64,000 bases of DNA from Actinernus sp. WN-2022 (taxonomy: Eukaryota > Cnidaria > Anthozoa > Actiniaria > Actinernidae): the NCBI GenBank assembly GCA_030867875.1, contig JAOWCC010001368.1, positions 806,001-870,000 of the forward strand, given 5' to 3'. A model generated the notes under the pieces. That model was not told the origin of the DNA and did no database searches. It worked only from the letters and a program-made list of their open reading frames with translations. Of this stretch, positions 1-64,000 are shown piece after piece. The position numbers were made by a program, and so were the translations under genes. Position 1 is the stretch's first letter. Each line of letters starts with the position of its first letter.

Positions 1-607
1 TGTCGTAAAATGCACATTGAACTTGTGCGCCATTTGTTTTTTATCCTCAGTGACACACTCCATCGTTTATGCTGTTGATCACTTGTTTACCCCTTGTTGA
101 CCCAGTTAATGATTTAATAGTCTTCCATATATTTCTGGGATTGTTCTTGTTTTTTTCAAACGTCTCACTAAAATAGACTTGCTTGGCACCTCTTAACATA
201 CAGACCGCTTTGTTCCTTTCTTCCTTGTATTTGGCTCCGGTATCGAGGTATCGAAAGTGTTTGAAAGCCTCGCTGCTTTCAAACACGTGTCCCTAAGGTG
301 TAACTGCTTAAGCACGGACTTGGTAATCCAAGGAGCCTGAGTGACTCGCGCAACCCGCTTATCTCTCCACGGACAATGGGAGTCCAGTACACCATTAAAG
401 AGAAACACGGTATCCCATGAGACCTGCCTAAGAGTAGCTTTGAATTGTTCTTCGTTAAAGTTTTTCATATTCCGGTATCTGATATAAAGCTGATTCTTAT
501 GAGGGTTTCGATATGCATCAGTGCGAGAATATTTACGTACTGCAAACAGAGGCAGGTGATCGGAGAGACCAATGGGACGGCTGCAGGCTGCGACAAGATT
601 CTGATGT
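1..607 (-). mobile_element. LINE (non-LTR retrotransposon) fragment, endonuclease-RT linker
   Basis: Read on the minus strand, this stretch encodes the end of an endonuclease domain (motif GLSDHLPLF near 555-580) followed by the linker that precedes reverse transcriptase in CR1/L2/Jockey-type LINEs (PWITKSVLKQLHLRD near 320-350, NPRNIWKTIKSLTG near 100-150). Frames switch several times, so it is a dead copy, and it runs off the left edge. It stops at the 5' flank of the Gypsy element at 608. The reverse-transcriptase half of a similar LINE starts on the opposite strand right after that element. The family name is inferred from motif style only. Confidence 0.75.
603..607. repeat. Target-site duplication, left (GATGT)
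   Basis: GATGT directly precedes the 5' LTR and is repeated at 4786-4790 directly after the 3' LTR. A 5 bp duplication is usual for Ty3/Gypsy integration. Confidence 0.85.
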
Positions 608-699
608 TGAAGTGGCCTGGGGTCGAGTGTGTGTTCTGACTATAGTTCGGATTTCTGTGTAACGGAACAAGTGTTAAACCTCAAGCAAAGGTTACTACA
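608..699 (+). repeat. 5' LTR of Gypsy element
   Basis: 92 bp, 5'-TG...CA-3', matching 4696-4785 except for two extra bases (TA) in the middle. No TATA box or poly(A) signal is obvious in so short an LTR. Confidence 0.9.
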
Positions 700-717
700 T
701 TGGCGACGAGGTAGTTG
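700..717 (+). other. Primer-binding site of Gypsy element
   Basis: TTGGCGACGAGGTAG starts immediately after the 5' LTR. Many invertebrate Gypsy elements have a TGGCGACGAGG-type primer-binding site, so this is where a tRNA 3' end would prime minus-strand DNA synthesis. Confidence 0.65.
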
Positions 718-742
718 GTTAGTTTCTCCAGATTCGAGTAGA

Positions 743-1803
743 ATGGCTACTTACGCCGTTACGGTACTGTAGGTGAGTTCAAGGAGTCGGAAGAAACATG
801 GACCCAATATGTGGAGCGTTTAGAGCAATATTTCGTAGCCAACGACGTGAAAGCCTAAGCGAAGCAACGAGCGATTCTCCTTAGTGTTTGTGGCGCCAAA
901 CCGTATGCCCTAATACGAGACCTACTACAACCCAACAAACCAGCAGAAGAGAGCTTCAAAAAGATCATAGAAGAGCTGGGAAAGCACTATTCACCGAAGC
1001 CGAGCGAGATTGTAGAACGGTTTAAATTTCACAACAGAAGTCAAGGAGAGGACGAGACGGTTGCCGTGTTTGTCGCGGGACTACGAAAACTAACCGAACA
1101 TTGTAAATTTGGAGACTCAATGGAGGATATGCTTAGAGACCGTCTAGTTTGCGGAATAAGGGATGAGAAAATCCAGAGAAGGCTGTTGGCAGAGCCGGGG
1201 TTGACATTAAAAAGAGCCGTAGAGCTTAGTTTAGCACTTGAGTCAGCCACCAGACACGTGGTTGAAATGAACAAGCAACCCAAGACACCGAACAATCTTC
1301 ATCGAGTAGTCTCCAGAAATCAAGCCAGCCAAGCATACGTATGCTATCGTTGTGGGGGGAAGCACGAAGCTTCCTCGTGTAGATTTAAAGAAATCAGATG
1401 TTTCAAGTGTGACAGGAAAGGACACTTGGCGAAAATGTGCAAGGACAGGTCGAACGGAGGCCAAAGCAAGAACAACAACAAGGCTGACAAGGAGAGCAGC
1501 CAAGCGACGAATCAACTCAACGAACCAAGTGACGGAGATGTTTATACGATGTACCATGTGAACGAAGAGAAGGTAAAAGCTTATGAACTAGACATTGAAC
1601 TTTGCGGAGAACCAGTTAAAATGGAAATTGACACGGGCGCGACAAGGACCATAATTAATGAAGTGACATTCAACAAGTTACGCGACAAGTTGAAACCCCT
1701 CCAAACAACGACGGCGGTGCTAACCACATATACAGGAGAGAAAATACCCATTAAAGGGACGGCACTTGTCCCCATTAAGTATGAGGGGCAACTCCATGAA
1801 TAG
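743..1803 (+). pseudogene. Gypsy gag and aspartic protease, broken
   Basis: From the frame of 781 onward the translation gives a Gag capsid domain (EETWTQYVERLEQYF; LLSVCGAKPYALIRDL). Two CCHC zinc knuckles follow (CYRCGGKHEASSC near 1341-1380; CFKCDRKGHLAKMC near 1401-1440), then a retropepsin site IDTGATRTII near 1627. The first ATG (743) is out of frame with the rest. A TAA interrupts gag near 857 and a TAG lies at 1801-1803 between protease and reverse transcriptase. Gag would form the particle and bind RNA, and the protease would cut the polyprotein. All parts share one frame, so the element probably made a single Gag-Pol. Confidence 0.88.
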
Positions 1804-1809
1804 CCAGCC

Positions 1810-3216
1810 ATGGTGGTTGAGACCAAAGGCCCAAATTTGCTTGGAAGAGATTGGCTTAAAAAGGTCAAGATTAACTGGAACACTGTTTTTAAAGTCACCG
1901 AGAGTAACACTCGTCTAACCCAAGTGCTGGACAGCCATCAGGAAGTTTTTGGAGAGGGTCTAGGCACTCTTAATGGTCCCAAAGCCAAGATTTATGTTGA
2001 GCCAAACACAGAGCCCAAGTACATGAAAGCCCGGTCAGTGCCATACGCCCTCAAGGCCAAGGTAGAACAGGAGTTGGAGCGACTGCAAGGCGAAGGCATA
2101 ATATCTCCTGTTGAATTCAGTGAATGGGCTGCCCCAATTGTTCCTGTTGTCAAGTCCAATGGATCAGTACGCATATGTGTGGACTATAAATGCACGGTTA
2201 ATCAAGCATCTAAACTGGATAATTATCCAATTCCCAAGACCGAAGACCTACTTGCAACACTAGATGGAGGAAACAAATTCACAAAGCTCGACATGTCACA
2301 GGCATATCAACAATTGCCACTGGAAGAGGATTCTAAGAAATATACAACCATCAATACACACAAGGGACTCTATACGTACAATAGACTACCCTTCGGGGTT
2401 TCTTCAGCACCCGGAATATTTCAGCGCACTATGGATAATTTGTTGCAAGGGATACCTCATGTGGTGGTCCGCATCGGCGATATATTGGTGAGTGGTAAAG
2501 ATGACTTGGAGCACTTGGCCAATCTGAATGCTGTGCTAGATAAACTGTCTATGGCAGGGCTAAAGTTACGAAAGGAGAAATGCTTTTTCATGCAGCCAGA
2601 AGTTACATATTGTGGATATGTAATCAATGGACAGGGCATCAAACCTATCTTGGACAAGGTTGACGCCATCAAGGATGCTCCTGAGCGTAAGGATGTGAGC
2701 CAACTGCGAGCATTTCTAGGTATGTTGAATTACTACCATAAATTCTTACCAGACATTGCCACAGTTTTGGAGCCACTCCATGAACTTCTTAGACAAGGAG
2801 TAAAGTGGGAATGGAAAAAGGAACAACGAGCAGCATTTCAACGAGCAAAGGAACTTCTGCAATCAGCCCAACTACTAGTGCACTTTGACCCAGAGAAAGA
2901 GCTAATCCTCGCAAGTGATGCCTCCAATTATGGAGTGGGCGCTGTTCTATCGCACCGGATGGAAGATGGGAGTGAACGGCCCATTGGGTACGTCTCTAGA
3001 TCTCTCAATGCAGCAGAAAGGAACTATTCAACGCTGGCGAAGGAGACACTGGCAATCATATACGGTGTTAAAAAAATTCACCAATTCCTTTATGGACACA
3101 CCTTCATAATTAAGACGGATCACAAACCATTAGAAGGGTTGCTCAATGAAAAGAAAGGAATCCCCTGTCAAGCAGCACCACGAATTCAACGATGGGCCCT
3201 CACCTTGGCAGCATAG
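1810..3216 (+). pseudogene. Gypsy reverse transcriptase and RNase H, active site changed
   Basis: 468-codon frame covering reverse transcriptase (FSEWAAPIVPVVKSNGSVRICVDYK; FTKLDMSQAYQQLPL; LPFGVSSAPGIFQR) and RNase H (LILASDASNYGVGAVLSH; YSTLAKETLAIIYGVKKI; IKTDHKPLEGLL). The catalytic YxDD box near 2470-2481 reads R-I-G-D, so the first of the two adjacent catalytic aspartates is missing and the enzyme should be dead. The frame ends at a TAG near 3214 inside RNase H; the rest of pol continues in another frame, so there is a frameshift close to 3213. Confidence 0.9.
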
Positions 3217-4625
3217 AGTACAAAATCGCATACAAGGCAGGCTCAACCAATGGAAATGCTGATGCCTTAAGCAGACTCCCATTGCCCGCTATGCCAGAGG
3301 CTGTGCCACTACCAGGTGAGACTATCTTATTAATGGAACACTTAGAAGAGACACCTGTATGTAGCAGTCAGATTAGAGATTGGACCGCAAGGGACCCAAT
3401 CATCTCACAAGCAGTACAGTTCACTTTGGCAGGTTGGCCTACAGAGTGTACTTCTGATGAGTTCAAGCCATACTTCCAAAGGAAGACAGAGTTGAGTGTG
3501 GAAGAAGGGTGTTTGTTATGGGGGTCCAGAGTAGTTGTCCCACCGCAGGGAAGGTCAAAGGTACTAACTGAACTACATGAGGCCCACCCGGGAGTCTCGC
3601 GCATGAAGGCTTTTGCACGCAGTTACGTTTGGTGGCCAGGGATGGACCAGGGAATCGAGCAGGAGGTTAAGACCTGTGAGGCATGTCAACGGCATCAGGT
3701 AGCCCCAGCGGAGGCCCCCGTGCATCCCTGGGAGTGGCCCGGACAACCGTGGTCCAGACTACACATAGATTATGCGGGGCCCTACATGGGAGAAATGTTT
3801 TTTATTGTAGTGGACTCCTACTCTAAGTGGCTGGAGGTGCACGTAATGAAATCTACCACATCAACTGCGACCATCGAGAAGCTGAGAGAGAGATTTGCTA
3901 CGCACGGATTGCCAGAGACGGTAGTGAGTGACAACGGTACAAATTTTACAAGTGCTGAATTTGCTGAATTCATGAAGAGAAATGGCATCAAACACATTAG
4001 AGTTGCCCCCTACCACCCTGCTTCTAATGGCCAAGCAGAACGTGCTGTGCGCATATTTAAAGAGGGATTTGTGAAGATGAAATCTGGAAGTGTGCAAACG
4101 AAGTTGTCCCGATTCCTTCTGAGTTACCGTACAACACCCCACACAACAACGGGAGTTCCACCTGCACAGTTACTCATGAAGAGGAAACCACGTGTTCTGC
4201 TCGATCTGTTACAACCGGATATCAGAGAGAGGGTCAGGACCAAACAGTCTCAGCAAAAGACAAGACATGATTATCATGCCCGAGAGAGAGAACTACCATT
4301 GGAGGAAGCTGTCTATGCTAGAGATTTCAGACAGAAGAAAGCATGGGTACCAGGAACCATCGTCAAGAAGTCAGGCCCTGTGTCCGCTGAGGTACAGCTA
4401 GAAGATGGTACAGTCATCCGACGTCATCAGGACCACCTACGCCGCCGTACTGATTCAGGCCAAAGTAAACTGGATATTGACATACCGGATACCATGCTAC
4501 AAGGACCAATGGCACCGACACTGGAGGCGCAGCCAGGTCATCTGAAACAAGCTGAAGAGTTAACAAGAAGATGCTCTGGACGCAAGCGGGAGACACCTGC
4601 ATATTTGAGGGACTATGAACTTTGA
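3192..4625 (+). pseudogene. Gypsy RNase H tail and integrase
   Basis: Starts in the overlap with the previous frame. It contains the end of RNase H (YKIAYKAGSTNGNADALSRL), an HHCC zinc domain (HEAHPGVSRMKAFARS...CEACQRH) and an integrase core with D,D,E residues (LHIDYAGPY near 3764, VVSDNGTNFTS near 3922, ASNGQAERAVRIFKE near 4021). A C-terminal DNA-binding tail ends at a TGA at 4623-4625. This part looks intact, but it is cut off from the upstream reading frame. No chromodomain is visible. Confidence 0.9.
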
Positions 4626-4695
4626 ACTGTGTTTATGTTCATTTAGTTTACATTGTTATATTGTCAATACTGTTTATCGACTTAGTGGGGAGGAA

Positions 4696-4785
4696 TGAAG
4701 TGGCCTGGGGTCGAGTGTGTGTTCTGACTAGTTCGGATTTCTGTGTAACGGAACAAGTGTTAAACCTCAAGCAAAGGTTACTACA
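4696..4785 (+). repeat. 3' LTR of Gypsy element
   Basis: 90 bp copy of 608-699, followed by the GATGT duplication at 4786-4790. Its start lies only 70 bp after the integrase stop. Confidence 0.9.
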
Positions 4786-5660
4786 GATGTGGTCTATAAA
4801 AGTTCTATTGCTTTAATTACTGAACCATTGACTCATATTATTAACTTGTCCATCGAATCTGGTATTGTTCCGGACCAAATGAAAATTGCTCGTGTCATCC
4901 CGTTATTCAAATCTGGCGACAATAGATTATTTCCTAATTATAAGCCATGCAGTCTCTTGAAACTGCTCGAAAGGGGCTTCTATAATCGCTTATTGAAGTA
5001 TTTAGACAGACACGATATTTTGTTTAATAATCAGTACGGCTTTAGAAAAAACCACTCAACCTCCCTGGTTCTCCTTCATTTATTCATCAAAATTACATCT
5101 GCTATTGACCAAAAAAAATTCACAATGGGGATTTTTCTAGACCTTTCTAAGGCATTTGATACGGTCAACCATGAGATTCTGTTTGATAAATTTCAACACT
5201 ATGGCATCCGCGGATTGGCCCTTGAATGGATAAATAATTACTTTTTTAATAGATTCCAATACGTTGAATATAATAGAATCTGTTCTTCGTTTAATGGTAT
5301 AAGTGTGGTGTTCCTTATGTCAATCCTCGGTCCACTGTTCTTCTTAATTTACATCAATGATCTCTGTAACGTCTAATGTTTTTGATCTGGTTTTATTTGC
5401 TGATGACACGAATTAATTTTTTTTCTCAATGATTTATCTTGTCTGTCGAATGCAGTCAATACAGAAATGGCTAGGCTATAGGATTGGTTTAAGGTTAGCA
5501 AGTTATCAGTGAATGTAAAAAAATTCAACTAAATGATTTTTAGACCAAGGCAGAGAAGGCAAACATTTGATCTGGCGATATAAATAAACAATGTTAGGAT
5601 TGACAAGGTTCAGATGAGGTCGTATTCCTGGGTGTGATCTTGGACGAAAATATGTCCTGG
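4786..5660 (+). mobile_element. LINE reverse-transcriptase fragment
   Basis: Plus-strand frame 4789-5376 encodes the N-terminal half of a LINE reverse transcriptase (ESGIVPDQMKIARVIPLFKS; YGFRKNHSTSLVLLHL; FLDLSKAFDTVNHEILFDKF; SILGPLFFLIYINDL). FADDT follows at about 5398 in a shifted frame, and VVFLGVILDENMSW is recognisable near 5620. Stops and shifts show it is dead. The fragment begins at the Gypsy target duplication. Confidence 0.85.
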
Positions 5661-5723
5661 ATTGCCTCGCTATGAATCCAAGATGGCCACCAGGTGAAAA
5701 GAGTGAATAAACAAAGAAACTGA

Positions 5724-6010
5724 AGAAGGTACCTTTTACGCACTTCTCGCAAACTAAGTCAAATCGAAGCTGAAAAAAGGTATGAATTTTCGTGTATTCT
5801 GGTTTTCAGTGCAAAGTGCAATAAAGGTACCTTTTCGCCCTTCTCGCAAAAGCTAATCGAAGCTGAAAAAAGGTATGAAATTTCAGCTTTATGGATTTTT
5901 GGATGAAACCCAAAAATATCCAGTCTTTATTAGCAAAAAAGGTACCCTTTTCAAAGGCTTCACAAAAAGAAGTGAAGCAACAAAAAAGGTATGAATTTTG
6001 CCTTAGAAAG
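5724..6010 (+). repeat. Three diverged tandem copies of a ~100 bp unit
   Basis: The block AAGGTACC...GAAAAAAGGTATGAATTT recurs at about 5727, 5824 and 5938, the third copy being more diverged. No protein is recognisable; the short reading frames here come from the repeat. Confidence 0.6.
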
Positions 6011-6357
6011 TGTTGTAAACTATGCAAAAACCTAGTTAGTTGGCTTTTTTCAGCTTTCAGCATTTGTGTTTTTGTTCAAAAGCAGAATTGCCGGAATCTA
6101 CCACTGATTTGAAACACCGGCCTTCCGGGCAGGCTCTCTTGCTGACGCACTCGGCTCCGGGCCTCGCTCGGCCCACAGGTAACCCAAACCCGACCCGAAA
6201 ACTAATATTTCCGAAAAAACCCGAGAGCCTGTAAGCAGGCTATGAGTGAGGTTGGATAATGATCCGCTATTCAATGGTATCGAATTCAGACAGTTTGCTA
6301 GCACTCTGGTGCCCTTAGGGTGCGAGTTTAAGTTCACTTTATTGGCACACTAGTTTA

Positions 6358-6377
6358 GTTCTAACCCTAACCCTAAC
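6358..6377. repeat. Short interstitial telomere-like repeat
   Basis: CTAACCCTAACCCTAAC, about 2.7 copies of the metazoan telomere hexamer, in otherwise unremarkable sequence. It may be a healed break or chance. Confidence 0.45.
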
Positions 6378-6899
6378 GATCCATCGATCCGTGGTCCGAA
6401 TCGAACACATCTGATCCTTGTTTTCCAAGTAACTGACTCGGCAAATTTCGAACCTTCGTACATTTGGACTCAAAACTATACGTTATAAGGTTGTATTTAA
6501 ATCATTTCATCCCGCAAATTCCTCCAGTTGGCCCCAAAATACATCAGCAAAGTGTTTCTGAGTTTTCTTCTTGACGGGAACTTATTTAAATATTCCTGTC
6601 GCTGTCCGGCTCAACTGACGAACCTTGAGACTCACTCGAATACACAACCTTTGCCGAGTTCCTATGGAAACAGGCTGGTATAAAAACGGATCGGACTGCC
6701 CAGTCGGACCAGTTCGGATAGAAACAATATCAACTATCATTTTCACCGCAAATTAAAGTACTCGAGATTTCAACGCGTGCTGATTCGAAATTCTGCTTCA
6801 CGCTTCAAAACTCTTTGGAAACCGTTCGCAGACCGTCAGTGGCAGTGTTTTATGAACTCTCAGCATGCTTATTTTTTTACAGTAAGTGATATATACAGA

Positions 6900-7430
6900 A
6901 TGCCGCAGTAGCCGCGCTTATGGTTATGGTGTTGTGGGGGAGTTGTTATAATTCGGAAAATATTACATCACTTGAGAAGCTTCATAGTAGAGCCGCAAAA
7001 ATTATATATAATCTCCCCAGAGACACATCTTCCGCAGATGCTCTGCAGTTTGCCAGTTGGTATTCACTCAGTATTTATCATAAGCTTGTATTGTTTAAGA
7101 CAATGCACAAGGCATTCCACGCTAGGTTACCAGCTTTTTTATGCGATCGGATATTAGTTAAGAGGACTAGCCGTTATAATCTAAGAGTAGCGGATTCCCT
7201 TGAAATACCGCGTTTTAATACTAAGTTCCTTCAACATTCAGTTCAGTATAGTGGATCGGTTTTATGGAATAGTGTTATTTCGAGTGATCAGTCAATATCA
7301 CATGCAGGACATAAGGATCTTGAGTGTCGTTTAAATAAATTAGCGGTGTTTGAGCAGTTCAAGTTTAACACTTCATCTGCCTCTTCTACTAGATTTAAGA
7401 GTGATGACTTCATTTACTTATGAGTTCACT
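6900..7430 (+). mobile_element. LINE ORF2 C-terminal fragment
   Basis: Frame 6920-7423 encodes a typical C-terminal region of LINE ORF2: SLEKLHSRAAKIIYNLPRDT, HKLVLFKTMHKAFHARLP, and then VLWNSV, which resembles the conserved S-LWN-LP of these elements. It lies on the same strand as the RT fragment at 4.8-5.66 kb and may be its displaced 3' part. The 3' untranslated part probably continues to about 7650. Confidence 0.75.
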
Positions 7431-9540
7431 CATTAACTGAGGCCTAGTATGAATTCATTTTATTTTAGAAAAACATTTTAGCAGTTCTAGTATTATTAGT
7501 AGTCAGTACTCTTAGCATCATAATTGTATTACTCGGGCTGCCTGTGGCAGCACCGAGTCTTAAAATGGAAGCGGTTATTTTTTGTTTTGTTTTTGTTTGG
7601 TGCAACAAAATTTTGACTTTTGACCCATGCGGTTATATTTTCTTTGTTCCCATGTATTAAATTTCAAGTTCACCACCAATCAGATTGCACTGTGCTGGTC
7701 ACGTAACACTCTCCAGGTTGATTTATTTACATAATTTAATACAGTAAATCAAGATGCTCGACCCGCGAGGAAATTTCTCTCAAATTTGGAGTCCCATCTC
7801 TCAAATGTAAGCAGTTTAATGTTTTATTTAACTTCACCGTGCGAAAGCCTTCCAACAGGCTCAGGATATTTCAACTGGCGCTCTTGTCGGAGCCGAAGGA
7901 CCGCGTTTTTTACCCAGATAGCCAGTGATTTTGTATACGACACGACGCCGGACCTGAAGGACTCAAAGCCAGGATCCAGCTAATCCACACATATCGAATT
8001 GGAATTTAGCGTGTTGCTTTGCTGCTGAAACCAAGGCTTCTTCGATAGAAATGGCAAGATGGTGTGTTTTTCTAGGAGGACAAAATATTTCTCGTTGAAG
8101 CTTCTCTTTCGCCACGGCTTTGTTATTTGAATCTCTGTGGATTGGTATACTCAAATATACTGCACAATACCATACAACTGAATAAGAAGTCTTTAACAAA
8201 GCCGAACTCAACTTCAACTCAAGAGCAAAGCTGAGAGGGAAAGTGAAACTGAACAGTGTCTTGTCAGGTCATGAATTAAGGTACGGTGAGGTTGAAATCA
8301 TTGCGTGTTTATATCTGCATTTCTTTGTCGATTTGTTGACCTCGTGGCGCTGATAGATTTTGCCATTGGACGGTATTCTTGTTTGAGGTACGTTTCGTAG
8401 GTTTTATGCCACATTTCATTTTACTCTCGGTCATAATACGTACCAGCGCAAACACCGTGATCTTTAGGCGTCGCTCGCCAAAACGAAGCCAGAAATACCC
8501 CGGAGAAATAAACACTCAGCACAGAATAATTTATGATGAGCGAAGCAATATTCAACTCTCAAGGTAAACTTAAACAAGAATCCTCTCACGGCCGAGGTTT
8601 TGGTTCGAGAAATTAAAGGCTTCCAACAGCCAACAGTTCCCTTTATAGTTCTGTAATATAATGAGCAGACCAGTTTTGGGAAGGAGGGTAGATAACCAAC
8701 AGGCATTTCAGTTAATAAATACCAATATGGACGCGAGCTGCGATAAAGAGCCGCAGGGTAGAATGAACAGTAGAGAAATATAGTGATAGCTCCATCATAG
8801 GTGGACAGGATACAACTTATAATATGCCGGACAAATATAAACAGACATTTGAGACACTCATCTATTAGTACTCTGAACCTGGAGAACAGCAGACTAAATT
8901 GTAAGCGTGCGTTACATGAATAAGTAGAGGTCAACTTCTTTAATTTACATACACGAGAAAAACAAAAATATTAAATTACATATATATACTAGGGGAGCAG
9001 AGAATGAATGTCACCGCGCTACCGGCCACTCCTAAAGACTGCTAAATTCAGCTAATAATTATTCCCTTCGGTTATTACTAGAGGATTTCAAATGAAAGTG
9101 TATTTCATCTTCAATCTCATGTGGCCCGAGTGAAAGCCCAGATGGGCTCTTGTTAGCATTAAGTTCAATTTAGTAATTTGAAGTTTATTTACGAAGTTAT
9201 TGCATTTGAAAGTATTCTTAGTAATTTTTAGTAAATAGATGTACAGTTAAATTATTCTTAGTAGTAGACACACGACTCCATAAGCCTTGTGAGTTAATCA
9301 TAATCGTGATCTATCTATCTATGGGATTTACAAACTCGACTGATACTTTGTGATAAAGTACGGACATAAATAAAACAATGGAAATCAGGCTGATACTTGT
9401 GCTTATGTGGGGAAATGAACTAGTCCTCTTTCTTGCTTTTTTAGGATCCTAGCCAAACTACTAGTATTTAACTTTTTTTTTTATGGTATACGCGGTAGTA
9501 ATTGGTGAAAACTGTTGCGGTGTCCCTCCCTGATTATTTT
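7431..9540. other. Non-coding stretch without recognisable genes
   Basis: Only short frames, none resembling a known protein. GGGCTGCCTGTGGCAGCAC near 7539 resembles GGGCTCCCTGTGG at about 11917 and 44850, so a dispersed repeat probably starts here. From about 9120 the sequence looks like a LINE 3' untranslated region. Confidence 0.4.
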
Positions 9541-9630
9541 GTCTTGTAATTTTCAGTGTTGTATGAATATGACAAAGCTAACAACTAACTAAATAACTAA
9601 CTAACTAAATAAATAACTAAATAAAAGTAA
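9541..9630 (+). repeat. LINE-type 3' end with ACTAA/AAATA simple repeat
   Basis: CTTGTAATTTTCAGTG is followed by an irregular run of AACTAACTAAATAA units (about 9580-9628). CR1/L2-like LINEs often end in such short tandem tails instead of poly(A). Confidence 0.45.
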
Positions 9631-9653
9631 TATATGACGTAATAACATGTAAT

Positions 9654-9900
9654 GTGCTTAGTGATCGATCGTTGACATGTGGCATTCCTCGTGGAACGAT
9701 TCTAGGCCCACTCCTTTTTATACTATACATAAATGAACTGCCACATTGTCTTTCAAACTGTCCGCCACGAATGTATGCTGATGATACGCACTTAATTTTC
9801 GCTAGTAATAACATTCATAGCATAGACCATAATGTTAATCAAGATCTCGCTAATTATAACGTTAATGATTGGCTCATTGCCAATGATATGCCGTGCTGTG
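9654..9900 (+). mobile_element. LINE reverse-transcriptase fragment
   Basis: Encodes the RT core GIPRGTILGPLLFILYINEL, then MYADDTHLIFAS with the catalytic ADD, then NVNDWLIAND. Only about 80 residues are preserved and the similarity ends abruptly near 9900. Confidence 0.75.
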
Positions 9901-10077
9901 ATTGGCCAGTGGCAGGGAATGGCATCCCGGAAAGGATGCAAAGGAGGCTATAAACTGCACTGCAGCACATTGCGCCACTATAGCGATCCGTATCACAAAA
10001 ATAAGCGACTTTCTGAAGCATAACTATAAAGAAGCAAAGACCGATACAACGTAGAATTTTGAAATTAGTGGTTCAAT

Positions 10078-10114
10078 ATTTCGGCTGGCCACACCAGCCT
10101 TCTTCTTGATCAGG
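10078..10114 (-). ncRNA. Hammerhead-like ribozyme remnant
   Basis: The minus strand reads CTGAT...GGCTGG-TGTGG-CCAGCC-GAAAT: a six-base-pair stem followed at once by GAAA, with CTGAT upstream. Penelope-like elements carry hammerhead ribozymes built from CTGATGA, stem II and GAAA. Here extra bases separate CTGAT from the stem, so the core is imperfect and probably not active. Confidence 0.4.
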
Positions 10115-10939
10115 TACAATGAAGAAAATTTACATTGGCATGTATTTTTGAACGTGATGCTGAGCTGTCATAAAACAGATTACAATATGATAGACCTTGA
10201 AAAAATGTTAAGAAGGTGAAAACAGATATCTAGTATGACTCTTCCCGGATGTTAAGGCCATAAGGTTCCGGTTCTCGCCTGTGCGATTAAAAACGCTTCT
10301 CTGGCCTTACGCATAGAGTCTCTCTTAGAATTTTTTTTTCGATAGGAATAAGTTGCATGCCGTTGGCAGTGTGATTAGGAGAATTAAGAAAATGTTCGGC
10401 AACTGTTGCGGGTTTAGATTTGTTGTTAGAGTTATCTATCGTCCGGCGGTGTTCGTTAAATCTGTATTTTAAGCGTCGTTTAGTCTCACCTAAATATTGT
10501 AGATTGCAGCGGTTACATTGAATCATGTAGATTAGATTTTTGGTGTTACAGGTCAGGTTAAATTTGATAGAGCGCGTTTCACCGGTGGTAAGGGCAAGTG
10601 GCGCAGTTTTTCCTACAACGGAACGAGCCAGGTGGGAGCTGGAGCTGTGAATTAGTCGAGTTATATAGAAGGGAGTTTAGCTTTAACGAGTAGGTCACGC
10701 AGGTTGGTGGTACGTCTAAAGGCTACCATGGGCAAGTGTTGAAAGGCTTTCTTACAGCGGTTAGAAGAGAGCAGCAGGCTGTAATGTTTCCTAATGATGT
10801 TAGAGATATGTGGAAGGGATTGATTAAAAGTAATAACAAAAGGGATACGGTTACAACTGTGTGCGTCTTTCGTTTGTAAAGTAAGAGTGCGAGGACTATC
10901 GGCAGCGCGTTGTATTTATCTAGCAAGGAAGGAGCGGTT

Positions 10940-11150
10940 ATCCTGGGGGAGGGGGGGGGGGGGGGGGGGGGTACTTACATGAAAAATGGGTATGTATGTG
11001 AGGCCAAGAGGCTCAAACCCTGACCCTGTTTGACCCAAAATCCGAGCTCCAAAACCCTGATTGCCCCCAAAAACCCTGATGCCAAAAAATACTGAACCCC
11101 GACCCTGACTGCACCCACATTAAACTCAAATCCTGACCCTTGTCTCAATA
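10940..11150. mobile_element. G-tract repeat inserted in the Penelope-like element
   Basis: A run of more than 20 G residues (about 10950-10970), then GTACTTACATGAAAAATGGG and several CCCTGACCCTG-like motifs. It interrupts the Penelope coding frame. The repeat at 24525-24885 has similar G/C-run termini next to GTAC, so both probably belong to one non-autonomous family. Confidence 0.5.
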
Positions 11151-11989
11151 TTACCATTGTTTAAAGAAACATTAACATCAAGGAAAGGTACATTAGTGAA
11201 AGAGTGTGAGCTGGTGAATTTAATGGTAGGGTGAATGTTATTAAGATAATCGATGAATATTCTTAGGTTATCCAGTCCTTCCGTCCAGATCATAAAAATA
11301 TCATCGATGTATCGTAGCCAGGTGTGAGGTTGAAATGGGGCTTTTTCGAGGGCATTAGCTTCGAAATAGCCAAGAAACAAGCTAGCAAAAGAAGGGGCCA
11401 TTCTGGTACCCCTGGCCGTACCGTGGATTTAAGGTAATCGTTGTCATTAAAAGAAAAGTTATTCATGGTAAGAATCATGCGAATAAGGTCACAGAGTGTG
11501 CCAGTAGGACTGAACGGTGATATGAGTGCGAGTACGCAAAAAATTATCACAGGCGTTAATGCCTTCATTATGCGGAATGTTAGTATACAATGATGAGACA
11601 TCAAGGGTAACTAATAAAGAATTATCGGGTAAATTATGGATAGCAAGGAGTTTGTTAATAAAGTCATTAGTGTCTTTAACGAAAGAAGGAAGTTTACTTA
11701 CTAAAGGTTTAAGGTGGTAGTCAACGAAGTGGGATATGCGTTCAGTGTGATGGTTATTAGATGAAGCGCATTTGAATATATTCATATAGAATTTGCGCTA
11801 TATAAATTACTACCTTTACATTTATGTAAACTTTAATGGCTGTTTATTATCATTTTCTATCAATCATATACTAGCGTAGTGATAAACTTTATCCATATAT
11901 ATTGCCATCGAGTAGTCCCTGGGCTCCCTGTGGTGTCACGTGAACGAACTTTTTTCGCCAGGGGCGTTGCCGCAGAGAGGCAGAACCGC

Positions 11990-12030
11990 GGGCGTGACGT
12001 CATGATTGTTTGCTTTCAAGATGGCGGCAG
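11990..12030 (+). promoter_or_regulatory. Promoter-like CRE and YY1-type motifs
   Basis: GCGTGACGTCATG (perfect CRE, TGACGTCA, 11995-12002) lies 15 bp before CAAGATGGCGGCAG (12017-12030), which matches the YY1 motif AANATGGCGGC common just downstream of animal start sites. The surrounding 300 bp is richer in CpG than its neighbours. The ATG within the YY1 motif opens only a short frame. This could be the promoter or first exon of CAMTA or of another gene; no splice link can be shown. Confidence 0.35.
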
Positions 12031-12439
12031 CTGGAGAGTCAAACAGTTGAAGCGAATTTCGCTGGTTATCTGTGATGATCTCCGCACTACAAGCATATAT
12101 GAACCGTTCACTAGCATGAGTAGAAGGCAGGCTATCCCCTGCTCAAGTATTGGCCGCGTGCAGGCGATCTTCATGTCAACCGTTGCAGTTTGGTTAGTCG
12201 CGTGTCCGTGGATATCTTGGCATGACAGCCACCGTTGGTGAACCGTTTCAGATCACAAATACGGACACTACACACGTCGCATTGCCGGCCAAGTTAGGCG
12301 AGATCAAGGAGGCGAATGACTTCCCGTCGGTGAAGCTTTGTTGGAACTCGAGTGAGGTGAGCGAAGTGTACTTGAAGCATGCTGCAATGATGCACACTTC
12401 GTTGCTAGTACAGTATAACATACACACTAAACTTTATTA

Positions 12440-13900
12440 AAAGTGCATATATTTGCTCAGTTATAAACAGGATTAGCATATCCACTACTTGGACTGTTGT
12501 TTAGTACAACTGCAACCAGCAAAGTATTTTTTCAGTGCTCGTACAGTGCTCGTACCTCCCGATATATCTAATTAAGTTTATACAGTATACATAATTTGCA
12601 CTATATTGCACTGAAACTTGCGTAATGTCTTTTTTGGATATTGCAAGTCAAGTATGTTTGGATATTGCAAGTCAAGTTACATGTATTGTTGGTAAGTACA
12701 CATGCATTCCCCATGTATTCAGTGTCAGCCTTTCTTGTATTTAAAACTTTGAACAATCCGTTCAACAACGCAACGATATGGGTTAGGATTTTGTGGAAAT
12801 AATATAAGCTTCTATTAGTTATAATGCTTCATAACAACGCAGTACACCTGTTCATAATTTGCATAGCTACAGGACTAAAATAATATTTTTCACAGTCATA
12901 TGACCTGGTTTGTATGAAAAACTACGTTTTCAACTTTGAAAAGGGATAAAATCTAAAATATGCAACATATCAAATATTTTAGACAATTTAGTTGGGATTC
13001 GGAATGGATAATAAGATTTTTTTTAAGCTAAAGGGGTGAACTCCTTATGGCGGATCGAGTCATTTCACGTTGAAAAAAATATTCAACATCTATGCTTTTA
13101 ACTTGTTTAAAGCAGATTAAATGTATACTTTCTTCAATTTAAGACCTTTAAAACAGTATAAAGTACATCTGTGTGGCATTAATTGTGACGCTGCAAGAGC
13201 GTTTTATCAAAATGACACCTCAAACCTTTATCAAGACCTTAAGTACTGTAGCTGTCGATCATCACATACGTGTATAATCGGTGGTAGCCAGCTTCTAATG
13301 ACAGTCCTGTATCAGCTGTCAGAATTCATCTTAACTGGAAAGTATTATAATTTTTATCAGAATTATGTGATTTGCTGTAAAAAAAAGTTTGTCAAAAACA
13401 AGAAAATTGAAAACAAAAACAAGGCCTGGAAGCACTCTGCATATGATAAGTTATGAATAACTACTAAAGGGAAGAACAGATTGATTAAGCACCAATAACA
13501 AGCAGAGCGTTTTCCATCTGCATACTTGTCAGTTAATTTATTCAGAATGATGTTCTTAAATGTTATTTCTAAACTGCTGAGAGTTTGGATGTGTGTGAAT
13601 AGTTTTGGATCCTCTTTTTATGTTCAACTTGAAAACATCACAGGCTGAGGCAAACCCAAGATAAGATAACATCCATTAAATGACCAGCAGTTAATTGCAT
13701 TATAATAACTCATTGACATTCACAGAAGTCCTGATTTGATGCAAAGACATGTTCTACTATAGTTATATTTACCTACAAGTACCAGTATCCTTTTATGAAA
13801 AAGAAATTTGTTTCTCAAATTTGTTATACAGTATTTCAGAATTAAACTTACCTAAAGCCATACTATACCATAATTAAACCTACTGTACAAATTGTAAGGT
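12440..13900. other. AT-rich sequence with no recognisable feature
   Basis: Short frames only, including 13121-13456 with no recognisable similarity. A 22 bp direct duplication, GGATATTGCAAGTCAAGT, occurs at 12637 and 12660. Confidence 0.4.
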
Positions 13901-13904
13901 ATAT

Positions 13905-14060
13905 AATTAGTATATACCACACAAGTGAATAGTGGTTTTTGTCTGCTCTGATTGGCTACTCTGGAGGTGAGTATCCTTTGCTATTCACCTCCACTTTGGT
14001 GAATAATTCTTCACACATTTGCTATTTACCTCCACTTTGGTGAATAATTCTTCAATATCA
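13905..14060 (+). repeat. Dispersed repeat copy A
   Basis: TATACCACACAAGTGAATA...CTCTGATTGGCTACTC is found again at 25745-25810 (ATACCACACCAGTGAATA...CTCTGATTGGCTACTC). Here the downstream block CACCTCCACTTTGGTGAATA is itself duplicated (about 13986 and 14028). Confidence 0.6.
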
Positions 14061-14941
14061 CAGAAATATTTCAGAAGCCTCATAGGATTTCAATAGTTGT
14101 GGCTTGTAATATTGTCAATTGTCTGTTCCATCAATTTTAAGTATCACTAAATTATTCAGTTTCTGTGGGATTAGAGTTTTAACATTTATTTTATGACATA
14201 AATATGTCTGCAATATAATTTTTAATTTCTCAATTACATAGAATGTATTGAAGACATTGGTGGAAAAATAAAAGCAACTTATTAGGTAGTACATGGTGCT
14301 GTTTGCAGATCACCTTCAAGACCAACATTTCAATTTGTGTTTGGCTGTGAATGAAGTCATCAAATTAGTGATGTCGTGTTTGACAGACTGAGAGACTCTT
14401 CATTTGACTCAACAGCTTATTGTGTGGCAGCAATTAAAACAAAAAAAACGTGAATGGTACCTTATTAGCAATCAATCCATTCCCTTCCCCTCCTCCTAAA
14501 TAGAACAATAAAAACATTTTGAAAGTAAAAAGAAATAAACAACACATAAGGTAAATGTTAGCGTCCTCAGGATCAATATTTTATTGTCATGTTGTCATTA
14601 GTTCATTGATTGCCTTTTGTTAGGTTTCTTAGGTGGCACAATGCTGCAGTCAGGCAGTTCAGCCATGATATTTTATGAATACAATTTGCATAGATCTATG
14701 TACACTATTACATGTGCAGCAGTCAAAAAGTGGATTTTGGATTGCTGAAAGTATAGCACTAATGGCTCAGAATTTCTCTTTTCATCCAGTTAATTAATGC
14801 TTATCATTATCTTAATTGTGCTACAGGAACTGTTTTCCTTCCTCAAAAGCTTTGGCAATCATAATCAGTGGTTTGCAGATAGAATACAAACCAGGTAAGA
14901 CACAACTCCACTCACCTACTTATATGTAGGTTTGCATGTTT

Positions 14942-15056
14942 TAAGTAATAGATAAAGAATGAGTGGCTGATCTTTATCCGATTTACAAACTCGAGCTGAA
15001 AGTGAGAGTTTGTAAATCGGATAAAGATCGGACACAAATTCTTTATCTTACTTATC
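14942..15056. repeat. Palindromic miniature element
   Basis: The two arms are nearly perfect inverted copies: ATCTTTATCCGATTTACAAA at about 14970 against TTTGTAAATCGGATAAAGAT at about 15009, with outer arms ATTCTTTATC/GATAAAGAAT. Total length is about 115 bp around a short loop, as expected for a fold-back MITE. Confidence 0.65.
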
Positions 15057-15302
15057 AAACGTCTAGATGTAGAGAGTCACGTTTTCAGTTATTTTGGCGA
15101 TACAACCTATTTTGGCCGAGAAAATCGAAGCCAAAGTTTATGTAAATCAGGACAAAATCTTTATCAGATTTAAAGATCACTTATCGGTCGGTGATTTCCT
15201 TTGTTTTTGCTTCATGAATTATTAATGAGTTTGATAAAGTTTATTAGGACATGGTCACACCCACTCGACCAATCAGCATTCCCCAATCCCATAGTTAAGT
15301 AT

Positions 15303-17015
15303 ATGTTGTAGGTTGTTTCTAATTTCAGGTTGTTTTTAAAACAACCTAGGACAACCTAGGTTGGAATATCAATGATTCTAAAAAGGGATTTTTTAATTTT
15401 TTGGGATTCATAAAAAAAGAAGTTTAGTTTTTTTGGGGGTGGGAATTTAAAAAGAAAAAAATCACCCACCCCTCCCCTACAAAATACTTTTTGACAACCC
15501 ACCCCTCCTCTCTACTTCCTTCTCCTCTCTTCCCACTGCCTCTCAATTTTCTCCTTGTCGCCCCTGACACACCTTACTGTACTGTGAGTACCACTTACCT
15601 TGACGGTCACCCATCCACTTACTAACCTTGCCCGGTCGGGCTTAACTTGGCCGAATCACGAGGAACGCCTGGTGGATATTAATCCAGTAGATTATCGCAC
15701 TGTGCCACAAAAGCGCTTGTTGATTTGAACACATCATTTATTCTCCAAGTGACTAATCGTCGAACCCAGTCCCTCTCGTTATGTGCGCATGCGTACTACT
15801 AACAAAATCGGACTTTGAAACATCTTTCGAAAACATTGTATGGACAACATTAAACTGGGACGAAACTGTAACACAGGTGAAGTTTGTGTTGACTCTGCAT
15901 TCTTTTATGAAAGCTGCAGCAACTCAAAGGAAATGGGAGCTAAATCCAGAAAAATACTTTGTTTCTTGACTTTATTACGGCTCCACTCGTACTTCGAAAC
16001 AAACTGTGTCAACCAAACCGACTTAGAGTGATCACTGACCTAAGATAAAGACAAAAGAAAGCGCATTACCTCTAACATTGTATCTAGAAGAAGATTTTTA
16101 CGATTCGAGAGCTAAATAGTATCTCAGTATTAAAGTAATGAGTACAGAGGATCTTGGAGTTAAGCTGGCTTGTACTTGTTAGACTTTTCCAATGGAATAA
16201 AACACTGACCATTGTGTCTCGAAAAAAATTGAAGTGGATCAAAGAAACACTGTATTATATTGTCTTGTTCTCTAATCAAAGAATTCCTCAGAGAATGTGA
16301 AAAGATGGATAAATGGATAAATGGATAAATGATTGAGAACATGCGGAACAAGTGCCACATGCAATAACAAGCAGATTTATTAAACCCAGTTAACACCCCA
16401 CTCCAAGCAAACTCATTTGTAACACTATTCTATTAAAATCGAATTAATGGTCCTGCAAACTAATCCAAACCCTAGCCCAACATTTAAGTAACCCTAACAG
16501 TAACCAATTCTCGCTAATTTTGGGTGTTTAGAGCTAAGTCACTAAACAACAGACAAGTATAATGCTTCTTCAATGCTCCTGTGAATTAATTAATCCAAAA
16601 CCTAACCCTGCATTTTTAAAAACCCTAACCGTCAACAACGGGTGCTCACTAATTTAGGGTTTTTAGAGCTATAGTCACTAAATTTAGATTGCTGAACACA
16701 GATAAATAATGCTTCTTCAATAGTCCTGTGAACTAATTAATCCAAAACTTAACCCTACATTTAAAAAAAACCTAAGGTCCGTCAACAAGGGCTGCTCACT
16801 TTGGGGTATTTTAAGAGGTAAAATCAATAATTTTGGGTGTTTAGGTTTAATGTCACTAAATAACAGACAAATGTAATGCTTAATGCAACATTTAAAAGAC
16901 TAAAAAAATATCGAAATGACCTAGGTAGTTTTTAAAAATAGAAATGACCTAGGTTGTTTTAAAATAACCTAGGTTGTTTAAAAAATGACCAGAAATGAGA
17001 AACAACCTGCAACAT
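15303..17015. mobile_element. Non-autonomous DNA transposon with TIRs, TA target site
   Basis: Left end TGTTGTAGGTTGTTTCT near 15303 is mirrored by AGAAACAACCTGCAACA at about 16999-17015; the inverted similarity includes CAACCTAGG/CCTAGGTTG motifs further in. TA flanks both ends, suggesting a Tc1/mariner-type target. No transposase is recognisable in the 1.7 kb. Part of the left side (about 15340-15560) is repeated at 23092-23330. Confidence 0.55.
16430..16890 (+). repeat. Three diverged ~145 bp tandem copies
   Basis: AATTAATCCAAAACCTAACCC...GGGTGTTTAGAGCTAAGTCACTAAA recurs at roughly 16440, 16580 and 16730 within the TA-flanked element. Confidence 0.6.
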
Positions 17016-17022
17016 AAATTAT

Positions 17023-17099
17023 ATAGAGAATACTAATAAGGCTATGAAACAATACAGAACAATAGCCTTATTAGTATTCTCTATATAGAGAATACTAAT
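17023..17099. repeat. Hairpin repeat
   Basis: TAGAGAATACTAATAAGGCTA (left) pairs with TAGCCTTATTAGTATTCTCTA (right) around a loop of about 20 bp; a third half-copy, TAGAGAATACTAATTA, follows directly. Confidence 0.65.
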
Positions 17100-17222
17100 T
17101 ACTCCCCTAATCCAGACCCTGTATATTATTTCGAGTTTCTTATAGTAGTTGCCAATAATTTCAGAAAAAAATGTCTTGTGGATGTGACCAAATTCTAAGA
17201 CGGTTAGATTAAATGAACACTT

Positions 17223-17325
17223 GAGTTCTATGTGATTTAGATTGCGTCGCATTTTAGATAGAAAACCGCTAGTGTGCTCGTAGTTTTCTATCTAAATGCT
17301 CAGCACTCTAAATCACATAGAACTC
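17223..17325. repeat. Hairpin repeat
   Basis: GAGTTCTATGTGATTTAGA at the left mirrors TCTAAATCACATAGAACTC at the right; an inner pair, TTTAGATAGAAAAC/GTTTTCTATCTAAA, extends the stem. Confidence 0.65.
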
Positions 17326-17406
17326 TTTGCCATTAACTAACCCATACCTGTAGAGTTTCTCTTATTTAAGTACAGTTGTTAAATATTGAGTTATTTTTCT
17401 TTTCAG

Positions 17407-17452
17407 GCCTCAAAATGGCTCCATGTTCCTTTTCAACAAACAGAAGTTTAAG
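17407..17452 (+). CDS. CAMTA: CAMTA exon, CG-1 domain
   Basis: 46 bp exon between TTTTCAG and GTTAGG. It encodes PQNGSMFLFNKQKFK, matching the PQNGSMILYNRKKVK segment of vertebrate CG-1 domains. It starts in phase 1 and ends at a codon boundary. The donor GTTAGG is weak. Confidence 0.85.
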
Positions 17453-20400
17453 GTTAGGGTAATGCACTTTTTGCTTCTCAGGAATAGTAATCATTTGTCA
17501 ACCTTCTGTTATGCTAATTTAACCCAGTCACTCTAGATACATGTACAATGTATACATGTATTATATATATACATATACAAATATATGTACATGTATGTAG
17601 CAGTTGCCCAGATATCTCCCACATTAACCCCATTATGTGGGTATTATGTATATGAAATATATGGTAATTTATATGGGATAGCAGTTGCCCAGACATTTCC
17701 CACATTAACCCCATTATGTACATATGTAGCCTGTGAAAATTACAGCCATCTCTATTCGAGGGCCAAAAGTGACCCCCCCCCCCCCCCGAGAGAGACAACT
17801 GTGATTTGAGCCCAGAAATTCCATACTGATGACAATATTTATTTTTCAAGAAAACCACAAGGTTCAGAAACTTCGCTTGAACCTAGAAACATAGTGCAGA
17901 TTTCGATTGAGTATCAAAAACATTTGGTTTTGCATTTGCTCAGTTTTCCTATTGCCTGTGGAAAATGTAATTTGTATATTCGGTTGTGACTGTAATTTGC
18001 ATATTCGGTTATGGCTGCATGCCTCCAAATCAGCTCTCTACTTAATATGCTCTGCTAGTCTTCCTTGGCCCTATATGGCAGTACAGTGTACATTACATTT
18101 TGGTGGGAATAGTTTATCTAGATGAAGTGCTATTAAAAATGCCTGTCGATGGACAGAGAACTCGTCGAGAGACTTCTTCATCATCCTCAACCACAACAGA
18201 GATCTCCGCCATTATCTCGAAGGAGATCGGTAATTACTTTGAGTCGGATACCTTCTCTTCTATTATCTCCAGAGTTGTAAATGAGTCCGTGAAATCCTCT
18301 ATGGAGAGTGCATTGCTGGAATTAAACCAACGAGTCAAGGTTGCTGAAGACAAATTAGCTCAAGTGGAAGCTAACAACTGTCTCCTTAATGAAATGCTAG
18401 TCGATCTACATGTACGTGATGAACTTGAAGGAATTTGAACCAAGTCGAATGAAAATGAACAATATTCAAGGCGGAGTAATGTTAGAATCTTTGGAATCCA
18501 GGTATCAGAGGGTGAATCGTGCAAGAGCAAGGTAATTGATTTCTTTAAAGTCTCTCTCGATATCGAACTCGAGTCGGATGAGATTATGGTATCATTGTCA
18601 AGTTGAAGTCCCACAAGACCAAAGCAAAACTCATGAAATCCAAAAAAACACTTAAAGGCACTCATTTCTTCATCAACAAAGACCTTACTTGCCACAATTT
18701 AGAACTCCTGAAGAAGGCACGCGAATCTGCAGAAACTGAAGAGTTCCAGTCAGTATGGTCCTGTGATGGAAAGATCCCCGTGAAAAAAAGTAATGTAATC
18801 TTCCACATACGAAGTTCTGTGGATGTGGTACGTGGACCGCAAAGGGCCTGGTATTATCCGTTATGGATCTCTCCTGTTTTATTATTACTGATACTCATTA
18901 ACCAATGGACCTCCAAATTTCTTACATTTTTGATTAATCTTTTTTCTCTTCTATTCATATATAGTATTATAATTTTTCTTATGATATTTCCGAGTGCGAT
19001 ACGAGGTGAGTCTTAGCATAGAATCCTACCGAGCGGCAATAGGACTTTTCAACTCCTCTGATTATTATGGTACATACTGATTATTATGGTACATACTGAT
19101 TATTATGGTACATACTGATTATTATGGTACATACTGATTATCATGGTACATACTGATTATTTTGGTACATACTGATTATTATGGTACATACTGATTATTA
19201 TGGTACATACTGATTATTATGGTACATACTGATTATTATGGTACATACTGATTATTATGGTACATACTGATTATTATGGTACATACTGATTATTATGGTA
19301 CATACTGATTATTATGGTACATACTGATTATTATGGTACATACTGATTATCATGGTACATACTGATTATTATGGTACATACTGATTATCATGGTACATAC
19401 TGATTATTATGGTACATACTGATTATTATGGTACATACTGATTATTATGGTACATACTGATTATTATGGTACATACTGATTATTATGGTACATACTGATT
19501 ATCATGGTACATACTGATTATTATGGTACATACTGATTATCATGGTACATACTGATTATTTTGGTACATACTGATTATTATGGTACATACTGATTATTAT
19601 GGTACATACTGATTATTATGGTACATACTGATTATTATGGTACATACTGATTATCATGGTACATACTGATTATTATGGTACATGTCTCAGTCTTTCCCTT
19701 GCACATTTGAATGCCCGAAGTTTAAATACTCCATCTAAACTTGACGAAATCTCGGCATTACTTTCTACTCACAGTTTTAAATATGTTTTTGGAGTTTCTA
19801 AGACATGGCTAAACGACAAAATAAATAGCGACTCTACTTCTCCCCGGTTATCATGCTCCTTTCAGAAGAGATAGAAACCTGAAACGTAGTGGAGGAGTAG
19901 CCCTGTATGTAGAAGAGTTCCTTTACACTAAAAGAAGAAACAATCTACAACCAAAAAATATAGAATTACTTTTAGTTGAAAAAATATGCAATAAGCAGCA
20001 TTTAAAAAAAAAGATTGACAAGTAAAAGAAAACTACATGTATCATCCGGTTTCCCTTTTATCTAGTATCTCAAAGTTATGTGAAAAAATTGTTTTTATTA
20101 GACTATACAACTTCCTTTTGAAATAGGTTTTTTATATGAATTCCAATCTGGTTTTCGTCCTGGCGAGCACGGTTCTCCAGTTAATGCATATTGTCAGCAA
20201 GATTTACCACGCCATTGAAAATGGATATGAAGTTCGCATGGTTTTCCTCAATATCAGTAAAGAGTTTGACCGTGTTTGGCACAAAAGGTTATTTTACAAA
20301 TTGAAAATGATTGGCATTGAAGGGTCCCTTTACAAATGGTTCCAGAGCTATCTGGTCGGTCATTGCACTCGTTCTGAATGGAAAGAAAATGCCTCTGGTG

Positions 20401-23400
20401 TACCTAAGGCAGTGTTCTTGGGCCCTGCTTTTCTTGATTTACATCAACGACCTAACCAGCAATATTTCTTCAGATTCGTTTCTTTACGCAGATGATACAG
20501 CACTGCTAGAAGTTATTGATTCTTCTCCCGATTTGTCCGCTTGCAAGTTAAACGTCTTTCTGAAATTAATAGCTCAGTGGTCAAAATCCAACCTAGTAAT
20601 AATGAACTCCAGCAAAACCAAGTCGCTACTTTTCTCTGCTAAGAAATCATTAATTTACCACCCACCTCTATTGTTTGATGATAACGTAATCGATGAAATC
20701 CAGTCGCATACTCATCTCGTTATTACGCTTACGTCTTCCTTGTCTTGGCATTCACATATTACTAATATCTATCAGAAAGCGTCCAAATGCTTAAACATGC
20801 TCAAAGGTCTAAAATACAACGTTCAGCGATCTACTCTAGACACATTATACAAATCGATAGTATGTCCCTTAATGGTATTTGCGGATGTCATATGGGATGG
20901 GTGTTCAGCCGGGGAAAGGGAGCTGCTTGACTCTGTTAAATATGATGCCGCCAAATTAGTCACCGGTGCTTTTAAAGGAACAGGTTATCATCGTTTACTT
21001 GAAGAATTGGCCTGGGATAAACTTTCTTCACGTCGAATTTACCATAACTTAACAATTTTTTATAAAATTAAAAATAAACAGATTCCTGTTTACTTACATT
21101 CTTTTTGTCCACCTTTGGTTCACCAAAAAAACGGATTATAATCTTCGTTCAGGCTCTAATATTGCGCATTCTTTGCGTATTCGTACAGAACGCTTTAAGA
21201 AATCATATCTACCCTCTACTATATCATACTGGAATGACCTACCTCTACATCTCCACGAAGAAATAAGTATTTCAAAATTCAAACAACCCCTTAAGGTACT
21301 TTTGTTTACGTAAAAAAACAAGCCGTCTATTTGATTTTGGGGCACGTTACCCCTCAGTTTTACATGCTAGGCTTAGACTTAAACACCACCCTACCCATGT
21401 CATGTGATCTGTTCTGTTTGCACTCAAACTTATTTTACAGGATGTTAGCATCCATTGTAGTTGAATAATGTCAATGGCATGTGAAATGACCTTATATTTT
21501 GGACAGGAGATTTTTTTTACAGGTTTTCTATGGCTGGAAAGCAATATCCTAATTATGGACAAGAAAAGGGTGTGGCAGATCACATGATTGGATGCGTTAG
21601 CAACATGTCTCCCAAAAATGAAGTCACAGCAACTTGAAGATGCATATGTTGTGCTCAATACAAATCTTTTCAATTAACCTGAACTTTGAACCACCCCCTC
21701 TAACCTTAGTGTTGGTTCTGAATTAGTGTCCAATAAGAGAAGACTAGGGAAGTACATTTTTGCTCATAGCTCCTGTCTAGAAAATAATTGCATCACAAAA
21801 TTTGGTCAAATAATTCATCACTCAGTGAGTATCCAAGTAAAGCCGATTCTGAATGAAAAGGACAGAAACTTACAAATTATAATTTTTTTGTTAAGGTTAC
21901 TGGATACCTTCAAAACGAAAAAGATGTTAAAAAAAATTTTTCACACAAGAATCTAGTTTTAGTAGCAGTGTTTGATATACTAAAAACTCTGTTCAATTTT
22001 TTTTTTTATTGACAGAGAAATACCAAAAGGAAGTTTTTAACAGGAAGTAAAAGGTTCTGTTTGATATACAGCAGACCAATTAACACATGACAAGTACTCA
22101 CTCGCCCGTATCGAAAGTGTGGGGAAAGCTAGCGCATAAATTCATTTCATATACTGATGTTTACGTTTATTGAGAAACGTTTTTCCACACACGATTCCGT
22201 AATTCCATCGGTTGTTGGCCTTATGTCTTCCAAAAAGCAAGCAGTATACCCTTAGCTTGGAAAACAAAGAAAAATGAAAAGCAAAACAAACCCAAACAAC
22301 GCATATGACTTCGAGCCAAATAGAAGTCCTCGCAAAACCGGACAAGGGTTCGTATTGTCACTTGCGTGCCGAGTGATTCACATCTGAACATAAAGAAGAA
22401 TTGATAGGAGCCAGCCAAGAGAATATTTGTTTCCAAGAAAGCTAAGATGGAAACGTAAAGTCTGATGGTTCACCTTTTTGGCTTTTTTTTTCAAGTCAAA
22501 CAAGCCGGCTATAGATACGGCGCATACCTTTGATCGGAAATCAACATACAATATTCATCTCAGCAAATATATTTATTTCTCTAATTCCTAGATTACAATA
22601 TCCTCTGGAACCCACATATTAAAACAAGAGACTGCAAGGAGAACTATGGCTTGTAATTATATTTACATATTGAAACTCTACCTTTAGTTTTCCCCGCGGA
22701 ATTTTGGGAGACTCCAGGAGGTTGCTTCTGATTGCAGAATGGGTGTCGAGTCCGGAAAGCCGCTCTAAGTAGGTGTGAATCAGTTGCTGAACTTCTAATG
22801 CAGATTTCTTGGCAAACATTTTTCAACGTTTCTGCAGTCTTCAAGTGAATTGATTGCATATAAGAATTTACCGGAATTTTTTGAAATTTCGTCCAGTGAT
22901 TCTACAATAACTAATCTCCAAAAGCGTGTGTGCTTTTTCCCGATTTTGTTTTTAGTTTTAAAGATATAATTCCAAGCGTGATGGCTTGGCAAAAATAATC
23001 AATGACTCAACTTTAAACTGCAATAATTTCGCATAGAAAATAGATATCAAAAATCGCACACACCATTTTGGAGATCAATGACCGCTTAACTTGTTTTCAA
23101 ACAACCTAGGTTGGAATATCAATGATTCTAAAAAGGATTTTTTAATTTTTTGGGATTTATAAAAAAGGGGTTTATTTATATATATATATATATATATACA
23201 TTTTTTTTTTTTGGGGGGGGGGGATTTAAAAAGAAGAAAAAATATTTTTGACTACCCTCCCCTCCCCTCTACTTTTTCCACCTTCCTTTCCCATTCCATT
23301 CTTCCTTGCCCCCCCTCCTGGTGTATCTTGCTATGTCTGGGTGGAGCCATCCCTCCACAGAACATGAACTGTAATAATTACTGCATCACCCTTGTGATGA

Positions 23401-26400
23401 CAATCACTATAAGTAAGATGTCAGGGCTATATATGCACAATCATTAACATCATTTGACATACTGATATGACACAATCATAATTTTCAATTGACATACTCA
23501 TTCGACACAATCATTTGACATGCATGTAACCAGGCTCTCTGGTTTATCAGGTTTTAAATTTGCATGGATGTCAAATGATTATTAGCCTGAATTTCAGCCG
23601 TCGTCTCCGGTTCTTTCCTCCCAAGAGAGACGACTGAATCCAATAACCGATAATGCCATCCAGTGACGTCAAAGCAGATTAAAATTGTAATTTATGCAAA
23701 TAAAACTGCCACGGCGACTGTAAAGAGTTTGTTGGGTCACAAAAACAAAGCTCTTGCCTTGAGAAGTTATTTGAGATTATGTCAAAATTAAGACTCACCT
23801 TGCCTATCTACATTCCATTTGCTTCTCAAGTGCTTCTTAAATGTATGCTGTGAAAACCTTTTTGAAGAAACAAATCATTCAGTAACATTTGAGGCCTTCG
23901 TCTTCCCTTTACTAGTAAAGCCTATCGATCTGCTGCTCGGTTCAAGACAGTCAGCCGAAAAGTAGAAAAGCATCAAAGGATATTTGGAGAATTTACAAAG
24001 AAGTTCAAAGACACTTTTACGGGGAAAAACAGTTCCTCGAAGAGAGTAGCAACAGTTTTACCACTGAGTGTGAACGAATAATCGATTATCAACAATCTCG
24101 CGAATGCAACTGGCAACGTGAAAAAAGTACATGTTTACAGAACAGCCGGCCGGTTGTTTTGCAGGACCCTTTCAATCCATTTCCAGTTGTTTTCCTTACG
24201 AATTTAAAGGAGCAGTGTCACGATTAGTATTCATGCCCAAAGTTTTGAAAATGTGTCAGGCGGACAAGAAATCAAAAGATGTGACAGAAGTAGAAGTCCG
24301 TGAGTAATCCGCTTGCATCGGCGTATTTGCACGATATCTTGAGCCGAAATTGCTTTAAAACTATACTTCAGTATTATATGGTTAGGTTTGATGTTATATT
24401 TTTATAAAGCAGCATTTTATTTATTTAAATCGAAAGGGTTAGGGTTAGGGTTAGACACTGCTCCTTTAAGGTCTTTACCAAAGACAAGCACTCCATTGAA
24501 ACTCATCAACGATCAACCATCGTGACCCGGGGGGGGGGGGGGGGGGTAGGGGTAGGGGTAGGGGTGTGCCGCTGGGGCTCCGAAACCCTTACCCTGTTCA
24601 AGACAAAGTGTTAAAATTTTCCCTGACAAATAACAAATTATCTATACTTGGATGTCAGTGTTTATTGTGATCTTGTATAATGGTGTCATAACTAAATAAG
24701 TCTTCATCAAGCACTAGACTAAATAACGGCACTAGATAAATACCATACCCTGTTCAAGATCTGTTGATGTGAAAATGGATACCCTGTCTAAGATCAGAAA
24801 CTTGAAAAACCATACCCTGTCCAGCGGATCATCCCCGTATAGTCCATATATGGGAGTACCCCCCCCCCCCCCCCCCCCCCCCGGGCATCGCGAGTCCAAA
24901 ACAGAAACAAAAAATCCTGCCGTCTTCTCTGATAGTTACTTATGATAATTATGCAAAAATATAAAATATGAACCAATCAAAGATCACTACCAGGTTTTCT
25001 GGTAGTGACGTCACTGGATGGCATTATCGGCTATTGGATTCAGACATCTCTATTGGGAGGAACGAACCAGAAGAGACGGCTGAAATTCAGGCCAAATGAT
25101 TATCTCGAACACTTGAAACACCGCCTATGCATATAACACTGAAATCCATTGTAGCTGCAAATTGTTAGATCTTCATGTCTTCTCGGATAAGAACGTGAAA
25201 ACGTATTCCCACTTCAGCCTCAAGTTTATCAGTCTCACCAGAGTTACCGACGTTAAATAAAGTTGCTCTACTCTGCTCTCTGTACGTTGTAAAACTTAGT
25301 GTGATTCAGTTAAGGGATTGATTTTATGATATGGTTGAATTTGTGTTCACATTATATCTTGCAAGGACTACCGTAAGGATGGATATACTTGGAAGAAGAG
25401 AACAAAAACAAGTACAACAAGAGAAGACCACTTTAAACGGAAGATCTTAGGCATTCCTGTATGTATTGGACATTCAATTACCGTCGTTTGCATCTATGCA
25501 TGAACATGTGAGGCAAAAACATGTTCTAATTGGTATCAAACGTAATGTGATTCGATCGTCATCAAACTTTAGAAGTTTGAAAGCATGCTAGACAAACTAT
25601 CATGCTCAAAATACCAAGTTATTCACTTCCTATATTGATAATTCTCCACTTGATTTCTGAAGTCCTGAAATAAAGACACATCTAGTTCGAAGTTATGGCT
25701 GTATTTGTTTGTCGTAAATATCCTCACAACTGGACTATAACTTGTTAGTATATATATACCACACCAGTGAATATCACTTTTCGCACGCTCTGATTGGCTA
25801 CTCAAACAGTGAATATGATTTCATATTCACCGAATAATTGTAAAAAAATTTGGGCACAAAAGTTCTTCTAGCACTTTCATACCGGTACTTCAAAAGTTTG
25901 CTGATGAATCGTGTTACGTTCGATACCCAGTTAGAACATGTTTTCATCTCACATGTTCACGCTTAGATGCAAACGACAGTAATGGCGTTACAATTTGTTT
26001 GAAGTCATGGCTTTGCCATGAACTAATTAAATCCTTAACATGCTTGTGTTCATTTTCAGTGTATGTCTGCTCTGTACTCCCATTCTGCTATCATTCCAAC
26101 ATTCCACCGGCGCATTTACTGGTTACTCCAGGTGAGTTATGTTTAACAAGAGGTGTTTAAAAAAAAGTCTGGTGAATTTGTTTGTTTTTGGAGTCAAAGG
26201 CTTTAAGAAGAATATATTTAATGGTTTCCTTCAAATGGATTTTCGAATTGCACCGTATTCCATTCCACATTATGACAATCCTTTGTCACTTGTCACTCAT
26301 CCGTGACAAAATTGCCATAAACACAACATTAAACTCTTTTTGCCCCAAATTCTATTTCTGATATATTTCAGTTATCTAAATTAGTTTTCTTTGAGAGGCA

Positions 26401-29400
26401 GGAGCAGCAATTCAATTAGAATAAAAGCTACCAGAATTGCAGGACTGTTTCATCTTGTGATATCACAGTGGAAAACTACAGGATTTTATTACAGTAGTTT
26501 TCTCTTGGAGGGAGTTAATTGGATTCATCTTATGACCTCACATGATCCACGAAAAGTAATCAAAAGTAGGGATTAAATGCCAGAAATGTTACAAGATTGG
26601 CAAGATTAATACCTTTTTGTGAGAAACAAACACAACAATACATATAATTTTATTTTGTTAACATGATACTTGCACTTTAAGGCATTCCAACAGAAAATGT
26701 AATGTAAATATCCATGAAAGGGAAATGTTTTGTGAAAGGACGGCTGTGTGAACCGCCTCACTGGTTAGCTCAGTCATTTGGTCCTACTCTAACGAGTCGT
26801 TTGGGCATACTGTAACAAGTTGTTTGGTCCTATTGACTAACGAGTCATTTGATCGTACTGTAATGAGTCGTTTGGTCATACTTTAAAGTGTTTATGAAAC
26901 CAAATTTTGCATCTTTATTTTATTGCAGAATAATGAAGTTCATTCTTTTCTGATTATCAAGAGTATATTTATTTTTCAGTTCCGCCTTAGGAAAGATCTC
27001 TTTTTCGCCATTCATATTGACTACTTTATGCTTAAAACTGTCCGGGGCCTGGAACCGAATCCGCCATTACAATGACGTCACTGTGAAGACTCGCAAGTGG
27101 CAATTCCTAAATATGATCCATGTAGGACGACATGCATTTCTACAAAAAAATACAATAGAATAAAGCACAATACAATTCAATACAAAAAATGAAATACAGT
27201 AGAATGCAACACAATACTTAACAAATAAAAGATGGTTCTCCTTGTTCTATAAAAAAAATATTGCACTCTCAATTAAGGTCTTGAGAGTGAAAACTGCGGA
27301 TCCACAAGCAGAACGCGGGTCCATTTAGCAGCATTTCAAGACCTCGAAAGTACATTATTTTGTTATAGAACAAGGAGAACGATCTTTTATTTGTTTTATA
27401 ATACAAACTTCAATCTAGACGAAGGAAAGTAAGCTGTATAATTTTAAGGACCCACATACAAATCTAACTAAGCGAACTGACTACAGTGAAAACTCCATTT
27501 TACTGTACTTGATTTGTTTACAACATTTCTCGTCGCTGATTGGTTCAATTCTGACAGCTACACATTGACAATCTGAAATCTCGTTTCTTATTGGAAGAAA
27601 TAACCTGCTATAAAAAGAACATGTCGATTGATAAAAGTGAAAGACAGAAATTGCAAGACTACTGGCTGCAAACGGGCTGTAAAATTGTCAACTGATCAAA
27701 ACTGTTGCAGGAAACACAAAGTGCTTTTTTTTTACAATGTATGGTCAGCACAGGAGAAGTTAATATGCACATTGTGGTAGGGTTGAAAGTGCCTGATGGA
27801 AAAATATTCGTAGAGAAAGCGTTTATAATAGCGGCATCTGGGACTGAGTTACGTGGGTTGAGGTTCCCGACTATATTTTCTACGACAACTGCATCGTTGT
27901 CAGACACTGGCTATTTATTCTGTGGTCTTCATTATCCCAAGGAACAGTGTTTAACTGCTGCTCTGATGGCAGTGAGTTGCGTAGCTTTTGAGGCTCAGTT
28001 CGACTATAGGTATGTACGGCTTACGAAATTCTGGGTTCTTTGCAAGTTTTATCGTCCGTTTTTCATTCACGAACATTCAGGATCCTCTTAAACGAATTTC
28101 TACAGGAAACCAGAGAAACCCTATATTGTATTATTTGCCATTCACTGTTCTGGCTTCAGCATAAAAGTACAGGAGTATTAAAGTTATCGTCGAGTTCTTG
28201 GTGAGTCATTTCTTGTACTAGTTGTGTTGTATCAAACTGTGAATGAAGTAACACTGTATTAGAACTTCAATGTCCATTGTATTTTGGTGTATAGGATAAA
28301 GTTAAATACGGGAAGAAAACCAAGGCCACCAGCCACACAATATCTTGCACCTCCTCGCTTATTTTTACCTTTCTCTGAAACTTTCTCTCCGGAGTCCGCC
28401 ATGTTTGTAACAACGAGTCCTCACAGTGACGTCACGCAGCTCATTTGGCCGCGCGCCAACCGGACAGTTTTTAGCATAATGTAGTCAATTTGAATGGCGA
28501 AAAGAGACCTTTCCGAAGTAGGAACTGAAAAATAAGAACTTTATTATTCTGTAATAAAATAAAGACGCAACATTTGGTTTCATAAACACTTTAAGGAGTC
28601 GTTTGGTCGTACTGTAAGGAGTCGTTTGGTCGTACTGTAAGGAGTCGTTTGGTCGTACTGTAAGGAGTCGTTTGGTCATACTGTAAGGAGTCGTTTGGTC
28701 GTACTGTAAGGAGTCGTTTGGTCGTACTGTAAGGAGTCGTTTGGTCATACTGTAAGGAGTCGTTTGGTCGTACTGTAAGGAGTCGTTTGGCCGTACTGTA
28801 ATGAGTCGTTTGGTCGTACTGTAAGGAGTCGTTTGGTCGTACTGTAATGAGTCGTTTGGTCATACTGTAAGGAGTCGTTTGGTCGTACTGGAAGGAGTCG
28901 TTTGGTCGTACTGTAAGGAGTCGTTTGGTCGTACTGTAAGGAGTCGTTTGGTCGTACTGTAAGGAGTCGTTTGGTCGTACTGTAAGGAGTCGTTTGGCCG
29001 TACTGTAAGGAGTCGTTTGGCCGTACTGTAAGGAGTCGTTTGGCCGTACTGTAAGGAGTCGTTTGGCCGTACTGTAAGGAGTCGTTTGGTCGTACTGTAA
29101 GGAGTCGTTTGGCCGTACTGTAAGGAGTCGTTTGGCCGTACTGTAAGGAGTCGTTTGGTCGTACTGTAAGGAGTCGTTTGGTCGTACTGTAAGGAGTCGT
29201 TTGGTCGTACTGTAAGGAGTCGTTTGATCGTACTGTAAGGAGTCGTTTGGTCGTACTGTAAGGAGTCGTTTGGTCGTACTGTAAGGAGTCGTTTGGTCGT
29301 ACTGTAAGGAGTCGTTTGGTCGTACTTTAAGGAGTCCTTTGGCCGTACTGTAAGGAGTCGTTTGGCCGTACTGTAAGGAGTCGTTTGGCCGTACTGTAAG

Positions 29401-32400
29401 GAGTCGTTTGGCCGTACTGTAAGGAGTCCTTTGGCCGTACTGTAAGAAGTCGTTTGGCACCCTTTTGGAGAAATTGTAGTTTATTTGCTCTCGCGAAAAT
29501 TTGGGCTTAACCGAACAAAACGCCCTCGATTTTTGGTACGCCAAAGTAATTTTTTTTGCATTAAAACGAGGGATGACCATTTCACGGTTGAGTAAAAAGC
29601 CCGCCCCGCCGCCTCCTTATTATATTCAGCCAATTGAAATACAGTATTAGGCTGACAGGCGGAGTTGTGAATCTAGAATGATCTGCTGTGACAGCTTTCA
29701 CGGTAATCTTCAAGGAGGTTCATTTTACACTCGATTGCTGGAAAGGAACCTCGACTGATCACGGGGAAACCACGCAGAGGTCGTAAAGCTCGTGGTAAAA
29801 ACACAAGGTCAAATAAATACGAAGGCCAACCGCAAGTTACTGTAAATGATGCTAAAGCCATCATGATAAAGGAGATAAACAGTCCTGGGTAAGTCGAACA
29901 CAAGTTACATTCATCCAAACACACACACAGCATCGTGCAAAACCGGCAAACAGCAGCTTGATCTAATGCCCGATTCAAGATTTCGCGATCAATTACAGTC
30001 TAGGAATTCGAAGTTCGCGGGTGACCTTCATCACTGCTAGTCCGAAGCTTCCTAGAAGTGATGCTTTTTGGCCCAGGCCCATTCGTTTCAGTCAACAGAT
30101 CTTCGCTTGGCCATTGTTTTTGTTTGAACCACGGGCCTTTATCGCTCGACGCCAAACTTGCCTTCTTAGTAGGACTAAATTTACCTGTTTTCAACTTCTT
30201 CTTTTTCTTCGGAGATACCCAAGGACAGCCTCTTTTAAGTTTCGACGACATAATTTTAGATATAATGCAATTCAATAAAAACAAACGAAAACGAAGCGTA
30301 GCGCACTATAAAGACGATTGTTGTTTTAAGGTGATGTTACACGAGACGATTTTTAACGACGATTTTTCGTGGAACATTGTTGCGCGAAAAGTCAACATAG
30401 TGTAACATGGCGCGCTGGACGATTTTTAACGCAATCTTCGTTGCGGCAACATGTTGCAAGTTTTGAATTACCTTCAAAAACCTGCAACATTGTTGCACCC
30501 TCGCCGTTGACTTTTCGCGCAACATCGTCCCAGAAACCTGTTCGCTACGCCCACGGAAACGAGGCTACGTCAACAAACAAAGACTTCACTTGTCAGCCAT
30601 GTTTCTAAACGAGGGTGTCGGAGTAGGAGCCTAGGTGCTAGCTAGATGTTGCGCTAAAAATCGTCCCGTGTAACATACCGTTGTCGCAACAATGTTGCGC
30701 TAAAAGTTGTCTCGTGTAACATGCATTAAAAATCGTTGCGAAAAATCGTCGTTAAAAATCGTATCGTGTAACATCACCTTAAGTTTGTGAACGTGCCGTT
30801 CGCGTGTCGCTGTCACGTAGCTGTCAGTGTCTGTCAATCATGTTTCGCGCCTCATTTTTCGCGGGAAATTAAGACATGTTTTTTCGGGTCGTTAAAGGGG
30901 CTGGGTCACCTGGTGCCCGTGCGCAGTAAGTATGCTCTTGAGGTAATTAGCATATCATAAATATTCAAAATTCTTCTGCGATCGCAATGGTTTCTTTCGC
31001 AAGCAACAGTAGCATTGTATCTGATTGGTCAGTTCAATGAGAGCTCATTTCTGATTGGTTGAGGGTAAGATTGAAACCCTTTCAATGTTAGCGGGTAGAT
31101 TTTGTGTAAGAAAGTAAAATTCAGTTACGGAAGTTCACCTCGATTTATCCGAAAATACAGCAATGAAAGTCCGGCTAAATGTGTACAAAAACTCTTCACC
31201 TCGTCAAATGTAATACTAGGGATTGTTTACTTGTCATCGCTTAGGACAATCTGGCGCCATTTCTTGTGAAAATCGTCAACATTTTACGAAACATGGTTTT
31301 GGTCCCGTGTTGACTTGAACGCTGAACGGACGGTTTTCAAATTTAGTCGTCGTTCCTTGCCTTGCTGAACGGAAAACTCCGATCGTTTGGAGTTCTAAAG
31401 ACTTGTAAAGAGAGTTGGAATTCACCTCCTTTCATGATAATTGTTGTGAAGCCTTGGTTCGTTCGTGAAGTGTTTATAAATGCTTCGCTGGAATAAAGTC
31501 AGTGAGATAGCTTGGCTCGAACTTCGCCGTTTCCTAAATAATTATTTTTGAAGAGCCGACAAAGTAGCAGGTTCAGCTAAATTTCAGGTATGTTTTATTA
31601 CCTTGTTTTGATTCTGGAAAACGTTTTCAGGTGAGTTCGGGTTGTCCTTTGTCTTGGCTTTGGTGTGTTTTGGCTGGTGAGTTTGTCTTGGCTTTGGTGT
31701 GTTTTGGCTTGTGCACAGAAAAGTCGCAAAATAAACTCTTTCTTTTCTTTCATTTTGTCCATTTTATAAAACATTGCTTTTTAGCAAAAGGTTTTTGGCA
31801 ATGTTATTTATCTTCTGGCGTTACTTTTTGTTATACCTTGAGTCAAACACAAAACGTTTCGTGTGGCAACAATCTCAATCAACTACTCTTGAAGTGACTC
31901 GGCCGCGAAGGCCGAGTCACTACCAAAAGTTCCTTGGCCTTTTAGCTCCCGCCAGGTTTTGAATATTTGTTTGCTTAAGTATATAGCAGCATGTTGGCTT
32001 TTCCAGTGTCGGTCATTAATTTTTTTCGTCAATTGCCTCAAGGCAGGCGTTTTCTTCCTTCCTGCCCCGACTCGTTTACCTCCCCTTCCTCCAGAGCCTT
32101 CGTTCATCAGAATTTCAAACAAAAAATGTAAAAATGAAATACTCTACATTTAGAATGAATGCTAAACAAAACGTTCCTGCAAAAAAAAATGTTTTAGAGG
32201 TTCGAAATAAGAGCGATGGAAATGGATTCCTGAAAGGTTCCTTCGGAGGGAGGTTTGATTTCGTACTCCCGGAGTCGGAAATCAAATATTGCCTTTGGCC
32301 GTGCGATAGCCTGGTAACGAATGAGTGCTGACCCAGCCCCTTTAAAAAGGAATTTTAGTTTGGATTTTTTTGCTATAATAAAGCTAAGACCTAAAGCATT

Positions 32401-35400
32401 CTAAATATGCGAAAAATGGATATACTGTTAATAAACCATTATTATTATTAATAATAATGTTAGTATTAATATATACTTATATTAATAATATATATAATAT
32501 ATATTTATACTATTAATAATACTATTAATTAATACTATTAATTAATACTATTAATATTATAAACTAATTGCAATTTTGAGACGCCAATACCGAATTATAT
32601 TGCCGGCCAGTTGGGAAAAAATATATTTCGTATTGGGGGCGTCGCGCAGCAATGCAGCCCAATACAAAATAAATTTTCTTCCAACGCCGGCAATATAATT
32701 CGGTATCGGCGTCTCAAAATCGTAATTAGTTTTGTATTGCGATTCAACAGTTAAGTCGGGAATTGTTAAAAGAAAGAAGAGAATGAAGCACCAAACTTAT
32801 GCTGATTGTAATTTCAATTCTCAAAAGGTGCCTAGTATACCTATGGCAACGGTTTCACGGCTTGAGTGGAGAAAACTTCAGCGACATGTTTTGAAATGTC
32901 CTCAAAAATTGTGAAAATTGTACTTTTAGCGGATAAGAGTGTTTCCGACGGAAACTACAATTTTAGCGACTGACAGCACTGATATAGGCCTATAGTTTCC
33001 AGGGTCAAACTATTGAATAATTCTTATCTTGTAATTTACAGTGTTTTGAAGGTGAAATTGTAGAAATCTTGCTGTTGAACAAACGACTTTTGAACTTGAC
33101 CTGGAACCCATGTAAATGCAAGGGCTCGCGCAAGAGCCAATCAGAGGCAGGTATTCTGAGAGGCCAATACTATGTTATATTGGCGTCTCAAAAGTAAACA
33201 AAATGATCAGTGAATCGTGATACTAATTTTAATTAATAGTATTAATTAATAGTATTAGTTAATAGTATTAATTAATAGTATTAATTAATAGTATTATTAA
33301 TAGTATTATTGATAGTATTATTAACCCTTTCACTACTAGAGCGGCCAAAAGCGGCCAATATGAAGCATGTACCTGGGAAAAAATATTGCATCAAACCTAG
33401 ACATACTGGAAATACGATGTTGCAATATTATTTCAAGGGATGAATAACTTCAAAGTCAGAGCTATAACAGGGATCGCTCGACTCTCCCACTTTGGAGAAA
33501 AACGCATTTGTTTTGGAGATCATTCTCCGTTTCTTCGATTTTCGCGAATTTTGAGGAGCTGAAAATTGCCCTCCAAAATCCTTCCCATTCGCCCTTGAAA
33601 TCAAAAGCAAACACAAAATCAGCACTCAGTCGTTACAGTACCTTCTTTAATCTTTCGAACCACCAGGTTTGTTTGCACAAAACACACATTGCGACTGTGA
33701 AGCATGCTATTCTTAATGCTGCACTTCTCCACCATGTTTTTCCTGCTCCCACCTCCAATTGCATGCTGGGTAATCAACAAAAAAATCACAAGGGGACCCC
33801 CCCTCTGGTACTCCTGTAGGTTTTTTTTATAAGTCTTTTACCCCTACAACCAAGAGCGGTGATTTGGACTCAAGCCGTTGCTTTAAAGTGACAAAAACAC
33901 ATCCTAATAGGTTAAGCAGGGGGAAAAGACAACCAACTGCAGAATTTCAAAGGTTTCAGTGAAGAATTATTTCATGTGTCCCAAAGCAGAAACACAAAAG
34001 AAAAACCCTATGAAACCCCTCACAAGGCCTACTAAAAGCAAACCAAGTACTTTTCAGCCGTCATCAGACTTAATGATGTCCTCTAGCTCTCTTACAGTGG
34101 CTTATTTGTCCAAAATTAGAGCACATTTCATTGGAAAACCTACAGAAGAAACCATACTCACCGCCGCCGAGTCCGTAGAATTCTGCCGAATGGCATCATG
34201 GGGAAAGTTTGAGCCCTTGGTTTAAAAAGTCAGCAGTATTTAACTAGCCCGGGCTAGCCAAACTGGAACTGAGGGGGGAGGGTTGAGTTAGCACTCTGCA
34301 TTTCACCAATTGAGCCCAAATGCGTCCAGGAGTGAAAGGGTTAATAACACTAATAACACTAAACATTAATAACATTAATATTAATGTTGTTATTAATGTT
34401 GTTATTAATGTTGTTATTAATGTTATTGTTGTTGTTGTCGTCGCCGACGTCGTCGTCGTTCATATTAATATTGCTATTTTTATTGTTATTGTTAATATTA
34501 TGTCTGAAGATGAATCGAAGATGAAGAATAGGAAAATGTATGAAGGTTCAAATTAGTTGAGTCAGTGAAGTCACTGGAAAGTTAAGAACGGATGGAACTG
34601 GATGACGGATCATATCAGGGCTGTTACTCAGATGACATTTCTCTTATTTTTATTTTACTTGAGTAGAGATATACAATGGTCGCCTATGTTGGCACATGTG
34701 GACCTACTTTTAGCGGCCCGCATGAGCACCATACACACAAGATGATAATTGGCTGACTTCCACTCACAAGCGACATGCCTGAAAAAATACTGCACCTGCA
34801 TGCACACTGTTGAAATCAGGCACCCCACATTGAAACCTTGGCCAGTAGCAAGCGAACATTTTCATTTTTCATTATATTCTTTTTTTCTTCTAAACCTTTC
34901 GTACTGATTTTCCTTGCTTCTACCAGTTATGTTTGTGTTTTTATCTTTGTTTTCTTTATATAACTTCTTTGTTTTCGGGTCGTTACATCAGTTCAGATAA
35001 TTGAGAGCTCCGCTTTTAGGCTTTCCTGAATGTTAATATTATATAATAAGCACAGTTGCTTTCTGGAGTTGCACATGTACATAATGAAAAAGCAAGTAGT
35101 GACTCATTGGGTGGTAGGTTGTACTGTAACTCTATCATTCTAATTTCTGTTTTGGGTTACAGTGCGACTACTTAGACAATAAGAACCAATCATTGCAGAA
35201 TGAAAACAAAGCACTCCAACTTGCGGAATATATAATCCAATCAATGTTGAGTACAAGACAATAGGTCTAGTGGTTAAATCAAATTTGACTATCATCCAAT
35301 CAATGTTGAGTACAAGACAATAGGTCTAGTTAAATCAAATTGGACTATCATCCAATCAATGTTGAGTACAAGACAATAGGTCTAGTTAAATCAAATTGGA

Positions 35401-38400
35401 CTATCATCCAATCAATGTTGAGTACAAGACAATAGGTCTAGTTAAATCAAATTGGACTATCATCCAATCAATGTTGAGTACAAGACAATAGGTCTAGTTA
35501 AATCAAATTGGACTATCATCCAATCAATGTTGAGTACAAGACAATAGGTCTAGTTAAATCAAATTGGACTATCATCCAATCAATGTTGAGTACAAGACAA
35601 TAGGTCGTTAAATCAAATTTGACTAGTTCTGAAGTCGAAGTTTTTTGAATGAAGTAAATTGCGTGGATATGCTATGATTCGTAATTTAGAATACTTTACT
35701 TTCGTTTTGCAAGGTGTTTATTTCTTATAGTCAAAGTGGCCCTGGCTAGAGTAGTCGCATTGTAAAAGTGTTTGCACATTTTTGAAAAATTAAAAAAAGC
35801 ACCATTTGACACCCCAAAACACCCCCAGAATAGCCAGAGAACTTCTGAGTTTGTCCAGCTCTGTTCTACATTCTACAGAACCCTGATGTTGTGTTGGTTC
35901 ATTATGTAAACCTGATAGAAGATCTCACAGCACCAGACCCAGTTCACAGCTATGTTACTGCAAGTAAGAAGGAGAACATATTATCAGAGGTCAGCTTAAT
36001 GTGTGAGTATTATATTATCAAATATGCAAGCATATTATACGGGTTGCAAACAGGTTTGCACGGGTTTGTAAGCACGCAAGCCAATCAAAATGAGTCTGTT
36101 TGAGTAATAGCCAATCAGCTTTTAGCACACGAAAACAGTTTTTTTTTCATCGCGAGTGCCCCCAACATTTGGCTTTTAATTTGTTCTTTCCTTTCAGCCT
36201 CAAAAAAAATAAAACTGACCCAGCCATATTACACACCTTTCCATGCAATAACCTCTCTCTATATATCAAAATATGGTGGATTGTTTTACTATTGCAGACT
36301 CTAACATCACTATTTTTGTTGTTATTTTTTCCTCCCACACCCCACCCCCTAGAAACCTAGCTGTCAACCTTACAATGTGAACTCCTATAAATAGTCTAAA
36401 CTTAAATATTTTATCTTTTCCAGATTCAGGAGTCTCTCCTCAGTTGATACCCGATATCAAGGTCAGTTTATATTGCCTACATACATTTACTGTACACAGT
36501 TTTTTAGTGATTTCTCTTCTTTTTTTTCCGACCTATTTTCCAGTACAGATGTTTGGACTGCTAGTATAACTTCCTTTGGTACAATGTATATTTTTCTTGA
36601 TTGTTACCCTTATCAATGTAGTGTGAAGGAAAAACGTAATTGCAATGGTTTAAGTGGCATCAGGACACTGGTAGTTGAACAAGCTCTATATGACCTACAA
36701 TGTACTGATCATTTAAAGTGTCTATAGCTATGAAACGAAATTTATTATTTTACAGTTTTAAGGGAAAATTATTTAAAATTTCATAACTATACCCAAAAAT
36801 TGACGTAAAAGAAAACTTCAAATGGAAAAACAATTTTTCCTGACCCAAAATAACCACCTTTTGTGCAACAGATTCTAAGGGGCCTGGACCACAATTGTGA
36901 CATAAATACCTTTGCAGTCGCTTTTGTTTTAGAGTTTGAAATCAAAACCGCATGAAAAGGTATTTACATCACAGGCCTAATTTATATGCTTCTGACCAAG
37001 CGAAATTTGTCGCATGAATTTTGCCATATTCGACTGAGCTTTTGCAGTTTTGGAGGGTAGGATATTCAGTTCTAACAACAGAAGGTGATAACTTAAACGT
37101 TGTTTCATTAAATTAAGTGACTATAAGTCTATAAATGACTTGTTATATTACCAGAAACATATCAGGGAGTTGAAACGTGTAACAGCAGCCCATGCTACGG
37201 GTTATTCAGTGAATAAAGAGTACCATATTTGGAAAATACAGTCTAGTCTAGCGTGACAGTCTAGACACAGAAGCTGGTTGTCATGTTATTCCATATATGG
37301 TAGTTTTTATTCACTTACACTCGTTCTCAATAACACGTGCAGGTTCGAAACGAAACTCCTGACTTCGAAGTCGTTTCTGGTGGATGTCAATCAAACGGTT
37401 TCCATGGAGTTTGAAGTGAACCGTTGTGTGAGTAAATTCGGGAAACTAGCATTTTATAAACATGGCAAAGTCTTTCCCAAAGTCGCTTAGATGGAGAGTA
37501 ATCATGCTTAGAGCCAAGGGTTTGCAAAATAGGGAAATCGCATAAACTTTATGTGTGATCGAGCGGTTTGTGTATAAGATCAAAATAGGGAAATCACATA
37601 AACTGTGTGAGCGAGCGGTTTGTGTATAAGATCAAAATAGGGAAATCGCATAAACTTTGTGTGAGCGAGCGGTTTGTGTATAAGATCAAAATAGGGAAAT
37701 CACATAAACTGTGTGAGCGAGCGGTTTGTGTATAAGATCAAAATAGGGAAATCGCATAAACTTTGTGTGAGCGAGCGGTTTGTGTATAAGATCAAAATAG
37801 GGAAATCGCATAAACTTTGTGTGAGCGAGCGGTTTGTGGAAATCTGATTGTTTATATAGCTTCAAAGGTCTTGGAAAAAGAATTATAGTTATTTTTATTC
37901 ATCCAGTTGCAGATATGCTCCTTATAAGAGGTTTTATCGAGCAATACCCTCGAGCTCTACCTCGACGAGCTCCAGGCATGGATACAACATTCGACAGGGC
38001 AAAAAAAAATTTGAAACTCTCAGGACATGGATTATCGGCAATGCTCACCACTCTCGACTGACATTTCGGTTAGGAATTCAAGCAAAAAACAATCGTTTTT
38101 CGGCTTAGTATCCGCCATATCTCTACCTGTGTCGCCTCAAATTACTTACGATTTCGTTGACCTCCAACACTATTTATGTTTCCTCCACATCTGGGAGTTG
38201 TATGGTGACGTTTTATTTAGCATGCAGACCAGTGTTGCCATAGAAATATAGTTGAGTGACATCCACCAAATTGACGTTTTCCGTTGGAAATTCAATTTCG
38301 AACCTGCACGTGTTATTGAGAACGAGTGTAATAATTCAGACACGTTTCAACTCCCTTACCCCGGCCCATAGTGCCTTCTTACATGTAAATATTTTCCCTT

Positions 38401-41400
38401 AATTCTTCATTGTTATTTATTATTGTCGTAAACTTTACATTGTTATGTCAGATAACTGAGGAGTTTTCAACCAGTTGTCCCCCATCACCAACCTCTGGAG
38501 GCGCAGCACAGGTTCAGAGATCTAATGAGAAGACATTTAAAGTTTGCATAACACCAAAGCCTCCATCATCTCCAAGAAGGCCACACAAATCAAAAGTATC
38601 ATGTCAAGTGACCAAACCTCCCCAACAAAACTCACCGTGTCCAGTGAATAACATACCACAGGGAAGGACATCACACTGGGTGGCGATTGCACATCATGGG
38701 AACACACTCAGTCAAGGTATTGCACTTACTAATCAGAGGAACTCACCTATCAAAGAAAATGCATCCAACCTAGGGAATTCTATCAATCCCGGGAACATAG
38801 CCAATCAAATGAGTTCACCTTGTCAAGTAAGTACGTGGATTATTCCTAACAGCAGACCTCTGTCAAGTCCATATGTCATACGGACCAGTGGCACAGTGAC
38901 AAGTAGTATTAATGTCCCGATTGGCTACAGACCTGTCGTCAACAATGACTTACGACTTCAACCACCAGCAAAAGAGACTTGCAGTAGTAAAGAGAATGCC
39001 ACCTGTGGAAATGCTGATAACATGTCAGGCTTAACTCTCAACAGAACTTTGGGATCGTCTGGTGACCTGGTGAAAACAAGTCAACATGTAACTACATCTT
39101 CATCTCTTCTGAACGCCAGTAGCACGACCTCCCCATCAACATTTTTCACGTCTGCATCAGTAGGAACTTTTAATCACTGTATCACAACAACGCAGAGCCA
39201 TATACAGACAGGAGTGAGCTTAGTGAATTCTAACATCTCTCGTAGTCCATTACCAGCTAATGAAGACGCCACAGCTCTGCATTTAGCAGGTAGGGGTATG
39301 AATATGAGTTCCATGGATAGATCATTGCACAAAGATATGTCGCACATTGTGGATAATGTTGATCCACCATTATGCTTCCCATTCAGCCCAGTATCAGTAC
39401 CGACATTAAATCGTGATGCAACAGAACTGTCTTCCAAGAGATCTACAAATGGAGGCACCTCAAATGGTGAAATACCCTGTACAGAAGGTTGTGGTAGCAG
39501 TACCAATTCTGTATCAGAAATTTCCTCACGTTCGGTGTCAGTGGCGGCAGCAGCAAATTCTGAAAACATAACTTCATGTTTTGGGAATTGTGAGTCTTTA
39601 TACTCTACTTCATCTTCAAGCCTTAACTACCAGTCAGCAGCAGTTGAACCTGGAACTAGTCCATCTAGTGATTATGGCAGCTTGATATCTGAATCTGGTA
39701 CTCGCCTTAGTTGTTCTGGGTCTGAATCATTTTCCGAAATAGGCAGCCAATCTGCAAGCCAAGAAGGGATTTTTGATGGACTATTCCGCATACCTCGCCC
39801 TGTGCCATTAGACAACAGACAACCATTTGAACGATGTTCTGCCATTGAGGGTAGTCACGTATTCAATACACCTGGACTATTAAACTCACAAACAATGGAC
39901 AATACTAACAGAGTGGCGAACAGCCCACTAGATACACACCATCTGGCCGGCTATATGGGGTTTGACATGCCTGAACTTCCCCCTCTCGACGCATTTGAGG
40001 ATGGAATGTTAAACTACGACCTTAGCACAGTTTTGCCAGAGTACTTTAGCACCTCAGACGAGCCTTTGGTTGAAAGTTGTCAAAACCGGAATGATTCAGC
40101 AATTCATCCAATGGGTGATTTCTCCAGTGCAAATAACCCTTCAAAGCAAGGACAACATGCTAAAGATGCCTACATCACTGACCCTTCTGCTGCTTCACCT
40201 GGCGCTCGTGGAGCCATTGCACACTCACCATATTCTGTTATCAGCCCAACGGCTGATGTCATCATGACGACATCTGATGTCACTAGACCTAAGGATGTAC
40301 GGGACTCAGGAGGTCAAATGAATAATGTGCATTCCGTGAGGTTACCTTCCCCCAAAAGGAGTGAACTACATCAAACAGTGAGTTGTTTGACGTCATCTTC
40401 TTATCAGACCGTGACTCCTCCAAGAGTATTTTCAGAACAAGGGCCACATGGTATTGATACAATGGTCCATCTTTCATCTAACTGCTCGGCAGACCAAACA
40501 AGTACAGCCAGTAGTTGTGTAACTAGGGTTGTACCAGAATCGGCACGTATTACAGACTTCTCCCCTGAGTGGTCATATCCGGTGGGTGGGGTCAAGGTCC
40601 TGGTTACGGGCGAGTGGTCCATGTCTGATATGTCCTACACGTGTTTGTTTGATGGCTGCAGTGTGGAAGCCACTTTAGTGCAGATCGGTGTACTTCGCTG
40701 CTACTGCCCGTCCCACGATCCAGGCCTGGTTACCCTGCAGGTGGCTTGTAACGGGTTTATCGTTAGCAATGCCTGCGTGTTTGAGTACAGGGCATGTGAC
40801 ATGCCTAGTGGAACAACTACCAGACATGAGTGGCTGGCAATGGATGAAGCACGCTTCAAGCTAGCCATGTTAGACAGACTGGAGCGTCTGGAGGCCAGCC
40901 TTGGGTTACCAGCAGCCAGTAATGGAGCTGTTAGTAGGGGGCAGCAGCAGGAAATGACTTTCGAGCAACGTGTAATGAGGGCCTGCAGGGCTCTATGTAC
41001 CACCCAAACTGCAGAAGACAGTTTAGCAGAGCTGCAAAAGCCATTCCGTGGCATGACACTCATCCATCTCGCGGCAGCTCTTGGTTTTTCAGAACTCGTT
41101 CATGAACTAATAACAATGAGGCATACCGATATTTGTGACGTCATACGACAGGAAGTAGACCCAACGAGGAAAGATGAGTTTGCTTGTACGCCACTCATGT
41201 GGGCATGCGCATTGGGTCACAATGAAGTGGTCTCTGAGATGCTGTACTGTGATGTTAACACACTTTTGATCCCTGATGCTAGGGGACGCATGCCACTGCA
41301 GGTTGCACGAGATCGTGGGTACTTTGAGGTTGTAGACTGCATCGAAGAGTTCTTCGCCACGTGTCCCAGGAGGTAAATACAAAATCTTGAAGTTAACTAA

Positions 41401-44400
41401 ACTGTGAAATGATCTCGAAATAATTTCAGAACCATAAACCACAAAAACGTAAAAGAGGTCTGCAGTTTTCCTCGCTGCTTTAACAATCATGGCAATAAAT
41501 GTAAAACCATTGCTTTTAAGTTAAACAATACTTCCTCAAATACCCAGTATTTGACATTAAGTTAATCAATTATTTTTTTTCCTAGTCAATCTGGGTTAAT
41601 CTGTAGCCCACTGAGTGAGGACGAGGAAGACATCACAGATAGCGCCCCAGGGTCCCCTCCCCAGACTAGCAGTGCATCAGCTGCCCATCACAATAATACA
41701 ACCTTCTGTAGAACACCTGAAGAAACCACATACACTGACCGTGCCTGCTCACCCATGGCAGTGGAGGAGGACCTGTACACCACTGGTGTACCTCTTGGAC
41801 ATGCCCTGGTACAGGTTCATGCTATGATCAATGAAGCTGAGCTTGAAGCTGACCTACAGAGCCTTGCCACCCGTATACCTGGTCAATTCTCCTCAGTCCA
41901 CGAGGAAGCTGAGCACTTAGCGGCTGCAGGAGGCAGGAGCTTGTCAGGAGGGAGGTTCAGATCCTTCAGCTCAGCCTCATCACAGAGTTCCCCTCCATCC
42001 TCCAAGTCTTCCCTGTCCCCAGGATCTCCCAACTTTTTGAACTCACCACATTCATCACCTGCTGTGTCTCCTGACACTAAGGAATTTCACGAGTTCCTGT
42101 GCAGCTCAAAGAAACTCCTGGAAAAGAACTTTTCAGAATTGACGCTAACAGGTAATCTTATATCCTTTTTGACTATTGGCAGTATTTACTTCTTGAATTA
42201 TACCCGTAATTTAGGAGCCTCTTGTTGCAGACGTCAGTTCTGACATGAAATCTACTCTAACCCACCTCCATAGAAACCTTTGTTGGTAGTGGAGTGCAGC
42301 CAACTCACCAAAAACCCGACTTGGCCACTAGACTACCACCCCTAACCATTTGAATTGCTTACCCTGTGTTTGATAGATGTGTTTTTCATACTACGCTCTC
42401 TACACTGTGGAGAACATGTACATTGTTTACTGTACTGTGCTCACTGTATTGTCTTCACTACACTAGCTACTAATACCATTTATCAATCATCGTAGATCGT
42501 GAGCAGCGTGAGTTGTACCAGGCGGCCATGATTATACAAGAGGCCTATCGCTCCTACAAGGTACAGACCCTGGTGGCTAAACACCAAGAGTAGGCCTGTT
42601 ATATTCTTGTATTAAAATTTAGTTCTTCTTTCTGACTTCTCACCTTAATAAACTACAGGTTACATTTTCACCTTTGAACATTGATACCGCCTTCCGGTTA
42701 GTTCAGTGGTAAAGCACTGGTCTGTCGTGCGAGAGGTCACCGGTTCATATCCCAGCTGGACCAATGCTCAGGGTCTTAAAATAACGGAGTGCTGCCTTTG
42801 TGAAACAATCGTATTCTCGAACTGCAAATTATTAATCCCTTCACTTCTTCTCGGACAAGCACGTTAAATCGGAGGCACACTGGTTAATGCCATCATCATC
42901 ATTATTTATTACTTGTCTTCTGTAGACGAGACGTCAGCAGCGTGACCAAGAAATGCAAGCCGCTGTGTTGATTCAGAATCATTATCGCAGATACAAACAG
43001 GTTTGTACACTGGCAACCCAAGTTTTGCTTACGGCTTCATTTCTCTATAATAGTGGCAGCAATGTGGGAGTTTGTACTGAATTATTTTCAATCAATAAGC
43101 CTGCTTTAATTCACTGTTTCTGGTTCCCCGTTTACCCTCAACTATGATTCGCCAAAGCCTCCCCCCACTAACGGCTGGGCGCGCGGTCAACACACCATGT
43201 CCGTGACGTCATCTGATTAAAATTCAATATTCATTTATTCATTTTATTTTCATTCGATTCCGCGTAAACTTTCAACACAGTTTCGTAAACAAGGTCTGTG
43301 GGAGTCCAGAAAAACAAACAGATCTCAAATGCATTAAATTGCCGTGGAGTTGGAGCTCTTGGAAACCAACTCGCTTGTTCGGAAAAGAAGTTTATTTAGA
43401 AATCGCACTTTTATCAAAATTACAAACCTTGGGTATATCGTTGTAGCCAATTTTATAAACTTTAAAATGAGGTATAATTTATCAAAATACGACGAATATT
43501 CGAGACGCTACTTAATTTTATCCGGAACAGTACCCTGAAGGTATACGATAACCTTAATATGGAGTCGTTCGTCTTTTCTTCTCCGATAAAGGCAGCATTA
43601 ATTTTCTTTGAGCTGACGGTTTCCCAAGTGACTTTCCAGAGCCGGTGCGTTACCGACAAAGTGTCTTCACCCGAAAACTACATGTAACTCTAAAACTAAC
43701 TAACTGAAAACTAACTGCTTCCTTGTGTGAAACCTTGAATTCTTCGAAACCAAACTTTTCCAGAGCAAATTTAAACGCATTTCGGAACAGCAATCGATAT
43801 AAATTATGCAAATACATTCAGCGACAGGAATTTAGTGGCGAGTTTGTCATTGGCTAAAACCAACAATGTCTCAGCTCGCGCGCTCAGCCGTGAGTGGGGA
43901 GAGGATCGCAGGCTCACCGAAACCCCCACGGCTGGAAACCGAGCCTAGTTCACCATTGGCGCCTATATTTTTACCTGGGGCTATTTGGGACTTCAATTCC
44001 GTCCGCTAGTCCCTCATCAATCCCGTACTGTATTTTACATCTAATCTTATATATTGTCTAATTTACGATTGATGGAACCTCTGGGAAAAAGAAAGAGACC
44101 AGTAGGAAATCTCACACAGCTGCCAGCATTATAGTGTGAAGGCTCGGTGTGTTTGAAACTCACTGATATCAGTGTAACTGTGATGTATTTTATGATCGAG
44201 GAGGAAGAGGGGGTTATCCAGTCCAGTCCATATATGTTTGTAAACCATTGTCATTGTGCTTCCAGTATGCCGTTTTCAAGAAGATGACGCAAGCGGCGCT
44301 AATCATTCAGAACCAATACCGTGCTTATCGCGAGCACGAGCAGTTCAAGAAAAGTCGCAGGGCTGCCGCCATCATTCAAAACCACTTTAGAATATACCGT

Positions 44401-46596
44401 CAGAGGCGCCAGTCACAGAGACGACGAGAGGAATACAAAACGAAGCAGCAGGAGGCTCGCTTCATGAGACAAGCTTCAAATAGGTACGCATAGTGACGTC
44501 ATGATAGTGGAAACACCGAGCGACGAACTGTAGACACCAAAACAGAATTACTTCGTCGATCCCTGAGTGAACGTCCCGTTATTGTAGGTTTGCATGTCAC
44601 TGTGGTATGTCAATAGAGTGTCCTAATCCTAGCTGTGTATGTCAATAAAGTGCCCTAATCCTAGGTGTATGTCAATAGAGTGCCCTAATCCTAGGTGTGT
44701 ATGTCAATAGAGTGCCCTAATCCTAGGTGTGTATGCCAATAGAGTGCCCTAATCCTAGGTGTGCATGTCAATAGAGTGCCCTAATCCTAGGTGTGTATGT
44801 CAATAGAGTGCCCTAATTGCTGCGAAGGCGATAGCCGTAGCAGCATCCCTAATTTGGGCTCCCTGTGGTGGACTTGAATTAGGTGGATGCTTCCTAGGAT
44901 TTTGCGATGTCCACAACATTTGCCTCGATCTGGTGCTTGACGTCATGCTCAGCGGTAATGTCACTCGTGGCGTTTTCCTCGACGGTGTTGTTGAATAGGC
45001 CCTTTGCAGCTAACAGTCACGTGCTGATATATTACTTCGTTAACGAATGAATTGAGCTCGTGATCCCCATGGGAAAGACGTTGCCATGGATACTGGAGAG
45101 CAAGCTATCTTTAAAAACGCAGTTTTAGAAAGATCGACAATCGATTGGAGGTGGAAAATAGCATTTACAAACAGGTTTTGCTAATAACACTACCGATCTC
45201 GTACAAGGCCTTTGAATAAATGAAGTCACATATTTTTTGCTCTCCAGTACAACCACGTGATTTGTTAGCTGCAAAGGGCCCATTGCGTTAGTGACCTTCG
45301 ACGGCGAATTCGGTAAGTATTTTCCCCTCAAACAACATGATTCTAGTGGGAAACGTTATTGAAACGTTTTTCCAAGGCATCTGGAAACTTTGGAGTTTGT
45401 ATAACAGGAAAATTCTGCTGATTTTCTTTGCTAAGCACAACACACCGTGTGATCTATGTGATCAAGGCGCGAATGGAATTTCCTGTGTTGTCGCTAGTGA
45501 AAGCAGGTAAATATGCTCAAAGACGAATGGACCAACATGACAAACAAGATCAACTGACTTACTTTGTTCATACCGAGCAACAAAACAAAACGATCAAACA
45601 TGACTGTTGTTTTACAACTGAGACAAATGCCGTTGTCGGCCAGTCAAATGATGGGAGGTCGTTGTGCCAACTGAATGACAGGCTATTGTGCCAACCAAAT
45701 GACAAGCTATTAACTGAGACAAATGACAGGCCGTTGTGCCAACAAGGCCATTGCGCCAACAAATGAGCCAACCAACTGTGGTTGCAATTTGCATAGGGAA
45801 TCATTCAACCAATCAATATGTACTGACATAGAAACTGATGAATCACAGAATTTTCCTGATGCTTTGGAAAAAAGTTCAAAGGATTATTTATTTCCGGTGT
45901 CGAGGGGAAGGTCGGAATAGAAAGAAACGTGACACAATTTGAAAATTGGAACTATCGAAAATTGAAATAAACGTTTCGTACCATGCCACTGCCCTTGATG
46001 ATTGCAGTCATGTGTCTTGCAAGATGGTGCCACAGAGTCATTGCACTGGAGTCACATGACCTGTGCAAAACCTGTATTTTATTGTATTCTTTATTTTAGT
46101 ACTAAAGACTACATACCAATAACCTCTCTACTCTGCTCTGTCCGTCAATTTTTTTTCATTCGTTCAAAGTACCAAAAAAATCTATAACTTCACTTCGCAG
46201 CACTTCCCTCTCTATTAGAAACTTCTAGTCCTAGGTGTGTATGTCAATAGAGTGCCCTAATCCTAGGTGTGTATGCCAATAGAGTGCCCTAATCCTAGGT
46301 GTGTATGTCAATAGAGTGCCCTAATCCTAGGTGTATGTCAATGGAGTGCCCTAATCCTAGGTGTGTATGCCAATAGAGTGCCCTAATCCTAGGTGTGTAT
46401 GCCAATAGAGTGCCCTAATCCTAGGTGTGTATGCCAATAGAGTGCCCTAATCCTAGGTGTGTATGTCAATAGAGTGCCCTAATCCTAGGTGTGTATGTCA
46501 ATAGAGTGCCCCAATCTTAGCTGTGTATGCCAATAGAGTGCCCTAATCCTAACCTGACTTGTTTTTTTGTTGTTCAGGTCAAACACCACCCCGTAG
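17407..46596 (+). CDS. CAMTA: CAMTA, calmodulin-binding transcription activator (multi-exon, 5' end missing)
   Basis: CAMTA proteins bind DNA through a CG-1 domain and respond to calcium/calmodulin through IQ motifs in the nucleus. Exons placed by conserved protein plus GT/AG sites: 17407-17452, 25366-25458, 26060-26131, 35879-36002, 36424-36461, 38452-41372, 41586-42151, 42496-42560, 42926-43000, 44266-44483 and 46578-46596. All junction phases agree and no stop interrupts them. Domain order: CG-1 (first four exons), a long Ser/Thr-rich linker, TIG, ankyrin repeats, four IQ motifs, as in animal CAMTA. The exons for the protein start and the CG-1 N-terminus (the HRWNTNEE-type region) were not found. 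The span of over 29 kb comes from introns full of mobile elements. Confidence 0.92.
17585..17725 (+). repeat. Tandem duplication of ~90 bp
   Basis: AGCAGTTGCCCAGAYATYTC followed by CCACATTAACCCCATTATGT occurs at about 17600 and again at about 17681, inside CAMTA intron sequence. A run of 17 C residues follows at about 17771. Confidence 0.7.
18139..18880 (+). pseudogene. LINE ORF1, coiled coil plus RNA-binding fold
   Basis: Starts MPVDGQRTRRETSSSSS. A coiled coil (LLELNQRVKVAEDKLAQVEA) is followed by NEQYSRRSNVRIFGIQVSEG, the signature of the RNA-recognition domain in L1-type ORF1 proteins. Then SHKTKAKLMKSKKTLKGTHF and FINKDLTCHNLELLKKARES follow in a shifted frame. A stop near 18436 and a frameshift near 18600 break it. 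The family role is RNA chaperone of the retrotransposition particle. Confidence 0.75.
19057..19683 (+). repeat. 19 bp minisatellite, ~33 copies, inside the LINE
   Basis: Unit TGATTATTATGGTACATAC, with a few copies reading ATCATGG or ATTTTGG. The last unit runs directly into the endonuclease start, so the array probably grew from the LINE's own sequence just upstream of ORF2. Confidence 0.95.
19684..21345 (+). pseudogene. LINE ORF2: endonuclease and reverse transcriptase
   Basis: Begins SLSLAHLNARSLNTPSKLDE (apurinic endonuclease start), then GVSKTWLND. After a deletion, RT motifs follow: VFLNISKEFDRVWHKRLFYK (about 20236), FLIYINDLTSNISSDSFLYA and DDTALLE (about 20430-20510). The C-terminal part HSLRIRTERFKKSYLPSTIS, YWNDLPLHLHE ends near 21313. 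Frames shift near 20310, 20410 and 21140. Confidence 0.85.
21346..23090. other. CAMTA intron sequence, nothing recognisable
   Basis: No similarity to known proteins is seen in the short frames on either strand. The sequence is AT-rich with several poly-T runs. Confidence 0.4.
23092..23330 (+). repeat. Dispersed repeat, second copy of 15340-15560
   Basis: CAACCTAGGTTGGAATATCA followed by ATGATTCTAAAAAGG and a T/G-run and CCCCTCCCCT-rich tract matches the left part of the TA-flanked element at 15.3 kb. This copy has a TA microsatellite at about 23176-23199. Confidence 0.7.
23583..25093. mobile_element. Mutator-like DNA transposon (non-autonomous), 10 bp TSD
   Basis: AAATGATTAT occurs at 23573-23582 and 25094-25103, directly flanking inverted ends of about 90 bp (left GCCTGAATTTCAGCCGTC, right GACGGCTGAAATTCAGGC; both include AATGCCATCCAGTGACGTCA). 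Long TIRs with a 9-11 bp duplication are typical of Mutator-like elements. No transposase is seen in the 1.5 kb. It carries a nested G-run repeat and a telomere-like GGGTTAGGGTTAGGGTTAG near 24438. Confidence 0.75.
24525..24885. mobile_element. Nested repeat with G-run/C-run ends
   Basis: Starts with a run of about 18 G after CCC, continues GTAGGGGTAGGGGTAGGGG, and contains several CATACCCTGTTCAAGA-type motifs. It ends TATATGGGAGTA plus a run of about 21 C, then GGG. The G-run and C-run form inverted ends. It is probably related to the insertion at 10940-11150. Confidence 0.55.
25135..25300 (+). repeat. SINE 3'-tail fragment
   Basis: GCAAATTGTTAGATCTTCAT followed by GTCTTCTCGGATAAGAACGTGAAA resembles the tail of the tRNA-derived SINE at 42688-42895 (CTTCACTTCTTCTCGGACAA). 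The tRNA-like head is absent. Confidence 0.5.
25366..25458 (+). CDS. CAMTA: CAMTA exon, CG-1 domain
   Basis: 93 bp exon (31 codons) between CTTGCAAG and GTATGT. It encodes DYRKDGYTWKKRTKTSTTRE and then DHFKRKILGIP, the most conserved DNA-binding part of CG-1 (YRKDGYCWKKRKDGKTTRED in vertebrates). Both ends are phase 0. Confidence 0.9.
25738..25850 (+). repeat. Dispersed repeat copy B
   Basis: Shares TATACCACACCAGTGAATA and CTCTGATTGGCTACTC with 13905-14060. A short inverted pair (GTGAATATGA/TCATATTCAC) lies at its right end. Confidence 0.6.
26060..26131 (+). CDS. CAMTA: CAMTA exon, CG-1 domain
   Basis: 72 bp exon between CATTTTCAG and GTGAGT. It encodes CMSALYSHSAIIPTFHRRIY and then WLLQ, clearly the IIPTFHRRCYWLLQ block of CG-1. 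Phase 0 at both ends. Confidence 0.92.
26765..26882 (+). repeat. Diverged copies of the 23 bp satellite
   Basis: Five irregular copies of (A/G)AGTCGTTTGGTCNTACTGTAA lie just left of the TTAA element. The homogeneous array of the same unit lies just right of it at 28594. Confidence 0.7.
26887..28590. mobile_element. TTAA-flanked transposon, ~1.7 kb, long TIRs
   Basis: TTAA at 26883-26886 and 28591-28594 flanks inverted ends starting AGTGTTTATGAAACCAAAT. Similarity between the ends extends over about 150 bp, through TCTCTTTTTCGCCATTCA and AAAACTGTCCGG. TTAA duplication is the hallmark of piggyBac-type transposition. The internal frame 27705-28091 (128 codons) is not recognisable as a transposase. 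A second palindrome is nested at 27222-27405. Confidence 0.75.
27222..27405. repeat. Nested palindromic MITE
   Basis: ACAAATAAAAGATGGTTCTC with CTTGTTCTATAA at the left mirrors TTATAGAACAAGGAGAACGA with TCTTTTATTTGT at the right; GTCTTGAGAG/CTCGAAAG lie further inside. Total about 185 bp. Confidence 0.65.
28594..29456 (-). repeat. 23 bp minisatellite, ~37 copies
   Basis: Unit (plus strand) GGAGTCGTTTGGTCGTAC followed by TGTAA; variants read GGCCGTAC, GGTCATAC or AATGAGTC. Because 23 is not a multiple of 3 and no frame of the unit holds a stop, the minus strand stays open for 329 codons with a 23-residue period. This is an artefact of the repeat, not evidence of a gene. Confidence 0.95.
29460..30325. 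other. CAMTA intron sequence with two weak coding-like patches
   Basis: Plus strand about 29757-29890 reads GKPRRGRKARGKNTRSNKYE and ends at a good donor, CCTGG/GTAAGT. Minus strand 30000-30248 reads MSSKLKRGCPWVSPKKKKKL, a basic protein ending at a stop. Neither is recognised; both could be transposon-derived. Confidence 0.3.
30330..30778. mobile_element. TTAA-flanked MITE, 449 bp
   Basis: TTAA at 30326-30329 and 30779-30782. The ends GGTGATGTTACACGAGACGA and its mirror are followed inward by ACGACGATTTTTCG/CGAAAAATCGTCGT. The interior is built of degenerate copies of the same ACGATTTTTAACG and GTTGCGC motifs. No coding capacity. Confidence 0.8.
31883..32122 (-). CDS. Small basic protein of the TTAA transposon
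   Basis: 79 codons. GGRGGKRVGAGRKK is a basic AT-hook-like N-terminal patch, followed by LRQLTKKINDRHWKSQHAAI and FKTWRELKG. This layout resembles the N-terminal DNA-binding segment of transposase-type proteins, but I do not recognise the family. It ends at the hairpin, suggesting truncation. Confidence 0.35.
   Translation of the reverse strand: MFEILMNEGSGGRGGKRVGAGRKKTPALRQLTKKINDRHWKSQHAAIYLSKQIFKTWRELKGQGTFGSDSAFAAESLQE
31890..31919. repeat. Perfect 12 bp hairpin
   Basis: AGTGACTCGGCC-GCGAA-GGCCGAGTCACT. GC-rich stem in an AT-rich setting; role unknown. Confidence 0.7.
32430..32560. repeat. AT microsatellite, ATTAATACT units
   Basis: Irregular TTATTA/ATATAT tract ending in (ATTAATACT)n. 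The reverse-complement unit (ATTAATAGT)n fills about 33225-33320, so the two tracts are inverted to each other. Confidence 0.8.
32569..32731. repeat. Long palindrome (MITE), ~65 bp arms
   Basis: TTTTGAGACGCCAATACCGA and ATTATATTGCCGGC on the left mirror GCCGGCAATATAATTCGGTA and TCGGCGTCTCAAAA on the right. Part of the same arm recurs at about 33158-33191 (GAGGCCAATACTATGTTATA, TTGGCGTCTCAAAA). Confidence 0.75.
33225..33320. repeat. AT microsatellite, ATTAATAGT units
   Basis: About ten units, ending at the TTAA target of the next transposon. Confidence 0.8.
33325..34340. mobile_element. piggyBac-like non-autonomous transposon, 1016 bp
   Basis: TTAA at 33321-33324 and 34341-34344. The inverted ends CCCTTTCACT/AGTGAAAGGG begin with CCC, as piggyBac ends do. 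Frames inside (33508-33819, 33959-34225) show no transposase motifs. Confidence 0.75.
34341..34490 (+). repeat. Microsatellite: TAATAACAC and TGTTATTAA units, then GTCGTC
   Basis: Simple repeats directly right of the TTAA element; the element probably inserted into an existing ATTAAT-rich microsatellite. Confidence 0.75.
34560..35227. other. CAMTA intron, no recognisable feature
   Basis: No conserved reading frame and no repeat structure noticed. Confidence 0.4.
35228..35625 (+). repeat. 56 bp tandem repeat, 7 copies
   Basis: Unit begins CATCCAATCAATGTTGAGTA and continues CAAGACAATAGGTCTAGTTA. Inner copies are practically identical; the first and last are variant. It lies about 250 bp upstream of the CG-1 exon at 35879. 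Confidence 0.92.
35879..36002 (+). CDS. CAMTA: CAMTA exon, end of CG-1 domain
   Basis: Follows the acceptor TTCTACAG. Encodes NPDVVLVHYVNLIEDL (NPDIVLVHYLN in vertebrates) and then a linker ending SEVSLM. The GTGAGT donor at 36003 keeps frame with the next exon; using GTCAGC at 35990 instead would bring a stop into frame. Confidence 0.85.
36424..36461 (+). CDS. CAMTA: CAMTA 38 bp microexon
   Basis: Between TTTTCCAG and GTCAGT. With the split codon from the previous exon it encodes YSGVSPQLIPDIK and ends at a codon boundary, joining cleanly to ITEEFSTS of the large exon. Support is from phase and splice signals only. Confidence 0.65.
36880..36985. repeat. Hairpin repeat in CAMTA intron
   Basis: GGCCTGGACC...TGTGACATAAATACCTTT at the left mirrors AAAAGGTATTTACATCACAGGCC at the right with a few mismatches. 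Confidence 0.55.
37165..38355. mobile_element. DNA transposon with TIRs, just upstream of CAMTA large exon
   Basis: Ends GGGAGTTGAAACGTGT/ACACGTTTCAACTCCC. A second inverted pair of 34 bp (ACACTCGTTCTCAATAACAC at 37317, mirrored at 38296-38329) shows that the left arm gained about 130 bp. The interior holds a 54 bp tandem array. It ends about 100 bp before the exon at 38452. Confidence 0.65.
37526..37840 (+). repeat. ~52-54 bp tandem repeat, 6 copies
   Basis: Unit ATCAAAATAGGGAAATCGCA then TAAACTTTGTGTGAGCGAGC, GGTTTGTGTATAAG; some copies lack TT or read CACATAAACT. Confidence 0.9.
38452..41372 (+). CDS. CAMTA: CAMTA large central exon: linker, TIG, ankyrin
   Basis: 2921 bp exon after ATGTCAG, ending at GTAAAT. 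The first ~700 codons are a Ser/Thr/Pro/Asn-rich linker with an acidic hydrophobic patch, MPELPPLDAFEDGMLNYDLS (about 39967-40026), a candidate activation segment. The TIG (IPT) fold starts at ITDFSPEWSYPVGGVKVLVT (about 40547) and ends near VFEYRAC (40800). Ankyrin repeats follow (GMTLIHLAAALGFSELVHEL near 41050; TPLMWACALGHNEVVSEM near 41190; GRMPLQVARDRGYFEVVDCI near 41285). A 2.9 kb exon without stops is strong evidence for an intact gene. Confidence 0.95.
41586..42151 (+). CDS. CAMTA: CAMTA exon after the ankyrin repeats
   Basis: 566 bp exon between TTTTCCTAG and GTAATC. Encodes an acidic, Ser-rich segment (SPLSEDEEDITDSAPGSPPQ; SSASSQSSPPSSKSSLSPGS) ending KEFHEFLCSSKKLLEKNFSE and LTLT. 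The same spacing to the first IQ motif is seen in vertebrate CAMTA (EFAQLTLSDHEQRELYEAA). Confidence 0.9.
42496..42560 (+). CDS. CAMTA: CAMTA IQ-motif exon 1
   Basis: 65 bp exon between ATCGTAG and GTACAG. Encodes DREQRELYQAAMIIQEAYRS and YK, an IQ-type calmodulin-binding helix. The split GAT codon joins the previous exon. Confidence 0.9.
42688..42895 (+). mobile_element. tRNA-derived SINE in CAMTA intron
   Basis: The head has RNA polymerase III boxes: GGTTAGTTCAGTGGTAAAGC (A box) and CCGGTTCATATCCC (B box, 42740-42753). The tail CTCAGGGTCTTAAAATAACG and CTTCACTTCTTCTCGGACAA resembles the fragment at 25.15 kb. The acceptor stem does not close as in a true tRNA, so it is a SINE rather than a tRNA gene. 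Confidence 0.65.
42926..43000 (+). CDS. CAMTA: CAMTA IQ-motif exon 2
   Basis: 75 bp exon between TTCTGTAG and GTTTGT. Encodes TRRQQRDQEMQAAVLIQNHY and RRYKQ, a second IQ motif. Phase 0 at both ends. Confidence 0.9.
44266..44483 (+). CDS. CAMTA: CAMTA IQ-motif exon 3
   Basis: Follows the acceptor GCTTCCAG. Encodes YAVFKKMTQAALIIQNQYRA, then RRAAAIIQNHFRIYRQRRQS, two further IQ motifs. It matches YALYKKMTQAAILIQSKFRS of vertebrate CAMTA1. The donor GTACGC at 44484 is plausible; if unspliced, the protein ends NRYA at the TAG at 44491-44493. Confidence 0.9.
44596..44818 (+). repeat. 32 bp minisatellite, array 1 (~7 copies)
   Basis: Unit GTGTGTATGTCAATAGAGTG then CCCTAATCCTAG. The array stops in mid-unit at CCCTAAT, and the same unit resumes at 46229. 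Confidence 0.92.
44819..46228. mobile_element. 1.4 kb insertion splitting the 32 bp minisatellite
   Basis: Sequence unlike the array separates two half-units. TGCTGCGAAG near the left edge (about 44819) mirrors CTTCGCAGCA near 46193-46202. It contains GGGCTCCCTGTGG, shared with 7.5 and 11.9 kb, and a nested MITE at 44998-45280. No recognisable protein. Confidence 0.5.
44998..45280. repeat. MITE with GGCCCTTTGCAGCTAAC ends
   Basis: GGCCCTTTGCAGCTAACA...TCACGTG at the left mirrors CACGTGATTTGTTAGCTGCA, AAGGGCC at the right; 283 bp in total. Confidence 0.65.
46229..46555 (+). repeat. 32 bp minisatellite, array 2 (~10 copies)
   Basis: Same unit as 44596-44818. It ends about 20 bp before the acceptor of the candidate last CAMTA coding exon. 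Confidence 0.92.
46578..46596 (+). CDS. CAMTA: CAMTA terminal coding exon (candidate)
   Basis: After TTTGTTGTTCAG, the phase fits the donor at 44484 and gives SNTTP then TAG at 46594-46596. About 850 bp of 3' untranslated sequence and an AATAAA follow. It rests on splice signals only. Confidence 0.5.
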
Positions 46597-47153
46597 CTGT
46601 GTACGTAGCAGATCATTGGTTACATCCACATTCCTTACCAATGTAAATGCAGTGGATATTTATACTGAATTACTGGTCACTGCCGCATTATTGCCATGCA
46701 GTGCGATTAGGCACAGCTGCACTAAAGAGATATGATGCTCTTGTACTCTTTACATCTATTGAGGTTAGACGATGGATAACGGCAGTCCATCCCTCTCCCG
46801 TCACATTGCATGTAGCAGGCCAGCTTATTGGCCAACGGCCTGGAGTTGAGTTACGCTGACCAAGAACTGTTAGCAATGTTGTTTATTACTCAAAAGTGCG
46901 TTGTTTTGTAAGTTTATCAGTTACCGTTCTAGTTCTTTGTGGTGCGTTAGTTTTACGTAGCTTTACGGCGAAAAGAGAAACAGAAATGCCATGCTAAAAA
47001 TGTACCTAATTAGACAAATACCGTTGTCCCTTCATAGTCTATGACTGCTTTTTACATAGAAACGAGTTTTTGTCGTTTACGTCTTATTTTTTTTTTATAT
47101 TATCATTATTATGTAAAATAAGTCGAGGCTGCTATTTTTGAAAACCCTCAATT

Positions 47154-47354
47154 ACCGGAATATCGCTTGTGTATACTGTAATAATACAAGTCACATATTA
47201 TGGAGTGAATACTCCCTGAATCCCAAGCATTATAATAGTGATTCACGCCAATGACCAGAATATCGCTTGTATATATTGTAGGTAAATAATACAAGTCACA
47301 TATTATGGAGTTAATACTCCCTGAACACCAAGCATTATAATAGTGATTCACGCC
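47154..47354 (+). repeat. Tandem duplication of ~100 bp in CAMTA 3' region
   Basis: AATATCGCTTGTRTATAYTG...CAAGCATTATAATAGTGATTCACGCC occurs twice in a row, with a few differences, in the likely 3' untranslated region. Confidence 0.85.
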
Positions 47355-47443
47355 TGTATATATTGTATGTAATATATACTGTAGTGTATATTGTATTTAT
47401 AGCTGATTATATTTATCGTCCTTGTTCATGCATGACGCTCACT

Positions 47444-47449
47444 AATAAA
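47444..47449 (+). terminator. Poly(A) signal AATAAA, likely end of CAMTA
   Basis: AATAAA in CACTAATAAACTG is followed within 30 bp by a T-rich stretch. It is the first good signal downstream of the last coding exon and lies about 240 bp before the Polinton. Confidence 0.55.
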
Positions 47450-47680
47450 CTGTTGGTTTATAAAGCATTTTTTGTTCCTTCATATATTTGTAACTTGTGG
47501 TTGTGCGCAAATCGTGTCACTCGCTCACTATTGTGTTAGCATGCCATGCAGAGAGCCTGGGAAGGAGCTTGGTTTTCGATTTATTCAATATTTGCATATC
47601 GATATTATATTAAAGTTCCATCTATGTTTTACTGATTGATGTGCCTAAAATGTTCTATTCCAAGTCTCCATCGCCGATTT

Positions 47681-47685
47681 CCCAT
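47681..47685. repeat. Polinton target-site duplication, left (CCCAT)
   Basis: CCCAT directly left of the element is repeated at 62315-62319. A preceding T on the left (TCCCAT), and the last T of the right end, allow a 6 bp reading, which is the usual Polinton duplication length. Confidence 0.8.
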
Positions 47686-47760
47686 AGTAGTATATAATAT
47701 GCCGATCCTGGCGCAGCACCTCCGTTTTTATTGTGACGTCACATCCGATGACCCCCTCCC
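47686..47760 (+). repeat. Polinton left TIR
   Basis: 75 bp identical to the reverse complement of 62240-62314; weaker similarity (CTTTGTCGACCACAA against CTTTGTCAACCACAA) continues to about 47800. It includes TGACGTCACA. Confidence 0.95.
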
Positions 47761-47917
47761 CCCAACATGTTTTTTGGCCTTTGTCGACCACAATATGTGC
47801 GTTCGAGTGTACCAAATACCAACTTATTATCTCTCGAGTACCATAGATGTTGTACCCATTTGTTGTCCACTTTAAACAGCAATTAGAGAAAGGCTAGTAT
47901 AAGGTATACATCGAACG

Positions 47918-48232
47918 ATGACTGAGAAAATAACTTGTAGTTGGTTGATGCGAGGGAAGGACACGAAGAAATGCGTAAGGAAGTGTTCTAAGACGACAGA
48001 GTACTGTGCTCAGCACAACTTCCAGATTCAAAGAGGGAGCGCCTTATTCATCCCATGTTCGAAGTGTAGTCGTGGTTGTCGTACGAGTTACGGACTTTGT
48101 ACGAAGTGTGGTGCATCACAGCGCCGTATCATTCGCGAGACGAAATACCGCGAGACTAAATGCCGCACTAAGGATTGCTTTGCGAAGGTGTTGGTGGAAT
48201 TGAAGGACCATAAGGTATTTCTAGATAATTAG
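47918..48232 (+). CDS. Cysteine-rich zinc-binding protein of Polinton
   Basis: 104 codons, intact, ATG start, first gene after the left TIR. Twelve cysteines: C7, C19, C23, C30 (then H33), C47, C50, C54, C61, C64, C82 and C87. PCSKCSRGC...GLCTKCG (residues 46-65) has the CxxC-x10-CxxCG spacing of a zinc ribbon. The rest is strongly basic (ETKYRETKCRTK), as in nucleic-acid-binding proteins. It lies 117 bp upstream of the TFIIB-like gene on the same strand; a role in transcription is suggested by that position only. Family not recognised. Confidence 0.7.
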   Translation: MTEKITCSWLMRGKDTKKCVRKCSKTTEYCAQHNFQIQRGSALFIPCSKCSRGCRTSYGLCTKCGASQRRIIRETKYRETKCRTKDCFAKVLVELKDHKVFLDN

Positions 48233-48348
48233 AAAATCGCGATATGGGAAAAAAAAGAAGAAGAAAGAGAAACCGGCATCATGTCTGTCTTACTTCTTTT
48301 TTTCCCTTATATTAAATAATAGATAGACCTATAGTATACGCCACTAGT

Positions 48349-49453
48349 ATGGATGATCCTCTTGGCTTGCTTGGCGGTAGCCTATATACGTTTGATATTA
48401 ATCCTATTATTCCACAGCCATACATCAACCCCCCGGAAATGTGCCCCGAATGTCTTTGCCCAATGGAAGTGCTAGGAACTGAATTCATATGTTCCACCTG
48501 TGGTCTTGTTTCCGAGGCTGAACTAAGCGAAGAAACGATCAATGTTGCTACTCGGTTGCGTATAGTAGGTCCGGATAGCTTTCGGTATCAACGCGATCTC
48601 GATCGTATGAGCCCAACGGACAACCAAGAATTTCAACGACGCACAGTTATGAGAGAACTACAGGCATACAACACTGATTATAAACAAAGCCACAACCTCT
48701 CGTTTCCCACAAACGTATTAGTAATCGTGGCCGATACATTCGTCCAATCGAAGAAAGTTTGTGTCAAGCGTAGTCATGCTAAGAGTAAGTAAGTAAGTAA
48801 GTAATCTTTATTTATACACGGTACGCTCATCAGGGTTTTGTAAAAAGTTTACAATATAAAATTACATTTAAAATTAGCTCAAATAAAAACCTGCTTTCCA
48901 TGCGTGCCGTGTGCTAATTTAAAATTAAGTTAAGCTAAGATAAGAAAAGAGAACTATTCTGGCTGCTCTACTTTACCATGCATGTATACAATGTGGGTTC
49001 GTTCGCTCTAAAAGCGAGGTTGCTCATTTCATGCAACTCAACAACCGGTGTATCTATCGCGGTAACGTATTTATACACTCGCTACATGTCGACGACAAAA
49101 TTGATATTGACTTGAATGCTGATCACATAGCTCCTCATATCGTAACGACTTTTGCCAAACTCGACCTCGTTAGAGTACGTCTCCAACAAATAGTCTATGA
49201 GATAGTTCATACAGCAATCGAAGGCCATATTGGTATCCACTCTTTACTTCACACCAAAGTTGTTGGAGCAAGCTACGAGGTGTTACGTCGTGCAGGAGCA
49301 TGTATAGCTCTTATTGACGTTGTTAAACGGTGTGGTATACGTAAGAGTTCGATCGTACGTTTTACCGACGAGTTGCTTGCTTACCATTCACACTTCGAAC
49401 CTATCTATGATAAACACGAACTAAATAGTAGTCGAACGATAACCGCCGAGTAA
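48349..49453 (+). pseudogene. TFIIB-like transcription factor, interrupted by a LINE fragment
   Basis: TFIIB bridges TBP/promoter DNA and RNA polymerase. Part 1 (48349-48784) has a zinc ribbon at residues 32-52, CPECLCPMEVLGTEFICSTC then GLV, like the TFIIB ribbon. It continues to LSFPTNVLVIVADTFVQSKK, the first helices of a cyclin-type repeat. Part 2 (about 48950-49453, another frame) resumes that repeat with RTILAALLYHACIQCGFVRS and EVAHFMQLNNRCIY. It then has a second cyclin repeat: VVGASYEVLRRAGACIALID and VVKRCGIRKSSIVRFTDELL. The insertion at 48785-48940 falls inside cyclin repeat 1. Similarity is at fold and motif level; a VLTF3- or Brf-like assignment is less likely given two cyclin repeats. 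Confidence 0.78.
48785..48940 (-). mobile_element. LINE 3'-end fragment with (TAAG)n tail
   Basis: Begins TAAGTAAGTAAGTAATCTTT in plus orientation, i.e. an inverted LINE 3' end with a 4 bp tandem tail. It is flanked by GCTAAGA at 48778-48784 and 48934-48940, a plausible target-site duplication. It splits the TFIIB-like gene. A GTAAGT at the left edge looks like a splice donor, but no acceptor restores the frame. Confidence 0.65.
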
Positions 49454-49508
49454 GAATTATAATCAAAAAATTTTGAGAAAACACAAAAAACAAAACTGGT
49501 GTCACCAG

Positions 49509-49574
49509 AACCTCTCTAGGAACCACTTTCACCTCAGTTTTCCTTCCTTCGCCATTTTCGTTCCTAGAGAGGTT
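49509..49574. repeat. Inverted repeat after the TFIIB-like gene
   Basis: AACCTCTCTAGGAAC (49509-49523) pairs with GTTCCTAGAGAGGTT (49560-49574) around 36 bp. It could form a stem in the transcript end of the TFIIB-like gene. Confidence 0.5.
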
Positions 49575-49639
49575 TTTGCTTTCTTTGCCGGGCCCGGCTT
49601 TCACTGTATTTGTTCTACTGTATTTGTTCTACTGTTTAT

Positions 49640-49935
49640 TTGGATCCTGCCCTAACTGGTTGAGGTACAACCGGCACTCCAAGGAACTCTATTCGAGATC
49701 CCGTAAGCTTTAAACCCAAGTACCCGACCCAGTATTGACATTATTTCTACTGTAATTATTCAACTTCTGCCACATCGACAGACGCGCTACGATTTGTGTG
49801 GGGCTGGAGGCTTTTTAACCCACACAAACCGGTCTACCACATGTGGCCCCCGCAGGATTCGAACTCTGAACTCAAGGGGCCTCCATTTTCCCTCGAGCCC
49901 AGCGCAGAACCGTGAGGCCACATGTGCTAGACAGT
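49640..49935 (-). mobile_element. tRNA-derived SINE inside the Polinton
   Basis: On the minus strand the head reads CACATGTGGCCTCACGG then GTTCTGCGCTGGGCTCGAG (A-box region) and AGAGTTCGAATCCTGCGG (B box near 49855-49865). It begins and ends with CACATGTGG/CCACATGTG. It lies between the TFIIB-like gene and the 206-residue membrane-protein gene. Confidence 0.55.
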
Positions 49936-50103
49936 GACGTAGGCGTTAAAAATCGTATTTATGTCTTTCACTATGTTAATTAGTGGCGGATGAAATCGAG
50001 ACAGAAATTTACATATGAACCAGACATACGAATTAAGCGCAGCTGCTCTTAGCAAAGTGAAAATAAACCCCCCGTTTATTTCTCTCGTAGGACATTTCAG
50101 TTT

Positions 50104-50724
50104 TTATCCCACTAGACTGCCAAGTTGTGCTCGCAGTTCTTGCTTGAGTTTGGCTCGAATTTGTTCCACGCTTTTTTCACCTGTTCGTTCCGAACCTGAA
50201 CTAGCAGAAGTTTTATGGCGAATTTCGACCCTCATAGCCTCATATTTTTCTGCTTCAGCGAGGATGAGATTATATTCAGAATCATACACATTTTCATCAC
50301 GTAGGGATTTTGACACGAGATCACGAATCGTATTAATTTTCGATCTAGCCAACATGATGGTTTTCTCATGTTTAGAAACTTTTATTCCAAGCTTTTTAGC
50401 CTCGATAGTCGTAGCGGTCGAAATTACCCCACAGAGTCCGCCGATAACGCCAAGTGGTAGGCCAATCACGACACCAACCCCGCTTAGAGCAACCGCCAAT
50501 CCTGAGCTTGATAAAAGCACGGATAGACTACCTGTTGCCACAGCGACGCCGTGAACTATTCTATGCGCACGGGCATATTTCTTACGCACACCTTCGTAAT
50601 GCTTTTCTTGGGTTTCTATATCCGAAAGCGTATCGCGGACTGTTTGCAGCCGAAAATTCTCTCCAGTGAGCTGGGGATAGATCTGTGGTGCCGTTGGAAT
50701 TGTTTGAATTGAATCGCTTGCCAT
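50104..50724 (-). CDS. Polinton membrane protein with glycine-rich hydrophobic segment
   Basis: 206 codons, intact. The ATG follows GCTATATA directly, a start context shared with the integrase gene. Residues about 55-105 form a long hydrophobic Gly/Ala/Val segment (SLSVLLSSSGLAVALSGVGV, VIGLPLGVIGGLCGVIS) that can make one or two membrane helices. It is flanked by charged coiled-coil regions (VRDTLSDIETQEKHYEGVRK; VEQIRAKLKQELRAQL). Proteins of this type occur in other cnidarian Polintons as I recall them; function unknown. It follows the minor capsid gene on the same strand, 19 bp after its stop. Confidence 0.75.
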   Translation of the reverse strand: MASDSIQTIPTAPQIYPQLTGENFRLQTVRDTLSDIETQEKHYEGVRKKYARAHRIVHGVAVATGSLSVLLSSSGLAVALSGVGVVIGLPLGVIGGLCGVISTATTIEAKKLGIKVSKHEKTIMLARSKINTIRDLVSKSLRDENVYDSEYNLILAEAEKYEAMRVEIRHKTSASSGSERTGEKSVEQIRAKLKQELRAQLGSLVG

Positions 50725-50743
50725 TATATAGCTATGCTATAAC

Positions 50744-51406
50744 TTACTCAATCTTCAATACGTAGAGAATAGGTCTACCACGAAAGTCTATGGTGTTGCC
50801 TTTCTCGTCGCAAATTGTCAGGCGAAGGCTGTTTCTCATCGACCCTACAGCTCGAGCGGTTAGTTGTAGTAGTGAAGCGTATGTCGATTCTGTGAATCTT
50901 CCGCCTCGGATCTGTAATCTAGCTATGACTTTCGATCGCTTTCCATCTCGAATTGAAAAGCTAGAATCTACCACATCGCAGTTGACATACGCTGTGTGGA
51001 TATTTTGTAGCGTTAGTTCATGACTACCCACTGGGATTGTCATATCATCTATACCATGTTCATTACCTTTGACACCCAGTAGTGCACAGAGATTTCTGCT
51101 GAACTGGATTGGGGTTTTAACCTCTAGGGTCCAAACCCTCGTCGGTAAGGTTTTCACTAATTGCACGATACCAGCATCGATTGCGGGTTTTAAATATGTT
51201 TGAATGCTTGCCATATCATGATGCCCTATAGCGATATTGTATGGAAACCCCACACCTTGGGTATCCCACCAGAACGAAACCATCTTTTCTAGGTTCCACC
51301 AACTATTCTCAAAAGTGACCTCGACTAGCGAAATGTTGTGGATACAAATAGGTTGATCGAAGTAGACCGTATGGTCAGCCGATGTGGTGGTGACAAATAA
51401 GAGCAT
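50744..51406 (-). CDS. Minor capsid (penton, single jelly-roll) protein
   Basis: 220 codons from the ATG at 51406; the frame is open 12 codons further, but the internal start sits at the shared TTCAATATG context and gives MLLFVTTTSADHTVYFD, which looks like a true N-terminus. The strand-rich sequence with ESTYASLLQLTARAVGS near the end, and the terminal LRLTICDEKGNTIDFRG then RPILYVLKIE, resemble Polinton penton proteins, which form the capsid vertices. Intact. It diverges from the 581-codon gene across a 37 bp promoter. The fold was assigned by resemblance and not tested. Confidence 0.75.
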   Translation of the reverse strand: MLLFVTTTSADHTVYFDQPICIHNISLVEVTFENSWWNLEKMVSFWWDTQGVGFPYNIAIGHHDMASIQTYLKPAIDAGIVQLVKTLPTRVWTLEVKTPIQFSRNLCALLGVKGNEHGIDDMTIPVGSHELTLQNIHTAYVNCDVVDSSFSIRDGKRSKVIARLQIRGGRFTESTYASLLQLTARAVGSMRNSLRLTICDEKGNTIDFRGRPILYVLKIE

Positions 51407-51443
51407 ATTGAAGGTATAAACTGTATATATATTTAACTTCAAT
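51407..51443. promoter_or_regulatory. Divergent promoter, 37 bp, near-palindromic
   Basis: The whole gap between two divergent ATGs begins ATTGAAGGTATAAACTG and ends TTTAACTTCAAT. Both genes thus start with TTCAATATG, and a central TATATATA serves both strands. The same plan recurs at 54151-54184. Confidence 0.65.
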
Positions 51444-53189
51444 ATGAGAAGGCACGGAGGTCTTTTCAGCTACCATCATGAAGGGAAAGATGAAGAGAAG
51501 GAGGTCGCAACACCGAATGCTAATTTACGGTCAAAGGCTGAGAATCGAGCCAGGAGAGAGAGAAATAGAGAAGCTATAGAAGATAAAAAGGTCGCAACAC
51601 TGAATGCCGATGTGTTGGCGAAGTTTAAGAAAAGATACCCACATGCAGATTTTCACCAGTTCTATGCAACCACGGATATAGATGGCCCCGGCAAATATTC
51701 AACGAGTATTTGGTTTCGAGATGGGGATTCTAGCTATGTGGTCTATGGCGATGATGTCTCCAAGCTACCTGCCACCATTCAAACACGTATTGATAACGTG
51801 CTGTGGGATGTGCGTGGAGGTTTCCCATCTACGTTGACACTAGACAAAAGTGTGAAATATCCTGTTCAAGCAACTCCTTTTACCAAAAAAGCACAAGATA
51901 TCGATCTCACTAATCTATGGATATACGTCACACCTACGAAAAAGTTCGAAGCAGGTGTCCCGAACATATTCAAGGACACCGTCGTAACGCATACGACATC
52001 ACATGAGTCTTATGCATGGTTGTCTGCTCCGAATTTCAAATATTGGCCTCAACAGTTAAATTTCGCAACGTGGTGTGCAACTTCTGGATGTGGAGTGTCG
52101 TTGTTCGACCCTATTTTCAAAACATATCCACCCATTGTTCAAGGGTTCCTACGATTTCACGTATATTTCACAATACGAAGAATTCTACGTGAACTTGGTG
52201 GTACTAATGGAGTGCCTCTACCTGATGACCTTGCATTCAAGCAAACTGATAACCTATACAGCAAAGCAGCTCTTGAGACCTTATGCATAGAGTTTGGTTT
52301 ATCTCGAACGCCAGACTTCCGATGGAAAGGAGGTAGGAATAACGGATTAGGAGATATATTCCTTTTATACCCAGGTCCGACGGGATACGTAAACGTCCAT
52401 GGAGCTCGAAGCTATGACAAAGGGGCAACCACATGGCCCCAGCGCTATAATTTGTTTGCAGACCAAGGAGATAAGGAGGAAATGGGAGATCTGGTATCCT
52501 TTATTCGGAACGATGAACACGAAGGGAAACAATACAATTGGTTTACGCTTCCAATCGGGAAGGGGTTAACGGAGGCTGGATTGGGTAGGTTGACTCGATC
52601 AGCCGAGGCTTTCGTATACTGTATTCTAGGTGCTCAAAACGACTTGGATGGATCCATCATAGTTGAACACAACGTTAGAGAAAAGTTTAAAACATTGGTT
52701 AAAGCCGCAATTCTTGTAGACGACTTAGTTAGAAGCTATGATAACTATAAGCTAGTCGTACTACACACACATAAGAGGCTAGATCTAGCAATAGCTGTAG
52801 GGGTGCGGTTACTACCAAGCAATCTTGAGTACTACCTCAGCAAGAAGGAGGGTTATAAAAATCCAACCCCGACGGCCACGAAAGATATGGTGTTAGGTGT
52901 AAACGATGTTAATGGGGAGGGTCTCAAAACCAAAACACAACCTATGGAAGGACATGCCCAAAAGAAACAATTACCACACAACGCAAAGCAACAAGTTCCA
53001 CCTCCCACACGTAACGGTACCACCATACCAAAGCACTTACCAAATCCTACTACACAACATGAGATCAATCTAGCTGGTTGTTGTTTCGCTAGCGTCGTTT
53101 GTATTGCTCTACTACGAACACCACTACGGCTACGATCAATAGCCAAGCATTCTTTCCTAGGGCTTCTGCAGCTTTACCAGCCATATTAA
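51444..53189 (+). CDS. Large conserved Polinton protein, function unknown
   Basis: 581 codons, ATG at the shared promoter motif. The N-terminus is basic (RRHGGLFSYHHEGKDEEKE). The core is rich in aromatics and has a Cys pair: WLSAPNFKYWPQQLNFATWC then ATSGCGVS, followed by FLRFHVYFTIRRILRELGGT and RWKGGRNNGLGDIFLLYPGP. I recall similar proteins from other cnidarian Polintons, always unnamed; a virion or packaging role is a guess. The tail after about residue 545 overlaps the last 100 bp of the convergent gene and looks non-native (CIALLRTPLRLRSIAKHSFL), so the true stop may be lost or shifted. Confidence 0.7.
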   Translation: MRRHGGLFSYHHEGKDEEKEVATPNANLRSKAENRARRERNREAIEDKKVATLNADVLAKFKKRYPHADFHQFYATTDIDGPGKYSTSIWFRDGDSSYVVYGDDVSKLPATIQTRIDNVLWDVRGGFPSTLTLDKSVKYPVQATPFTKKAQDIDLTNLWIYVTPTKKFEAGVPNIFKDTVVTHTTSHESYAWLSAPNFKYWPQQLNFATWCATSGCGVSLFDPIFKTYPPIVQGFLRFHVYFTIRRILRELGGTNGVPLPDDLAFKQTDNLYSKAALETLCIEFGLSRTPDFRWKGGRNNGLGDIFLLYPGPTGYVNVHGARSYDKGATTWPQRYNLFADQGDKEEMGDLVSFIRNDEHEGKQYNWFTLPIGKGLTEAGLGRLTRSAEAFVYCILGAQNDLDGSIIVEHNVREKFKTLVKAAILVDDLVRSYDNYKLVVLHTHKRLDLAIAVGVRLLPSNLEYYLSKKEGYKNPTPTATKDMVLGVNDVNGEGLKTKTQPMEGHAQKKQLPHNAKQQVPPPTRNGTTIPKHLPNPTTQHEINLAGCCFASVVCIALLRTPLRLRSIAKHSFLGLLQLYQPY

Positions 53190-54150
53190 ATATGAAGCTA
53201 ACGATTCCTCCAATAATAGTAGGTAGTATGTCCGACAACTTTTTCCTAGTGCTTTTAAACCCTTGCCGAGCCCTTTTGCGATTTTAGCAAGGGACTTCGT
53301 CAGCACGGAAACTATATATGACTCCAACCACGGCACCCGCTACAGCAAGTACGCTAACCACATTAAAACCGTACTTTTTGAAAATCTCTTTTGCCCTATC
53401 GCGTAGCGACCTGTGCTCATTGATGGCTTCGGTTTGTTGCTCTATCCTTTACACCTCTCGTTCCCTAGTTTCTATCCTATCTTGGGCTTCCTGCTTTTCC
53501 TTCGGAGATTTGGAAGTATCTTGGATGGTTTCCTCGTCTGCTTCGTTTTCTGCGGTGAGTCGATCTATTACGGTGTCGTTCTTCCTAACCACGGCTTCAG
53601 CAGGGCTTTCTACGTCTCCATCTATTGCGGCTCCCAGAGCAGTTGTAATCAACTTATTATCCTCGAGCATTTTTTTGTCAAGATTACCCTCGCGATCGAC
53701 TAGGGTGTGCCATATTGCGCCCTTTCGTTTTAGTTTTACCTCCACCTCATATCTATTACCCAATTTTACCTCAATCTTACTATTATTACTCCATCGGTCT
53801 ACGGTTGGAAATTTCGTATCGACGTATTTCCATGCTATTTCCTTCCCGTCTGGTCTTTCAGCGAATGACGGTTCCTCGGTTTTACTGCTTTGCCCTGCTT
53901 CATCTAGATTATTCAATTCGATGTACTCATGTGGGTTGGATCCCCATTTATCCCTATTCTTCCACCACCTATTCCACCTGAGTTTCGATCTTCGTCCTAT
54001 TCTTCTCCCTACTCTTCTTATCCAAGTATCTTCGTTATCCTTACCACGTGGTCTCAGCGAATCCCATTCTTCATCGTCGATATCCTCATTAACGTCAGCT
54101 TGACCTTCTTCGGTAAAAGGGTCAAAGTCTACCTCGCCCTCAACAGCCAT
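53089..54150 (-). pseudogene. Polinton membrane-anchored protein, broken
   Basis: Starts at 54150 (MAVEGEVDFDPFTEEGQADV, acidic), with TTCAACATG at the start. A basic patch follows (RRVGRRIGRRSKLRWNRWWK), then a charged region to REREV, where a TAA interrupts near 53449. Beyond it two hydrophobic helices can be read in changing frames: VVSVLAVAGAVVGVIYS (about 53330) and GKNAWLLIVAVVVFVVEQY (about 53100-53150), ending at a stop at 53089-53091. So there is one stop and two frameshifts. The helices near its end suggest a membrane- or lipid-associated virion protein; function unknown. Confidence 0.65.
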
Positions 54151-54184
54151 GTTGAACTTAACTATATATCTTGCTATATTCAAT
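54151..54184. promoter_or_regulatory. Divergent promoter, 34 bp, near-palindromic
   Basis: Reads GTTGAACTTAACTATATA... to ...GCTATATTCAAT. It lies between the divergent starts at 54150 (minus) and 54185 (major capsid, plus). As at 51407-51443, RTTGAA and TTCAAY abut the two start codons and TATATA is central. Confidence 0.65.
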
Positions 54185-55420
54185 ATGATATCGTCGAAGT
54201 TAGTTCCCGAACGAGCACGAAGAGAGCCTCGAGCACTAAAAGCTCCACGAACCCTATATAGGAAAACTTTCACCCCATCATCTGCCAACCCAGGAGAGAC
54301 ACTCTATGTGGAAGTACCAACACTAGGAGAAAACATCGTACTAGTACCTGGTAGCTTAGCACTATTGGGTGACATTGCATTGTCTGGTGGACACGCCAAC
54401 AATCGTGTGGTAGCCAATGTCGGACGCTGCTTGGTAGTACATCGAGTTTGAAAAATGGGAGCTGAAATAGTAGAATACACTGCTCGGTCAGATCTCCTAC
54501 AGACATATTCCGATGTATATCTATCTACGCAGGAGAGAGAAACTAGAACACAACAAGGCATCCAATCAGAGAATACAAACAAGCTACGTTCGAAGGCTGG
54601 AGATGCAGGTACTTCGGATGTTGGAGAAAACGCGCTCCTAGTTGCATATGGTTCCAAATATAGAATTCCGTTGGATGTTGATATTCTGACACAACATGGA
54701 GTTCTATATCCCCACGCCCTACAAGACACTATTTCATTCGAGTTGACTCTAGCACCTGCTGTTGACATAGTTGTTGGATCAGACAGCACGAAGATAGGTA
54801 CATACAAGCTTAACAACATACAGTTAGAATATGAAGCAATCAAAAATGAAACTCTAGCTAGGCACGCACTTAACGCATACGAAACAGGTGCTGCTTTCCT
54901 ATGCAACCACGCTGTTCACTTCAAGACCGTACCTATCGCCAAGGCATCAGATACTTTGGTATCTCAGAACATCAATGTTCTACGACGATCCTTTGCTGGG
55001 CTACTTCTACTATTCGTGGATCCACATACCGCTGGTACTCGGGATAGCGAAGCATTCTCAAATCCTGGTATTTCGAAGATAGAGGTAGATGTCAACGGGG
55101 TTCCAAACAGATTCTTTCCAGGAGGTATGCTACCACCAGATTTCTGGGAGGCTGCAAAAGGATGGTTTGCCACATCAACTACTTCTATGACTCTTACCAA
55201 ATTTCACAACAACAGATTCGCCATTCTAGTTGATTGTCGCACAGCAAAAGATTCCGCTGTTCATGGTGATGGTATGGCTCAAACAGGTGGTGGAAAAGAC
55301 ATCGACATTCGTATACATAGGCCCGCAAACGGTAGTGGAAACGTAAACATGCATATCTACGTCCTTGCAGATGCTCAGCTTACGATATTGAACGGAGCAC
55401 TACAGAATATAACGTACTAA
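54185..55420 (+). pseudogene. Major capsid protein (double jelly-roll), one in-frame stop
   Basis: About 411 codons from the ATG after TTCAAT, with one TGA at 54449-54451. N-terminal part: NPGETLYVEVPTLGENIVLV, GSLALLGDIALSGG. C-terminal part: YKLNNIQLEYEAIKNETLAR, LRRSFAGLLLLFVDP and VPNRFFPGGMLPPDFWEAAK, the last typical of Polinton/adintovirus hexon proteins. These build the icosahedral shell. The stop lies between the two jelly-rolls. Its TAA at 55418-55420 overlaps the ATPase ATG by one base. Confidence 0.82.
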
Positions 55421-56041
55421 TGGATTCCCTGGTAGAACACATCCCATTCAACGCACTCATAGTAGGTCCAACAAACTGCGGGAAAACGGCATTTCTCATA
55501 GAGCAGCTTCGTGGAGCATTTTGCGATAAGTTCGACTACATAGTATTAGTGTGTCCCCACGTATGCCCACAACAAAACCTATCGTGGATTTGCCAATCGA
55601 GATCCACACTTCTATATCGTATCTCCGCCACAGGATGCTATCAATGCCGCATTGCATATCTGTGCTACCTTTTGGGCAGGTACCAATACACTATTGATTC
55701 TAGATGATTGTGCCGCCTCAAAAGACGTAAAAAGAAGAACCGACAAGCTCGTAGATTTGGCATTCTCTGCTCGCCATATCGGTATTTCAGTTTGGGTGCT
55801 TTCCCAACAATTAACAAGCATATGCAAACCTTTCCGCGAAAACGTAGCTGTCGTAGTTGCCTTTCACACCGCGTCGGCTATAGATGGAAAAAGGCTATTC
55901 GAGGACAATGGAGGCTCACAAGAAGGCGGTGAGTTACAAGCAGTGCTCCGGTCCCACAAGTTCGCTCGCATATGCTTTTGTTTACGACATCCTTTTGCAG
56001 TAGTGTTAGAGCTACCCGGACCTACAGCATATCATGGATGA
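55420..56041 (+). pseudogene. DNA-packaging ATPase (A32/FtsK-type), frameshifted
   Basis: Starts MDSLVEHIPFNALIVGPTNC with Walker A GPTNCGKT (residues 16-23). Walker B NTLLILDDCA lies near 55690 in the next frame. RRTDKLVDLAFSARHIGISV then WVLSQQLTSICKPFREN carries the sensor-like region of A32 ATPases. A frameshift near 55556-55562, in a run of C, separates the two parts. The role is pumping genome DNA into capsids. The gene follows the major capsid gene with a one-base stop/start overlap and overlaps the next gene by 8 bp. Confidence 0.85.
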
Positions 56042-56605
56042 TAACGAAATACTTGAGCTACTAGGTGAGGATGTAACAGGCCCACCACCAAAAACAGAGG
56101 ACGCGTGTTCATCTACAACAGACAACCGGGAAGCACTTTCCATTTTAGCTGCAACAGGTACCACAAAAGAATATCTAGGAAAAAATTATCTCTAGGAGAC
56201 ATTTCTAGACTACCTGAAAAAGAAGTAGATAGATTGTATAGAAGATATCAGGCCGTGCTAGCTCAGCAAATAACAGGAAGCTTAGTCGATGGTGTGATGC
56301 GTCTAGCTACCCGATTAGTTGCTTACCTAGTCCCTATAGATTCTCAAGAAGCACTGATCAAAGACCTACAAGAAGACCACCTAGTCCGTAACGAGATCAG
56401 TGCTGCTACTGGCTTGTTATCACTTAAAGCAGGTCGCTTCGTAGCGTTAGCTAGCGTCTTGTTCCACGTATCTGGTCACATAGTTATTCCTAGTAGCTCT
56501 GCTACGACACCTATTGAACCTTCACATACACCTACTATATCGAAGCGAGATGGAGGAACAAACGGATCGGATAACTGCAGATCCTCCGAAGACTTCACCG
56601 ACTGA
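56034..56605 (+). pseudogene. Polinton conserved small protein, frameshifted
   Basis: ATG at 56034 inside the ATPase end gives MDDNEILELLGEDV. The frame changes near 56180 in a run of A and continues LSLGDISRLPEKEVDRLYRR, YQAVLAQQITGSLVDG, AYLVPIDSQEALIKDLQEDH and FVALASVLFHVSGHIV. Mostly helical, with a hydrophobic C-terminal part that may be a membrane anchor. Function unknown; I recall relatives at the same position after the ATPase in other cnidarian Polintons. Confidence 0.55.
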
Positions 56606-56916
56606 GAAAAAAGAAAAAAAATCCAAAGCGTGTTGCTGCTGGAAAAGCATTAGCGAAAAGCAACAAACTTGCCAGAGAGGCTCAAAAGCGGGAGTTAGAG
56701 AGTGAAAAAGAATCGTCAAAAGAAACTGATGTTGGAGGAAGCTGGCCAAAAAGCGCGTCTACCAACACTACTCTAACAGCTATTGGCGTAGGTGCTGCAT
56801 TGGTAGGGGCGTACTATCAATATAGAAGATACAGAGACGATACCTCTAAGGACGCCAGTACGATACGACCCACGAGTCCAGAGCCACCACACGAATCATT
56901 GCCGGATATGGAGTAA
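56550..56916 (+). pseudogene. Small basic single-pass membrane protein, frameshifted
   Basis: ATG at 56550 overlaps the previous gene. MEEQTDRITADPPKTSPTEK is followed by a run of eight A near 56612, where the frame changes. It then reads RVAAGKALAKSNKLAREAQK (basic), one hydrophobic segment TTLTAIGVGAALVGAYYQY and an acidic tail ending PDME. Function unknown. Confidence 0.55.
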
Positions 56917-56966
56917 GGTGGTACGACATTTGAAGACTAGGACCATAGGTTATATGTCATAGTAGG

Positions 56967-57188
56967 ATGGTAGAGAATAAATTAATGAAAGCGGTAACTG
57001 ATGCTGCTATAGTTACTGGGCTTGCTACAGGCATAGGTTGGATTGCAAGAAAGGTCGTTAAGGAACCTATGCTCAACGACCCTTCTGCTTCTATAGTGAA
57101 ATACGTGAAGTGGACAGCTGTGTTGGCTGGTAGCCTAGCCGCCAAGCAATATCTCGAGGAACAAAAATACATACCAGCCGATTTGTAG
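56967..57188 (+). CDS. Small Polinton membrane protein
   Basis: 73 codons, intact. Two hydrophobic stretches, AAIVTGLATGIGWIA (residues 13-27) and WTAVLAGSLAAKQY (residues 49-62), are separated by a basic loop. It looks like a two-pass membrane protein. It lies 50 bp after the previous gene and 14 bp before the next frame. Confidence 0.6.
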   Translation: MVENKLMKAVTDAAIVTGLATGIGWIARKVVKEPMLNDPSASIVKYVKWTAVLAGSLAAKQYLEEQKYIPADL

Positions 57189-57217
57189 TACGTATACTGG
57201 CATTGTTAGGATTCGGA

Positions 57218-57934
57218 ATGGCCATTCTAGGAGCTGTTTTGAATGCAACGGCATTCACTGGTGGGAACATACTCGCTAAGATGTTTTGTGGGAAAGACGA
57301 GAGAATTGCTACTAGATATAGCGTAAAAGTTGGTTTTCTGCATCCATTTGAAGCTACGTATATACATAAGTATCTGAGTAAACTTCCAATAAAAATGGAA
57401 AGTCTAGCACCACTTGAGAGGAAGACTAAAGAAGACTTCAATACAGATACGACGAAGGAGGGAAATTTCGTTCCAGTCATACCAATTAAGGTGAAGGCTA
57501 AAGGAATCGGAAATTTCATTGACACTTATGCGGTACTAGCCAGCGACTCTTTTCTTTCATATTGCACCAATTCGCTTCTAACCGAGTTAGGTTTCGAAGA
57601 TGAGGTAGAGTCAGTAGATCTTACGACGGGATTGGAGAGGACCGTCTCCCAGAGAATCTCCTTAGTAAATCTAAATTTTCGATGCTCTAATGCGAATGAA
57701 TACTTCGATATGCACGATGTGGTGGTTTGCCATGAACTGCCCGAGGTGAGAGTTAACCTCCAGACGATACCTCTCGGTTTATTAATAGGGCGCGACAACA
57801 TTCGCAACACCCATCTCGAACCAGGTAAAGATATAGATTCGGTAAGGTTCGCGTGGACCCCACAGACACTCAAAATCAAAAGCTTACTCCGTTTTAAGAC
57901 TGAAGACCAACAATTTATACCCCTATATGTGTGA
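57218..57934 (+). pseudogene. Chimeric frame: Polinton membrane-protein start fused to a BEL/Pao-like protease domain
   Basis: The first ATG is at 57218, but the hydrophobic start is open upstream (ILALLGFGMAILGAVLNATA), so the original start may be lost. After about residue 30 the sequence changes: VIPIKVKAKGIGNFIDTYAV, LTELGF, LTTGLERTVSQ and LGLLIGRDNIRNTHLEPG follow the pattern of the aspartic-protease-like domain (DUF1758) of BEL/Pao retrotransposons. The position of the catalytic D-S/T-G reads LASDSF, so it should be inactive. Either a retroelement piece inserted here, or this is an old domestication that has decayed. Confidence 0.5.
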
Positions 57935-57950
57935 TGGTTTAGAATAAAAT

Positions 57951-58016
57951 CAATACGAAAAAGAAGAATAAAGACTTAGCAAACTAGTTTTTATTCTTCT
58001 TTTTTGCTTCGTATTA
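57951..58016. terminator. Hairpin with AATAAA on both strands
   Basis: AATACGAA...AGAAGAATAAA pairs with TTTATTCTTCT...TTCGTATT around about 16 bp. GAATAAA is present on both strands, so it may be a two-way poly(A) site between the capsid gene run and the integrase gene. Confidence 0.5.
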
Positions 58017-58041
58017 GGGTCTCCTTGTTATGCTATATATA

Positions 58042-58895
58042 ATGGATGCTCGCCTTGCAAATATCTTCTATGGTCCTCTGGGATACTGGAAAGGTCACGC
58101 TGCAATTGGTAAGCTATCAGTGGCAGCAAAGGTATCAGAAGATGTTGCTGCAAGTTGGTTAGAGAAACAGGCCCTGTGGCAGATATACCTACCACCACCA
58201 CGACATATCCCACGACCACATTGGACTGTATCGAAACCTAATGAGGTTCACCAAGCTGATTTGATATTTCTACCTCATGATCGACCTGGACGGGGGCGAA
58301 AGCTCTATAAATATGCTTTAGTGGTAATCGATGTGCATGGCTTCTCGATATAAAGAAGCTGAGCCTTTAGCCTCAAAAGATAGTGGCGAAGTTGCTGCAG
58401 CTTTCGAACGAATATACGAGCGTAGTCCATTAACGTGGCCAAAAACGTTGCAAGTCGATCCTGGAAGAGAATTTATGGGGCATATGTCTGAAACCTTGGA
58501 GCAACATGGTACGAAAGTCCAACGAGGCGAGGTTGGTAACCACAGGGCGCAAGGATTCGTTGAACGAGCGAATAGAACACTGTCTAGCTGAGAGATTGTT
58601 TGGATACCAATATGCACAGGAGATGGTGTTTGCTTCGGAAGGATCACACGCACGTAGTAGAGAATGGGTGTTGCGGCTTCCAGAGGTTATCAAAGCCATG
58701 AATAATGAGGTGACTCGACTTACAGGGAAGGAGCCTTTGAATACCGTATTGGCACAGCAAGTGAACACCAAAACTCCTACATATTCGCGGACTGTTGGAT
58801 TACAAGAAAAGCGTTTACCGTTCAATGTTCTAGTTCGATATCTCTATGCACCTGGTGAGTTGGAAGGTGGAGCAAAGCGAGCGACTCGCAAATAG
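58042..58895 (+). pseudogene. Polinton retroviral-type integrase, two frameshifts
   Basis: ATG directly after GCTATATATA. The catalytic triad is spread over three frames: NEVHQADLIFLPHD (first D), TLQVDPGREFMGH (second D) and NHRAQGFVERANRTL (E). The frame changes near 58338 and near 58580. The last part, YAQEMVFASEGSHARSREWV then KAMNNEVTRLTGKEP, ends at a TAG at 58893-58895, overlapping the convergent polymerase frame by 74 bp. No chromodomain is seen. It would cut ends and join the element to host DNA, giving the short duplication. Confidence 0.85.
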
Positions 58896-61800
58896 AATCG
58901 TCTAAGTTTACCTCGGTGTTTTTATGCCCATAGGCTAGTGTATCGATCCCGTTTGCTGAAATCCAACGCTTAGAGTCAAATGGCGAGAGAGATACTTTGT
59001 TCATATGCATACCATACATCCTGTGACCTTCGCTTCGAAGCATATACATTCCATGGTGGAATACTTTCTTATCTAGTAAGCACTCTTTGTATTGCTCATG
59101 ACGAATACGGTGTTTCACAACTGCCTTCTTGGTGCCTTTGGCTTTCCTAATCTCACCACCATCTACTTTCAATATTGAGTAGAGCTTTGATCGTAGTCCA
59201 ACATATTCGACTGTGGGAATACCTCCACATTCGTCTTTCATTTTGCCAAGGACTTTCTTGTTGTCTATGTTATATGATGGGTGGTCCTTGCTGTAGTTGC
59301 TAGTATCATATAGATGTTTGTGGATGGCCATGTCTGCATAGATGTCTTCAGTTTCGATGTATAGCAATAGGCTGTCAGTATCTGTGTATAGTAGATTACA
59401 GCGTTGTCCATATTGATTATTGAGCTCGTTGTAGTAGAAGTCATACATCAGGTGTTTCGATAGATCTAGAATCGACATTCCAACATATACCGGGCGGTTC
59501 AGAAGTAGCTTGCTTTTGTAGTTGCGTACAGCGGCTAGATCATCGTCAAAGATTGTGGAGCGAGTATAGCTAGGTTTATTCAAGAGACGCTGTAGTCTCA
59601 TTCCTTCTGAAGAGCGCACTAGTTGGATATCTACACGCTTGCGTAGATTTTCCATTGTTTTGCCAAATACGCTATTGTTCATCAATTTGTAGAGGTCTTG
59701 CTCGAAAGTGCTATTCGCTTGTTTTCGTAGCTCTGTGTTCATTCGTATGTATGGCTCCATCCAGGGGGATTGATCGAATCGTAGTGCTCTATGGATCTTT
59801 TTCAAAAGCATACCTAGAGATAAGTATAGTTGTAGGTTGCGGTAGTGGAGAACATATCGTTCTTTACCATAGAGGTTAGGTACAAGCTTTTCCACTTTCA
59901 AAGATCCGTTGCCTTCGTATAGTTTCTCAAATAGATCGGTTTGATACTCTGAGAACCAAGCACGATCCACTTGCATTCTCTCGGGAGCTAGCGGATAGCT
60001 GTTGTGTGCATCGTGAAGTTCTCGAGGATATTCGAGGTCAACTTCTAGGATGTAATCTTTATCTGAATTGCATGCATGCTGGATGATTTGTTCTTCTGTT
60101 GGTATACACCACTCAAACCCTCCCGTTGGTAGATATTGACTCATAGCCCAGCCATAGAGATTGTTAGAATCGAGGTAGACTATATGGCTATTTGGCTTAT
60201 TTGGATCGAAATCGGGTACGTTTGGGTTGTTTGCTTTTGCATAACGCTGAGATACCATAGATATCCCACCACGTAGACCTTTCTCAACGAATAGATGCAT
60301 GTCGTAGTCGGTTAATAGTTCAAGCTCCACACCAGTCTTCTTTAACAATGCATCCCATGAGAGTCCTGGACTAGTATAGTAGTGGGCCGGGTCTAACCCA
60401 TAGTTTTGCATGCATGTCGTGCGAAAGGTCTCAAACACATCTGCTAGAAGAAGTACATCGGTTTGGAGGTAAAGGTCGTGGTAGTCTCCCAACGTCTCAC
60501 AACCAAATACCTCCCAAACTTCTAGTGCGTGTTCATAGTCCTTGTCGGATATGTCCTCTAGGTATAGCTTACTATTAAATGCTTCTTTCGGCGGAAGAGA
60601 AGTCTCTGCGAATCTATCCCAAGAGTCCATGTACTCATATGGGTAGACACCCTTGCGCCCAAGAAGATGTGCATTCATGGGTGTATGCGTAACGGTCATC
60701 GGGAGGCGAGACGGGTCTAGTTGCTTTATGCTCACTTCTCCACACTGTGGGCAAGTCCCCACTAGCTTCCAAGCCTCGTTAATGATAACCAGCTCGAATT
60801 CATTACATCGTTTACATTTGCCTGCAGCTGCCTCTATGGTACTACGAACCAGGTTGTCGAGCGACCCCAATAGAAATTGCATGCTATCGATGAACCGTAG
60901 GTTGCCAAGTGAGAATGAAATGTATTTCTCCATATTGTTTGGAATGCAGGAGATATTGCCCTCTGTCTTGGAGACGGATTGCATCAGTAGGTGAGAATCG
61001 TATCCACGCAGATTGTGGAATATAACTGGGATGGTAGGTGAGATACGCAATTTGAGGTTACAGACTCCGTGTGCGGCACCTCGAAACTCGCCTGTGATGT
61101 GGCAATGATCACGTACTCTATCGCTACCAACCAAAGGCTTCTGGCAGATATGACAAATAGTTGCTCTATTATAAACACTCCAGTTTTTCTGCGACATACA
61201 TAGAGGCTTGGCCTCTTGGGCTTTGATCTTAGCCTCCTCTTCTTGTATGCATCGTAGAAAACGCTCGATAGTTTCTGTGCCTCGATATAGTACAGGTGGT
61301 TCGCTATGGCCATCAGAACGTACAACGATGTAGGAAAATCCACAGGAAATATGTTCTTCTGTCTTTTGTGTGTTGCTCTTTTTAGGGTCTTGGGCAGGTC
61401 CTTCGATCTTAGTGGTTAAAGCCTCAAGGTCGGCATAGATAACATAGGGAACTTTGAGCTGTTTGTGGATATTCTGAAAGGATATTATGTTGTTCTCATT
61501 GGTAGGCATTTCAATGCGAATGGCCCGGTCATCGACACCGTTACACTCTGAAATGCTCGCAGAAGTGCTGCCTATGGCCATGCTTTGTTTGATCGGATAG
61601 AACTGAGGCGGTTGAAATCCTTGATCCAACAGTAGTGTTGTAAACCGCTATCTGGGTATTCTATAAGCAAGAAGTTAACTCGCTTTGAAAAGGTCTCCTT
61701 CGAGATGCGGTGTACGATCAAGCGCTTTTCCTTTAGATCCCAACCATATACATTAATAGAGATCTTGTTTTGCTTCTCTACACGTTTTATTTGTGAGATC

Positions 61801-62267
61801 GGCGTTGGCGCATCCACCCCATCAAAGTTCAACCCATCGTCTTCTCGGTACTTCGATGTCCTCTGGGGGTCTTTCGCAACTGGAAACAGCGCAGCACGTA
61901 GCGACCAACGTAATCAATGGTCGTCATTGTTCTTTACGTTAATCACGGCTTTGTTATTCGCGACTTCTGTAGGTAGTAGTAAATATGAACCCCCACGTAG
62001 TGGTTGATATCGAGCGATGTTTAACCATAGAATGTTGACTCTATCTATAACCCAGTTTGGTCCACGACTGATCCACTTCTCAATATAGTTATGTATCTGA
62101 GCATGCGCTTCTACTATTGCCCCACGGATCTCAGCACTGTTGGTCAAAACGGATTGCGAACTCCTAAAGGTGGCTATCTCATATACTGAACCCTCGGGTT
62201 TGTGGTTTGTGGTTGACAAAGTCCAACGAATATGTTTTTGGGAGGGGGTCATCGGATGTGACGTCAC
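58822..62267 (-). pseudogene. Protein-primed DNA polymerase B, broken near the N-terminus
   Basis: The main frame (61629 to 58822) holds exonuclease motifs (PYVIYADLEAL; VIFHNLRGYDSHLLM; TDVLLLADVFETF). It also has polymerase motifs: YLDSNNLYGWAMSQYLP (A), LYKLMNNSVFGKTMENLRKR (B) and LLYTDTDSLLLYIE (C). An HNH/endonuclease-VII-like zinc insert, ICHICQKPLVGSDRVRDHCH, and a second Cys pair (CKRCNEF...CPQCGEV) lie between. Upstream, NILWLNIARYQPLRGGSYLL and FDGVDAPTPISQIKRVEKQN are the N-terminal part, interrupted by a TGA at 61914-61916 and by a frameshift with a small deletion near 61600. The end past LAYGHKN looks like read-through into the integrase gene. Confidence 0.9.
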
Positions 62268-62314
62268 AATAAAAACGGAGGTGCTGCGCCAGGATCGGCA
62301 TATTATATACTACT
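62240..62314 (-). repeat. Polinton right TIR
   Basis: Mirror of 47686-47760, 75 bp identical; the polymerase gene starts inside or just next to it. CCCAT follows at 62315-62319. Confidence 0.95.
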
Positions 62315-62319
62315 CCCAT
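62315..62319. repeat. Polinton target-site duplication, right (CCCAT)
   Basis: Matches 47681-47685. Confidence 0.8.
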
Positions 62320-62744
62320 TATTACTGCCTGTATAATTCTCTTCTGTTTAGATGTATACGAAGATCGCATCCGACGCTGAAGGTGGTGCAATCAGGCGTT
62401 TGTTGGGTTACCTGTGGTCTTTTCCGCTAAGATCTCGATTGGCATCTTTGTGAAAACCTCGGCAGAAAATAGCTTCGGAAATAAAAGACTGATACTTAAT
62501 AAACTTGTTTGGGTGATTTTTCCCCAATTTGAGGTAGTATCGTCGTGTACCGTTTAACCAAATACGTCCGGCTAAAATTCTCTGTTTCCCTATGTTTTGT
62601 TATGAATAATTTGAGACCAAGACATTTTGTCAGTTGTCAGTTATTTTTCGGTTGTCAGTAAAAGAATCGTCAGTTATTTTTAAGACTTTGTCAGTAGTCT
62701 GTTCAGACGCTCGATAAACTGTATATTACAAAAGTATCTCGCCC

Positions 62745-63150
62745 TTGCTCCGAGTAGAGTTCCTAAGGAGAGAAATCGCTCACTTAATTAATTCATGAAA
62801 TGACCATATAAACTAACATAAATTAGCAGTGGTCTTAAAATGTACAAATTTGACAGCATTTGAGCGACGATGGTTGTTTAGTGTAGTGGTTGCGACGTTT
62901 GCCTTACGAGTAGGCGGCAGCGGGGTTCGAGTTCCAGAAAATCTCTAAAAAAAAATTACCTCACCATTTTCTTGAAGTTTTTCTTGAGAACCCTAGCTCT
63001 AGGTGGGTAAGATCCTGTGGTTCCGATCTTGTTTACTGACCGGTTAGGTTTTTTTTATTTTTCAGGGTAGGATTTTAGTTAGTCTATATTGTCATTTCAT
63101 GAATAAATTAAGTGAGCGATTCCTCTCCTTTGGAGCTCGTTGCTCCGAGA
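62745..63150. mobile_element. Fold-back element with a tRNA-like core
   Basis: Inverted arms of about 70 bp: AATCGCTCACTTAATT and ATTCATGAAATGAC on the left (62785-62810) mirror GTCATTTCATGAAT and AATTAAGTGAGCGATT on the right (63091-63125), with GCTCCGAG at the outer ends. Between them lies GTGTAGTGGTTGCGACGTTT then GGGGTTCGAGTTCC, with A- and B-box spacing like a tRNA. Confidence 0.65.
62868..62940 (+). repeat. tRNA-like (SINE head) sequence
   Basis: TTTAGTGTAGTGGTTGCGAC and GGGGTTCGAGTTCCAG match RNA polymerase III A and B boxes about 45 bp apart. No closed acceptor stem is visible, so it is a SINE-type relic and not a tRNA gene. Confidence 0.5.
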
Positions 63151-63655
63151 GTTTTCTTCCGGTTTTCCTCCCTCAAAAAACCAACACGTTAAATTCTAAT
63201 TCGATCTGTGAATTAGCCGGGTCCTGGCTTTGATCAGCCTCTATGGTTGTTTCAGGTCCCGTTAGAAATTCAGAAAACAAATCAAAAGAGAAAAATATAT
63301 ATCTGTTAAAGAACTACATAAGGTAGAAGGAAAAACAAACAAAACAAAATATTCAGTAGACGACAGATAAGGCAATTCTGAACTTCAAAATAGAAGTTTA
63401 TGGTGTCAACGTACCTTTTACGGCGAAAACCTGATCAGCTGTTTGCAGATGGGATTTAGAGAAAGAGCAGAGGGTAATCGGATTGAATTAAACGATTCGA
63501 TTTAGGTTATCATCGGTACGTATATTAAAATATATCTCAAAAGAATAAATGCAATTGCTTTATACCCACAAGTAGCCCGAGAGCCGTGTCTACTCGCGGT
63601 CTATCTGCCATTACTTGATGCCATCAATAAATGATTTTTCAGCGGTCACAGGAAA
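63151..63655. other. Non-coding, nothing recognisable
   Basis: AT-rich, no conserved frame on either strand. Confidence 0.4.
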
Positions 63656-63659
63656 TCAA

Positions 63660-64000
63660 TATGTAAATAATTAATTAATTGCTTCAAAAGAAAATAGTTG
63701 GTCAAGTTTCAATTTAAAGGAAGATGTAGTATTAGCTTGTATTACATCGGAGGGCAGCGTATTCCATGCTCGTATTGTTCTTGGGAAGAAAGAGAATTTG
63801 TGATAGTCCGTCACTGAAGAAGGAACTCTGTAGGAGTATTCGTTTATGTTGCGGCTTGAACGACCCATAGGCGTTAAATACTTCTTGCAATCAAATTCGA
63901 CAAGGCCATTATGTATATAATAAAGTATGATTAGTCTGTTCTTGTCTCAAGTGACTCCCAGGTCAGTTCTTTGAGCATTTCACTGACGCTTGATGTGTTA
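63660..64000 (-). mobile_element. LINE ORF2 C-terminus
   Basis: Minus strand: MLKELTWESLETRTD (about 63925-63970), then YRVPSSVTDYHKFSFFPRTI and RAWNTLPSDVIQANTTSSFK, the typical end of ORF2 in CR1/Jockey-like LINEs (FFPRTIRLWNSLP). It runs off the right edge; a stop and a frameshift lie near 63870-63920. Confidence 0.8.

Follow-up and report, generated by a model that had tools for sequence, protein, structure and literature searches.

The question raised by this locus is whether an animal Polinton has encoded a transcription initiation factor of its own. To our knowledge, Polintons are thought to depend wholly on host transcription. In this study, we analyzed a 64-kb stretch of the genome of the cnidarian Actinernus sp. 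WN-2022 (contig JAOWCC010001368.1, positions 806,001 to 870,000, hereafter the window), in which a preliminary description had reported a gene with the architecture of the general transcription factor TFIIB inside such an element. The span of that gene is 48349–49453 on the + strand, and we considered in turn the element that surrounds it, the layout of the gene, its likeness to TFIIB and archaeal TFB, its relatives in other sequences, and the role that its product could have had in a working element.

The attribution to a Polinton was borne out, as the gene is enclosed by a Polinton-type element of 14.6 kb (47686–62313). Terminal inverted repeats (TIRs) of 107–108 nt that are 93% identical were found at both ends of the element, the left TIR (47686–47793, + strand) starting with AGTAGTAT and the right TIR being at 62207–62313 (− strand). 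Immediately outside both TIRs is a perfect 6-bp direct repeat, TCCCAT, which constitutes the target-site duplication (TSD; left copy, 47680–47685; right copy, 62314–62319). The left TIR is followed, ahead of the TFIIB-like gene, by a cysteine-rich ORF of 104 aa (47918–48232, + strand), for which no family match was found in Pfam or PHROGs and one was found in NCBIfam at E 0.76. Further to the right are a minus-strand gene ORF (50744–51442), a 581-aa ORF on the + strand (51444–53189), and a gene on the + strand with one in-frame stop (54149–55420) whose product is a putative capsid protein, which in Polintons is of the double jelly-roll type. A search of a protein database with part of this gene (54455–55417) identified 62 relatives at E ≤ 0.001, including a protein from the coral Oculina patagonica that is listed as hypothetical and has no assigned function, and no convincing match in the PDB was obtained with either the capsid-like protein or the profile of its relatives. 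Many of those 62 relatives are about 417–423 aa long.

The remaining element genes that could be named are an A32-type packaging ATPase (55420–56041, + strand), which is broken into two frames whose pieces matched Pox_A32 in Pfam at E 5e-4 and 2e-4, and an rve-type integrase (58030–58895, + strand), which is broken into overlapping ORFs in different frames, one of which (58331–58591) matched rve in Pfam at E 2.8e-4; all three of these scores are under the curated cut-offs. On the − strand, the ORF at 58822–61629 is polymerase-like, with motifs of a family-B DNA polymerase, which in Polintons is protein-primed, spotted by eye; the polymerase models of Pfam gave nothing at E ≤ 0.1, and no polymerase match came from NCBIfam or the PDB at the limits used. 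Residues ~132–194 of the same ORF make up a stretch of the endonuclease VII type (best PHROG match E 8.6e-6; Pfam E 2.1e-4, under the cut-off). Another ORF within the element (57203–57934, 243 aa) resembles by eye the peptidase region of a retroelement, its sole Pfam match being unrelated (E 0.035). Outside the element, the window has a gene of host type that encodes TIG and ankyrin domains (38410–41376), which we assume to be CAMTA-like, and one 32-bp tandem repeat that forms two arrays to the left of the element (44605–44817 and 46225–46551). On the basis of its TIRs, TSD and gene content, we call the element a Polinton. This copy is dead, because an in-frame stop disrupts the capsid-like gene, the ATPase and integrase genes are spread over several frames and the TFIIB-like gene is interrupted. 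Searches for relatives of the element through its capsid-like protein or its polymerase-like ORF found none in viral contigs and none in phages.

The three motifs that had been quoted for the TFIIB-like gene are all present on the + strand within its span: the zinc ribbon is in the ORF 48349–48792, and the cyclin-repeat motifs TILAALLYHAC and VVGASYEVLRRAGACIALID are in the open frame 48944–49450. The gene is, however, not a single ORF, as it consists of two open pieces in different frames that are ~160 nt apart. Piece 1 (48349–48786, + strand) encodes an N-terminal DPLGLLG motif, the zinc ribbon, a linker and the first part of cyclin repeat 1, and piece 2 (48947–49453, + strand) encodes the remainder of cyclin repeat 1, cyclin repeat 2 and the stop codon. 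The interrupting stretch of ~160 nt (about 48787–48946) opens with a TAAG-type run and can fold into an inner hairpin (z −1.86, with 6 of 200 shuffles folding equally well); a second copy of it is absent from the 64-kb window. When the two pieces were aligned with the profile of the relatives described below, piece 1 ended at profile position 153 and piece 2 started at position 152. Since these positions abut, the pieces are those of one gene with ~160 extra nucleotides and with essentially nothing lost. The extra stretch has no counterpart in the relatives and is probably a small mobile repeat. An intron would be another explanation for a stretch of this kind, against which stands that the relatives have nothing at that position.

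Evidence for the family to which the gene belongs was sought with sequence profiles. When the window was read in six frames and its 693 ORFs of 40 codons or more were ranked with a local TFB profile, built almost wholly from haloarchaeal TFBs, piece 2 came out on top (E 0.0018), followed by piece 1 (E 0.017), and these top two ORFs are adjacent and in the correct order; the third-ranked was another ORF of the element (E 0.12). The observed scores were not reached by any of 2000 shuffles of piece 1 or any of 2000 shuffles of piece 2, scores having been listed for 1426 and 1540 of them, respectively, and the remainder presumably being lower. In NCBIfam, the sole match to piece 2 was TFB (NF001658, E 0.0062), and piece 1 had one weak match, to replication factor A (E 0.099), and none to TFB. 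In Pfam, the sole match to piece 2 was the TFIIB repeat (E 0.033, under its curated cut-off), and the TFIIB zinc ribbon was third among four weak matches to piece 1 (E 0.29), two models, one for a different zinc ribbon and one unrelated, having scored better. Neither piece had a match in PHROGs. Comparison with TFB by hhalign of the single pieces gave E 1e-5 and a probability of 82 for piece 1, and E 0.0021 and a probability of 13 for piece 2.

No curated cut-off of Pfam or NCBIfam was reached by the window pieces or by their relatives, which counts against a TFIIB identity. With PF00382, the window scored 14.6 bits and the best relative 18.4 versus a curated cut-off of 23.6, and with NF001658 the scores were 15.7 and 20.5, respectively, versus a cut-off of 384. 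Such cut-offs are database thresholds and do not represent a biological feature, and it is because they were missed that we refer to the gene as TFIIB-like. The structural comparison that had been proposed as a check was uninformative: single-sequence structure models of the two pieces had mean pLDDT values of 36 and 47, and Foldseek searches with these low-confidence models returned no matches at E ≤ 0.001 for either piece.

Of the 268 candidates from a database search with piece 2, four had E ≤ 10; the E values of these proteins were 5e-39, 1e-36, 7e-35 and 1e-8, and their identities were 47, 47, 47 and 31%, respectively. Three of these relatives are uninterrupted proteins of 430, 441 and 387 aa, and the other, P0065, has 230 aa, is from a contig of 772 nt and is without the zinc-ribbon part. 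The profile of the four relatives matched piece 2 at E 5e-55 and piece 1 at E 2e-36, piece 1 having played no part in the search that yielded them. Beyond these four, 29 candidates among proteins of 91–290 aa included none at E ≤ 10 with piece 2, and no homologs were found in viral contigs or in phages with piece 2 or with the TFIIB-like family. Two plasmid matches of piece 2 (E 5 and 10) were taken as chance.

That the likeness as a whole arose by chance, with zinc ribbon and cyclin motifs mimicked by random ORFs, is an explanation we put at next to nothing. Every single family score is weak, as would be expected if it were correct; the shuffles, the relatives at E 5e-39 to 1e-8 and the colinearity of both pieces with those relatives nevertheless rule it out. 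The likelihoods that we attach to the alternatives discussed here overlap, both among themselves and with that of the explanation we prefer, and are not intended to sum to one.

The relatives also connect the gene to the TFIIB family more securely than the window pieces do by themselves. Their profile aligned with archaeal TFB by hhalign at E 7e-7 with a probability of 92 over 145 columns, which cover the second half of cyclin repeat 1 and cyclin repeat 2. None of 100 column-shuffled TFB profiles did as well (best E 0.012), and the reversed TFB and capsid controls gave E 0.42 and 0.49, respectively. Searched against the PDB at E up to 10, the profile of the relatives had eight matches, of which seven were TFB or TFIIB, with E 8e-4 for two of them and E 0.14–0.28 for the other five, and the eighth was a BM2 protein (E 0.081); a TFB match at E 8e-4 covers cyclin repeat 1. 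TFB or TFIIB models in Pfam or NCBIfam were matched by P0063, P0064 and P0065, all under cut-off, and in neither database by P0066. The two C-x2-C pairs of a zinc ribbon were found, with ligand spacing kept, in piece 1 of the window gene, P0063 and P0064, and the first pair of P0066 differs in being C-x-C. Two tandem cyclin repeats follow the ribbon, as judged by sequence. The profiles therefore uphold the TFIIB-family architecture of a zinc ribbon followed by two cyclin repeats that had been claimed for the gene, and on these sequence comparisons we consider the window gene to be one very divergent TFIIB-family homolog inside a Polinton.

More mundanely, the gene could derive from the TFIIB of the host, as a retrocopy or as a copied exon, the latter being an outcome that the preliminary description had named as one that would overturn its proposal. 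A host-type gene is indeed present in the same window, but a copy of an animal TFIIB should match TFIIB in the PDB at once, and neither piece had any PDB TFIIB match at E up to 10 in a library that includes eukaryotic and archaeal TFIIB/TFB chains as well as Brf chains. In addition, relatives with 47% identity occur in other sequences. A host copy is therefore practically excluded.

It is harder to dismiss the possibility that the gene is a passenger, that is, a TFIIB-like gene of another virus or of a host that was gained once by this copy of the element and had no role in Polinton biology. The link between the TFIIB-like family and Polintons rests on one broken copy: a single Polinton with such a gene was seen here, and the four relatives are without genomic context. 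The gene is also only about 0.5 kb from the TIR, a site where cargo can be gained. Against this are its location on the same strand as the nearby element ORF 47918–48232 and the sharing of the DPxGLL motif and architecture by two of the relatives, neither of which is decisive. On balance, we regard a passenger gene as rather unlikely.

Comparison with known B-type factors brings out what has been kept in the window gene and what has changed. As in archaeal TFB and eukaryotic TFIIB (NF001658; PF00382, PF08271), a zinc ribbon precedes two cyclin repeats, and the profile matches extend across repeat 1 and across the second half of repeat 1 together with repeat 2. Unlike TFB and TFIIB, the family of the element has an N-terminal extension with a DPxGLL motif, common to the window gene, P0063 and P0064 and absent from P0066, and its scores are under the curated cut-offs. 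Moreover, a GPEW stretch that is invariant in nine compared TFBs was not seen, by eye, after the ribbon of the element. The Brf subunit of TFIIIB belongs to the same fold family, and P0063 was named "transcription initiation factor TFIIIB Brf1 subunit/transcription initiation factor TFIIB" by its source; there were no Brf chains among the eight PDB matches of the relatives' profile.

The TFIIB fold could also have been put to a different use, with the protein acting as a decoy or regulator that competes with host TFIIB or Brf and so dampens or redirects host transcription. The very divergent repeats, which score under every curated cut-off, the N-terminal extension with its DPxGLL motif in the window gene, P0063 and P0064, and the lack of any convincing TBP or polymerase subunit in the element are all compatible with such a role. 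A decoy might not, however, need the polymerase-docking zinc ribbon and linker, which have been kept in the family, and we consider this use of the fold unlikely.

In TFIIB and TFB, the zinc ribbon is the docking site for RNA polymerase, and the TBP–DNA complex is held by the cyclin repeats, which also read the flanking DNA. Our preferred explanation, which we think is probably correct, is that the gene is a Polinton-borne and highly divergent member of the TFIIB family, broken here by a short insertion, and that in a working element its product would be a B-type initiation factor. Through its cyclin repeats, such a protein would contact the complex of host TBP with DNA as well as the adjoining promoter sequence, and through its zinc ribbon and linker it would engage host RNA polymerase II and direct it to promoters of the element; recruitment of host Pol II to those promoters is the likely activity that we infer for the factor. 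Because nothing seen was convincing as a polymerase subunit or as a TBP, host Pol II and host TBP would supply the remaining initiation functions. The best candidate for a TBP gene in the window had E 0.47 with a profile of two haloarchaeal TBPs. Among the ORFs scanned with Pfam, the sole polymerase-type match was that of ORF 50104–50724 to the C-terminal domain of the bacterial RNA polymerase alpha subunit (E 0.017), which we read as chance since it is under the cut-off and has better unrelated matches alongside it.

A candidate target of the TFIIB-like factor is a TATA plus TTCAATATG start motif at genes of the capsid cluster, its designation as the target being a guess on our part. The motif is found at the starts of the minus-strand ORF 50744–51442 (51404–51431, − strand), the 581-aa ORF 51444–53189 (51424–51446, + strand) and the capsid-like gene (54163–54187, + strand), and there is none before the TFIIB-like gene itself. 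The first two of these sites overlap head to head between two divergent ORFs. Searched as TATAT, 8–24 nt and then TTCAATATG including the start codon, the pattern was confined across the 64 kb to these three capsid-cluster starts, with 4 matches at 3 sites versus 0.02 expected in the window, and of 300 Markov sequences generated for the element, 2 contained it at least once; these chance figures are post hoc, as the pattern was derived from the very sites that it matches. By itself, TTCAATATG is not unusual. It occurs 4 times in the window versus 1.05 expected (3 of 100 shuffles had as many) and represents 3 of the 512 ATG contexts in the element, in which another context occurs 4 times, and 241 of the 300 Markov sequences hold some ATG context at least 3 times. 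The promoter motif that the preliminary description saw as shared by the capsid genes is real at three gene starts, although its definition came after the fact, and the suggestion made there that the element supplied an initiation factor for a late gene class is a conjecture about function. A broader proposal, which we advance tentatively and hold to be somewhat short of an even prospect, is that there is an animal Polinton lineage whose own TFIIB-family initiation factor recruits host Pol II and TBP to dedicated TATA plus TTCAATATG promoters, as a minimal viral transcription system that has no polymerase.

The element resembles described Polintons/Mavericks and virophages in having a TIR, a 6-bp TSD and integrase-like, ATPase-like, polymerase-like and capsid-like genes. 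In the titles and passages of the Polinton/Maverick, adintovirus and virophage literature that were searched, mainly open-access ones, we found no TFIIB gene in any Polinton. The word TFIIB is absent from the main texts of three articles on virophages, Polintons or Mavericks (PMC3671162, PMC10120064, PMC8097293), and a passage in another article states, apparently of the zamilon virophage, that it "does not encode TFs" (PMC11464507). A virus-encoded B-type factor is likewise present in the Nucleocytoviricota, a likeness by gene type and not by sequence comparison. TFIIB is among the Nucleocytoviricota markers picked for near universality and RNA polymerase subunits are also marker genes in that group (PMC12638062), whereas no RNA polymerase subunit was convincingly detected in the element.

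The TFIIB branch described here is so divergent that it scores below the cut-offs of Pfam and NCBIfam, which is perhaps why it has been overlooked. In one proposal, Polintons gave rise to the giant viruses after acquiring an RNA polymerase and a capping apparatus (PMC8715426). The presence of a TFIIB-family factor in a Polinton would mark a move toward that proposed origin and, if true, a polymerase-less transcription system fits what the proposed passage from Polintons to giant viruses would lead one to expect. Such a factor would also provide a testable promoter–factor pair in a small animal element. Our findings hint that, in some Polintons, part of the machinery for starting genes may be supplied by the element itself.
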